Of a stretch of 64,000 nt of DNA, positions 1-64,000 are shown piece after piece. The DNA comes from Trissonchulus latispiculum (lineage: Eukaryota > Nematoda > Enoplea > Enoplida > Ironidae). Each line of letters opens with the position of its first letter. Within the stretch, counting starts at the first letter, position 1. The notes beneath the pieces are model-generated. The model did not search any database. It was not told the origin of the DNA and saw only the letters and a list, made by a program, of their open reading frames with translations. Made by a program: the position numbers and the translations under genes. The stretch spans positions 1 to 64,000 of the forward strand of contig JASAND010011226.1 in NCBI GenBank assembly GCA_030248195.1, written 5' to 3'.

Positions 1-87
1 TTGTTTACAAGAGGTGACATGAGTTAACTAGAGGGGTTCAGCCCTCGATTATGATGACTTGTGTTTACTCTTGTGTAAATCAGCCGC

Positions 88-363
88 ATGTATGCTGCTG
101 TAACATCATGCAACAAGAGGCTTGCACTCCTTGCAACGGAACGTCCACGTGTTAACCTGATTACAATCTTTGATGCACTTAATAATCCAAAATTTTTCAA
201 GCAATCACAAAGCTCTTGGAACGGGATTGATTTGCATCTGAACGAAATGGGCCTGGAGCAGCTTGGATGTCTGTTAGAGAAAACCCTCAAGAGAGATGTA
301 GAGGCTCATGGGGATGCAGAGGGACGCAGCCCCTCGATGACCACTCTCATGAGTTCCGAATAA
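88..363 (+). CDS. C-terminal part of an SGNH-hydrolase-like ORF, probably from an LTR retroelement
   Basis: This 91-codon open frame ends in TAA. A possible splice acceptor (AAATCAG) lies just before it, so the N-terminal part may be outside the window. The segment N-K-R-L...V-N-L-I-T-I-F-D followed by W-N-G-I-D-L-H-L-N-E-M-G resembles the end of SGNH/GDSL esterases, where a DxxH block and a following Gly-Leu helix close the fold. Here the spacing is D-x-H, so catalytic competence is doubtful. A purine tract and an LTR-like start follow about 180 bp downstream, which suggests the last ORF of a retroelement. An exon of a host esterase is the alternative. The family assignment is an inference from a short fragment. 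Confidence 0.35.
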   Translation: MYAAVTSCNKRLALLATERPRVNLITIFDALNNPKFFKQSQSSWNGIDLHLNEMGLEQLGCLLEKTLKRDVEAHGDAEGRSPSMTTLMSSE

Positions 364-540
364 ATATATAACCAGCTTTATTTAGTTTCTAATGTATTTT
401 TCGTATTTTATGCGAGCGTACTATTGTCGATTATGCTTATCTACCATAATCATTATTTAGTTGTCTATATTATCTATAATTTTGTGTGCATTTGTATTTA
501 TTCTGCGTGAGTTCAACGTTTTCTCACGCCTTCGGCTAAC

Positions 541-755
541 TGAAAAGGGGAGGGGGGAGATGTGATGTGTAGCTCTTAGAAGGAATTTTTAAAAAGTTAA
601 GTTTTGGGTGTTCTTGTATCCTGTACGTACTCCCGATCAGCTTATCGTAATGCCTGTTACGAAGTGGTACTGCTGATTAAAGCTATTAGTGTCTTTTGTG
701 CTAGCCTAAGTTGTGTGGAACTTGCCTGATTGCCTACCGGATATATATATCACAC
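541..755 (+). mobile_element. Polypurine tract and probable 3' LTR
   Basis: A run of about 17 purines (AAAAGGGGAGGGGGGAGA, from 542) is followed directly by TGTGATGTG. This is the classic polypurine-tract-to-LTR junction of a plus-strand LTR element. An ATTAAA polyadenylation-like signal sits near 676. The right end is a guess at the CACA near 755, because no second LTR copy is in the window to fix it. Confidence 0.4.
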
Positions 756-1300
756 AAACGATCTCAAAATTTGACCTAAAACCTGCCTAGCCTTTTTAGT
801 TATTGTTTCAACATGTTTTTTTTAAATTTCAAGTCTTCTGTTATCCACACACCCAAATCCTTTACTGACGTAACATGAGGTAAATTGATATCATTTAAAG
901 TTAAGTTAATATCTAAGGTTGGTTACCGAGTGTTAAAATTTGTTCTGTCCATTTCTTTCAAGCCACAATGTTAACATGTTATGTCTATTCATTCGTTTTT
1001 TCTTTAATATGATGACCTGATGATCTTTAAGAAGGCTGCACTGTGACGTCAATATGAGCCTCGTTGTAGGACAGGCTCATATGTTAAGCCGTTGCAACTT
1101 GTTTTCCTTAATTTACAACCTCAACGCCACTCATATGCATTTTACAGGCTAGTTTCCGTGTTTGTACAACCTGCCTGAGAGTACTCATATGTATTTTACA
1201 TGCGACGAAGGAGCATTTTTGGTTCTTGTTTTCCATTCTTTTACATATGTATGCGCAGAAAAGAACCAACATAATATATTTCCGAACACCACGCGCAAGC

Positions 1301-1302
<2 letters not shown>
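756..1302. other. No recognisable gene
   Basis: AT-rich sequence with no long open frame and no repeat structure that I can see. Confidence 0.5.

Positions 1303-1384
<82 letters not shown>
1303..1384. repeat. (TA)n microsatellite
   Basis: About 41 uninterrupted AT dinucleotides. Confidence 0.97.
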
Positions 1385-1387
<3 letters not shown>

Positions 1388-1796
1388 ACATGAAAAACTT
1401 CATTTAATATTAACCTCCAAATTATATTCCCGACTGATTACTGAATCAGTAAGTCTGAAATTTATATAATTTAAAATTATTTTTCATTACAAAAGATTAC
1501 GTTAAAACAGTCTAAATGCAAAATTTTATTTCTATTCTATTCCATTTTTAATTAATTTTATATATAATTTAAATGTTAATTTTTTATTCCAGACTAACTC
1601 ACTTCCTCTAAACAAAGTAGTAAATCATATAAATTCCCGTTATTGCTCAGTTTGAACTCAGCGTCATTTTCCGTTGCACTCCTATGCTCTGAGATGGCAG
1701 AGCAATTGATCGAAGACTATTCACGTGATGTTGGTCTGACCAATAATAAGGTGTATGACAACTAGGACGTATGACAACTGGGAATAAACCGAAACA
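1385..1796. other. No recognisable gene
   Basis: AT-rich sequence between a microsatellite and the direct repeat that borders the first Gypsy element. I see no coding signal. Confidence 0.5.
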
Positions 1797-1893
1797 ACCC
1801 TTTGAAATTCTTAACATTTGCCTCCTTTTGAAAATCTCAGTCCCAATAAGCTCGTCTAAGGAATTGCACTTGTTGCATTGTATCTATTCGGAG
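1797..1893. repeat. Direct repeat A bordering the Gypsy remnant
   Basis: About 85 bp here match 5979-6066 in the same orientation with scattered mismatches. Shared blocks include CTCAGTCCCAATAAGCTC and TTGCATTGT. The two copies bracket the minus-strand Gypsy element, so they may be remnants of its LTRs. Confidence 0.5.
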
Positions 1894-1899
1894 GTCTTC

Positions 1900-2250
1900 T
1901 TATCCGAAGAGGGCGGTGTCGATACTGGTCATCGTTTTCAACCAAATTCTGTAACATTTCATTTGGCCGCTGTGGACTTGGTCCCCATTACCACCAATGG
2001 TATCGGAGAAAAAATAGTCAATAGAGTCTGTACCTTCACCAACGTTGCAATGAAAATCTGATGTCTTGAGATTCGGTGGCTTTGAGGCGGATACTAACTT
2101 TCTTGTATTCCAAATCTTTTTATTTTCAAGCTGAACTGTATATTGACATTTCTTTGCTATAATTTTCATGGGCTTGGAATATTTGCTGTGACCTTTCCTG
2201 TGACTCGGGAATAAGTGACGAACATAATCGCCAACTCGAAGCTTTTTCAT
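1900..2250 (-). pseudogene. Gypsy integrase C-terminal domain
   Basis: G-D-Y-V-R followed by K-Y-S-K-P-M-K-I-I and I-W-N-T-R-K-L-V matches the end of Gypsy integrases. A related tail occurs on the plus strand at 47605-47745, so at least two copies of this family are present. Confidence 0.6.
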
Positions 2251-2298
2251 GCGGTACGTTTCAAGGTTATCTTTCTTGCCGAATTTTTTTTCGATACT

Positions 2299-2796
2299 TC
2301 AGTACGTGTTCCTGACATATTGATCTTTATCAATCACTGAACCTTTGTAGCAAGGATTGTTGAGTTTAGTACGAATTGGACGTCCCAAGAACAACTCAGC
2401 TGGACTCTCTGAAGTAGCCCAGTGAGGAGTTGTTCGGTAGGTTGACAGAATCGTAGTAATTTTCTGTTTCCAAGGAAGATGAGAATTGGACAGAGCCAGA
2501 CTCTTGTTCTTCAACTCCCGATTGAACCGCTCCACAGCCCCGTTGTACTGTGGATTGTATACAGCAGTTAACTTGTGTTGAATGTTGTTGCTTTGCAGGT
2601 AATCTTTCATTTGCACACTAGTGAATTGAGGCTGTTCAGAGCTGTTCAGGCAAGCCGTATCAGGGTGTCTAAGAATGAGATTACAGCGTCTGTCGTAATT
2701 CTTTGCGCGGTTGCAACTTCTGCCCATCTGGAGTAGTGATCGACTACAACCATTAGATACTGCATATGGTAGGGAGGAACTGTATGGAATGGACAT
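2299..2796 (-). pseudogene. Gypsy integrase core, second half
   Basis: Q-P-Q-F-T-S, N-P-Q-Y-N-G-A-V-E-R-F-N-R and Y-R-T-T-P-H belong to the C-terminal half of the DDE integrase core, including the catalytic Glu in A-V-E-R. The first 50 residues look out of frame. Confidence 0.75.
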
Positions 2797-2966
2797 GATA
2801 TGTCAATAGCAATCCGCTGCCAAGGGTCTTCCGGTCACGGAATTGGTTGCACCGGTGGATGTTCTGTAATAGCTACTTTATCGCTCAGTTGACAATCAAT
2901 GCAATTTCTCACCAACTGTTCAGGATCTTTATCCAGGCCAATCTACTAGTATGATTCTCGAAGCCT

Positions 2967-3371
2967 TTATTTAGTCTTGGCTATTCCCACAAGTCCTTCG
3001 TGAGCAAAACCCAAGATTTTCTTCTGATGGTTTTCCGGGATTACACTTCTATTTGGAGCTCTGAAGAGACATTCATTGTCTTGAAACAATTCATGTCGTA
3101 TCAGGTAGTAATGCTTGAATGTCGGTTGTAGAAGTTTCTGTGGTGGCCAGCCTTCAGTGATATACTTAAGAATTTGAGGTAAACAGGAATCTTCGTGTGT
3201 TTCTGTCTTTATCTCTTCAAGTGAGACAGCGGAAAGGTTGCAGACGAAAGAGAATGGTATATCTTCATCTTCGAGGCTCAACTTGTCTTCGATAGGTAGA
3301 CGTGATAGGCAGTCGGCGGTAGTATTTTGATGCCCAGGTTTGTATTCAATGGTGAATGTGTAGTTCAGCAA
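2967..3371 (-). pseudogene. Gypsy RNase H end and integrase N-terminus
   Basis: I-E-Y-K-P-G-H-Q-N-T-T-A-D-C-L-S-R-L-P is the typical end of Gypsy RNase H (N-x-x-A-D-x-L-S-R). The later part, I-P-E-N-H-Q-K-K-I-L-G-F-A-H-E-G-L-V-G, is the start of the integrase HHCC zinc domain. The frame stops before the CxxC half of that domain. Confidence 0.75.
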
Positions 3372-3558
3372 TTGAGCGTGCTATCTAGAAATTCGCATTG
3401 GCCGATGGCCTGACCCACAAGTATCAAGAAGTGTTGTTAAAGTCTGATGGTCAGTTCGCAACGTGACTTGATGTCCCCACAGGTACGTGTGCCAACGTTC
3501 ACAGGTCCAGACGCAAGCCAGGGCTTCGCGTTCAGATGTTGAGTAGTTTAGTTGTAGT

Positions 3559-3789
3559 TTAGTTTAGTAGTTTAGTAGTAGTTCCTTCATGTTCGCCCAA
3601 TGTACAGGATCCAAAAGCAACTGTCTTTTCTTGGTTTGCTTGAGTTTGCAAAAGTACTGCTCCAAAACCGTAGCGTGACACATCCGTAGCCACAATGGTT
3701 GGTAAGGTTGGATCAAAAATGGCTAGGATTGGTGAGTCTGCAATGAGGTCTTTGCTTTTTCTGAATGCTTCTACTTGAGATGATTCCAA
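3559..3789 (-). pseudogene. Gypsy RNase H, first half
   Basis: The fragment carries F-R-K-S-K-D-L-I-A-D-S-P-I-L-A-I-F-D followed by A-T-D-V-S-R-Y-G-F-G-A-V-L, the usual start of Gypsy RNase H (normally T-D-A-S). Val replaces Ala beside the catalytic Asp. Confidence 0.7.
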
Positions 3790-3961
3790 AACAAATATAG
3801 CTTTGTCTTCGTATTTTCAGTTTTCGTAAACGTTAGCTGACGGTAGAAAGTTTGGTACAAATTTAAGGTAGTCGGTACACATCCCAAGGAAGGTTCTGAG
3901 AGTCGAAAGATCGTGGGTTATGGGGCTTTCTGGATAGCTTCTAAATTTTTCGTGTTCGTTT

Positions 3962-4174
3962 TCAAACCTTCGGAGGTAAGAGATGACCTAAGCAATCAAC
4001 TTGTGACTGAGCAAGGGACAGCTTACTGAACTCGATACGGACGTCATGAGAGTCAAGACTTCTCATCACTTGATGCAGTTTGTTGTCATGGTCACTTATG
4101 GTTTTTCCAGAAATAATGATGTCATCCTGGTACACTACCACACCAGGAATCCCCAACAGGATTGACAGCATCAT
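3962..4174 (-). pseudogene. Gypsy reverse transcriptase palm with YQDD box
   Basis: V-V-Y-Q-D-D-I-I-I-S-G-K is the catalytic Y-x-D-D box, followed by the expected H-D-x-x-L-x-x-V and C-L-G-H blocks. The two metal-binding Asp residues are intact here, although the ORF around them is broken. Confidence 0.75.
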
Positions 4175-4310
4175 GCGTTGAAACGCAGAAGCTGAGTTTT
4201 TATGGCCATCGGTAGTCTCTCGTACTGGAAGGTTCCACTTTCAGTGCCAAAAGCTGTCAAAGGTCTGCTTTCTTCTGCTAGCTCCATCTGAAAATAGGCT
4301 TTCTTCAGAT

Positions 4311-4757
4311 CTATTTTGGAGAAAAACTTGCCACTACGGAGGTTAACAAAAATTTCTTCAATTTTAGGTAAGATGAATTTGTCTGGTTCAATGACTTCGT
4401 TAAGTTTACGGAGATTACAGCAAATTCTTGTATTACCATAGGCTTAACCACGGCTACCATTGGGTGAAGCCAACTGGACGTCTCTACTTTCTCGATGATT
4501 CCGTCCTTTTGCAATTGTGGCAATTCTTCAGAAACTTTATCTTTCAATGCAAATGGTACACTTTTATGTTTTTGAATCACAGGTGCCACATCGGCTTTAA
4601 GACGAATCTTATGCTGGTATTCTTTAATTTTCCCCATACTGTCGGAAAAGAGCTTCGGATAGGTCTTCTGCAAATCCAAAACGGAAACTTGACTTACTGC
4701 AAAGATGCTTCCGTCGATCTTTAGTTGTAGCTTTCGAATCAAATTAAGACCCAACAA
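4311..4757 (-). pseudogene. Gypsy reverse transcriptase, N-terminal part
   Basis: The ORF contains the region before the RT palm: Q-K-H-K-S-V-P-F-A-L, then E-L-x-x-L-Q-K-D-G-I-I-E-K-V-E-T-S-S-W and V-A-V-V-K. This matches the Gypsy pattern of a -DGII- block followed by S-x-W-x-x-P. After V-V-K the sequence loses the conserved F-C-V-D-Y block, so a frameshift is likely near 4430. Confidence 0.7.
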
Positions 4758-4759
4758 TG

Positions 4760-4957
4760 CAATTTCGCCATCTTCTATGTAGAAGTTTACTTTCTGAGAT
4801 TCAGGAATTTCAATGTTCGCTGTCTTGATTGGTTTCTAAGCTAAAAATTTTGTCGTTGTCGGTTTGACATCGTCGATGCCGAAATGGTTCTGATATATAG
4901 TGATAGGAAGCAGTGATTACAGAGGAGCCGGTGTCCATTAGAAAAGTTTGAGTTACT
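4760..4957 (-). pseudogene. Gypsy aspartic protease fragment
   Basis: Translation on the minus strand near 4945-4930 gives F-L-M-D-T-G-S-S, the retropepsin active-site motif that cleaves the gag-pol polyprotein. The frame differs from the gag ORF just upstream and is interrupted again before the RT. Confidence 0.6.
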
Positions 4958-5788
4958 TTAACCTCTGGCTGTCTTTAGTACCAAATCGTGGGTAATTCTA
5001 TTTTTTGTACCAGCATCCTTTACGGTTAGGACTTGAATCTCTTGATCAGCTACGGTGTCGGCATCTGAGTTTTGGTGCTCTAATTTGGCTTTGCAGACTC
5101 TATCGTAATGTCCTTTTTTCTGGCAGTACTGACATACTCTGTTTAAAGCCAGACATTTGTATTGTTTGTCTTTATGATCTTTTCCGCATCTCATGCAGAG
5201 GGTAGATTTTTGACGGTGGCGAGTATTTCCGGAAGGAAGATGACGATTCTTTTTGATGGCGTTAACCGTAGGTTGTGAATCCGTGTTGTTCATCGACTTT
5301 GCTTCGAGCCGTGCCTTTTCAATTTGTAGAGAAATTTGAGCAGCCCGCTCCATTGTGAGATTTGGTTCCATCAATAAACGTTCCTTTATCTTTGGACTGC
5401 CGATACCCTCTACGATTTGATCCCGGATCATTGTGTCCTGGGTAGGACCAAATTCACAAGGGACTACCAAAAACCGTAAGTCATTGTAGAAGGAATTGAA
5501 AGTTTCACCCGGGTTTTGCTTTCTTTGTCGGAAAACATGTCTTGCTGCAACTGGATTTTGTTGCGGGGCAAAATGGGCTTCCAAACTCTGTTGAACGTCG
5601 TCGAAGGTAAGGGGGTCTGGCCCGGCATGGTTAGGTAAGGACTGGTAAACTAGTTGTCCCTCCGTACCAAGGCAATGGACTAGGAGAACGATTTTGCGAC
5701 AATCCTGCTCATCCTCCGCCCCCGACGTTATGAAAAAAGTGTCAAATGCCATTTTCCATCGTCGCCAAGACAATGGTGTACCTGGCAC
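4958..5788 (-). CDS. gag: Gypsy gag (capsid and nucleocapsid)
   Basis: The 276-codon ORF has a capsid-like N-terminal half (W-R-R-W-K near residue 10, then L-x-S-F-Y-N-D-L-R), the retrotransposon gag fold that packages element RNA. Near residue 200 there is a cysteine-rich block with one irregular Cys cluster and one canonical CCHC knuckle, C-Q-Y-C-Q-K-K-G-H-Y-D-R-V-C. The ORF is probably partial at its 5' end because the pre-gag leader is unclear. The protease continues in another frame after the stop. Confidence 0.8.
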   Translation of the reverse strand: MPGTPLSWRRWKMAFDTFFITSGAEDEQDCRKIVLLVHCLGTEGQLVYQSLPNHAGPDPLTFDDVQQSLEAHFAPQQNPVAARHVFRQRKQNPGETFNSFYNDLRFLVVPCEFGPTQDTMIRDQIVEGIGSPKIKERLLMEPNLTMERAAQISLQIEKARLEAKSMNNTDSQPTVNAIKKNRHLPSGNTRHRQKSTLCMRCGKDHKDKQYKCLALNRVCQYCQKKGHYDRVCKAKLEHQNSDADTVADQEIQVLTVKDAGTKNRITHDLVLKTARG

Positions 5789-5978
5789 TTATAGGAATGA
5801 GTTCGGCTGTTTCATACTGTCCATCGTCGCCACCAAGTGTTGTGACTACAGGTATCTTAACTGATAGATTCTTATGTTGGTAGTCATAGACACATGCGAC
5901 TACAAGCTGCTAACATCTGATCATATATGCATAGTATCAAAGTACAGATATTTAAATATATTTTTGCATAGTCACATT

Positions 5979-6066
5979 GAACTTCTTAACATTTTCCTCC
6001 TTTTGAAAGTCTCAGTCCCAATAAGCTCTTCTAAAGCATTCTCCACTTATTGCATTGTGTCTGTAT
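5979..6066. repeat. Direct repeat B bordering the Gypsy remnant
   Basis: Partner of the repeat at 1797-1893, same orientation. It overlaps the left 42-bp repeat, so the two duplication events are nested. Confidence 0.5.
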
Positions 6067-6081
6067 TCTCTCTCTCTCTCT

Positions 6082-6771
<690 letters not shown>

Positions 6772-6780
6772 TTAACTATA

Positions 6781-7640
6781 TTTTTGCATAGTCACTTTGA
6801 ACTTCTCAACAAAGGGTTCGGACTGAGGCAAAATTTACCACTGGTGCAAATGTTTCCTCGTAGTCTATCCCATAACTTTGTGAAAAACCCTTTTGCCGCC
6901 AATTTGGCCTTGAATCTATCCCTTTACATTTGACAGACTTCTATCCTCTGGCAAAGGGACAAGAACCCAGGCTTATTTTTCTTTGAGTGAGTCAATTTTA
7001 CTCCGTGCCGAAGCCTTCCATTGCTCTGAGTGATCACTGCCGAAGATTTCAGTTATGGCAGTTGGCTCTGCGATCTCTGCAACCAGACAAGCGTGGTGAC
7101 GTTCGGCTTCTTTTTCTCGCATCCGCTGACTGATATTTCACCACGGTTTTTCAACGTGCCATTCAGCTGCAGATTTTTTGACGTTGTGATCGGCGAACTT
7201 CTGGCTGTGTAGATTCTTCTGGTTGAGGTTCATCTTCCATATGTTCAGTCGATTCATTTTCTGACTCTGTGAATTTCACCGCCTTGATACCTTTCCCACC
7301 AATGGGTCTGCTAAGATTAAAGATGACGTCACAGCTGCTCAGAAAATTTTTTGTTTTCTAGATGATACAGCCGACACATTTTTGTCCTAGTACCATATCC
7401 AACCAGGACGCACTTTGTGGTTTTGGCTTCAAGCTTTTCTCTTTTCACCTTAGGAACATCAGATTGTGCCACACATCCAAAACCCTTTAGATGAGACACA
7501 CTCGGCTTGGTTTCATAGTAGGTCTTACTTTGGGCTGTCACTGTAGGGGACCGATTTCGTAAGTAAACGGCAGTCGACCCTGCTTCTGCCGAGAAGTGTT
7601 TTCACGATGACTCCCCAGTTTTGATGCTGAAACAGGCTGT
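6781..7640 (-). pseudogene. Copia-type pol remnant
   Basis: Translated on the minus strand, 7605-7329 gives the integrase-to-RT connector of Copia elements: A-V-Y-L-R-N-R-S-P-T, then K-P-S-V-S-H-L-K-G-F-G-C-V-A and K-C-V-L-V-G-Y-G. Further on, 7080-6800 gives W-K-A-S-A-R-S-K-I-D-S-L and the F-K-A-K-L-A-A-K-G-F block that opens the Copia RT. Stops and frame changes interrupt it. The same family recurs at 48620-49340. Confidence 0.75.
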
Positions 7641-10074
7641 AAAACCTAGTTTGCATAATCCGAATGCAAAACAATTTGACCTTAGCTAGCCCTGTGTTGA
7701 AGATTGGACTTCTAAATGGAGAAATGACTCACGATGCACTACACACACCAGTTTCAGTTTTATACCATATAATAGTTTTATGCAGTTCTATAAAATACAA
7801 TTTTATACCATTTATAATAATACGATAATATAATAAGAAATATATTCCACTTCAGCGGTATAAACGTTTCAATTAAATCAGTTACCGGCACAATCGATGT
7901 TGATGTTGCATCCAAAATAGTATATGAGATCTGCGCATATTGAAGTGTTATGAACATAAAACTGCCTGGTAGTGGTGCACAATAGGAGCTCGGTTGAAAC
8001 TATGTAGGTGTGAGTAAGTCATGTGAAATTAAAAGGAATTCTTACCATGTAAAGCACAATGATGTGCCTCAAGTACATCATTTTACTGATCCCACGCACT
8101 TTTTACAAGTAGTTGAAGTCATATCATACAACTCATGACAGTTCATTCAAGTGCGAACCAACGTTAACCCAACTTGTTGACTATAATTCATCAGAAAGCA
8201 AACGAAGTAGAAGAATGGCACAGCTTTCAAGCAAATTTAATAATTATATAGATACACTGGGAATAAGCAATGAGGAGAATGAGGTGGGATTTCTGCTGTT
8301 GGCTACCACAGTTCCCCAAAAAATGAGTTGGGGGATGTTTTGCCGTCCCCCCACCAAACGGTGAACATTCGCATATTCTGGTCGCTGCAACGCTACGCAA
8401 TGCAATGAAGCTTTCTAGTGTCAGTGGCTTACTCTTTTGTTTCTCAGAAATTTATGGACTCTTGTAGTAGATCTGTTAGTGGAGTAGTTAGCGGAGGAGT
8501 TAGTGGAGTAGTTAGTAGATTTATAGTAGAGTTGATTTGATTGTAGTACATAATATCGGAAGGATAAGAAAGAAGTAAGAAAGATTCAGCGCATCATCCC
8601 ACGCGCTGGTGGACCAAACAGACGGAAGGTGCCATTGAAACAGTATCAATGACAAAGACAGACGACGTTAAGAACTTCTGTTTGTACATCACACAGTACA
8701 TCACACGACAAGTAGCTAAACTTCCAAATTATCAAGCTTGTAATCTTATGTATGCCTTCTTCTCTTAAACTTTGTATAGCAGCTGCGGAAGCTGAAAGAA
8801 AATGACAAAACCTAGCCCTGTCATAACTATGCATAAATAATCGGATAAACTTACATGTAAAAAGAAACGCACCCCAGAGAGCCCCAGAGCTAATTAGATA
8901 AACAGTTTTGTTATTGCCAAAAACAAAATCAACAAGAACATTTCATGCTGATGGCCAAAAAATGCTGCTAATGATAAATTTCGTGTTGTGCTTGGATAAA
9001 GTGAACACATTTTCCGATACATTTAGACAAACTCTAAACGTTAAGCATCGTATTGACAAAATGTCTAAGCAAACCCAACTAAATAGATGTTTGATTAGCC
9101 AAAATGCCTGACCGAGCGAACTTATAAGGAACTTTCTTCTTCCAAGCGTAATGAATGATCTAATGAAAAATTGGCCTTCTTTGTGGAAATCATCTGAGGC
9201 AGGGGTTGATTCAAATTCCAGGAAAGCTAAAGCAAACCGCTCCCAGCGCTTTTGTTATGCATGAAATCTTACCTAAAGGATAAATGGTCTGCCTGTTCAG
9301 GTTTATCTTCAGATGAAAATTGAACTCCAGCCCTAGGAACTAGATCCCCGCTAGTTCCTCCCTAATAAATTTTTAATGCAAAATGCATATATGTTAATGC
9401 AAAATTATGGTACACTCAGAAAAATATGAAAAGACATTAAGAGAGAATATGAAATATATGTTAATATAATCTTCACTATCATTATTTAAGGAACTGGTTC
9501 CACGATGTATTTTGGCTGGCTTTACTAGATCAGAAAGTGGCTCAAAATTTGAAAGCGTTACGTTTTCGTGCGTTTTCAGTGTAGAATCATACAAGATAAT
9601 AGACGAAAGAAAAAAGTTGTCACTCCAGCACAGCAGAGCCAAAACATTTGATTCATCAGCCAGCTTTATGTCGACTTTCTCAAACTTAAAGTTGGGTGAG
9701 TTTAAGTGAGTCGGGTGAGTAAAATAGGAAATCTGATATGATATAATCGAGATTGAAACAGACATGATTGAGAAAGCTGTGCTTTGGAGTTTTACAAAAA
9801 GTTTCGCACCTTGGGCTGGGCAAGGTACTGAGGTGAGCAAGTGTTTATGGAAATAGAATCTCAATTTCGTTGAACTACAGGTGAAGTAGGACCATAAAAA
9901 CATTATGCTCAAGTCATCACTGATACTTCAATGGAAGAAGTTCTTGGAAGATATTCATGGAAACAAGAATGAAGGAACCTTTTTCAAGACTCCTTTAGGA
10001 GTCACAATTTTAGCACTTCAAGTCAAAGAAATTTATAAAAGCTGCTAAAAAGCGTAATTTTACGTAATTTTAAT

Positions 10075-10118
<44 letters not shown>

Positions 10119-10292
10119 TATATATTAATTTATTAATTATTTTAATTATATATATTATATTATATATAATTATATATATAATGAAATATATAATTATATA
10201 TTTAATTAAATATATAATTATTATATTATATTTCCCCAATTTTTACTATTTTCACACACTTCACTACTAGTCCCCCATTGGTGGCTTAAAAC
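7641..10292. other. Region without a clear gene
   Basis: AT-rich sequence. An imperfect short tandem repeat (GTTAGTGGAGTA-like) lies at 8470-8515. An 83-codon open frame at 8113-8364 and the 172-codon frame at 9394-9912 are the only notable open frames. An AT-rich low-complexity stretch fills 10070-10230. Confidence 0.5.
9394..9912 (-). CDS. Uncertain 172-codon open frame
   Basis: The middle of the frame (K-V-D-I-K-L-A-D-E-S-N-V-L-A-L-L) has a protein-like composition, but both ends are AT-biased and hydrophobic in the way of chance frames. I recognise no domain. It could be one exon of an unidentified gene or noncoding sequence. Confidence 0.15.
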   Translation of the reverse strand: MSIMFLWSYFTCSSTKLRFYFHKHLLTSVPCPAQGAKLFVKLQSTAFSIMSVSISIISYQISYFTHPTHLNSPNFKFEKVDIKLADESNVLALLCWSDNFFLSSIILYDSTLKTHENVTLSNFEPLSDLVKPAKIHRGTSSLNNDSEDYINIYFIFSLNVFSYFSECTIILH

Positions 10293-11139
10293 TAGGGTTG
10301 TGCCGTTAAGAAATTTCTCGGGCCGGGCTCGGGCTCGGGCCAACCAACCTTCTCGGGCCGGGCTTCGGGCCGGGCTGGCCCCGCCCGCGCCCGGCCCGAA
10401 GCCCGAGGCCCGCTTCACGGCCCGAGCCCGAAGCCCGATTCACGGCCCGAGCGGCCCGAGGAGCCCGAGCGGCCCGAAGAGCCCGAACGGCCCGAGAGGC
10501 CCGAGTGTGGCCCGAGCGGCCCGAGTGCAGCCCGAGCAGCACAGGTGGCCCAAGCATAGCCCAGCAGCTGCGGAGAAGTCCAAATATGGCTCGAATCGCA
10601 TCCGGTTTGCGCGAGCAATTTTATAGTATGATGTATCGGTAAACCCAAAATGAACTTTAATGGTTCGATTAGCTGTAACTTCAAGTACAACATTAGCTAT
10701 TGTTAGAAGCTTTTCATTTGCAGATGTTTTTAGCCCTAATTTGTAACCACACACTGGAACTATAAAGCTTATCTTGTAGATTGTAAGATTTTTGGTTAAG
10801 TATTGAATTATCCAAAAAGGAAAAAGAACTAAATCACTCACACAGCTTATATTTAGCATATTTAAACACACAATTGACCACTGACTAAAAAGTGGGAAGT
10901 TGGCAAAGCTATACTTTTTAGCTTCTTTGTAGCAAACCAGCGTCTACCGCCGCAGGCAGAGTAACTAAAATAATTCGTTTAAAATTTTGCAATTGATTGT
11001 TTGCAGACAATTTGCCGCTAACTAATCCATAACTTTGGCAGATAGAGAACACCTGCATAAAGGTTAGCATTTCGCAACATGCTTGCTAATATAATAGCAT
11101 TTGGATAGTAGAATTATGTTCATATATCATATTCATACT

Positions 11140-11218
<79 letters not shown>

Positions 11219-11654
11219 TCAAAAGTATCGCTTCTGATATGTACACATGTAGGTATGCATGTTAAGCACTGCAGAAGACAACAGTGTGTGGACAAAGGAA
11301 GCCACAAGTCACAACGAAAAATCAATATTTTTCAGCAATGACAAACTACAAACTACAACAGCCCGAAAAGCCCGAGAGGCCTGAGCGGCCCGAGCGGCCC
11401 GAGTGGCCCGAGCGGCCCGAACGGCCCGAGCGGCCCGAACGGCCCGAACGGCCCGAGCGGCCCGAACGGCCCGAGCGGCCCGAACGGCCCGAGCGGCCCG
11501 AGCGGCCCGAGTCGGGCCGGGCTCAACAGAGAACTCAGGCCGGGCTCGGGCCGGGCCGCTTCATTAAAAACTCGGGCCGGGCCGGTTTCGGGCCGGCCCG
11601 AGCCCGAGCCCGGCCCGAGCCCGAAGCCCGCTTCACGGCCCGGGCACAACCCTA
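10293..11654. mobile_element. hAT-like non-autonomous element with GGCCCGAG arrays
   Basis: The ends are inverted repeats beginning TAGGGTTGTGCC. They are flanked by the identical 8-bp sequence CTTAAAAC at 10285-10292 and 11655-11662, an 8-bp target duplication as made by hAT transposases. Near both ends the element holds GC-rich arrays of a 9-bp unit close to GGCCCGAGC (10313-10560 and 11360-11640), in an otherwise AT-rich setting. The centre has a (TA)n run at 11144-11214 and no transposase ORF, so movement would depend on a transposase supplied elsewhere. The proline/arginine-rich open frames over the arrays are repeat artefacts. Confidence 0.85.
11144..11214. repeat. (TA)n microsatellite
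   Basis: About 35 AT dinucleotides inside the hAT-like element. Confidence 0.95.
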
Positions 11655-13189
11655 CTTAAAACCAGTAGTGTTTTGCGGAATATTACTCCTAATATTACTC
11701 CTTACACTCAACTGCACTAATCCAAACACAGGTGATTTGTACTTATTATTGGTCTAAAGAAGTTTTGGAACGCGATAGTTACTCAAGAGAACATCCTTCA
11801 AAATTATATTTATTTACTTAACCCTGAGACATGGAAAAGTCTGTGCAGCAAAGGTTTAGCTTAATCTTGAGCATGTTCGGTGTTTTTTGAAACTCGGAAA
11901 AACTTTGTTTCAATATATATTACCCAGAAAAAATTCACATCAGGAATTGCTAATCTTTATAACAAATGATGCACATAGCTTCATCATTGTAGTTTACTAA
12001 GATGAACGCTTTGCTGTCTGTTGTATTCTGCTGACACTATGCTGAACCCTCCCAGGTAAACTGATACGCCAAACCTTTTCTAATTTTGAAATCGATTTTA
12101 CCCACCAGGGCAGCTATCAGATCAACGTAACGTAACGAGCTGATCTTACATGCAAACTGTCCAATCATCAAAATCAAAATTCACCCTTACCAAGATATAA
12201 AGTTAACACGCAACTTTATTGCAGCTAACTATAACTCAACAATGTGTCGGAGTTTTCTCTCATCTGAATGTCTTTTCAGGATTCCACTATATACACTACG
12301 CCAACTAAAGGTCATCATGCATTGAAAAATCCTGTTTTTAAGGTGAGGAAAGTGACTTAAAAATCGGCTAACTCTGCGTAATTCTCACATATCTCACATC
12401 CGAGTCCAACCGACTTTATACTGCTGAAATAAGTACAGAAGAAAATCACAACAGATCTATGAATACACATCCAACCTTTCCTAGTAATTCATATTTTAAG
12501 CTCGCTCCCTTTCAAGGGTTTGAAGCGCAACACATGGAAAGCCAAAGCTAAACTATCTCGAAATGCTATGTTGGTTTTAGTCGGTTCGGTTATATTACTT
12601 CCTCTTAAGGATTCAGAAATTATTTTTATATAAAAAATGCGCAGCGGCTGTTCAACTTTCAGCAATGCCAATTTCTAAAATAATCCTTTTCAGGAGTAGA
12701 AAAACAAAGCGCGAACAACTGATGCTTTGCTTCAAGCAGCTATTTTTTCATCCCGGTTACTTTTTAGGTAGCCTAGACAGACTCAATGAAGCAAAATATG
12801 AAGCAACCTTTAATAGGAATTAAAGAAATATTTTTAAGTTTTGTCTCTGGTTCTGTTAAGTGCGGTTTTTTCGACGGTTGTCTTGAATTGGAAATGAAAT
12901 ACTGCAGCTCAATCGATGGTATGTATGGTGACTACCATCATTAGGTAAAACGCTTTCAGAATTGTTTGTGAATTTTTGACTGATTATGAAACTTCTCAGT
13001 TAATGTTTTTCGGAAATTCTCCGCCTCTGGCACAACGAAAAGACAACAATTTCTGACCAGAAAAACGCCATCGCTGTTGACTTTGGCTAATGTCTTCTGC
13101 TAAATTGCATGTCTGATTGCCGGCTGTCACAATGTTTTCACAGCTTGAAGGTATTAATAAAAGTGCTTGGTGACAGGCTAGCAATTAGG

Positions 13190-13415
13190 GAATTTAGGTT
13201 TTTCTGTCTGAGCAGGTGACGTGTGTAGCCATTGGTCATTGGTCAGTGTTTAGAATTTGTCTGGATGTCCTTATATAAACGTTGCGACCTGTAGCCAGTA
13301 TAGTCAATAAGACCGACGCGGTATATAACGTCATTTCCGTTTAACGTCAATTACTTGAACTAGAATAAAAGTTCTAATTCATTCCAAGCGACGACAGAAA
13401 CATCCCGCATTCATT
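13190..13415 (+). promoter_or_regulatory. Promoter-like or solo-LTR-like block
   Basis: Two ATTGG (inverted CCAAT) motifs at 13229-13242 are followed by TATATAAA at 13272 and, 90 bp on, AATAAAA near 13363. CCAAT plus TATA would suit a promoter for the gene downstream. TATA closely followed by AATAAA also suits the U3-R region of a solo LTR. No flanking target duplication was found. Confidence 0.25.
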
Positions 13416-15879
13416 TTGAACATGATTATTGTTGGTTTGAAGCAATCTGCAGCATTCTTTTCATTGATCAGTTATCAACTTCTATTGTTTGTGAAGAGGT
13501 AATAAAGAATTCTTATATTCCCAGGAAAACACACTTATTATGTTAGTTTTATTTATAAATATCTTGAGATGACAGTATCTATGGAAACAAGTACTCGAAG
13601 ACTGCATTCTCTTTAGCTTAGCTGCAGCTGTCTTTCGGATTATGCATTTAAAAAAGCCTGTCCAGTGTAGAAGCTAAAGCTTTTCTGCTATCACTTGAAA
13701 AAAGATTTAAAACACATCTATCTCTGCACCGGAATTGTAGTCTCGCCTGGAGGTCTGCAACAACTTGCGCTTCTCTTCGGATCACGTGTGCACACCTCTT
13801 TCAAAACTTAAATTGCTCCTGAAACTTTTTCCACTTGTCGCTCAAGGCACTGTAGTCTGACTTGTCTGTTATCTATTTGCTAGCACACTTCTTTATAATT
13901 TTGACCGATATATACGTTATATTAATCTAAAAGATTAATCTAAATTAATATAAACTTACATTTTTGAAAATTGCCAACAGTGCAGCAAATCTTTTCTTTT
14001 AGCACCTAGAGACCCTTTAGAATTTAGGTAAATTTTGCAGGAAAAGTCAACAGTCACTATTTTGCGGAAGCTGCTGCTAATGCGGGTCTCTACACAAAGC
14101 AAGTAACAAGTGCTTAATCGCAACTTGGAAAAGTAGCCAGAATTTGTGGCAGGCTATTCCAGCCGGTTGAGCGGATTGAGTAAAAAAATTTTAAATATCA
14201 AATTCTATATTTTTATTGTAAGAGATTTTAAAGTTAATTTTACTTGATAATTTAGAAGTCTCCTTATTGCAACATATCTCATAAAGACTATAATTTTAGA
14301 GTACTCGTATGTATCGTAATTTTGAACTTTCCATGCTCCAAATACAGGTCTAAATTTTGCGTGCCCTACTGCAACGATAACATAATGTTATGTAAGTTGA
14401 CAGCTACTATACTTTTTAAGAAATTTTTGAAAGGCATCCTAGTTTTCTTATACTTCTTCTACTTAGTACGAGGTGGAAATTTATAGTACTTTACTAGTGA
14501 ATAATCGTAACGCTATACGAAGACTCTTACATGGACTAAATTTCGCAAGACATTTGAAAGTTCATTTTAGCAAAACTGTGTCACGGTTTAAGAATAAAGT
14601 TGTTTACAATGCACTCAAGCTTGTACAAGTTGGCTGAGACAGACGATAACTGAAACATTCTATAAACATTTCCTTCCAGCTTCCTCAGTATAACCTTTTC
14701 AATTTTGTTTTGTTTTGCCGTTCTTTAAGTAGCTGACATAGCAAGATTCAGCTTTTAGAAGTTCAAAGAGTTTCCACAAAGCTCTTATACGCAGATACTT
14801 ACTTCACTGAGACCAGTAGAAGCTTGCAATCTTCCAAGTTTATTTTAAAATCTTTAATTTTCGTTAGGAAAAAGCTTTTGAAATTTAACCTCGCTTTTTA
14901 AATCCTAACCGCCTACAGCTCTCCTCCTTGTTCCTACACAACAAGGTCGTAGTTAGACAGCAACCAGCACAAAAATATTCCTGGAATGAAAGAGAAAAGC
15001 TTTCCTGTGAACCCAAATTTTACAAGCTCCCGGTAACAGTGCCCCAGCGTTAAAGATTTTTGTGAGGGAAACAAGTTCAGTCGAGCTTTTTCGCCTTAAG
15101 CCTGGGTAGTTTCATAATATATAAGCGCGAAATCCATAATACTATCGAAAATATGATACAATGGGTGTTTGATTTCCGAGCCCTAAAACTTTTACCCTAG
15201 TTGTTAAATTCAACTTTACTTTGCTTTTTACTTTTACCATTACTTTTTACTTTACGTTTTAAAATAACCCACAAAATTAGTATTTTGTTTAGATTCTAAA
15301 ATTTACATTACAAATAATATACTTACATAGTTTGGCAAAGTAAAAGTCTTACCTATCGTTTTTACACATATTCATAGAACATTGAATTAACGAAAGTTTA
15401 CAAAATGTAGGTTCTTCTTTGACCTAGTTTAAAACTGTTAAATAGAATTGCATAAATAGTCGGACGCTTCTTCATGTAGCGCCGTTCACGCGTCGATTTC
15501 GTATCGCAAGTAGACCAAAAGTTTCATTATTAAAGTTGTTTAACAGTTTTTCCAAACTAAGGTGAAGTTATTTTTCTGTAAATTGTGACAGAGTTGATTT
15601 TTGTATGGTTTCATTACGTGTTCCACTAGAAGTTCCGATTAGAACTATAGCGTAAATCTAGCTGTTCGGGACTTGAGCCAACGATTCAACTCACAAAATA
15701 TCTCCTAAGAAGCTGTAATGCTCAGTAGTCAGTAGAAATCAGATCGTGCAGTAGACACAGTCTGTGACAGGTTGAACTTGTAGGTTGACCCATGTCACTT
15801 TTTGCTTCGTTCTAATCCGCTAATTGTTCTTCTTGAATCTTTTATTTCGTGTATGTTCTAGGGGATCTGGGGGATCTTG

Positions 15880-16080
15880 GGTTTATTAATTTTTCTAAGA
15901 AATTTGATCCATAACTGTTTTAGTGTTAAATTTTTTGTTGGGCGTTCTTGGGACTCTAGGGGTTCTCGGGGATTCTTAATTTCTTGAACAGATTTGATCC
16001 GTAACTGCATATTATTCTATAATTTTCAATTTTGTAATGGGGATTCTTAACTTTTCTGAGAGATTTGATCCGCAACTAAG
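15880..16080 (+). repeat. Three diverged tandem copies of a ~40-bp unit
   Basis: Copies near 15876-15922, 15968-16005 and 16038-16076 share GGGGATTCTTAA followed by AGATTTGATCCGTAACT with mismatches. The spacing between copies is irregular. Confidence 0.6.
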
Positions 16081-17176
16081 TTCTCTGCAGGAGATTCTAA
16101 GGGTTCTGAAATCTAAGGATTCCGGAAAATGTATGCCTTTTCTGAACTTGCTTGTATCACTGAAGTTGTTCATCTCTCGTTATCAGCTTTCGATTGATAC
16201 CCGTTAGGACCCCCTATATTTTACAAATTTGTTTACTATGGTATACAGAGATACCAACTAAAAATATATTTGAGGTGTTTAATAGAAACGGTCCGCAGCG
16301 TAGTCAGTCATACCGCGTTGTGGGTACTATCGCATGAAACAATTTGAAAACCTCGTTTTTCTGACGTCGATTTTTGGGATTCTACTTGTTTGTTGACATG
16401 GGCCGAAAGGTTTAAATCAGGATCGAAGGAACTGAAGAAAAATGGCCAAAGCGAGGACGAAAATGAAACCAGACTTCACTGGTAGTTGTTACGCTACCAA
16501 TCGACTCCAGACCTAGTTCCAGACCGAGAGCTTACTGTATGGATTTGAACCGTTCATGCAAAGCACTGATATTTAACCCAAAGTTCAGCTTTTGTAGGTA
16601 CGCGTCTGATTAGCAGGGAAATGGTTCGAAGCCCAGCTAAACTGTGCTGAAACGACTTCTGCTGAAACATTTTTTCTCTGTTTCCATTTTTAAATACTCT
16701 CCGTCAGATACTTCTAACTCCCCCTGTGAATCTTTTTAATACACCAACAAAGTTGAGCAACGTTTTTCCATCCCTTGAACTGCCTGCTGAGTGGAACCAA
16801 AAATATTTTTCTTTTCACTTTTAAACAGCCTTTGCACACCTTAAGCCAACATTGTATTTAAAATCATTGCACTTTTTACATACCCCCACTCCCCACTAAC
16901 CTTAACCAAAACCAGTCTTGAGATATTTTCTTCCAAGGTTAATCAACTAGAACTTTATGGCTAGTTTTCATTTCCTAGGAATTACCAAACCAAACAAATA
17001 TTTTGAAGCAAAGTATCTGATGTGTACTGTAGCAAGCAACTATAGCAACTAGCAACTTGAATTTATTATGTAGTTTGCATTTCAGTGCTGTCTCTATTCG
17101 AATCCCAGTTCGTAGGACGAATTTGGGTGCTTAATTGCTGCCTAGAAATACATTCCATTTAAAACCACTTGTCAGA

Positions 17177-29360
<12,184 letters not shown>

Positions 29361-29455
29361 ACTGTTGTGAATTTATTGCTTTTCACGCTACTGCCAAATC
29401 ATACTCATGAATGAAATTGTTTTAGTGAGATTTTTTTGCTAATATTTGCTGACAC

Positions 29456-29531
29456 AATAAACTAATGTGATATTGTCATAGTGCTCATTTCTTCATGCAT
29501 AATGATGCAGTGAATTGTCATTTTTAATAAA
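29456..29531 (+). terminator. Polyadenylation signals of P4HA
   Basis: Canonical AATAAA occurs at 29456-29461, 96 bp after the stop, and again at 29526-29531. The large retroelement begins only 26 bp after the second. Confidence 0.6.
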
Positions 29532-29556
29532 GATTCAAATAGCAATGTAGGGTAAA

Positions 29557-30981
29557 TGTAATAAAATGGGGTCTACTCGTCTTGTTTATCGGATAATGAC
29601 GCACTGGTTTAATTCCCTTATAGCCTCCCAAATCCACTATTTTAACACAAGTATAATACCAGGGGTGGTTACAGTTAGAATATCTGCGCAGTCGTTCTGT
29701 CTACTAATTATTCAGTTATTCCAGTACCTAACTAGAAACTTATTCAGGAATAGCCGTGAAGGTTTTACAAGGTTTTAATGATTCTAGGTATTATTTTAAA
29801 CAGTCACGGTTATCAACATTCAGCATAAAAAATACGTTTTACATTCAAATTCCGCCGTTGAGGTTCAATACAAGTATACAGTGACATACATGAAGTTCCA
29901 TCACAAAAGAGGCATTATTCCCTAGGTAGACATAGACAAAATTCACAATATTGCAAATGGATCAACTAGTCAGTGAAGAACATAGGAGAAAATGTTTTAG
30001 CTCAGTTTTTAGACAAATCTTTGAACGTTCTCAGTTTAATTATCGCAACTCTTCTTACTCACGGTTGGTAGAGACAGCGATTGGCACAGTGAAATTAAAA
30101 TCACAGGAATAGAATAGGAATCCGGGTTGGCAGCGGAGTTAAAAGTTAATGCAGCACAGACAAGTAAATCCTCCCAAAAATTGATACCGGAATCAACCGC
30201 GTATTTGGTCTTCGCGACCCTGAGAAATCCGCTCCAACTGGCTATAAAGAGCCCACGGCGTATCAGCCGAAAAGTGACAGAACACAAACAGACAGGGTGA
30301 AAAACCGCAATTCGCTAAGGCTGCCAACCCACGACTGAAGTTCAGGTCTTCTCACGAACTGAACTTCAGCCGTACCTCCGATAGAGGGCGTTCCAACTTT
30401 TGGAATTGTCCAATCGCTGACTCTCTACCGTATACCTGTTTTCGTCGGTCCTCTTTATTTTCGAGAGAGAACCGACCCAGCATGACGTCGAAGGAGCTTG
30501 CGTAACTTTGGGGTCAAACTTTGATTGCTTTAGGGCTTTTCTCAAGGCTCCTTTCAGACGATTTCTCTTTCAATTTTCTCTTCCAAAAGCACTCAAGTAG
30601 AAACCCTGATAACGTCACAAAACACTTAGCTTCAGTATTTCCAACAATTTCAGACTCATCACACAAAACAAACAGTCCTGGGCAATATGTATAAAATCTC
30701 GCCAAACCGACAATTCAAATTTCAAGTAGCTATCTTCATTTTGGTTCCAGAAATACAACGAGTTATGAATTTCCAACAAACCAAGCATTTCAATTCCTAA
30801 CCAATATCAGCATTAGCCAAACTTCAGCAAACAACTACAAAACACAATTAGTCGCAAACAACCCAAGGAAACAGCTGAATTCTTCCATTCCAAGATTTAC
30901 CTCAACATTTCACTTAAAACAATTCTAAAAAATGCTCCAAAATATGTTCTAGACCAGTAAGCAGATTTTGCTGTCTCCACA
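29557..30981 (-). repeat. 3' LTR
   Basis: On the minus strand it begins TGTGGAGACAGC and ends TTATTACA. It lacks a 48-bp block present in the other LTR (45867-45914) and has a 38-bp block near 30700 that the other lacks. The neighbouring sense-strand purines GTGGAGTGGAG just before it may be the polypurine tract. Confidence 0.95.
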
Positions 30982-32949
30982 CTCCACTCCACAAAAAATG
31001 GGGGGAAGTTCGACTAGGGGGGAAAATTTTTGAAACATAAACAGTGCAATTCAGTTCTAGAATATTCACAGGATATCGACAAGTCAACAGTAAGACAGTG
31101 TACAGCAGAGCCCAAACCTAGATAATCACAGCTAAAATCAGTGCAAGCATAATGATTAGAGTCACAATTCACATAGGCGTTGTCGGTGGCGGATGGCGAT
31201 GGCAGTAGAGTCAATATCGGTTACAGTTCAGTCGCAGTTGTAGTGGCGGCAGCAGAGACAGTATCGGCCGGTAACAGTTCATACATCGGCCAGTAAGAGG
31301 TGGGCGCAGACGTGCAGCCCCGGGGACTAGAGATTCCAGTTGGGCAAACTGGTGCGGCAGTGCACACAGTTGACAGCAGAGGTTTGGGGGGTCCAGACGG
31401 GCAGATACCAGGGCTGAGAGTGTGCCGCTGGTCAGGGAAGTCAGCGGGCGCCGACGTGGGGAACGGAGATGAGCCGGACTCTGAGATGAACAAGAGCCGG
31501 AGGTGGTGATGACGGTGATGATGAAGACGGTGCTGGGAGGTGAGTGGAGACAGTCGGACGGTACAGCAGGAGAATGGTGCATCAGCCGGATAATTGAACG
31601 CGAACAGGAACTGAGGAATCGAACCGCGGACCAACTGATCAAGAAACAACCACGCCAAACTGTCCAGAAAAAACCACGGATAGAAAAACAGCCTATAATT
31701 AGAACATTGTCCGGAATAAGTAAACAGTTATAATGAACAAAGACAAAGGGACTGCAGTAACGAGTTACTTTTACATCACCGCTTAAGAGAACCAAATTCA
31801 CCAACCCAAAGTAAGTACCAGCAATTCAAGAATCTCAGCAACCAAAAAGAAATCAACGAAGCCTAGCGCCCATTTCTTGACAGTTCGTTAGATAGTAGAA
31901 TCATGACAACCAAAGAAAGCTAACAGCACTACCGTTAGGTCTAATTCTATGCCGATTGCAAAATAAACCCAGAAAGTTAAACCAAATAACCAAGTCATAA
32001 TCAGCTAAGATTCAGAATAGCAATGACCAAAGATTCAGCAGACTTCAACCAGTTAGGTGCCACAAAGATACAAACAGACAGAAAACAAAAAGTTAAACGA
32101 AACTCAGTTAGTAATCGTTATTCAGCTCTTGAATTGTGTTGCAGGCCAAGCAGGCCATTCTGATCCAGAGTCCACTGAAATCTCTTGACGGTGGTGGCAG
32201 ACCAAAAACCTCACTTCAAAAGGAAGGCTAAAACTAGTACAAACATGGGCACGAAGGAACAGTAACTGCTAATCACACGGTTTTATTCTTGCTACTGTAT
32301 CGTTTATATTTTTAGAATCATTCCAGAGAGAACATCTTACCTAATCATCATCATAAGTGCGTCTCATTCTTCAAATCACTAAAAGACAGTGCGAATTCAT
32401 CAGTGGCAGCGCAACTCGTAACAAAAATGTGCAAATCGCAAGATAACAATCAATTCTGAGCAACATTCAGTTTTCAACAGTCATCATACAAAAGTTTTGG
32501 TGTGGTGTATTTCAGATTCCTGGCGTTATTCTACGTAGCATGACAGTTTCTGTAGGGGGGACCAGGGAGTCAATCGGTCCGGTTGTAGCTAACCGTACAT
32601 TCAAGGGGCATGGAGAACCTAGGGAAACCGTCATACTACGCTCTGTGCATGCATTCTTTTCTTCATCTGCTAAACATCAACTACCAACAACAGATAACAT
32701 ATAGCTGGTCTGGTACTAACTCGATCTTATTTACTTCTACTTCACACTCATCACTTATTAGGGGAAGGGGACAGGGATCAACATGCAGCTCAACAGATAT
32801 TCGCGCTAGGGAAAAGGGCAGGGATCTTTCACTAGACACAGCAGAAAATTCATCAAGTACCACTTTTGTTCATCATTCAAGCTCAATAATCGCTATAAAA
32901 GTATTCAGAAAACAGTTCTATTACCAGCCACGAGGCCCAAACAGTTTAC
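30982..32949 (-). other. 3' region of the giant element
   Basis: About 2 kb between ORF B and the 3' LTR. Overlapping frames of 145 and 197 codons at 31211-31804 are Ser/Pro/Leu-rich, contain (CAC/CAT)n-like His runs and show no domain. I treat the region as mainly untranslated. Confidence 0.4.
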
Positions 32950-33501
32950 TTAGAATTCATGCGACATGATGTTAGCAGGCAACATAGGATGTGAACCAGG
33001 CAAAGCATGCAACAGAAAAGACACCAAATCAGGCATTTGGTTGTCAGGAAATGCACGACCAGACACGCACCAGCTGGGGTGCTCATACAAAATCAAAGTG
33101 CAAGAACTACCACAAATACGGTTTGGACAACGAAAAATAGCATTCCGGGAGGGGAAAAGCTCAGGCACAGCTTTTTGCAGGCGGGACTTAACGGAAAAGG
33201 ATGCAAACTGAAGTTGGAGAGGGGCCGGGAGAAACTTAATGGGGACACCGTAAAATGACAACTTAAATTTCCAAAAACAAGACAGACAGAGAACAGAACA
33301 TAAAGTGAGAATCTCTGATCCGAACAGAGAAGTGACCTTACCAGGGACGAAGAGTTTGGAGGTGGCTGGGGCCGTATACACACAGTCCTGATATGGGGAC
33401 ATCCGCAATTCCGCAGGGAGGGTGAGCTGATCACGCTCCGGCCCGCGTTGTTCCACGGTGACGGTGGAGGCAGCGTGGGTAGGGGGGCCAGGGTAGTACA
33501 C
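32950..33501 (-). CDS. Accessory ORF B, paralogue of ORF A
   Basis: C72-L-S-C75-F-W-K-F, then L-S-F-Y-G-V-P-I and F-R-C125-P-N-R-I-C130, align with the same blocks of ORF A. The end P-A-N-I-M also matches P-S-N-I-Y. The 5' end is uncertain: no ATG opens the conserved part apart from an internal Met. The acidic N-terminal region may be encoded in the overlapping frame at 33490-33683, joined by splicing (a CTTCCTTCCCCTCAG acceptor-like site precedes it) or broken by an indel. Confidence 0.6.
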   Translation of the reverse strand: MYYPGPPTHAASTVTVEQRGPERDQLTLPAELRMSPYQDCVYTAPATSKLFVPGKVTSLFGSEILTLCSVLCLSCFWKFKLSFYGVPIKFLPAPLQLQFASFSVKSRLQKAVPELFPSRNAIFRCPNRICGSSCTLILYEHPSWCVSGRAFPDNQMPDLVSFLLHALPGSHPMLPANIMSHEF

Positions 33502-33764
33502 GAGCAGTCGTTTGGCCTGGGGTCCTGAGGGGAAGGAAGGGACGTACAGGTGGCGGAGTCCGCGGAAACCACAGAGCCCCGGTCAGAGTCATCCAGATCT
33601 AGGCAATCAGATGACCAATCACTGTCCTCAGACTTCTGATCGCAGGGGTGGGGCCATTCATAGACAGGTCCACAGACAAAGGCCATGATTTTATAACAAT
33701 TAGACAAGAACATGAGAAATTTATGGCAATCATCACAGAGACAAAGTTTGTGGGACGTAGACAA
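33490..33764 (-). CDS. Possible N-terminal exon or segment of accessory ORF B
   Basis: An open frame with Cys-rich (C-L-C-D-D-C-H) and then acidic Ser/Asp-rich sequence (D-C-L-D-L-D-D-S-D). Its composition resembles the start of ORF A. Beyond about 33490 this frame becomes Ser/Pro-rich noise over the conserved ORF B. Confidence 0.35.
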
Positions 33765-33824
33765 GGGACAAGAGATAAAACTAAGGATTGAACAGAAGAA
33801 GTAATAACCTTTAACTAAACTTAA

Positions 33825-34493
33825 CTAAATGGGAATAACTCGATAGCTACACCGCACACCAGAAATACCAATAATATTAGGACAGTAATTAGGCGGATCC
33901 TCGCCTGTACGCATGCGAAAATCATAAATATTGGACGGTAAGTACTGCGACAAACGGATGGCAACATCACGCAACGCTCCTATAGCTTCGTTGGACAGAA
34001 CAGAAAAACCCTTGCCTAGAGGCCAACCGTCAAGTTCTTGAAGCAAAACAACATACACAGACTGGCATTTAGCATTGGGACAACGAAATACACCACCACT
34101 ATATGAGGGTTCAAAAGCACGAAAATACTGTTTGGTCAACACACTAGACTTGCGCACTTCGTCACTTACGGGGAACACAGTTATAGGAATTCCATAATAA
34201 CTTAAACCAAACCTCCAATAACATTCAGTACAAATTAAGGTGGCAATTTGAGCAACGTGTGGGCCAACTAGATTTATCCGTTTATTAGCTTCAAGCATCT
34301 GCAATTTCGTAGGATCAGTTAAAATATCCACAGTTCCACGCAGCATACTCAATCCATCAGGCATACAATCATAATCACGATAGGGACCTCTCATGTGTGG
34401 GGGACAAACCAGCGGCAACGGCGCTGGGGGAGTGTCATCGGTAGGGTCACGATCAGGCGACGAACTCAAGTTACTAGGCACCCTGGGGGCCAT
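33825..34493 (-). CDS. Accessory ORF A, paired-cysteine protein
   Basis: ATG at 34493, 222 codons, no recognised family. The N-terminal 30 residues are Ser/Asp/Pro-rich. C88-T-E-C91-Y-W-R-F and F-R-C138-P-N-A-K-C143 form a possible zinc ribbon. A second ORF with the same layout lies just downstream at 32950-33501, pointing to a tandem duplication inside the element. Function unknown; a nucleic-acid- or protein-binding accessory factor is possible. Confidence 0.65.
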   Translation of the reverse strand: MAPRVPSNLSSSPDRDPTDDTPPAPLPLVCPPHMRGPYRDYDCMPDGLSMLRGTVDILTDPTKLQMLEANKRINLVGPHVAQIATLICTECYWRFGLSYYGIPITVFPVSDEVRKSSVLTKQYFRAFEPSYSGGVFRCPNAKCQSVYVVLLQELDGWPLGKGFSVLSNEAIGALRDVAIRLSQYLPSNIYDFRMRTGEDPPNYCPNIIGISGVRCSYRVIPI

Positions 34494-35215
34494 TTGTACC
34501 TAAACGGAAGATTCCCTCAATAAACAATATAATTTCCGAACTCACGACCTTTGGTTATTTGCAATTACGACACATCTCATCAGACAATTTGGCATTCACA
34601 CACGTTAACATCAGTTACTAGCTACAAGAACAAAAAGTTAAATTTGGAGATTATATGAATGTTTTTTGAGTTTTCTGGAGTTTATGTTACTTTTTCTAGT
34701 AGTGTTTTATTTGTTTTTCACTGTACATTAATCTACTAATCAAGATACTATATTACAGAGTATACAACTAGTTATAGTAATAATACCTAACTGGTTACCT
34801 TATTTTTATTGTCAGGAGATATTTTTATATAGTTTTCTATCCTTTTGTATCCTTTTTTTGTTTGAGGTAATCCTCAGGGTTTTCTGAGCAGCATCTTTTT
34901 CGAAGTCCTTTTTCCCGGAGCTGCGACCCGGAGACTCCCGGTGACCCATAAAGACCAAAAGTCTACGTCGAATTTTGGTAAGGATGTTAAAACCAAAATC
35001 AGAACGAAAAGGTTTATGCCCAGCATGGGGCGGTTTTCTAGTTTGCACTCAAAAATCGGTGCGTGGTCGGGTCAACAAATGTCAACAAGCATACAGACAA
35101 TAATTTACAATTGCAATGGCTGTACAAGATCGTAGCTAAAGTTATTGTTACTCTATGTTACAACATTTACAGTGAAGTCTATATTACATACTATTTCAAT
35201 ATCTAGTTTCAGGTA

Positions 35216-36076
35216 TTATAAATCGTGATCAGATTCAGTGGATTTTGGGGAACGCTTTGTCCTAAGGAAGGGATTCCTAAATTTGGGATTCGGACCCGAG
35301 AACAGCGGGCTTTTGGCGAATAGACGCGCAATGTCAGGTGCGGCCTTAGAGTGTTTATGCTTCCCGGATTCGGTGGAAGAAGACTGACTAGAAGAGCTGG
35401 TTACCAGTTCGTGGACAACCACGTTGGGAGCCTTGCTAGTGGGCCATTTTCCCCGGGGTGGGTCACGTACAGACAATACAATCATAAAATGGTCACTGTT
35501 GATGTTATATAGGTATAATGATCTGCGTTCGGTGTTAAAGCCTTTACCTAGAAAAGCGGATGGCAAGAAAGTTTGCCAAGCCCAATCATTGCCAAATTTC
35601 GAGTAAGACAAAATGGGTGTTTGTAGCCATGCGGCCGCAAGGAAAATTTCATCATCCGTAGCATATTCAAAAACTTTATGTAATCTCGTCCTTACTTTAT
35701 GAAGTTCGGGAAACATAGATTTAAAACGCTTTTTGTGTTCATTCATTTCCAAAAATGTCGCAAGTTCCTGTTTTACATCCCTCCAAGAATCTTCCATCCC
35801 CGTTATCGCAAGCGAGAGAGCCCTATAGTAGCAGTTACCGTCTCCTAGAATATCTATTACCTCGTATGGTTCATAGAGGGGCATGTGCTCCAATAAAACG
35901 GGTAAGATATGACGAATTTTGAAACCTTTAAGAAAAGCGATGCGTTTTTGCCATTCACCATTAATCGGAACAAAAAGTTTGCGTCTACGATCAGCTTCAT
36001 CCTCTTGATCCTTCAGAAATGATTCTTCAGAAATAAAAAACAGGCATTGAACTGCCCTCAGACTCGGAGCTGGCAT
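35216..36076 (-). CDS. OTU-family cysteine protease (putative deubiquitinase)
   Basis: The ATG at 36076 lies 14 nt after the integrase stop. The OTU signature is clear: D79-G-N-C82-Y-Y-R-A-L-S-L-A carries the catalytic Cys, E-I-F-L-A-A-A-W is the mid-domain helix, and N-S-D-H196-F-M-I-V-L carries the catalytic His. OTU enzymes cleave ubiquitin or ubiquitin-like linkages. Here it could counter host ubiquitin-based control or process the polyprotein; both are inference. A Ser/Lys-rich tail of about 80 residues follows. Confidence 0.88.
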   Translation of the reverse strand: MPAPSLRAVQCLFFISEESFLKDQEDEADRRRKLFVPINGEWQKRIAFLKGFKIRHILPVLLEHMPLYEPYEVIDILGDGNCYYRALSLAITGMEDSWRDVKQELATFLEMNEHKKRFKSMFPELHKVRTRLHKVFEYATDDEIFLAAAWLQTPILSYSKFGNDWAWQTFLPSAFLGKGFNTERRSLYLYNINSDHFMIVLSVRDPPRGKWPTSKAPNVVVHELVTSSSSQSSSTESGKHKHSKAAPDIARLFAKSPLFSGPNPKFRNPFLRTKRSPKSTESDHDL

Positions 36077-36090
36077 CTCTGACCTGTAAT

Positions 36091-37671
36091 TTAGGAGGGG
36101 GCCTTTCGTTGCTTAGGTGAAAGGGGGATTCGCGGAGCATTAGGTACGGGTTCAGGCGTGCGAGCATTAGCCTTGTCAGCAAGCCTAGCAGAAGTCCTAC
36201 GCTTCTTAAGTTCAGCCTTTTCAGGTTTAACGTTTTCCGATTTAACTGGAGGCTTTACCTTTTCCTTCGGAACGGAGCGGGCACGTTTGACAGGGACGGG
36301 GGATAATTCTAGTGATCGAATTTCAGCTTTCGGGACCGAAGGTCCAGGTACATCCAATTGCAAACTTTCATGCTCGGAAATTTCAGAATTTTCGGGGGAA
36401 TCGTCATCATGCTCATGTTGGGGGGCAGTAATCACACGTGGTTCAATACATGGCACCATGTTATTAAACTGTACCTTGATACGTTTGGCTCGGCGATTCC
36501 CAGCAGGATATATTTCAGCAACACACCCAACGATTTTCTCCATACGATATGGGCCGGTTCGTTTGTCCAACATCTTGTGGACCTGATCTTTCTTAGCTAC
36601 ATTGGTTGCCTTAATCATAACGAGATTCCCCACCTGATATAGAGGTTCTACTGCGTTCTTATTGTAATTACTATCTTGAACCTCTCTAGCTGCACCAATC
36701 TTCTCCCTAGCTAAAGACCAAGCTAATTGCAATGCTTCAGTAGCTTCACGTACGTAGTCAAATCCAGCATATCTACGATCAGTAGGTATAGCAACATTAG
36801 TAGCACTGGGTAAAACAGGGTCCCATGCATGCAACAGGTAATGGGGGGTTTCCCCGGTGGTAGCATTTACAGATGTATTGTAAGCAAACTGACAATAGGG
36901 AACCATATTATCCCATTCTAAATGATTTTCGGTTATGGTGCTCAGCATATATAGCAGAGTCCTATGCCATCTCTCAATTTGTCCATTTGCGGCGGGATGA
37001 TATCGAGTAGTTTCTAATTTACGGGTTTGGACCAACGAGCAAATTTCTTTGTTTAACGTAGCAACGAATTCTTTCCTTTGATCAGAGAGTAGAAGTTTGG
37101 GTGCACCGTACTGTAGAATTATAAACTCCAAGAAAGTTTGGGCAACCGTATAAGCCTTTTTGTTTTTGATAGGGATAGCTATTACATATTTAGAAAACGC
37201 GTCGATATCGCTAAGAATATGTTTCATGCCACTGGTAGATGCTTTGCTTATGTCCATGATGTCGCAATGTACCCTCTCGAATGGTTCAAGAGGCATCGGG
37301 GGGTGTCTTAAAAGAGCTTTCGGGTTTTTAGGGGGACCCTTGCGTCGTCGTTGACACCGTGGGCAGGATTTGACCCACTGTTTAACATCTGCATGCATTC
37401 CTGGCCACCAAAAGTATTCAGCCAGCCGAAAGGAAGTTTTATTACATCCTCCGTGGGCGGCGTACGGACTGTCATGGCAAGCGGCCAAGGCTTCTTCCCG
37501 CAAACTCTCTGGCACTGCTAAGACTTCTAAAACGGTGTTACGTACCTTCTCTAAATAAACCAGAACCCCATCACGCATATCACACCGTTCGGCTAGCGAG
37601 GCAATACGTACTGCAGGGTTGAAGTTACTAGGTAAGTTATGGTTAACCTTATATTCAATTATCTCACTCAA
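36091..37671 (-). CDS. Integrase of the giant element
   Basis: 526 codons. The zinc domain has H66, H73, C103 and C106. The DDE core has D137 (H-C-D-I-M-D), D197 (L-S-D-Q-R-K-E-F) and E233 (N-G-Q-I-E-R-W) with the standard 35-residue D-E spacing. A C-terminal DNA-binding region and a long Lys/Arg/Pro-rich tail (about 440-526) follow, possibly a nuclear targeting region. The usual Gly after S-D-Q is Arg here. No chromodomain is seen. Confidence 0.92.
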   Translation of the reverse strand: MSEIIEYKVNHNLPSNFNPAVRIASLAERCDMRDGVLVYLEKVRNTVLEVLAVPESLREEALAACHDSPYAAHGGCNKTSFRLAEYFWWPGMHADVKQWVKSCPRCQRRRKGPPKNPKALLRHPPMPLEPFERVHCDIMDISKASTSGMKHILSDIDAFSKYVIAIPIKNKKAYTVAQTFLEFIILQYGAPKLLLSDQRKEFVATLNKEICSLVQTRKLETTRYHPAANGQIERWHRTLLYMLSTITENHLEWDNMVPYCQFAYNTSVNATTGETPHYLLHAWDPVLPSATNVAIPTDRRYAGFDYVREATEALQLAWSLAREKIGAAREVQDSNYNKNAVEPLYQVGNLVMIKATNVAKKDQVHKMLDKRTGPYRMEKIVGCVAEIYPAGNRRAKRIKVQFNNMVPCIEPRVITAPQHEHDDDSPENSEISEHESLQLDVPGPSVPKAEIRSLELSPVPVKRARSVPKEKVKPPVKSENVKPEKAELKKRRTSARLADKANARTPEPVPNAPRIPLSPKQRKAPS

Positions 37672-37698
37672 AGGTAGGTCCTCAGACTGTGATTGTTG

Positions 37699-38139
37699 CT
37701 ATCGCGACCAAGACTTAGGGTTAAGGGTAACATTAGTTTTGTCCCTTACAGCAACGTCGAAAACAGTCCGAAAGGCGGCTGATACAGGGTCACTTCGCTT
37801 TTTCCGTCCAGTTTCAGACCGAAATTGCTCACGAATATCGTCTGCATCGGACGAGCTAGGACTGGCCATAACCTTGCGTGGAGACAACTTTCGACTGGGA
37901 ACGTTTGGTCTATCTGATGATGGATCGGAAACTTCACCAGATTCACGTAGTTTTGGTTGTTTTTGAGGAGTAGGTACACGTTTTTCTGAACCGTCAGAAT
38001 CATTTGGTTGTGAAATACGCGAAAGTTTAGACTTAACGGTAACGGTGCTTTTTCGAGCAAACGTTTTACTGATTTTCGGAAGTTGGAAAGAACGATCCCG
38101 ACCTTCCCCTTTTACGACCACCGAGTTAATGTGTGCCAC
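37699..38139 (-). pseudogene. RNase H to integrase linker, Ser/Lys-rich
   Basis: A 146-codon frame of polar, Ser/Lys/Pro-rich sequence (K-S-K-L-S-R-I-S, S-S-S-D-A-D-D) connects RNase H to integrase. It is in the integrase frame but separated from it by a single TAG at 37699. Confidence 0.55.
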
Positions 38140-38414
38140 TAATTCGTCACCATCCTCCTGATGAAATTTAATAGACTGTCGGTCACTTTCCTTCTCTTTA
38201 CCTGATAATCCCCGTGCAACGTCAGCAAACAGAGGATTTCGTGATAACCCGTCAGCATTTCGTAGATGGGGTTATTACGATGCTTAATCTCGAAATCGTA
38301 TTCCGAAAAGGTCATCTGCCATCTGGCCAACCTAGAATTTCGTGGGGGGTGTTTCATTAACCAACGCAGGGCTGAATGATCAGTAAAAAGAGTAAACGGG
38401 GGACCACCGTACAA
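38139..38414 (-). pseudogene. RNase H C-terminal fragment, out of frame
   Basis: Y-G-G-P-P-F-T-L-F-T-D-H-S-A-L-R-W-L is the end of Gypsy RNase H, with the final catalytic Asp in T-D-H. It is in a -1 frame relative to the long ORF, and the frame changes again near 38260. Confidence 0.8.
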
Positions 38415-38443
38415 ATAATGTCGAAAATGCTCGATACCGTATT

Positions 38444-41400
38444 TTATAGCCAGACATTCTTTATCGTGAGTGGAATAATTTCGTTCATACTTTTTGAGGG
38501 AGCGTAAGCTACGGGATGATACTTTCCATCATCCTGCTCTTGCGAGAGTACTGTCCCCAGTCCCAAATCAGATGCGTCAGTTTGCAACACAAAACCCTTA
38601 GCCAAATCAGGGTGCGCCAGAACTGGTGCGGTGACTAAACTTTTCTTAAGCAGATCAAAAGACTGCTGATGCGTATTATTCCATACGAATCGGACCCCTT
38701 TCTTCTTAAGCGAATATAATGGGGCGACTAGATGTGCAAACCCTTTAATAAACTTGGCATAATATGCACACATCCCTAGAAAACTCTCCACGTCCTTAAT
38801 TGTCTTAGGTACAGTCAGCTCGTTAATGGCTTGTATGCGGTTCTTTAAAGGCTCTACTCCCTGATCGGAGATAATATGTCCTAAGTAGGTAACAGACTTC
38901 TTGAGGAAGTGACATTTTCCAGGATTCATTTTAAGATCCGCCGCGCGTAAGCGATCGAAAACCTCTTGCATGATTTCGAGATGTTCATCAAACGTTTTGG
39001 AGAAAATAAGAATGTCATCAATATAGATGATACACTTTTTCCACTGCAAATCACCCAAAATTCTTTCCATACAGCGTTGAAAATTTCCCGGCGCGCATTT
39101 TAATCCAAAAGGCAAAACGTTATATTCAAATTGCCCATGAAAAGTGTTGAAGCTTGCCTTAGCTTTCGCTTCTTCGTCTAACTCGATTTGATTAAACCCC
39201 TTACTCAGATTAATAGTAGAAAAGTACTTGGCGCCCTTCAAAGAGGTCATGATGTCATCAATTCGAGGAATGGGATAAATATCTGGATCACTAATTTTGT
39301 TGACTCGTCTAAAATCAACACACAAGAGTAATTTCCCACCCGGCTTCGGTACGTAAATCATGGGCGAACTCCACGGACTAGTGGAAGGTTTAATTAACCC
39401 ATATTTCAACATCTCAGTTAGCTCTTCTAGTAATGGCTGTCTCAGATGTACAGGGAGCCTATAGGGGGTGGCATAAATAGGTTTGGCCTCACCAGTGTTA
39501 ATATGTGCCTTAAAGATGGTACACTTTCCAATGTCAAAAGGATGCTGAGAAAAACAAGCCCGATTTTCATTCAGAAGTCCCAGAAATTGCCCACATTCAC
39601 TTTCGGTTAAATTTTCTTTATCGAAAGATATTTCCCGCATGGGTTCGGGTAAATCAGACAGTTCACAGGATCGAATATTCTTGAGGGTGTTAACTCGAAA
39701 GCGTGAACCCTCCTGAAGGTTTTTCATGTTAGGTTTTAATCGACTCCCCAACTTGACAGATTTCCCACATTCATTCATAACTTCCTGGTATTGAAACAGA
39801 GGTTTGTCCCTTCGAAGCTCATTATAGGGTACTACATGCCCTAGAGTGGAATTACCATATACGGTGACTCGCTTTCCCGTCTTATTACGCATAATCACAG
39901 GTATACAGCGCGTGCGTAAGTTGACCATGGCAGGCAGAGCTTGTACCTCGCTATGATCAGGGTCAAACTTGAGAGAGTTGGGTTCAAAACACCCATCGTA
40001 CTTCAGGGGCCCTACACTTTCTACTAATCCAGGAATAGCTACTTCGGAATAAGGTGGTAACTCAACTTGCTTAATAGAGGATACCCGAAAAGCTGTTTCC
40101 GTGAGAGGTGAATGATGAATTAGTTTAGACACCATGGGAGTATGCTCGGGCTTACATAGCCGCAATTCTCCTTTACTACTCAGTGTCAGATCACCACCGT
40201 GTTCATGTAGGAAGTCAGTGCCTATCAGGCAGTCCTCAGCCACTCCTTTTGGTACCAAAAAGGTGTGTTCTACTTTCACTCCGGGTGAGTCATGAAATTC
40301 AACCGGTAAACGTACAGAACCGCGGAATCCTAGCGTTTGCCCATTTATGCCCTCTGCTCTAGGGGGCCGTTCTAAAGGGGTGATCGATAGATTGAGGAAT
40401 TTAGCCAAATCTTCACTCATTAGACTAAGATTGGCTCCCGTATCTACCAAAGTTTGAACTGCTCTATTATTGATCGTCAAGTATATCATAGGTTGGGGTC
40501 GGTGGGGGACGGTTCCGGTATGATTTCTGGCTTTCTCATGAGAACTACGCGACGCACCTATCAGGTGAACCTGCGAGCCATGATAGCGTTGATGGGGTCT
40601 CAGAGGCAGAGTGACCCGTGAACCGTCTTCGGTAGGCCATGTGATAGTATGTAACCCCAGGTCGAGTGAGATTTCACCCGGAAAATGCAACATAAAATCA
40701 GACCCTAGTATACAGTCTACCGTTAATGCATCGACAACCGTAAAGGTCCATTGTTTTACGGGGAGTGCCTTTCGGGTATGCTGAAACATGAGGGGTACAT
40801 GTGTCACACCTACTATTCGGCTCTTTCCCCCGTTTGCCGTGCGGATATAGTGATGAGTTCCAGTAGATTCTATCGGTAAGTTCAGTCGTGCGGCCAGGCG
40901 GGCACTCATTACCGAGACCAGTGAGCCTGTATCAAACAAGGCATCTACGGTATGACCGCAGATCAATAGGGCCATAAGCAGAGGTACAGTCCTAACCATC
41001 AGTACAGAGTGTGCGTTGATCACCCGACTAGTGTTATCTACGACCGGCCGAGTTTTCCTTCTGTCTGATTCGTAGTCAGCTCGGCGAGCGGCATTTGATC
41101 GCTTAAAAGGGCTAGTGGCGGCATCAGAATGCGAGATTAGAGAAGAATCCGTAGTGGGTTCTTCCTCAGATTCGGAGTTCCCATGAGTGTCCTGACGGGA
41201 GAATCGAACTATCCGCCGATCTGGCTTCTTTCGTGCTTCGAGGTTTAACTCAACTGTAGGAGAGGGACAGTGTTCTCGACTATCCTCACTCAACAACTGT
41301 GTAGTGGCCTCTAAATCCCTAGCATTGTAATCTGACATAGAGGAAGCATAAGAGGTATCTCGAGACAGTGGCCTGAAGGCAGAGGTGGCTTGACATCGGT

Positions 41401-43096
41401 TAGCAGTCTTACGGATGTCATCGTAGGTATCAGAACGATTTACGGTTCTTAGCGGGGTGGTCTCGTTCCCTGTTGTGTCCGTTCCTAATTCTACATCGGG
41501 CTCCTCCTCATCATCGCTGAAAGGGGATACGACTGCGCGTCGTACATTTATGGGGGCGCAGATGGCCGGAGCAGGGGGCTTAGGGTCCCCTCCCCATCGT
41601 GACTTGATTTTGCGCATAAACTTTCTACCGCATGGAGTCATCCAAAATATAATCACACAACCAATAACTATGATCAAGATAACTAACATCAGACCGTGAT
41701 TCAATTGAATAGGTACAAAAGGTAAATCTACGTACTTTTTCATCTGGTTCTCGATCAGATTCCTAGCTTGTTCATTCTCATATTCTGCGGTAGAGAGCTC
41801 AGTAAAATGTAACGGTATCCTACCGAGGGGGGCAGGTACAACAGCTTCCCTAAGTTCTGACATGCGGGCAACGATAACCTCAGTGTAGTTCGTACGAATT
41901 AATACACCGGCAGGGGTGGTACGATACTCAGTAGAATTATCCAAGACCTTAATTTTAACATAGTCTTTGCAGGAAACAAATTCCTTTTCAACAGTCTTAT
42001 CAGAAAAAGAGATTGGTATTTGCAAACATTTCGCGCGCAAAGTTGTGACAATAGCGTTTGGAGGACAAAACCACAAGCCGGGGGCCGTTTTACACTCGGT
42101 AACTTCAATTTCACGTACCTCGCCAGAATCTAGTCGCTGTGCATATTCAGGCATGGGGGCCATGGTCGTTATGCCCCGTTCCCGAGAGTTATATCCCAAG
42201 TTATGAACAGCATATAAGGGTCGAACCTCGTGCTCTAAAGGGACAGGAATTTCTAGCACGAAACCAAAACGTAGGGTGTTAAAATCAATTTTGATTGGAT
42301 AAACTTTCCCAAACTGATAAATCAGACTAGGCTCGCGGTTCAACAAGGAGTTCTTAAGAGATGGGTGATTCCTAATGATCTCTTTTAAAGTTTGCAAATT
42401 TACCAATCCCGGGGTAATTTCAGTCCTCAAGCCTGCATGCATAACAGAATTTAGTCCTTCGCGGAGTGAGGACGTAAAAATGTGCGCTAGCAATTGCATA
42501 TACACTTGACGCATGTCCGAGAAATTTGAACAGCGAGCACGAATAATTAGGGTGGTTAAGTCTTGCACAGTATGATGTAAAAAGGCGTAGACCTGCTCGT
42601 TTGCGTGTACAATTTTATGAACTGAGTCGGTAATTTTCATCTGCTCATTCCGCAAAAGGTGAAAACCCTGTTCAACTGCATCCATTTTACCATCTAATTT
42701 ACCTAGGTGATACGAATTCGACAAACTGTTAGCAATACCCCCTATACCTAGAGCACCCGCTAACAAGAATTCAATAAAACGTTTCGGCCTCTTAGGAGTG
42801 TCACTCGGGAGATAGGATGTACAAACTCCGGGCGTAGACCGACATAAATTAGCCAATAATTTAGAGTAAAAATTAGTATTCAAAACGCTAGAATACAGTT
42901 TTCGACATTCTGCTTTGATCTGATCGATTTCATTTTCCAAAAACCGGTGTTGGGGACAGCTCTGGTTGATCATACGTACACAATACTGATCGGTCTTGGC
43001 CTTGCCTGTATTCAAATCAATACAGTCCTCCTCATTAGCCCACTCAGGTGGATTCCATTCAGGAGAAATAGAGGGAACCTCTAGCTGAACGATCAA
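38444..43096 (-). CDS. Envelope-like / double protease / RT / RNase H polyprotein ORF (1550 codons)
   Basis: One uninterrupted frame. Residues 1-500 look like an insect-type retroelement or baculovirus-F-like class I glycoprotein: Cys-rich N-terminus, a furin-like R-P-K-R at 103-106, then a Gly/Ala-rich hydrophobic stretch, a helical region, further Cys pairs and a membrane segment at about 468-486. A polar tail leads to retropepsin 1 (D-T-G-S, 722-725) and retropepsin 2 (D-T-G-A, 885-888). RT follows, with L-C-V-D-F-R-R at about 1258, L-P-F-G-L at 1328 and Y-I-D-D at 1358-1361, then RNase H T-D-A-S at 1506. The first RT catalytic Asp position is Asn (residue 1296, AAT), so polymerase activity is probably lost. 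The last 15 residues look frame-shifted. Confidence 0.9.
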   Translation of the reverse strand: MIVQLEVPSISPEWNPPEWANEEDCIDLNTGKAKTDQYCVRMINQSCPQHRFLENEIDQIKAECRKLYSSVLNTNFYSKLLANLCRSTPGVCTSYLPSDTPKRPKRFIEFLLAGALGIGGIANSLSNSYHLGKLDGKMDAVEQGFHLLRNEQMKITDSVHKIVHANEQVYAFLHHTVQDLTTLIIRARCSNFSDMRQVYMQLLAHIFTSSLREGLNSVMHAGLRTEITPGLVNLQTLKEIIRNHPSLKNSLLNREPSLIYQFGKVYPIKIDFNTLRFGFVLEIPVPLEHEVRPLYAVHNLGYNSRERGITTMAPMPEYAQRLDSGEVREIEVTECKTAPGLWFCPPNAIVTTLRAKCLQIPISFSDKTVEKEFVSCKDYVKIKVLDNSTEYRTTPAGVLIRTNYTEVIVARMSELREAVVPAPLGRIPLHFTELSTAEYENEQARNLIENQMKKYVDLPFVPIQLNHGLMLVILIIVIGCVIIFWMTPCGRKFMRKIKSRWGGDPKPPAPAICAPINVRRAVVSPFSDDEEEPDVELGTDTTGNETTPLRTVNRSDTYDDIRKTANRCQATSAFRPLSRDTSYASSMSDYNARDLEATTQLLSEDSREHCPSPTVELNLEARKKPDRRIVRFSRQDTHGNSESEEEPTTDSSLISHSDAATSPFKRSNAARRADYESDRRKTRPVVDNTSRVINAHSVLMVRTVPLLMALLICGHTVDALFDTGSLVSVMSARLAARLNLPIESTGTHHYIRTANGGKSRIVGVTHVPLMFQHTRKALPVKQWTFTVVDALTVDCILGSDFMLHFPGEISLDLGLHTITWPTEDGSRVTLPLRPHQRYHGSQVHLIGASRSSHEKARNHTGTVPHRPQPMIYLTINNRAVQTLVDTGANLSLMSEDLAKFLNLSITPLERPPRAEGINGQTLGFRGSVRLPVEFHDSPGVKVEHTFLVPKGVAEDCLIGTDFLHEHGGDLTLSSKGELRLCKPEHTPMVSKLIHHSPLTETAFRVSSIKQVELPPYSEVAIPGLVESVGPLKYDGCFEPNSLKFDPDHSEVQALPAMVNLRTRCIPVIMRNKTGKRVTVYGNSTLGHVVPYNELRRDKPLFQYQEVMNECGKSVKLGSRLKPNMKNLQEGSRFRVNTLKNIRSCELSDLPEPMREISFDKENLTESECGQFLGLLNENRACFSQHPFDIGKCTIFKAHINTGEAKPIYATPYRLPVHLRQPLLEELTEMLKYGLIKPSTSPWSSPMIYVPKPGGKLLLCVDFRRVNKISDPDIYPIPRIDDIMTSLKGAKYFSTINLSKGFNQIELDEEAKAKASFNTFHGQFEYNVLPFGLKCAPGNFQRCMERILGDLQWKKCIIYIDDILIFSKTFDEHLEIMQEVFDRLRAADLKMNPGKCHFLKKSVTYLGHIISDQGVEPLKNRIQAINELTVPKTIKDVESFLGMCAYYAKFIKGFAHLVAPLYSLKKKGVRFVWNNTHQQSFDLLKKSLVTAPVLAHPDLAKGFVLQTDASDLGLGTVLSQEQDDGKYHPVAYAPSKSMNEIIPLTIKNVWL
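40165..40945 (-). other. Tandem retropepsin domains
   Basis: Two aspartic-protease domains lie about 160 residues apart, with active sites A-L-F-D-T-G-S and T-L-V-D-T-G-A. Each is followed by the expected I-L-G-S-D-F or L-I-G-T-D-F flap-end block. Retropepsins usually occur once per polyprotein and dimerise. Confidence 0.88.
41597..43096 (-). other. Envelope-like glycoprotein domain (residues 1-500 of the long ORF)
   Basis: This is the membrane-fusion glycoprotein portion, in the place between gag and protease. Potential N-glycosylation sites include N-Q-S, N-F-S, N-S-T and N-Y-T. The membrane segment at about 41640-41695 (V-I-L-I-I-V-I-G-C-V-I-I-F-W) is followed by a basic stop-transfer stretch. 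No stop codon separates it from the protease region. Confidence 0.8.
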
Positions 43097-43121
43097 TGCT
43101 AGGTATTCCGTTTTCCTCCTA

Positions 43122-43412
43122 TTAACTCCTGTTAACTCCTATTCCCGCAGGACTGAGTACAGCTCCCCAGCGGGGTAAAACTACGGTGCCTATCTTTGCA
43201 ATCTCATCGGACAGAAAATGGGACGTGCCCGAGTCCGAGGCACTCTGCGCATTAGCCGAGGACAGCATCAACCCCAACATCATCCAAACTAGAGGGGTGC
43301 TAAACCGGCGCAAAGATTTCATAGCTGCTAGCATAGACAAAAAGGGCAAAAACATTATGGAAAAATTCCCTTTCCCCTTTTCGGTATCCTTTTTGTCCAG
43401 GTTTTCAATCAA
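43122..43412 (-). pseudogene. Envelope-like protein, signal-peptide segment
   Basis: The frame holds a hydrophobic signal-peptide-like segment (L-V-W-M-M-L-G-L-M-L-S-S-A-N-A) followed by a short polar stretch. It stops at 43122. The rest of the glycoprotein is in a different frame starting about 20 bp on, and the change of frame coincides with a 10-bp tandem duplication at 43121-43140. As it stands the leader and ectodomain are not continuous. Confidence 0.6.
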
Positions 43413-43430
43413 CTCATCAGAGAAGATTTC

Positions 43431-44231
43431 TCACTGAACTCCCAGAGTACTGGAGCTTACAGGGATCTCTCGTTCCTGAAAGGCTTCACAGACTCGATTA
43501 CCCAAGTGTTCAGAACTGGGTATCGGAATAAACAATTCCTCATCAGTAGAGGTCACAGTGGTCGGGGTCAGCGCGCCTTTGAGTGGGAATGAGGGTTCAA
43601 ACCTCGGTTCAGGTCGGCAGGTGCAAACCATCGGCTGACGATACATAAGCACTTTATGAGAGAAATGGGGTGAAGCTAGACACCGTTTGGCGTGTCGCGT
43701 ACAGTTCGGGGAAACCATCCTTACCGAACGGGCAGAGTGTCCACTGGCAGAGCCGGAGTCAGACCGAGGATGCCAGCGGGGAGACCTATGTCTAGCAGGA
43801 GACCAATTACCACGGTTACTTCCAGAGTATTCGGAGGAACGTGAACCATTCCCACTTCCCCGTCCATTATAGTACCCATCTGAATTTTGAACGCGAGATC
43901 GGAAAACAGCAAATTTGGGCTCGTATTCACGCTTCATTTCCGGGGGCAAATCGGATCGAGGTTCCCTACGATCAGACCCCCTGTCCCGTTCGTACCTATC
44001 GTTAGGTCTATCCCGGTCTCTCCGATTATCATGATAACCTGAATTATAATTCCTATTTCCTCTATTATCTTCATAACGTGGTTGGTTACCGTTGTAATTG
44101 TTCCGGTAACGATTATAGCCGTCGCGGTTGGGTCCCCCAGAGTTTCCTTGAGAATTTCGATTTCGGTCATCATTTCGGGCGGAATTTCGATCGTTCTTTC
44201 TCGAAAAGCGCCTCCACCAGGCTGTCGACAA
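43431..44231 (-). CDS. Basic RN/RG-rich Gag C-terminal region in the -1 frame
   Basis: The frame overlaps the end of the gag ORF by about 300 nt. It has dense R-N-D, N-Y and R-G residues at 1-170, suited to RNA binding, then a Pro/Ser-rich end. It is offset -1 relative to gag, so it needs a frameshift near 44230 or reflects an indel. No canonical slippery heptamer is obvious there. Confidence 0.6.
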   Translation of the reverse strand: MSTAWWRRFSRKNDRNSARNDDRNRNSQGNSGGPNRDGYNRYRNNYNGNQPRYEDNRGNRNYNSGYHDNRRDRDRPNDRYERDRGSDRREPRSDLPPEMKREYEPKFAVFRSRVQNSDGYYNGRGSGNGSRSSEYSGSNRGNWSPARHRSPRWHPRSDSGSASGHSARSVRMVSPNCTRHAKRCLASPHFSHKVLMYRQPMVCTCRPEPRFEPSFPLKGALTPTTVTSTDEELFIPIPSSEHLGNRVCEAFQEREIPVSSSTLGVQ

Positions 44232-45121
44232 TCACGCCGCACATGCCCTGGTTTGTTACAGTTAAAACAAGTTGTACCTGGAGGTAGATCGCGTGTACGA
44301 TCTCCTCGACCAGAATTTGCTAGCTTTTTTGTAGTTTCAGCTTCCAACTTCTCGAAACGGTATTTTAGGTCTCGCACTGCCTTTTCTGCTTCAGCGAGTG
44401 CTGTAGGAGCGCTGTTACTTTCTCGAAAATTCGGTTCTAGAAAGGAAGGGTAACCCTCCCCAGGATATTCTCCCTCAGCCTGCTGTGCCCTTTCTACGGC
44501 CTTGGCAAGAGTGGGACAACCCGGCGGAACTCTGTTTTTCAGTTCCGTTCGCAACCCGAACAAAAACAACCACAACTTCAGTAATTCTATCTGCTTGTCA
44601 GTGAAGCCATCTTCTTCTTTAAAACTAAGCCTAGCATACCGGTTCAACATCATCAGATAATCAGAAACAGTCTCGCCTTTTTCTTGTTTTACATGAAACA
44701 TGAGGGACGAAGCATGTAATGCTGTGTGGGGGGGAACCATAATTTTCTTAGCTTCAGAGATCATATCCTCCCATGTCCCACGACTAGCCTTAGGTACAGA
44801 TCTGAATAGTTCCAATGCCCTACCCTGTAGTGAACTAGAAAACGTATAGACTTTCTGCCAATCATCAAAATTCATCACCTTGCAGAATCGCTCATATTTT
44901 TCCACGTGTTCCTCGAAAGATTCAGAGGGAAGGCCATGGTGGATTGGTACCGAGCTAAACGCCGTAGCGACACCCTGTGCTCGGACCACTGCATTAAATT
45001 CGGTTAACGTTTTAGTCAATTCCGTCAAAGCAACAGTTTCAGGATTCAGACTCGGGGTGGGCGAACTTGTTGGTGGGGTGGTAGGTGATGACCCCGCCCC
45101 GTCCTCAGTAGTATCTGACAT
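43934..45121 (-). CDS. gag: Gag of the giant element (capsid and zinc knuckle)
   Basis: ATG at 45121. The acidic Ser/Thr/Pro-rich leader (1-30) is followed by a retrotransposon capsid region (about 60-215) with F-x-x-x-L-x-G-R-A-L-E-L-F and W-x-D-M-I-S-E, then one CCHC knuckle, C-F-N-C-N-K-P-G-H-V-R-R-D-C, at residues 285-298. After about residue 305 this frame turns into hydrophobic Ile/Thr-rich sequence, while the overlapping -1 frame is Arg/Asn/Gly-rich. The true C-terminus therefore probably lies in that other frame. Confidence 0.85.
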   Translation of the reverse strand: MSDTTEDGAGSSPTTPPTSSPTPSLNPETVALTELTKTLTEFNAVVRAQGVATAFSSVPIHHGLPSESFEEHVEKYERFCKVMNFDDWQKVYTFSSSLQGRALELFRSVPKASRGTWEDMISEAKKIMVPPHTALHASSLMFHVKQEKGETVSDYLMMLNRYARLSFKEEDGFTDKQIELLKLWLFLFGLRTELKNRVPPGCPTLAKAVERAQQAEGEYPGEGYPSFLEPNFRESNSAPTALAEAEKAVRDLKYRFEKLEAETTKKLANSGRGDRTRDLPPGTTCFNCNKPGHVRRDCRQPGGGAFRERTIEIPPEMMTEIEILKETLGDPTATAIIVTGTITTVTNHVMKIIEEIGIIIQVIMIIGETGIDLTIGTNGTGGLIVGNLDPICPRK

Positions 45122-45337
45122 GTTACTGAAATTATCTTAGCTATTCAGAAAATTATTTTCGTACGTAGAATGATAATATAAAATTAATACAAGGTTATAA
45201 CAATTATTATAACAACAAGCATGTACCGGGTGAGTTCTTCTAGGATAAATAGGAGCCTCGAATTTTTAAGGAAATAAACAAACAGTTTTGTTGTCTAAAA
45301 GATTCCAAAATTCAAAAGTTAACTCCAAATTTTTATC

Positions 45338-45357
45338 CTCCGAAGGAGGGCTCCACA
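45338..45357 (-). promoter_or_regulatory. Primer binding site candidate
   Basis: Immediately after the 5' LTR the sense strand reads TGTGGAGCCCTCCTTCGGAG. A TGG two bases in fits pairing with the CCA end of a tRNA. I have not identified the tRNA. Confidence 0.45.
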
Positions 45358-46792
45358 TGTAATAAAATGGGGTCTACTCGTCTTGTTTATCGGATAATGA
45401 CGCACTGGTTTAATTCCCTTATAGCCTCCCAAATCCACTATTTTAACACAAGTATAATACCAGGGGTGGTTACAGTTAGAATATCTGCGCAGTCGTTCTG
45501 TCTACTAATTATTCAGTTATTCCAGTACCTAACTAGAAACTTATTCAGGAATAGCCGTGAAGGTTTTACAAGGTTTTAATGATTCTAGGTATTCTTTTAA
45601 ACAGTCACGGTTATCAACATTCAGCATAAAAAATACGTTTTACATTCAAATTCCGCCGTTGAGGTTCAATACAAGTATACAGTGACATACATGAAGTTCC
45701 ATCACAAAAGAGGCATTATTCCCTAGGTAGACATAGGCAAAATTCACAATATTACAAATGGATCAACTAGTCAGTGAAGAACATAGGAGAAAATGTTTTA
45801 CCTCAGTTTTTAGACAAATCTTTGAACGTTCTCAGTTTGATTATCGCAACTCTTCTTACTCACGGTTTTACCTTCCACGTGATCCAAGTGTGAGGAAACA
45901 GGCTGGGCAGGTTCCGGTAGAGACAGCGATTGGCACAGTGAAATTAAAATCACAGGAATAGAATAGGAATCCGGGTTGGCAGCGGAGTTAAAAGTTAATG
46001 CAGCACAGACAAGTAAATCCTCCCAAAAATTGATACCGGAATCAACCGCGTATCTGGTCTTCGCGACCCTGAGAAATCCGATCCAACTGGCTATAAAGAG
46101 CCCACGGCGTATCAGCCGAAAAGTGACAGAACACAAACAGACAGGGTGAAAAACCGCAATTCGCTAAGGCTGCCAACCCACGACTGAAGTTCAGGTCTTC
46201 TTACGAACTGAACGTCAGCCGTACCCCCGATAGAGGGCGTTCCAACTTTTTGAATTGTCCAATCGCTGACTCTCTACAGTATACCTGTTTTCGTCGGTCC
46301 TCTTTATTTTCGAGAAAGAACCGACCCAGCATGACGTCGAAGGAGCTTGCGTAACTTTGGGGTCAAACTTTGATTGCTTTAGGGCTTTTCTCAAGGCTCC
46401 TTTCAGACGATTTCTCTTTCAATTTTCTCTTCCAAAAGCACTCAAGCAGAAACCCTGATAACGTCACAAAACACTTAGCGTCAGTATTTCCAACAATTTC
46501 AGACTCATTACACAAAACAAACAGTCCTGGGCAATATGTATAAAATTCATTTTGGTTCCAGAAATACAACGAGTTATGAATTTCCAACAAACCAAGCATT
46601 TCAATTCCTAACCAATATCAGCATTAGCCAAACTTCAGCAAACAACTACAAAACACAATTAGTCGCAAACAACCCAAGGAAACAGCTGAATTCTTCCATT
46701 CCAAGATTTACCTCAACATTTCACTTAAAACAATTCTAAAAAATGCTCCAAAATATGTTCTAGACCAGTAAACAGATTTTGCTGTCTCCACA
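45358..46792 (-). repeat. 5' LTR
   Basis: Partner of the LTR at 29557-30981. Transcription of the element would start in this LTR and run leftwards. It has TG...CA ends in the sense direction. Confidence 0.95.
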
Positions 46793-46796
46793 TAAA

Positions 46797-47020
46797 TCAA
46801 AGAAGAAATGCAACGGGCAATGGATGACAGCAAAAAGCTAAGAATTAGAAATGGTCAGAGAATGGGATATTGATTCAGATGCTTCGAACTGCATTATTTT
46901 TATCGGTATGCTCTTCGCCACTTTTCAAACTTCTTGCTTCTTCATCACCAACATCACCAACTTTTTCTTTTTTTTCTTTTGCAGAAACGTTTACGGGAAC
47001 TGATCTTGCCAACGGTGCAA
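46797..47020. other. Junction region, no gene seen
   Basis: A pyrimidine-rich tract ending in TTTTGCAG near 46981 resembles a splice acceptor, but the frame after it has no recognisable domain and overlaps an inverted-repeat arm. Confidence 0.4.
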
Positions 47021-47029
47021 CCATACTAC

Positions 47030-48290
47030 ATATATGCAGTTTTGCCAAAGAAGTGCATACAAACTTTGACCGTTTATAGCAAATTAGTCTTTGGAGTAGA
47101 CCCCTACAATGTATATATTTTTAGAAATGTCAGGAGCCCGACATTTCGAAAATCTGCAAAAAATCCGGATTTGGGATGTTATTTATGGAAAATCCTTTAT
47201 TTTTAATTTATCGTCCAATTTTAATCGCAATCAAAGTTTTGCTTATACGATCGAATACAGCTGGTCCGACTGCATATTTTTGCTCTTACAAGCAGTTCAC
47301 GATAATGCACTCATTTCAGGAATTCTGGGTTTTTAAGATGCCCGGATTTTAAAAATCTTCTCCAATACCGAGATGGGTATCATTCGAAAGCTCTTAACGA
47401 GCTGAACAACTTTTGTAATAGAACGAAGTCGTGTTGAATTCAGCTTCCGGGAATGTGGTACATTTTCAGATATTAGTTCTATTACAAAAGTTAATCAGGT
47501 TCCAAATGATACCCATACTGTGGGTATTGGAGAAAAAATTTTTAAATCCGGAAATTTCGATTTTTATGAATTCCGGGAATTTAATGCATTTCATAAGAAA
47601 CCTTGTTCACCAAAAGATTATTCAACGTTTTTCCTTCCATTGAAAGTGATACAAAGAAAAGGGTTGTATTCATATCTGCTGGAAGATGGAAGGATATGGA
47701 ATGCTCGGAAACTGGTTAAAGTTGGTCAGGCAAGCCAAAGCCATATGGATGGAGAAATAGCCCCATGGTAGGAGGAAATCCACTTGAAATTCTAGGATCC
47801 ATTGCATACAATGAGCCTCCACAACCTCAGCACCTGAAAATCCGCCATATCCCCAACTGGAACAAGTTCCGGCAATTCCAGTCGAGGCCGGAATCCTACC
47901 CGCTAGAAACAGACGGGCACCGCTGCGATACGATGCCCGGGATAATAGATTTATTCGCAGACAATGTTTGGACTAACTTTAAAGTTTTTTCAAAAGAAAA
48001 GGGGAAATTTTGTGAAGCTAAAGAATGGAGAAGACTAAAACAGTTTTTAAATATTGAAAAGAAATTATTGTTTCTTGGTTTCTGATCTGTTAGTGTTCTG
48101 TCGTTACTATCTGTTGTTAAAGAGTAGTCACAGACATCACACGAAATTCCGGATTTTGCGGGGTTTTCGAAATCTCGGGCTCGTGTCGGTCGATTTCAAA
48201 ATATATACATTATTGGGGTTTATTTCAAACGCTAATCTGTTATAAACATCAAACGTTTGTACACCCGCATTTTTAGTCGTACTGCAGTGA
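47030..48290. mobile_element. Long-inverted-repeat element with a nested hairpin
   Basis: The outer arms at about 47030-47200 and 48130-48290 are inverted copies (shared blocks AATGTATATATTTT, CGAGCCC/GAGCCCGA and AAATCCGGAT). An inner inverted pair (47304-47423 and 47481-47593) shares TTCTCCAATACC, GGGTATCATT and AACTTTTGTAATAGAAC. A plus-strand Gypsy integrase tail lies between. The element ends close to the 3' end of the glutamate receptor gene. Confidence 0.6.
47605..47745 (+). pseudogene. Gypsy integrase C-terminal fragment
   Basis: L-K-V-I-Q-R-K-G-L-Y-S-Y-L-L and I-W-N-A-R-K-L-V match the tail found on the minus strand at 2040-2170. Confidence 0.6.
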
Positions 48291-48316
48291 TCGAATCAAA
48301 TTCAATCGGGTTTGAT

Positions 48317-48322
48317 TTTATT
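48317..48322 (-). terminator. Polyadenylation signal of the glutamate receptor gene
   Basis: AATAAA on the minus strand, 40 bp after the stop codon. Confidence 0.5.
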
Positions 48323-48362
48323 ACTTTTAACATTGAAATCAACCACATTCGCATCGCATATG

Positions 48363-48593
48363 TTATACGCGTTTTGATGAAAAGCATTCTGAAAACTTCT
48401 TGGAGAAATGCTGTATCAAATGCTGCTTGACGCGTACAGTCATTAATTCCAGGAGAAGTATTAAACCAGAAATTAGGAATCCTCCAAGTGGAACAAGAAA
48501 CGAACTCCAAACATGCTTCAAAGCCAGAGGACTCATTTGCTTCTCCTTATCAATGCATGGTTTTGGATCTCTGATATATGTTGTTTTTATCAC
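48363..48593 (-). CDS. iGluR last exon: M4 and tail
   Basis: Acceptor TTGTTTTCAG|GTGATA. It encodes M-S-P-L-A-L-K-H-V, the hydrophobic M4 segment (F-L-I-S-G-L-I-L-L-L-E-L) and a short basic tail, ending TAA. Confidence 0.85.
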   Translation of the reverse strand: MIKTTYIRDPKPCIDKEKQMSPLALKHVWSSFLVPLGGFLISGLILLLELMTVRVKQHLIQHFSKKFSECFSSKRV

Positions 48594-51500
48594 CTGAAAA
48601 CAAAGGTTACAAGTGAGCAAACCCTTCTGGTTCATTTTCCCTATGTTCAGTCGATTCATTTTCTGACTCTGTGAATTCACCGTCTTCATACATTTTCCAC
48701 CAACGGGACTGCGAAAGTCAAAGCTATTTTCGTTGAAGACGACGTCCGGCTCACCAGAAATCTTTTGTTTTCTAGATCAGAGCGAATCACTTTAGTCCTA
48801 GTACCATATCCAACTAGGACGCACTTTGTGGCTTTGGCTCCAAACATTTCTCTCTTCACCTTAGGGACATGAGAGTATGCCACACAGCCAAAATCCTTTA
48901 GATGTGACACACTCGGCTTGGTTCCATAGTAGCTCTCAAAAGGCGTCAAATCTTGGACTGCCATTGTAGGAGACCTATTTCGTAAGTAAACGGCAGTAGA
49001 TGCAGCTTCTGCCCTGCCCATAAGTAGTGTTTCGGCATACTGGCGTGGCTCAACATGCTTCGAGCGGATTCCCCCAGCGTGCGGTTCACTCTCTCGGCTA
49101 CCCCATTTTGCTTAGGGCAGTAGGGCACGGTGATCTAGTGGACTATACCTTTAATTTTGCAAAACCTTTCAATATCTTTTGAGGTGTACTCCCCTCCGTT
49201 GTCAGTTCGCAAGACTTTCAACTTTTTACCAGTTTGTCTGGTAACTTCTGCCTCAAAGGTTTTAAACTTTTCCAACACTTGATTTTTGTGTTGTAAAAGT
49301 AACCCCACACCATAAGTGACGTATCATCAATGAAAGTTAAAGGTATTTAGATCCACCTAACGACTTGTTCTTCATGGATCTACACACTGTTCACTTGTAA
49401 GGGCTGAAACAAGCCCCCAGATGCTGGAATATAGCGATTGATGACTTCCTCAGAAAATCAAATTGTAAAAAGATCAAATGCGATGCTTGCATCTACGTGA
49501 AGCATGATCAGGAAGAAAAGCTCATTTTGGCACTCTATGTCGACGATCTGCTTCTAGCCTCAAAAACCAAAGATGCATTAGGCCTACCGAGAACAAAAGA
49601 TCTGCTGCGAACCAGATTCAAAATGAAAGACCTAGGCGACGAGCATTATAATTTTGGCGTTGAGATTAAATACGACGTCGAGAACGGTCTACTTTCAATC
49701 ACGTTTTTGTTCATAGCTTAACCAATAGCTCCTTTCATGCCTAACTGCAGCCCTTATACTTTTACTGCTGGACCAAGAAGAAACCGAGGACAAGCCCAAG
49801 ACGGGAGGCGTCAGGCACCCCTTGTGCCCACGAAACCAGGACCTAGAAGAGAGAAGGGAAGTGGGAAGTTCCGCTTTTCACTCATAATTGAAAGTAAGAA
49901 ATTGGCCCAGCCGGTGTGATCGAACCACGGCCCTTCTGATATCGAGACAGACATGCTTCCACATACAGAGACATCGGCCTATCAATCTTTCTTCCCTTTA
50001 GCACAAAATTGATAGTATATATTTACCTGCATGTAAAACAAATTTTCGATGATTATGTTGGAAAACTGAAGAGCTTCTGGAGCATCTTTACGAAATAAGA
50101 AGGATTGCCATTCACTGGATAAGTCCTTGTCTTCAATCCAAACGTATTCGCAGTTATGACTCAGTATTTCGTGAGCCTCGTAGTCTGCGGCAAGGAATAC
50201 AGTATTGTGCTGCTCCAGCAAGTCATAAATACGAGTTAGATTTGTTTCCACCACTGCCCGATTTTGATCGTATGCTTCGATTAATGCCTGACGCATCAAA
50301 GCAAAAGCTGTTCTGTCAGAACTCTGAACATATCGATAGTAGAAGTTGTTAAACGTTTTTGTTGCCAATGTATAGTTTTCTGTTAGGATGAGATTTGCCA
50401 CATCTTCTGTTCCTAAAATTGCAACAATTAGAGCTCGGTCATTCACTAATGAATTTCAAGCCTTGTTTGAAAGTTACATATGACTGTTCAGTTCAACCAA
50501 TTAAACTCGAGCCGAATCCCCAGTTAGGTCGCCGTACGCTTTTGGACCCTTGGCTATGGGATTAAATCCTTATTCTGCTTTTCATCAGATTCGTGCACCT
50601 CTGGACAAGTAGCAAATGAACCTACACTAGAGTTATTGGCCGTCCTGGTCGGAATCGATTGAGCCAGGCCAAAACTTGATATTATCTGTTATATGTACAT
50701 AAGCGTAACTGGGTATAACTTTACGCACAATTTAGTGCAAAAACTTTTGCAAACTGCTTCAAAAATAGGACAAAACTGGAACCAACCGGCCTGTATTGAC
50801 GGAGCGGCTGGCCGGCCAGTGTCGACCCGACCTACCGAACACCATTTCGTCATTTGTAGCCAACAGCTCCATTTGCAATCACGACTCATTCAACAACTTC
50901 TGTAACGAGCAGCTATTTGCAACAACTATGGCAAGCCTGCTAGCATAACACGATAGCTTGTAATAACTGAATACAATGAAGGAAGCAATCTCAAAGATAA
51001 TGTCATATTTTTAGTTTAATTAAAGTTTAAATTTCTTAAACAAACTTGTAATACATGGACCGTAGATTTTCAGGATGTGTACTCTCAAGTGGAGCTCCAA
51101 AACTGGAAGCACAAAATATCTTGGCAATTCATGCACTGTATAGCGATGAGAAAACTGCAAAGCTGAAGGCATTGCTCGACCTGGAGCACATCGCCTCAGA
51201 AAAACAGGCTTTGTGGTAAGTCCTCGTCAGATTCAAGGACTCGTTTGCTTTCTCCGCAACAGATTATGGGAAATGTAACGTCACAACGCATAAGGTTGAT
51301 GTTGTCCAGAGCGCTGTGCCATTCAAGCAAAAGGCAAAGCGTTTTTCCTCCTTATTTACTGGAAGTAAATGATCAAGGAAATGTTCGACAAAGAAGTTAT
51401 TGTGGAATCAGATTCACCATGGGCATCTTCGATTGTGATTGTTTTGAAAAAAAGATGGAACGAAGCATTTCTGCGTGGATTTCCAATGGCTCGACAATCT

Positions 51501-54500
51501 CACATGCAATAATACCTTTCTTTTGCCCAATATCCAAGTCTCTATCGATAAACTCGGTGGAGCTAAATACTTCAGTAGTTTTCATCTGGTCAGCGGCTAC
51601 TGGCAAATTGAGATGGATGATGAAAATACAAGCAACGCCTTCATCACACCGTTTGGTTTGTACTAAATCCACGTGGTGCCGTTTGGTCTCACGAGAGCTC
51701 CAGCGACGTTTCAAACAACGATGTCGAGGATATTTTGTGTCAGCGACTGCGAGGATTGCATAGTTTATCTGAATGATATCCTCGTTTTCGGCATACGAGG
51801 AACATCGGCAAGTCTTGGCACGAGTTTTGGAAAAGCTGCCAAACGCACGGACGAAGGTAAAGCCTCAGGAATTTGAATTTCTAAATACTGACATCAAGTA
51901 CCTTGATTGCATTCTCTCGACAGCTGGACTTCGCGTTGATCCACCTGCCACAACAAATGTTAGTTACAGGAAAACAGGGGTAAAGTGAACTGCTTTCATT
52001 CCTGGTGTTTGCATCAAATCACCGGCAGTACATCAAGGATTTAGCAGCAAGTTCAGCCACTAACCAGATTAACACAGAAGGATACAATGTTTCAGTGGCC
52101 TACGGGTAGTCTAATAGCTATTGTCAATCTCAAGAAAGCGCTAACGACGGCACCAATACTGGCTTATTCACGATTTGACATCAAATTAACTTTGGTTTCG
52201 GATACTGATGCGTTAGGATGGACAAGAGGCCGCGAACTGTCTTAGATCCAAGAAGGCAAAAACCGTACTGTTGGATATGGCAGCAATACCCTGTGGAAAG
52301 CAGAAAGAAGGTGTTATGGCACTCGATGAGAACTACTAGCAATTGTTGAGTTTGTGCGACATGTCAGGCCTTATCTACTTGGGAAGAAATTTTTCGTCCG
52401 CACAGATCATTCAGCGTTTCAGTGGATCCATAAACGCAGAATGACAACTTGGCAGAAGGTTCGAAACATTGGCTAAGTACGACTACAAGATTCAGCTGCG
52501 GCCGGGCATGATGCATTCAAATGCATTATCAAGATTGGTTCTTGGTGCTTCAAAATTTCAAACTCTCCTGCCTCTGAATACAAAGGGTAGAGAGAAAAGG
52601 ATCAGCGACTAGAAGTCGTGAAGACGGAACCAAGGAACCGCTAATTCGACAACTTCAGAAGAAAGCTGAAGACACAAAGTTTTTGTATCAGCTGATAGTG
52701 AAACGACGAAAATCATCAGAAATTGACCAGAATAGTTCCAGTGATTTTCGACGATGTCTAATCGATAAATTTGCAGCTTTGCGCATACAGAATGGGATTT
52801 GCATCGTAAGTACGAAGTAACCAATTCAGAGGCTTGGATGCAAGCTGTGATGCCTGACGACTCGGTGACCACAATTCTGAAGATGTCTCATGACATTTTG
52901 ATGGCGGTGCTGCAGCTAAAGTCAAGGAAAGGAGTTGCAACCTAATGTCCACAATCGGAAGGCGCCTTTATAACCAATTGCTGTCGGAAGACCATGTCAA
53001 CGTGTTGAGACAGATATGATGAGACCGTTTATACTTGCCGTGGTAAACAGCACATCGTGGTCGTAGTTGACAGCTTTACCAGTTCGCAGAAGCCTATCCG
53101 ATGCCATCGATGTCGGCAAGATCAGTTGCTATACAAGTGCTAGTCATTTCATTTACCGATAGGGAATTACAATACAATCAATACATTCTGATTCAGGAAG
53201 AAATTTTGATAACAAAGTTATTAAGGCTATGTGTGATCTGCTGTGTGTCAAGAAAACTAGATCTTCACTTTCGTGTAGTTCAGACACAGCATTCTGGATG
53301 ATAATCTATAATACTATGAAATACGGGAAACGTTGCAAGTTGTGCTGATCTGATATCATTTTATTACATTGTAGTCCTAGTTAGCTACTGGTTCGTAAAA
53401 TGACGAGGATAGTTGGATCATAAGGTGCTGGAATGGCTGATAGAGTGAACAGAACGATCAAATATATGCTTCAAGCCTATGTCATTGAAAACGAGAAAGA
53501 TTGGGACGTCGGGCTACCCATTCTTATGGGTGCTTACACATCCAGTGTTCACGCAACTACTGGGTACACGCCTAATCGCTTGGTTTTTGGCCAAGAGACT
53601 AGACCACCTGCAAACGACTTTTCAATCTTCCACACAGTGAAGCAAATATCGATACATGTGCTGGGAAGGTGAAAACGGAGGTCGAAACCGCTAACAACGC
53701 AGTATGGTCTTTTTGAACAAAGGCGTCAGAAAACGACAGAAACGACTGCGGTCAGCCTTATCAAGATGGTGATCTTGTGCTACTTTGCTACTAGAGATAT
53801 TTTAGTTGGTCAAGGAAAGTCTAAAAGCTACACGAGAGGGGACGGTCCATACAAAGTCAACTGCAAGACAATCCAAGACAGGAAAGTTGTGTATTTTAAC
53901 CGACTGAAGAATACTATCAGAGATAAGATAAAGACACAGCGAACGCCGACGTGCCAAGAAAGACTTATCCTCCATGGAAAACCATCAATCAACAAAAAGG
54001 GATTCCTGCAAAATCCCAACCTAATGGTTCCGATAACAGCGTAACAGAGACGGACTGTGCGAAGAATATTGTTAACGTTCCACAGCCTGTCGAACCGCAA
54101 TGATTCATCAACATTCCTAGCCTTGCATCTTCCTGTGGCAGTACGTAGTTCCCGAAACGCCAGTGATGCCAGTGGTCACGGAACCGTTTCCTACTCCTAA
54201 TGCTTCTGAGGGATTTTCAAATGGCATTGATCATAACCTATCTAATTCCTCACAAGGTCCCCACTCTCCAAATCTGAAGCATTTAATTCCTCCTCCACAG
54301 AACCTTTTACACCTGTATTTCAAAGACACTATCCCACAAGACAAAGACGCCCACCGGAAAACAAGGATTTCATTTCTGGAGCATTTTACAGGCCAGATTA
54401 GAGCCCCCTTAAAGAAACTTTACCGTAAAAAAATCTCTTAAATTTTATGGTTGACATCTAAATTTAAACAAGGGAAAAGGTAACAAGTATGAAAGCATGA

Positions 54501-56280
54501 AAATAACTTTGAGATAGCTTCCGTCATTGTATTCAGTCAGTACATGCTATAGTGTTACGCTCGTAGCGTTGCTATAATTGTTCTAAATAGCAGCTTGTTA
54601 CACTTCTATCATTTCTTCAAGTATGGTCTAACTAATTTCTTATCCTTTAGTTGTAAGTTTGACATGTAATCTTTGTCTTAAGTAAGCACAAATAATATAT
54701 AAACGTGTCTCAGGCATACATACTTGTGCCGAGTTTTTAGTTAGTGTATCAATCAAGATTTTGAAACATGCTCTAGCCTGGGAACGTCAATTTCTAGCCA
54801 GCATGGTAAAAAAACAAATGTTATCTTTACTCCTGTTTTATTTGCACAAGCATATTACCTTGAACAGCGAGTTGATGTTTAACAGTGAGCAAATTACTAA
54901 GCAGAGAATTCCTGTACAGCGGTACCATTAATACCAACATGAAGGCGTAAGTTAGCAGGGATAATCGACCAGCCTTTCCATTGGAAGGGTTGTATCGAGA
55001 CGGAGACAAATTTACCAGACTCCAAAAGCTGGAAGCTATTTTTCCCATGAATCTTGCCAATGTTAAAGAATTAACTGTCTGAAACCATAATGTTAGAAAA
55101 CAAAATAAGCAGCTGGAACTTTCTCAGAGTTTTAAAATAAAAGTTCAAGCTGGGTTTACAGTTTAGTGAAATGAAAATTTATTTCAAGTATTAAATATAA
55201 TAAATTCATAATAAAGTAATCATAAAAGACAAAAACTACCTTTACCGTGGGACAACTTCTAATTGTCAGCGAGATAAGCCATGCCGAAACAAATGTGCTG
55301 ACGATCGCTATCCAGGTTGACATATGAAATACATTGAACAGATCTTCGATGGAATCGTACCAGTCCCTCTCTTGACGACGAAGAATAAAACCAAAGTTGA
55401 CATGATCAATGGGATAGGACCAGGAAAAGAATTCTGCTCGATCTTCCGTCATTACCTTAAAACGTTAAATAAACAAGCACAGTCTCGTGTGGAGAGTTTT
55501 ACACACACACAAACCTGGATCATTGAGCACGCAAAATTCATTTTTTCAAACCTTTTCCAAACTTTTTCCAAAGGAGGACCAAGAGCAGGTTCCAACATTT
55601 TGATAATACCAAGAGTACATAATAATTAAGAGCGTGACAAGCGTCATTCTTTATAGTTATTAGGATGGGGACATGACCTGCACGATAACGGCTGACTCCC
55701 CACAGATTGCACCCCAATGACCTTCCCCACAAATGACAACCCTGTACACATTTGTGTAGGATCACTCGCTTGTTTGTTCCTGTCTTAAAGCTCAAAAGTG
55801 GCCAGTTACTGATGCAACGCCTTGGGCTTCAACGCATAAACATACAAGCGAGTGATCGTACGCAAACGTGTATTGAGTACTCATTTGTGAGGGGTCAGCC
55901 GCTTTCGTGCAGATAGTGTCCCCAGCCTAATAACTAAGAGTATAACGCTTGTCACACTTTAGTCATTATGTACTCTTCATAGTACTTACCATTGGATGAA
56001 CAATGGTATCATAGGTATGATTCAGAATAGCCTGTAGCAACTCCCAACTGTATGTATTGTTCTCTTTTTCATTGAATGGAGCATCGTAAGTATTGTTGTC
56101 GACGGTAAAGTAAAGCTCATAACTCATATTTAGTTTTGTTAAAATAAAATCCAAAAGTTCAGCTGAAAAGCCTGGATAAAGACATCGCGGATTTGGTCTA
56201 AGACTAAATTCATAGCAACGCCTATTTGGCCCATTCCGATATGGTTCCATAACGGGGGCAGCAATTTTTAAAGGCATATC
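48363..56280 (-). CDS. Divergent ionotropic glutamate receptor, 3' five exons
   Basis: A ligand-gated cation channel of the iGluR superfamily in the plasma membrane. Exons in sense order: 56280-55990, 55455-55240, 55078-54859, 50412-50027 and 48593-48363; all phases match (0, 0, 1, 0). They encode the S1 ligand lobe (P-L-K-I-A-A-P-V-M-E-P-Y), the conserved T-x-D-R with W-S-Y-P-I, M1, the pore segment, M3, the S2 lobe and M4, then a short tail. The usual S-Y-T-A-N-L-A-A-F box in M3 is changed to P-L-Y-R-N-S-L-L-S-N-L-L, so gating or subunit type is atypical. The amino-terminal domain exons were not found. Introns 3 and 4 hold retroelement debris. Confidence 0.88.
48620..49340 (-). pseudogene. 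Copia integrase remnant in iGluR intron 4
   Basis: The minus-strand translation gives L-R-T-D-N-G-G-E-Y, then Y-C-P-K-Q-N-G-V-A-E-R-V-N-R-T-L (catalytic Asp and Glu of the DDE core) and K-P-S-V-S-H-L-K-D-F-G-C-V-A-Y. It is the same family as the remnant at 6781-7640, with stops and frame changes. Confidence 0.8.
49415..49720 (+). pseudogene. Copia reverse transcriptase fragment
   Basis: C-I-Y-V-K-H-D-Q-E-E-K-L-I-L-A-L-Y-V-D-D-L-L-L-A is the Copia RT core with its Y-V-D-D box, followed by F-K-M-K-D-L-G. It is on the opposite strand from the adjacent integrase remnant, so the two come from different insertions or an inversion. Confidence 0.8.
49795..49978 (-). repeat. tRNA-derived SINE, copy 2
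   Basis: The reverse complement shows a tRNA-like head with B box GTGGTTCGATCACACC and a body matching copy 1 at 20583 (TTACTTTCAAT, GAGTGAAAAGC, CTTCTAGGTCCTGG). It ends 48 bp from the exon donor at 50026. Confidence 0.75.
50027..50412 (-). CDS. iGluR exon: S2 ligand-binding lobe
   Basis: Acceptor GCAATTTTAG|GA. It encodes T-E-D-V-A-N-L...F-L-A-A-D-Y-E-A-H-E and S-S-E-W-Q-S-F-L-F-R-K-D-A-P, the S2 lobe with the typical F-x-x-x-x-P end block. Donor ATGCAG|GTAAAT, phase 0. Confidence 0.85.
51475..51988 (+). pseudogene. Gypsy RT fragment with lost catalytic residues
   Basis: G-A-K-Y-F-S-S-F-H-L-V-S-G-Y-W-Q-I and V-P-F-G-L-T-R-A-P-A-T-F-Q are RT palm blocks. The first catalytic Asp is His, and the Y-x-D-D box reads Y-L-N-D, so it is inactive. 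Confidence 0.75.
52080..52560 (+). pseudogene. Gypsy RNase H fragment
   Basis: A-P-I-L-A-Y-S-R-F-D, then S-D-T-D-A-L-G-W and, in another frame, F-F-V-R-T-D-H-S-A-F-Q-W are the RNase H landmarks. Confidence 0.65.
53430..54044 (+). pseudogene. Gypsy integrase end
   Basis: M-A-D-R-V-N-R-T-I-K and Y-T-S-S-V-H-A-T-T-G-Y-T-P-N-R-L-V-F-G form the end of the integrase core. The catalytic Glu of A-E-R is Asp here. The C-terminal region G-P-Y-K-V-N follows in another frame. Confidence 0.7.
54441..54858. other. Intron sequence, no feature seen
   Basis: AT-rich, between the Gypsy remnant and the receptor pore exon. Confidence 0.5.
54859..55078 (-). CDS. iGluR exon: pore loop and M3
   Basis: Acceptor TGGTTTCAG|AC. 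It encodes F-M-G-K-I-A-S-S-F-W-S-L (pore helix) and Y-A-F-M-L-V-L-M-V-P-L-Y (M3). Donor TTCAAG|GTAATA, phase 1. Confidence 0.85.
55240..55455 (-). CDS. iGluR exon: end of S1 and M1
   Basis: T-E-D-R-A-E-F-F-S-W-S-Y-P-I corresponds to the T-x-x-R-E-x-x-I-D-F-S-x-P-F block. Its Arg contacts the ligand carboxylate in this family. M1 follows (W-I-A-I-V-S-T-F-V-S-A-W-L). Acceptor TTTTAAG|GT, donor GTAAAG|GTAGTT, 72 codons. Confidence 0.85.
55611..55977. mobile_element. Inverted-repeat element in iGluR intron 1
   Basis: Both ends carry inverted AAGAGTACATAAT with arms of about 170 bp (shared GTGACAAGCG, TAGTTATTAGG, GGGGACA and GATCACTCGCTTGT). Its right end is only 11 bp from the GT donor of the S1 exon. 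No clear target duplication. Confidence 0.75.
55990..56280 (-). CDS. iGluR exon: S1 ligand-binding lobe
   Basis: It encodes I-A-A-P-V-M-E-P-Y, C-L-Y-P-G-F-S-A-E-L-L-D-F-I (the G-F-x-x-x-L-L helix) and ends D-T-I-V-H-P-M. Donor CCAATG|GTAAGT, phase 0. The acceptor is placed at GCTGAG|GAT. Confidence 0.82.
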
Positions 56281-57530
56281 CTCAGCAAATACCTTGTTCC
56301 ATTAAATAATGCCAGAATAAAAAAATCAAGCACTCAAACACATGCATACAGATTATATTCTCGTATTTAGAAATGGTTTTTTATCTGGGAAACCTTTCAG
56401 ACAAAATTAAGGCATATGACATAAGGTCCACAGGAAACCAAACAGTTTACAGTACACCAAAACATCATTGAAGCAAATTAGCTTCTAGAAAACATAAAAA
56501 TTTGAATTTATTTAGTGAACTCTAATACAAATCTTCAGCGTTGCATGCAGCACGGAATCTTTGCATAGAAAGAAAGCAGCACCTGATAGCCAAGTTAGAA
56601 AAAAGAACTTGGGTTAGATTAACATCGGACACACCCTATCTCCTGGAAACATAATCCTTCAGCAAACAACGGTTTATGACAAATGCCTCCGAATTAACCC
56701 TTGAAGTGTTTGTCTTAAAAGAAATGTTCTTACAGTATCATAAACATGGATTTCATGGAAAATGGATTTCATTTCTTCACTTAGATTTCAATCCAATATC
56801 TTCTGTTGTATTCTCTCGCAATTGGTTTTACATGATGTGACGTGCAAATACATTGATATATAAAATCATATTCGCCAGGTTACTTACTGACTGAAGGTGC
56901 CTTCGTAGTCGCGAAAGCTAGTGTAAGCGCTACAAACGTCAATATTTTGCGCGCATCAACGCGCGTCGACGTGCGCCGATGCGCGTAAACTGGCATGCTA
57001 CAAATGGGCGCGTTGACGCGCATCGACATGCTTCAGACGCCTCCAAATGTAACATGGCAGTGTCGCTAGAGGCGACTGGAACTATGAAATCACCATGACA
57101 CTGCTGTATCTGCCTTTGAATAGCCCCAAATGGAGTCATGTAGCTTGTTTTAAAAACCAGAGCAAAGCTTCTTTTTCTCAGGAACACATTCCAGAGGCTT
57201 AGCTTAACGTGGTGTGCAGTGGTTTTTGAAACACTATAACTTTCGAAAGTTTTGGAGTTGGAAAAAGCTCCATACATTATTTTAAACCTAAAATGATTAT
57301 AAATCACTTCGATGTACAAAACTAACAAAATAGCTTAGAATTTGGACATAGAATAATCAAACATGCATAATCGGCCAAAATTCCTTTTGCACTATGATAT
57401 GGAGAACATATATGTCAATTTACTTCCCTGTGAAAAGAACCAGTAAAGAAAGATACAGCAAAAAGAAACCACGACGTGATTGGATCGAGAAAATGAAAAG
57501 CAAGCTCAAAACGTATGCCAGAATATTTAA
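56281..57530. other. Upstream of the receptor S1 exon, no gene seen
   Basis: The 5' exons of the receptor should lie here or beyond, but I could not identify them. A CpG-rich palindromic block is at 56949-57035. A 60-codon frame at 57394-57576 overlaps the LTR start and has no recognised domain. Confidence 0.4.
56949..57035. repeat. CpG-rich palindromic repeat
   Basis: Several inverted and direct copies of GCGCATCAACGCG-like units within 90 bp, against an AT-rich background. Possibly the end of a DNA element. Confidence 0.5.
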
Positions 57531-59556
57531 TGTGGAGGCAGCAAAACCTGCTTACTGGTGTTGGATAATATGTTAGCTGTTTGAAAGTATTATTGAGATA
57601 TTATAGCTAGTTGAATATTTCGGATCTCCTTTTTGGAATGGAGTTGGAGTTAGCTACCTAAAATTTTAACTGTTTAGTTATAAAGTCGAGTTGCTGAATA
57701 TTTTGAATCGTTGAATTTCTGTGGACATACTTCTGCACATATCTGTAGGAACTATTTCTTTTGTATGATCCATTTGGGACTGTTTGAGTAGTTTGGCGAC
57801 GCTGAATGCTTTCTGACGTTATCTGGGTTTACACCTAAGTGCTTTTGGAAAAGAAATCGAAAAGAAATTCGTCTAAGAGGAGCCTTGAGAAAAGCCCTAA
57901 AGCAATCAAAGTTTGACCCCAAAGTTACGTAAGCTCTTTCGACGTCATGCTGGGTCGGTTCTCTCTCGAAAACAAAGAGAACCGACGAAAACAGGTATAC
58001 GGTAGAAAATCAGCGATTGGACAATCAAAAAGTTTAGAGCGCCCTCTAGCAGGGTCTCGACTGAAGGCCAGTTCGAAGGAAGAACAGGACTTCAGTCTTG
58101 GCTTGGCAACCAAAGTGTGCAGTCGCGTTTTTGCGTTTTATCGTCTGGAATTTCTACTCGGTCGGCAGTGTGCCGTTGGCTTGGGATAGCATTATTTGTT
58201 TCTGGTCGCGAAGACCGTCAGCTCTCACTACGAGACTGACTTGGAGGATTGGAATGTGCTTGCCTATTATTATTGTTGCCACCCGGACCCGCTAAGCTCT
58301 ACACCATGATTTTATCGTTTGCCTTGCCAATCGCTGTCTCTACCGGAACCTACCCATTCAGTGTCATCACCAGGGGCGTTGGCAGGGGGGGGCAGAGGGG
58401 GGAATTCCCCTCCCCCCCGAAACTCATTTGCCCCCCGGGAAATTTCCAATGTCGGGGAAAACTCTACAAAAATTTTCGCGCCCTAGGCGCGAATTTTATT
58501 AATCGACTCAGAAAAATCTAATTTGCACATCAAATTACAGGGTTAAATTTTCTAAAATTTTAGCAAAATGTGCTCTAAAAAATAGGTTTCAATTATGCCA
58601 TATTCTAAAAAGGTCTGGCTTCTAGCTGGGGGCTGCCGCCCCCAGACCCCCGCCAACTTTATCTGAAGATCTAACCTTTTGCACTTATGGTCTAACAAGA
58701 CTGTAGAAATTGTTGTCTAAAAGACATCGTTTCCGTAAGCGAACTTTTACAGGAATTTGAAATAGCACTATCCTTATTACTTCGATTTGAATGTTTATAT
58801 AATCTTTTTAAATGTTTTAATTATGACTTTTATTGCAAATCACAAAAATTCTCCAGCTGCTGGGGGGCTCAGCCACCCAGACCCCCCCGTCTAGCTGCCA
58901 TATGTATATAAAAGCTTGGAAAATCCGAAGAAAGCCTGAAACAGGCGAATAAAAATTTTGAAAAACTTGAGTAAATGCTAAAAATTTTTGGATGTGCCCC
59001 CCCGAAATTTTTTTCTGGCTACGCCACTGGTCATCACTTTTGGATCGCCTGGAAGGTAAACCAAAGAGTAAGATGAGGAGTGGTAATTAAATTGAGAACG
59101 TTCAAAGATTTGATTAAAACTTAGATTGAGGGTATTTTCCTATGTTCTGCACTGACTAGTTTATTTACTTGGGATATTGCAAATTTAATTGGTGTCTACC
59201 TAAGGAATAATGCTTCTTGTGTGATCTGATTTAATGTATGTTATTATAAACTTGTATTGTCTAAACGGCGGGGTATGATTGTCCTCTAACTTTGTAATAC
59301 GTAGCGTGGTAATTGTAACTGTCTGAAGTAATAGCTAGTGTCACTAAAACTTTGTAAAACCTCAACGTCTAATCCTGAATAGGTTATGATTAGGAATTAG
59401 AACGGCAGGTTAGTTAACTATTGAAGGCATAAGGTGTGATCAACGAATCCCTGGCATTGTGACTATTCTTGATATTAGGTATTTGGGAGGCGAAGGGAAG
59501 TAAATCAGTGCTTTATTGTTAAGCAAACTCAAACTAGTAGACCCCATTTTATTACA
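57531..59556 (+). mobile_element. Solo LTR of the giant retroelement family, inverted
   Basis: It begins TGTGGAGGCAGCAAAACCTG and ends TTTTATTACA, matching the reverse complement of the LTRs at 29557 and 45358. It is flanked by the 4-bp duplication TTAA (57527-57530 and 59557-59560). Without the nested hAT MITE it is about 1.36 kb. It is clearly more diverged than the other two LTRs. Confidence 0.88.
58371..59029. mobile_element. hAT-like MITE nested in the solo LTR
   Basis: The inverted ends CAGGGGCGTTGGCAG and CAGTGGCGTAGCCAG are flanked by the 8-bp duplication GTCATCAC (58363-58370 and 59030-59037). 659 bp, with C-rich blocks and no transposase ORF. Confidence 0.88.
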
Positions 59557-59742
59557 TTAAAAACTATACTGCAATGGGAAAATTTGTCATTTCTGGTACT
59601 AGCAGCGATGGCGAATCCATAAAGGCAACTGAAAATAATGTAGACAATGCAGAAAAAGTGAAAATATGAAAAACTATTTTTTCCGTTGCTGGCGTAGTGC
59701 CGCAGGCGAAAGGCGATAGATTTATAGTAGAAAATGAATTTT

Positions 59743-60450
59743 GGCTTCTGTGCCTCTCGTGGGACCCATCAAAATTTAATCCTTAATGACTTTTCTTCCA
59801 GTGTTAAGTGGCTCCCTGCTGAGTTCAGTTGGTCTCATTTAACAATAGAGAAGGTCAAATCAAGGTCAAATTGAACTCTGACTATTTAGGTCCCCACACT
59901 AGCACAAATGTTACCGTAATCTTAATAAATTGTAATAATAAAGTTATTGCTACGCAGTAAAGAATAATTCTTGATAGATTCCTATTGACTGATAAAGTTT
60001 TAAGATGGTGATTCCTTTTGGAGACATCAATTTTAAACCATGATTACTCACTCATTCATTATTTGGAGTTAAGAAGCCATCTTTATATCGAAATGGAGCT
60101 TAACATTTCGATTTTTAATGAATACAATGAAATTATTTTTCATTGTATTGAAATGAAAAGTTTTTTGAAAGTGTTTTAAGATAAAGTTATGAAAATTGTA
60201 GTTTTTTCTTACGCGTTTTCTACACTTTTGTCTAACTGCTTAAAAAGAGCAGCATTAACGTTATCTATAGATTACGGTAACATTTGTGCCAGTGTGGGGG
60301 ACCTAAATAGTCAGAATTCAATTTGACCTTGAATTGACGTTCTCTATTGTTAAGAGAGTCCATATGAACTCAGCAGGGAGCCACTTAACGCTGGAAGAAA
60401 AGTCATTAAGGATTAAATTTTGATGGGTCCCCACGAGAGGCACAGAAGCC
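59743..60450. mobile_element. Foldback element with 8-bp target duplication
   Basis: Arms of about 185 bp at 59743-59925 and 60264-60450 are inverted copies beginning GGCTTCTGTGCCTCTCGTGG. TGAATTTT flanks both sides (59735-59742 and 60451-60458). No ORF. An 8-bp duplication suits hAT or P-type transposases. Confidence 0.85.
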
Positions 60451-60458
60451 TGAATTTT

Positions 60459-61569
60459 AATGCACTACAAAAGAATCGATAGGAAACTTGATTGTTAAGC
60501 TTATACATGTTATTATAGCGATTTTTTTCTGCACTTCCTTTCTTTCTTTCTGCAATTCTGCACAATACAAGCACCGTAAATTGATGAATTTAAAAAATTG
60601 AAAATAAAAATGCCTAATCGTGTTTGCTTTGCTACAGTATTTAAACTGTTGAATACGACGAAAAGGATTAAGGAAATCTTTTTGAAACTCACAATCTATT
60701 GTTGGGGCCAGTTTCATTAAATATTGTGTAGTCTCGAGTCTAGTAGGTAAACTGGGGCAAAAATGTTTTAAATCAGCAAGGACCACTGCAAATCATGTTG
60801 GTTTCGATTTTCCGAGTCTAGTTCTTTGGTCGATTTTAACCATAAAAATTTTTGCCAACTTGGGACCTAGTCGAGAAAGTTTTGAAAATGCTGATTTAAA
60901 ATTTTTCCTTCCCTGTAAATAATTTATACAGCCTATGTCCGCATACGAAGGGGACATTTGATTTTCAAATGCAGATAAGCAGCAAAAATCAAACAATTAT
61001 GTTGATTTTTGCATTTATTTCTGCATAAACATCAAATATATAGCTGCTCTGAGTTTGATTTTTCATGCGCATCAGTGCAAAAACGCAAAAATCAAGCTGC
61101 TTTCTGATTGGCTAGAGACGCCTCTGTTGCGATTGGCAGGTTCAAATCACGTGACCTATTGTGCAAAGAAGATTTAAGGAGTGGCGTGCACAAAGTAACT
61201 GGAAAGTGGAAATGATATCAGAAATAACTGCATAACAATTGAGTATACAATGTATACAGATAATTTCGCAAAATTATTATTGAATAATCATACATAGTAG
61301 TAAAATCTCCAAACTAAGCTAATTCAATAAAGCATGATTGATTCAGGGGCTTTCTTTTGACTTGACGCTGCTACAGCTACGGTTGCACTGCAGATCGAAT
61401 CCCGAACCATGATAAGAAACTAATTGCTGTATCTGAACAGATTTTTAAGTTTAATTTGGAATACTGCAAATCTTATCCAATTAGGGTAGTTTTGAGGACA
61501 CATCCTTGACTTTGGGACATTACATCTTTACGAAATTTTAAATAACTTAAATGTGGCTTTCTCTCAGTC
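60459..61569. other. No recognisable gene
   Basis: AT-rich with several scattered AAAAATCAA words at 60960-61100. No protein domain seen in the short frames. Confidence 0.45.
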
Positions 61570-61641
61570 GTCAATCCTCGTCTTCAGATGTAGCTGGAAG
61601 AAGAATCTAAGCAGTATATCGTCATCAATTAACATCGAGGT

Positions 61642-61950
61642 TTGTATCGATATAGAAGACTGCCGTTTGGAGTAAGTTCAGCTCCTGCCATTTATCAAAG
61701 GGCGATGGAGCAGATCTTGCAAGGTTTGTCCGGAGTAGCGGTCTATTTAGATGATATCATTATCACTGGCCGCTCGAAAACTGAACATTTTGAAAACTTA
61801 GACAAAGTTCTTCATCGTCTAGAAAACTATGGTATCCGACTACGTCTACAAAATTGCAAGTTCCTGCAAGATGTCGTCGAATATTTGGGTCGTACTTTCA
61901 GTAAACAAGGAATGGCTGCTTCTACGAAAAAAAGTCAATGCCGTGCTTAA
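61642..61950 (+). pseudogene. Gypsy RT palm with YLDD box
   Basis: R-L-P-F-G-V-S-S-A-P-A-I-Y-Q-R-A-M-E and V-Y-L-D-D-I-I-I-T-G are intact RT motifs. A frameshift near 61930, within a run of A, moves the frame to the RNase H ORF. Confidence 0.85.
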
Positions 61951-62425
61951 GATGGAGAAACCCAAGAATGTTCAGGAGATGAGGTCGTTTCTTGGTGCAG
62001 TCAACTACTACGGCCGTTTTGTACAAAACCTCGCAACCCTAGCGGCTCCTTTTAATGATTTGCTGAAGAAGCTGGTTCCTTGGTCTTGGACAGAGATTCA
62101 CGATCACTGTTTTAAAGAATTGAAAGAATCTCTCTCTTCTCTACCTGTTTTGATCTTGTTTGATGAAAAACTACCACTACGACTTGCCTGCGACGCTTCC
62201 GCAGTTGGTATCGGGGCGGTGCTTTCACGTGTGCTGCCAGATGGTTCTGAAAGGCCAATAGCTTACGCATCACGTAAGTTGACTACTGCTGAAAAGAATT
62301 ATGCCCAAATTGAAAGAGAAGCTCTAGCCATAATTTTCGGCATTGAAAAGTTTCATCAGTACGTCTATGGTAGAAAGTCTGAGTTGATCACAGATCACAA
62401 TCCGTTAACCACAATTTTTGGGTAA
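61829..62425 (+). pseudogene. Gypsy RT thumb and RNase H
   Basis: The useful part starts near 61930: M-R-S-F-L-G-A-V-N-Y-Y-G-R-F, then A-C-D-A-S-A-V-G-I-G-A-V-L, E-R-E-A-L-A-I and L-I-T-D-H-N-P-L. The catalytic Asp, Glu and Asp residues are all present. Stop at 62425 after F-G, where the family normally continues. Confidence 0.85.
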
Positions 62426-62476
62426 AAATCTGGCTTCTCTGATATAGCAGCAACCAGACTTCAAAGATGGGCACTG

Positions 62477-62683
62477 ATGTTGATGGGATATCAATATACC
62501 GTGGTTTTGCGGAAGTCCAATGATAATGCGAACGCAGATGTGCTGTCACGACTTCCACTTGGAGAAGAGATCCAGGAAACGCAGAATTTTGATGTCATCG
62601 TAAGCAAACTGCAGGCTCAGATTTTCAACCTGCAAGGTCTACCAATCACAGCTCAAAGCGTGGCAACTGGCAACAGAAACTGA
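62477..62683 (+). pseudogene. RNase H end, Gypsy
   Basis: R-K-S-N-D-N-A-N-A-D-V-L-S-R-L-P is the standard end of Gypsy RNase H. Confidence 0.8.
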
Positions 62684-62696
62684 TAAGGAACCTGTT

Positions 62697-63764
62697 TTGA
62701 GGCAAGTAAAAGCCTTTGTCTTAAACGGATGGCCTCAAAAACTACCAAGCAGCGAACTGCATATTTTTGGAAATTTCAAGGATAAACTTACGCTTTTGAA
62801 CGGATGTTTGATGTATGGCCAGCGAGTGGTCATTCCTACAGTTCTACGGGGTCAAGTGCTGAAAGAGTTACACAGTGTTCACTGTGGAATGGTAAGATCT
62901 AAAGCAGCAGCGCGTTCACATTTCTGGTGGCCAGGTTTGGACAGCGATATTGAAGGCTTGGTAAGATTCTGCGAGCAATGCCAGAAACAACAGCCATCTC
63001 CTGCACGGGCGCCTATTCTACGTTGGTCAGATCATGGAGTTCCCTGGTACAGGTTACACATTGATTTTGCTGGGCCATTCTGTGGCAAAATGTGGCTAAT
63101 AATCGTCGACAGTCACACCAAGTGGCCGGAAGTTGTCCCTGTACGATCAACGTCAGCGCGATGTGTCATTGAAGCCTTATCCGCGGTCTTTGGCCGTTTT
63201 TGTCTTCCTCAGCAAGTGGTGAGCGACAATGGACCGCCTTTCAGGTCATTTCAGTTGTCTGAGACGTTCAAGAATTGGGGAGTTTCCCAGATTTTTGCAG
63301 CGCCGTACCACCCTCAGACAAACGGTGCTGCGGAACGTTTTGTTCGCACTTTCAAGTCCGCGTTTAGAAAGCTGCTAGAAGACAAAACTGCAGATAGCAT
63401 CAAGCTTGCCAATTTTCTCTTGCGATTTCGTGCCACTCCGCATGCTACGACAGGAAAGACCCCGGCCGAGTTGATGTTTGGCCGCAACCTGAGAACCAGG
63501 CTATCCCTCCTGGTTCCTTCGGCTCCTTCTGAACCCTTTCCAGATGCTGCCAGCTTCCCAGTACGTGGATTTTCTCCAGGCGACAAAGTTTGGGTTCGTT
63601 CCTATTCCGGGGCCAAACCTACCTGGGTAAAAGGGATTGTTAAAAAGCGTACCACGCCGGTATCCGACTGGGTTAAAGTGGGCGCCAGTCTGTGGAAACG
63701 GCACATAAAACATAAACCAAATCCTGGGATTGGACGAGACTCCACCCGCCTGTGTTTCGTCTAA
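62697..63764 (+). CDS. Gypsy integrase
   Basis: 355 codons with H59, H62, C92 and C95 of the zinc domain, then D123 (H-I-D-F-A-G), D177 (S-D-N-G-P) and E213 (G-A-A-E-R-F) with the 35-residue spacing of a DDE core. G-D-K-V-W-V-R marks the C-terminal domain. It looks complete. It inserts the element DNA into the genome. Confidence 0.9.
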   Translation: MRQVKAFVLNGWPQKLPSSELHIFGNFKDKLTLLNGCLMYGQRVVIPTVLRGQVLKELHSVHCGMVRSKAAARSHFWWPGLDSDIEGLVRFCEQCQKQQPSPARAPILRWSDHGVPWYRLHIDFAGPFCGKMWLIIVDSHTKWPEVVPVRSTSARCVIEALSAVFGRFCLPQQVVSDNGPPFRSFQLSETFKNWGVSQIFAAPYHPQTNGAAERFVRTFKSAFRKLLEDKTADSIKLANFLLRFRATPHATTGKTPAELMFGRNLRTRLSLLVPSAPSEPFPDAASFPVRGFSPGDKVWVRSYSGAKPTWVKGIVKKRTTPVSDWVKVGASLWKRHIKHKPNPGIGRDSTRLCFV

Positions 63765-63954
63765 TCCTCCTTCTCCTCACATAACTCATCCCTTAACTCT
63801 ACCTGGTGCCCCTGGTGTGGAGGTGGCTCCCCAGGAGTTACCCCGGGAACCTCCGGCTGTGGCGGTACCGCTTCGGCGCTCAGAGCGTCAACGCTGCCGG
63901 CCTCTACGGTTCATCCCTGGTCGAGATCACAAAGCCTTTTACAGAGGTGACTGA
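63730..63954 (+). CDS. Pol C-terminal tail in an alternative frame
   Basis: P-L-R-R-S-E-R-Q-R-C-R-P-L-R-F matches the R-R-S-x-R end that follows integrase in related Gypsy elements. It is offset from the integrase frame by one frame change near 63730. Confidence 0.55.
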   Translation: MDETPPACVSSNPPSPHITHPLTLPGAPGVEVAPQELPREPPAVAVPLRRSERQRCRPLRFIPGRDHKAFYRGD

Positions 63955-64000
63955 CAATTCCAAAGGGGAGATGATGTTATGAAGATTGATATAATATTTT

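What the first reader, a model, noticed from the sequence alone, without database searches (positions are those of the whole stretch)
38444..43412. Envelope-like glycoprotein placed between gag and protease and fused in frame to pol
In known env-bearing LTR elements the envelope gene follows pol. Here a glycoprotein with a signal peptide, furin-like site, hydrophobic stretch and membrane anchor lies directly after gag, and its tail runs without a stop into two proteases, RT and RNase H. If expressed this way, pol would be tethered to a membrane protein until cleaved, which would be a new polyprotein layout. A loss of a stop in this single defective copy is the simpler alternative.
Basis: partly seen in the sequence, partly recalled or inferred. 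Interest (0 to 1): 0.88.

Follow-up and report, generated by a model that had tools for sequence, protein, structure and literature searches.

The report
Retroelement with envelope inside gag-pol polyprotein
This is a retrovirus-like element whose envelope-like membrane protein sits in the middle of one very long reading frame, between the shell protein and the copying enzymes; related copies keep this order under selection, and planarian Burro elements were already reported with the same order.

Summary
The window carries a 17.2-kb LTR element (minus strand, 29557-46792). An envelope-like protein follows Gag and runs without a stop into two aspartic proteases, RT and RNase H. In 39 other copies of the same genome, the joint from membrane anchor to protease lies in one stop-free frame in 30; with the second half of the envelope included, in 22. 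Ten of 39 are open for 2,198 or more codons from within Gag to RNase H; in 2 of 3 followed further, the same phase runs on through integrase and an OTU-like domain. A second search showed frames of 3,300 or more codons around the envelope in 23 of 64 places. Envelope dN/dS is 0.016-0.030, joint 0.09-0.16. The window copy itself is damaged. Fusion-protein identity is weakly supported; structure prediction never ran; host unknown. The layout has a precedent: planarian Burro (PMC6431247) has env in frame between gag and pol. New here are a compact version with tandem proteases and a C-terminal OTU, and the selection test.

The parts
45358..46792 (-). 5' LTR (TG...CA); 1371 of 1388 aligned bases identical to the 3' LTR, plus two length differences of 38 and 48 bases
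29557..30981 (-). 3' LTR; TTTA stands outside both ends of the element (4-base target duplication)
43934..45121 (-). Gag frame with Retrotrans_gag and CCHC; the last part of this frame is out of register with the linker in this copy
43431..44231 (-). gag-envelope linker (Arg/Asn/Gly-rich), in another frame than envelope here; one stop-free frame with signal peptide and envelope in 23 of 39 other copies
43245..43355 (-). internal signal-peptide-like stretch (MFLPF...SSANAQ)
   Evidence: recognised by eye, no signal-peptide program was run, and it did not reach the 1.6 hydropathy threshold
41639..43138 (-). envelope ectodomain and membrane anchor, open frame; 50 codons missing at 41864|41863
42779..42790 (-). 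furin-like site RPKR, followed by a hydrophobic fusion-peptide-like stretch (42778-42719)
41639..41695 (-). membrane anchor (strongest hydropathy peak, 3.07 over 19 residues, in a related copy)
   Evidence: window position counted from the translation
40964..41638 (-). envelope tail / joint to protease, open; dN/dS 0.09-0.16, no alignment gap in 11 long-open copies
40691..40963 (-). first aspartic protease domain (DTG), gag-asp_proteas
40319..40500 (-). second aspartic protease domain (DTG), gag-asp_proteas/RVP; its lower end was cut by the piece scanned
38870..39349 (-). reverse transcriptase RVT_1 (YIDD)
38139..38683 (-). RNase H, interrupted by a frame change in this copy
36091..37671 (-). 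integrase (H2C2 and rve)
35216..36076 (-). OTU-like cysteine protease domain (DGNC and DHF motifs); the C-terminal end of the long frame in 2 of 3 copies followed
33825..34493 (-). accessory ORF A, paralogous to accessory ORF B
32950..33501 (-). accessory ORF B (29% identity to A, E 1e-20)

Best explanation
An endogenous retrovirus-like LTR element, Ty3/gypsy-type by domain order, that encodes Gag, an envelope fusion glycoprotein, two tandem proteases, RT, RNase H, integrase and an OTU-like domain in one frame of about 3,350 codons. Most likely the unspliced RNA gives one polyprotein: Gag stays in the cytosol, the internal signal peptide sends the envelope into the ER, signal peptidase frees Gag, furin cuts at RPKR, the anchor returns the chain to the cytosol, and Pol hangs on the envelope tail until the element's protease cuts it off. 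Shown: the order, the shared frame, selection on envelope, joint, protease and RT, and the sequence motifs. Inferred: one translation product, topology and cleavages, fusion activity, OTU activity, and that the envelope serves passage between cells.
For:: anchor/tail and protease piece in one stop-free frame in 30 of 39 copies; second half of envelope to protease in 22 of 39; linker, signal and first half of envelope in 23 of 39; linker to protease in 16 of 39; 10 of 39 open for 2,198 or more codons; phase kept through IN and OTU in 2 of 3 copies, all three picked among long-open ones; open frame of 3,300 or more codons around the envelope in 23 of 64 scored places., window against open copies: 0.030 env (n=20), 0.164 joint (n=21), 0.044 PR (n=17), 0.021 RT (n=14) out of 22 open copies; among open copies 0.016, 0.086, 0.067, 0.025; no gap cell from the gag-env linker to RNase H (columns 350-2250) in 11 long-open copies; a subfamily with 81% envelope identity inside a 3,346-codon frame; weak match to fusion protein F.
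Against: No RNA or protein data. Acceptor-like sites in reading phase lie before the signal peptide (11 of 11) and between anchor and protease (10 of 11), so frame-keeping splicing is possible. All 11 copies with 1,900 or more open codons fall in one of the two main clades, and none of the 12 in the window's own clade is open from envelope to RT. The dN/dS sets were chosen for being open. One-piece translation gives equal Gag and Pol, unlike most retroviruses (recalled). The signal-like stretch did not reach the hydropathy threshold and two weaker peaks lie at the start of the first protease. The F match is weak, P0001 alone did not give it and Pfam gave no fusion family.
Confidence: 0.62

Rival explanations
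1. Same order and frame, but expressed by in-frame alternative splicing: the envelope is a cassette that is skipped to give Gag-Pol, and kept or joined to the leader to give Env or Env-Pol.
For: Acceptor-like sites in reading phase at -225 from the signal peptide (11 of 11 long-open copies) and at +2301, between anchor and protease (10 of 11); donor-like sites inside the envelope at +640 and +1224 (10 of 11 each). A Met stands at the start of the signal-like stretch in all 19 copies shown. Synonymous change has modest lows just before the signal peptide (0.093) and in the tail (0.110). Cer1 uses a spliced mRNA for its accessory gene (PMC10309623, passages).
Against: No donor-like site shared by six or more of 11 copies lay upstream of the signal peptide in that scan, which began 1,500 bases before it or at the stretch end. 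The weights were recalled consensus values and no RNA was seen. The synonymous lows are no deeper than others in pol.
Confidence: 0.3
2. Loss of a stop codon in one defective copy.
For: The window copy is defective.
Against: The joint is in one stop-free frame in 30 of 39 other copies; its dN/dS is 0.09-0.16; a subfamily with 81% envelope identity has the envelope in a 3,346-codon frame.
Confidence: 0.01
3. The middle domain is a membrane glycoprotein that is not a fusogen, for example a receptor-binding or packaging adaptor.
For: No fusion family in Pfam; only weak F similarity, none for P0001 alone; no structure.
Against: RPKR, then a Gly/Ala-rich hydrophobic stretch, and a C-terminal anchor; the best PDB sequence matches of three of four envelope queries are F proteins.
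Confidence: 0.12

Closest known systems
Burro / GYPSM1 giant gypsy-like elements of planarians (PMC6431247)
   Same: Gag at the N-terminus and env with fusion-glycoprotein homology in frame between gag and protease in a single giant ORF
   Different: Burro ORF1 is 4,873 aa (5,140 aa in a reconstructed Dugesia element) with MATH/TRAF, BIR, BCL2, dUTPase and other domains, and the element exceeds 30 kb; here about 3,350 codons, two proteases, a C-terminal OTU, 17.2 kb. No Burro sequence was at hand for comparison
TelKA LTR elements of bdelloid rotifers (PMC5408684)
   Same: LTR element with paramyxovirus-F-like env, RXXR site, fusion peptide, anchor
   Different: env is ORF3, a separate ORF
Drosophila gypsy and other errantiviruses
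   Same: Env-bearing gypsy elements; env derived from baculovirus (stated in PMC5408684, passage)
   Different: env is expressed as a separate ORF (stated for other gypsy-like elements in PMC6431247)
Cer1 of C. elegans (PMC10309623)
   Same: no stop between gag and pol; spliced accessory gene
P0001, an unnamed protein of a public assembly (source 'lgn')
   Same: 41% identical over 93% of the envelope query
   Different: predicted as a free 692-aa protein; its contig could not be read, so its neighbours are unknown

Membership tests
Ty3/gypsy-type LTR element (Metaviridae-like) | LTRs with TG...CA and a target duplication | tested here: met
   (TTTA, 4 bases)
Ty3/gypsy-type LTR element (Metaviridae-like) | Gag-CCHC and domain order PR-RT-RNaseH-IN | tested here: met
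Ty3/gypsy-type LTR element (Metaviridae-like) | RT/IN phylogeny inside the group | not tested
   no reference sequences were aligned
Burro-like elements | env in frame between gag and PR | tested here: met
   against PMC6431247 section 7
Burro-like elements | MATH/TRAF, BIR, BCL2, dUTPase domains in ORF1 | tested here: not met
   none among Pfam hits at E 0.1 in nine window pieces from Gag to OTU; the stretch 43122-43412 was not scanned and remote homology was not tested
Burro-like elements | total length above 30 kb | tested here: not met
   17.2 kb between outer LTR ends
Burro-like elements | sequence relationship of RT or env | not testable with these tools
   no Burro sequence was at hand; host of G000 not identified
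Class I fusion glycoprotein (paramyxovirus F / baculovirus F) | profile similarity | tested here: inconclusive
   two very similar F chains, E 0.0017 and 0.028, 0.0014 and 0.03, 0.047 and 0.3, none for P0001 alone; no Pfam fusion family
Class I fusion glycoprotein (paramyxovirus F / baculovirus F) | furin site followed by fusion peptide, C-terminal anchor | tested here: met
   by motif and hydropathy only
Class I fusion glycoprotein (paramyxovirus F / baculovirus F) | trimeric coiled-coil fold | not testable with these tools
   structure prediction busy, then switched off
OTU cysteine protease | Pfam profile above gathering score | tested here: met
   24.0 bits against 23.3 in one related copy; 21.1, below it, in the window copy
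OTU cysteine protease | catalytic Cys and His motifs | tested here: met
   DGNC and SDHF seen in the window translation; that these are the OTU motifs is recalled

The most novel reading that the evidence does not exclude
A lineage of envelope-dependent retroviruses, independent of or much reduced from Burro, in which Pol is obligatorily made as the cytoplasmic tail of the envelope glycoprotein, so that polymerase is packaged through Env rather than by a Gag-Pol frameshift, and an OTU enzyme is delivered as the last part of the same chain.
Probability: 0.35. Interest if true: 0.85.

Novelty: new variant of a known kind. Interest (0 to 1): 0.62.

Why it matters
Textbook retroviruses make Env from a separate message and Pol by frameshift or readthrough on Gag (recalled). 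Here selection has held Gag, Env and Pol in one frame through large silent divergence, with Env about as constrained as RT. That makes it testable whether a retroelement can package its polymerase through Env, and gives the Burro layout, which my ten literature searches found described in one paper, a compact and well-sampled second case.

Tried and rejected
Stop loss in one copy: rejected. The 150-base difference as a spliced intron: not supported, since all 39 copies have the segment, it codes for 50 residues in the open copies shown, and in the one copy looked at its ends show no GT...AG, within the slack of the alignment. Viral contigs with P0001, the env alignment and integrase: 3 scans, no relative. 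Phage records with an envelope piece: none. Protein database: the env piece found 1 relative among 7,999 scored candidates, the env part of the long ORF none among 7,996, the alignment only P0001 again among 8,000. PHROGs: nothing useful. OTU piece against PDB sequences: weak matches only, best E 0.047, several of them OTU enzymes. Host identity: COX1 searches did not complete (last); Rfam on the window gave two tRNA-like hits only. First piecewise count: its pieces come from the window copy and so skip the 150-base segment; some copies counted open there have a stop in it, so I recounted with whole frames. Literature: ten searches; among what they listed only PMC6431247 was seen to describe env in frame between gag and pol; subscription papers and preprints are largely not held, so absence is not shown. 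Papers: PMC6431247 passages and section 7; PMC5408684, PMC10309623 and PMC12471100 passages; others as listings only; nature25473 not held.

Full report
What is in the window. On the minus strand lies an LTR element from 46792 to 29557. Its LTRs (about 1.43 kb) are identical at 1371 of 1388 aligned bases, with two length differences of 38 and 48 bases; they begin TG and end CA, and TTTA stands outside both ends. This is a complete and fairly recent insertion. In element order it holds Gag with a CCHC knuckle, an envelope-like part without a Pfam match, two aspartic protease domains, RT, RNase H, integrase, an OTU-like domain and two paralogous accessory ORFs.

The window copy is damaged. Gag and envelope lie in one frame and the linker plus signal peptide in another; a 50-codon piece of the envelope is missing although all 39 other fetched copies have it; RNase H is interrupted and further breaks lie before integrase. 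It is a poor copy from which to judge the layout.

Other copies. A nucleotide search of the own genome (734 Mb, 21,732 contigs) with 1 kb of envelope scored the best 40 of 292 candidates: the window and 39 others. I fetched about 6.8 kb around all 39, less where contigs ended. Ten of 39 are open for 2,198 or more codons in a single frame from within Gag to RNase H, and 22 of 39 have a frame of at least 1,180 codons somewhere in the stretch. Asking for one stop-free frame: anchor/tail and protease piece in 30 of 39; second half of envelope to protease, with the 150-base segment, in 22; linker, signal peptide and first half of envelope in 23; linker to protease in 16; envelope to RT in 12. A first count by pieces of the window copy gave 24 and 22 of 39 for the two joints, but it could not see stops in the 150-base segment that the window lacks. 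In the two pieces that make up the env-protease joint, an in-frame stop without a shift was counted in 0 and 2 of 39, and shifts in 4 and 5. Nothing like a conserved stop is there. The Gag piece was open in 12 of 39, cut short or absent in 17, shifted in 8, with a stop in 2.

Clades. In a tree of envelope pieces (38 of 39 copies passed a length filter, plus the window) all 11 copies with 1,900 or more open codons lie in one main clade of 26; the window's clade has 12 others and none of them is that long. In the window's clade the env-protease joint is still in one stop-free frame in 9 of 12, the second half of envelope to protease in 2 of 12, and envelope to RT in 0 of 12.

Downstream. I followed three of the long-open copies for 3.3 kb more: two keep the same coordinate phase open through integrase and OTU to a stop, and one has a stop and a frame change. 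A separate protein search of the genome with the distant relative P0001 had 1,039 candidates and scored 64; a stop inside the envelope match was reported in 1 of 64, and the open frame around it is 3,300 or more codons in 23 of 64, 2,000 or more in 47 of 64, shortest 1,058, longest 3,396. At least three of these contigs were also. I did not map the other domains in these 64 places. One of them belongs to a subfamily whose envelope is 81% identical in protein and sits in a 3,346-codon frame. So Gag, Env, PR, PR, RT, RH, IN, OTU in one frame is a property of the family, shown from within Gag to OTU in two copies and in large part in many.

Selection. Between the window and open copies, median dN/dS is 0.030 for envelope (n=20, dS 0.65), 0.164 for the joint (n=21, dS 0.39), 0.044 for protease (n=17) and 0.021 for RT and RNase H (n=14); 22 open copies were offered and those that matched a piece poorly were dropped by a score threshold. 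Among open copies the ratios are 0.016, 0.086, 0.067 and 0.025. The copies were chosen for being open, which removes nonsense but not missense changes. In the 11 longest there is no alignment gap from the gag-env linker to RNase H. In a neutral simulation of one copy's linkers, the env-protease joint stayed free of stops in 737, 288, 194 and 42 of 2000 runs at 0.05, 0.10, 0.12 and 0.24 substitutions per site, and the gag-env linker in 381, 86, 40 and 1; the median silent distance between two open copies is about 0.24, so about 0.12 per lineage. A single copy could be open by luck; many together with low dN/dS could not. Both joints are therefore translated in this frame in at least one product.

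What the middle domain is. In a related open copy it has a signal-like stretch ending in ANAQ, an RPKR site, a Gly/Ala-rich hydrophobic stretch, 12 cysteines (two of them at the anchor), four N-glycosylation motifs and one strong anchor. Against this, the signal-like stretch did not reach the hydropathy threshold used, and two weaker peaks lie at the start of the first protease; no signal-peptide or coiled-coil program was available. Pfam has no fusion family. Profiles of three and four envelope sequences found fusion protein F first among PDB sequences, E 0.0017 and 0.0014; the two chains matched align almost identically, so this is one line of evidence, and the stretch over the cleavage site was not significant (-2.3 bits). 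A single sequence gave E 0.047; P0001 alone gave no F. I read this as a probable but unproven class I fusion protein. Structure prediction was never available.

How it would work. The order fits membrane topology: cytosolic Gag, internal signal peptide, ectodomain in the ER, anchor, cytosolic enzymes. Signal peptidase would free Gag, furin would prime the fusion protein, and the element's own protease would free Pol. Envelope is about as constrained as RT, which is expected if spread needs infection and not only copying within a cell. The OTU domain, above Pfam's gathering score in one related copy (24.0 against 23.3) and below it in the window copy (21.1), suggests removal of ubiquitin from element or host proteins. 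All this is inference. In-frame splicing is the main rival: acceptor-like sites in reading phase lie before the signal peptide (11 of 11) and between anchor and protease (10 of 11), and donor-like sites lie inside the envelope; none shared by six or more copies was found upstream of the signal peptide. Synonymous change has modest lows near both joints, no deeper than others in pol. There are no RNA data.

Comparison. PMC6431247 (passages; [quoted passage not shown] The layout is therefore known. Burro exceeds 30 kb with a 4,873-aa ORF1 (5,140 aa in a reconstructed relative) carrying many other domains; here the frame is about 3,350 codons with tandem proteases and a C-terminal OTU, and none of Burro's extra domains was among the Pfam hits. 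I do not file this as a Burro element. Whether the two are related could not be tested: no Burro sequence was at hand and the host was not identified. Rotifer TelKA elements carry a paramyxovirus-F-like env, but as a separate ORF3 (PMC5408684, passages).

Verdict. I rate it a new variant of a known kind, with the selection evidence and the compact Gag-Env-Pol-OTU chain as the new parts.

Noticed in passing
32950-34493: Two tandem accessory ORFs after the OTU region are paralogues of each other (29% identity, E 1e-20), share an FRCPN..C pattern and have no Pfam match.
   Followed up: partly
40319-40963: Two retropepsin-like domains in tandem in one chain, each with a DTG; a possible single-chain protease pair.
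   Followed up: partly
57531-59557: Plus-strand-oriented stretches resembling the element's LTR (longer pieces 73-86% identical), probably an older relative or solo LTR.
   Followed up: no
45300-45356: Just after the 5' LTR is a perfect short inverted repeat (CCTCC TTC GGAGG) beside the presumed primer site; the primer tRNA was not identified.
   Followed up: no
L009-L047, envelope pieces: All 11 long-open copies lie in one of two main clades (26 of the 38 copies in the tree), on several branches, with median silent distance about 0.24 and almost no amino acid change in envelope; this suggests several long-lived active lineages rather than one burst.
   Followed up: partly
19658-19715 and 20584-20654: Two tRNA-like Rfam matches, the second in a repeated stretch, possibly a SINE.
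   Followed up: no
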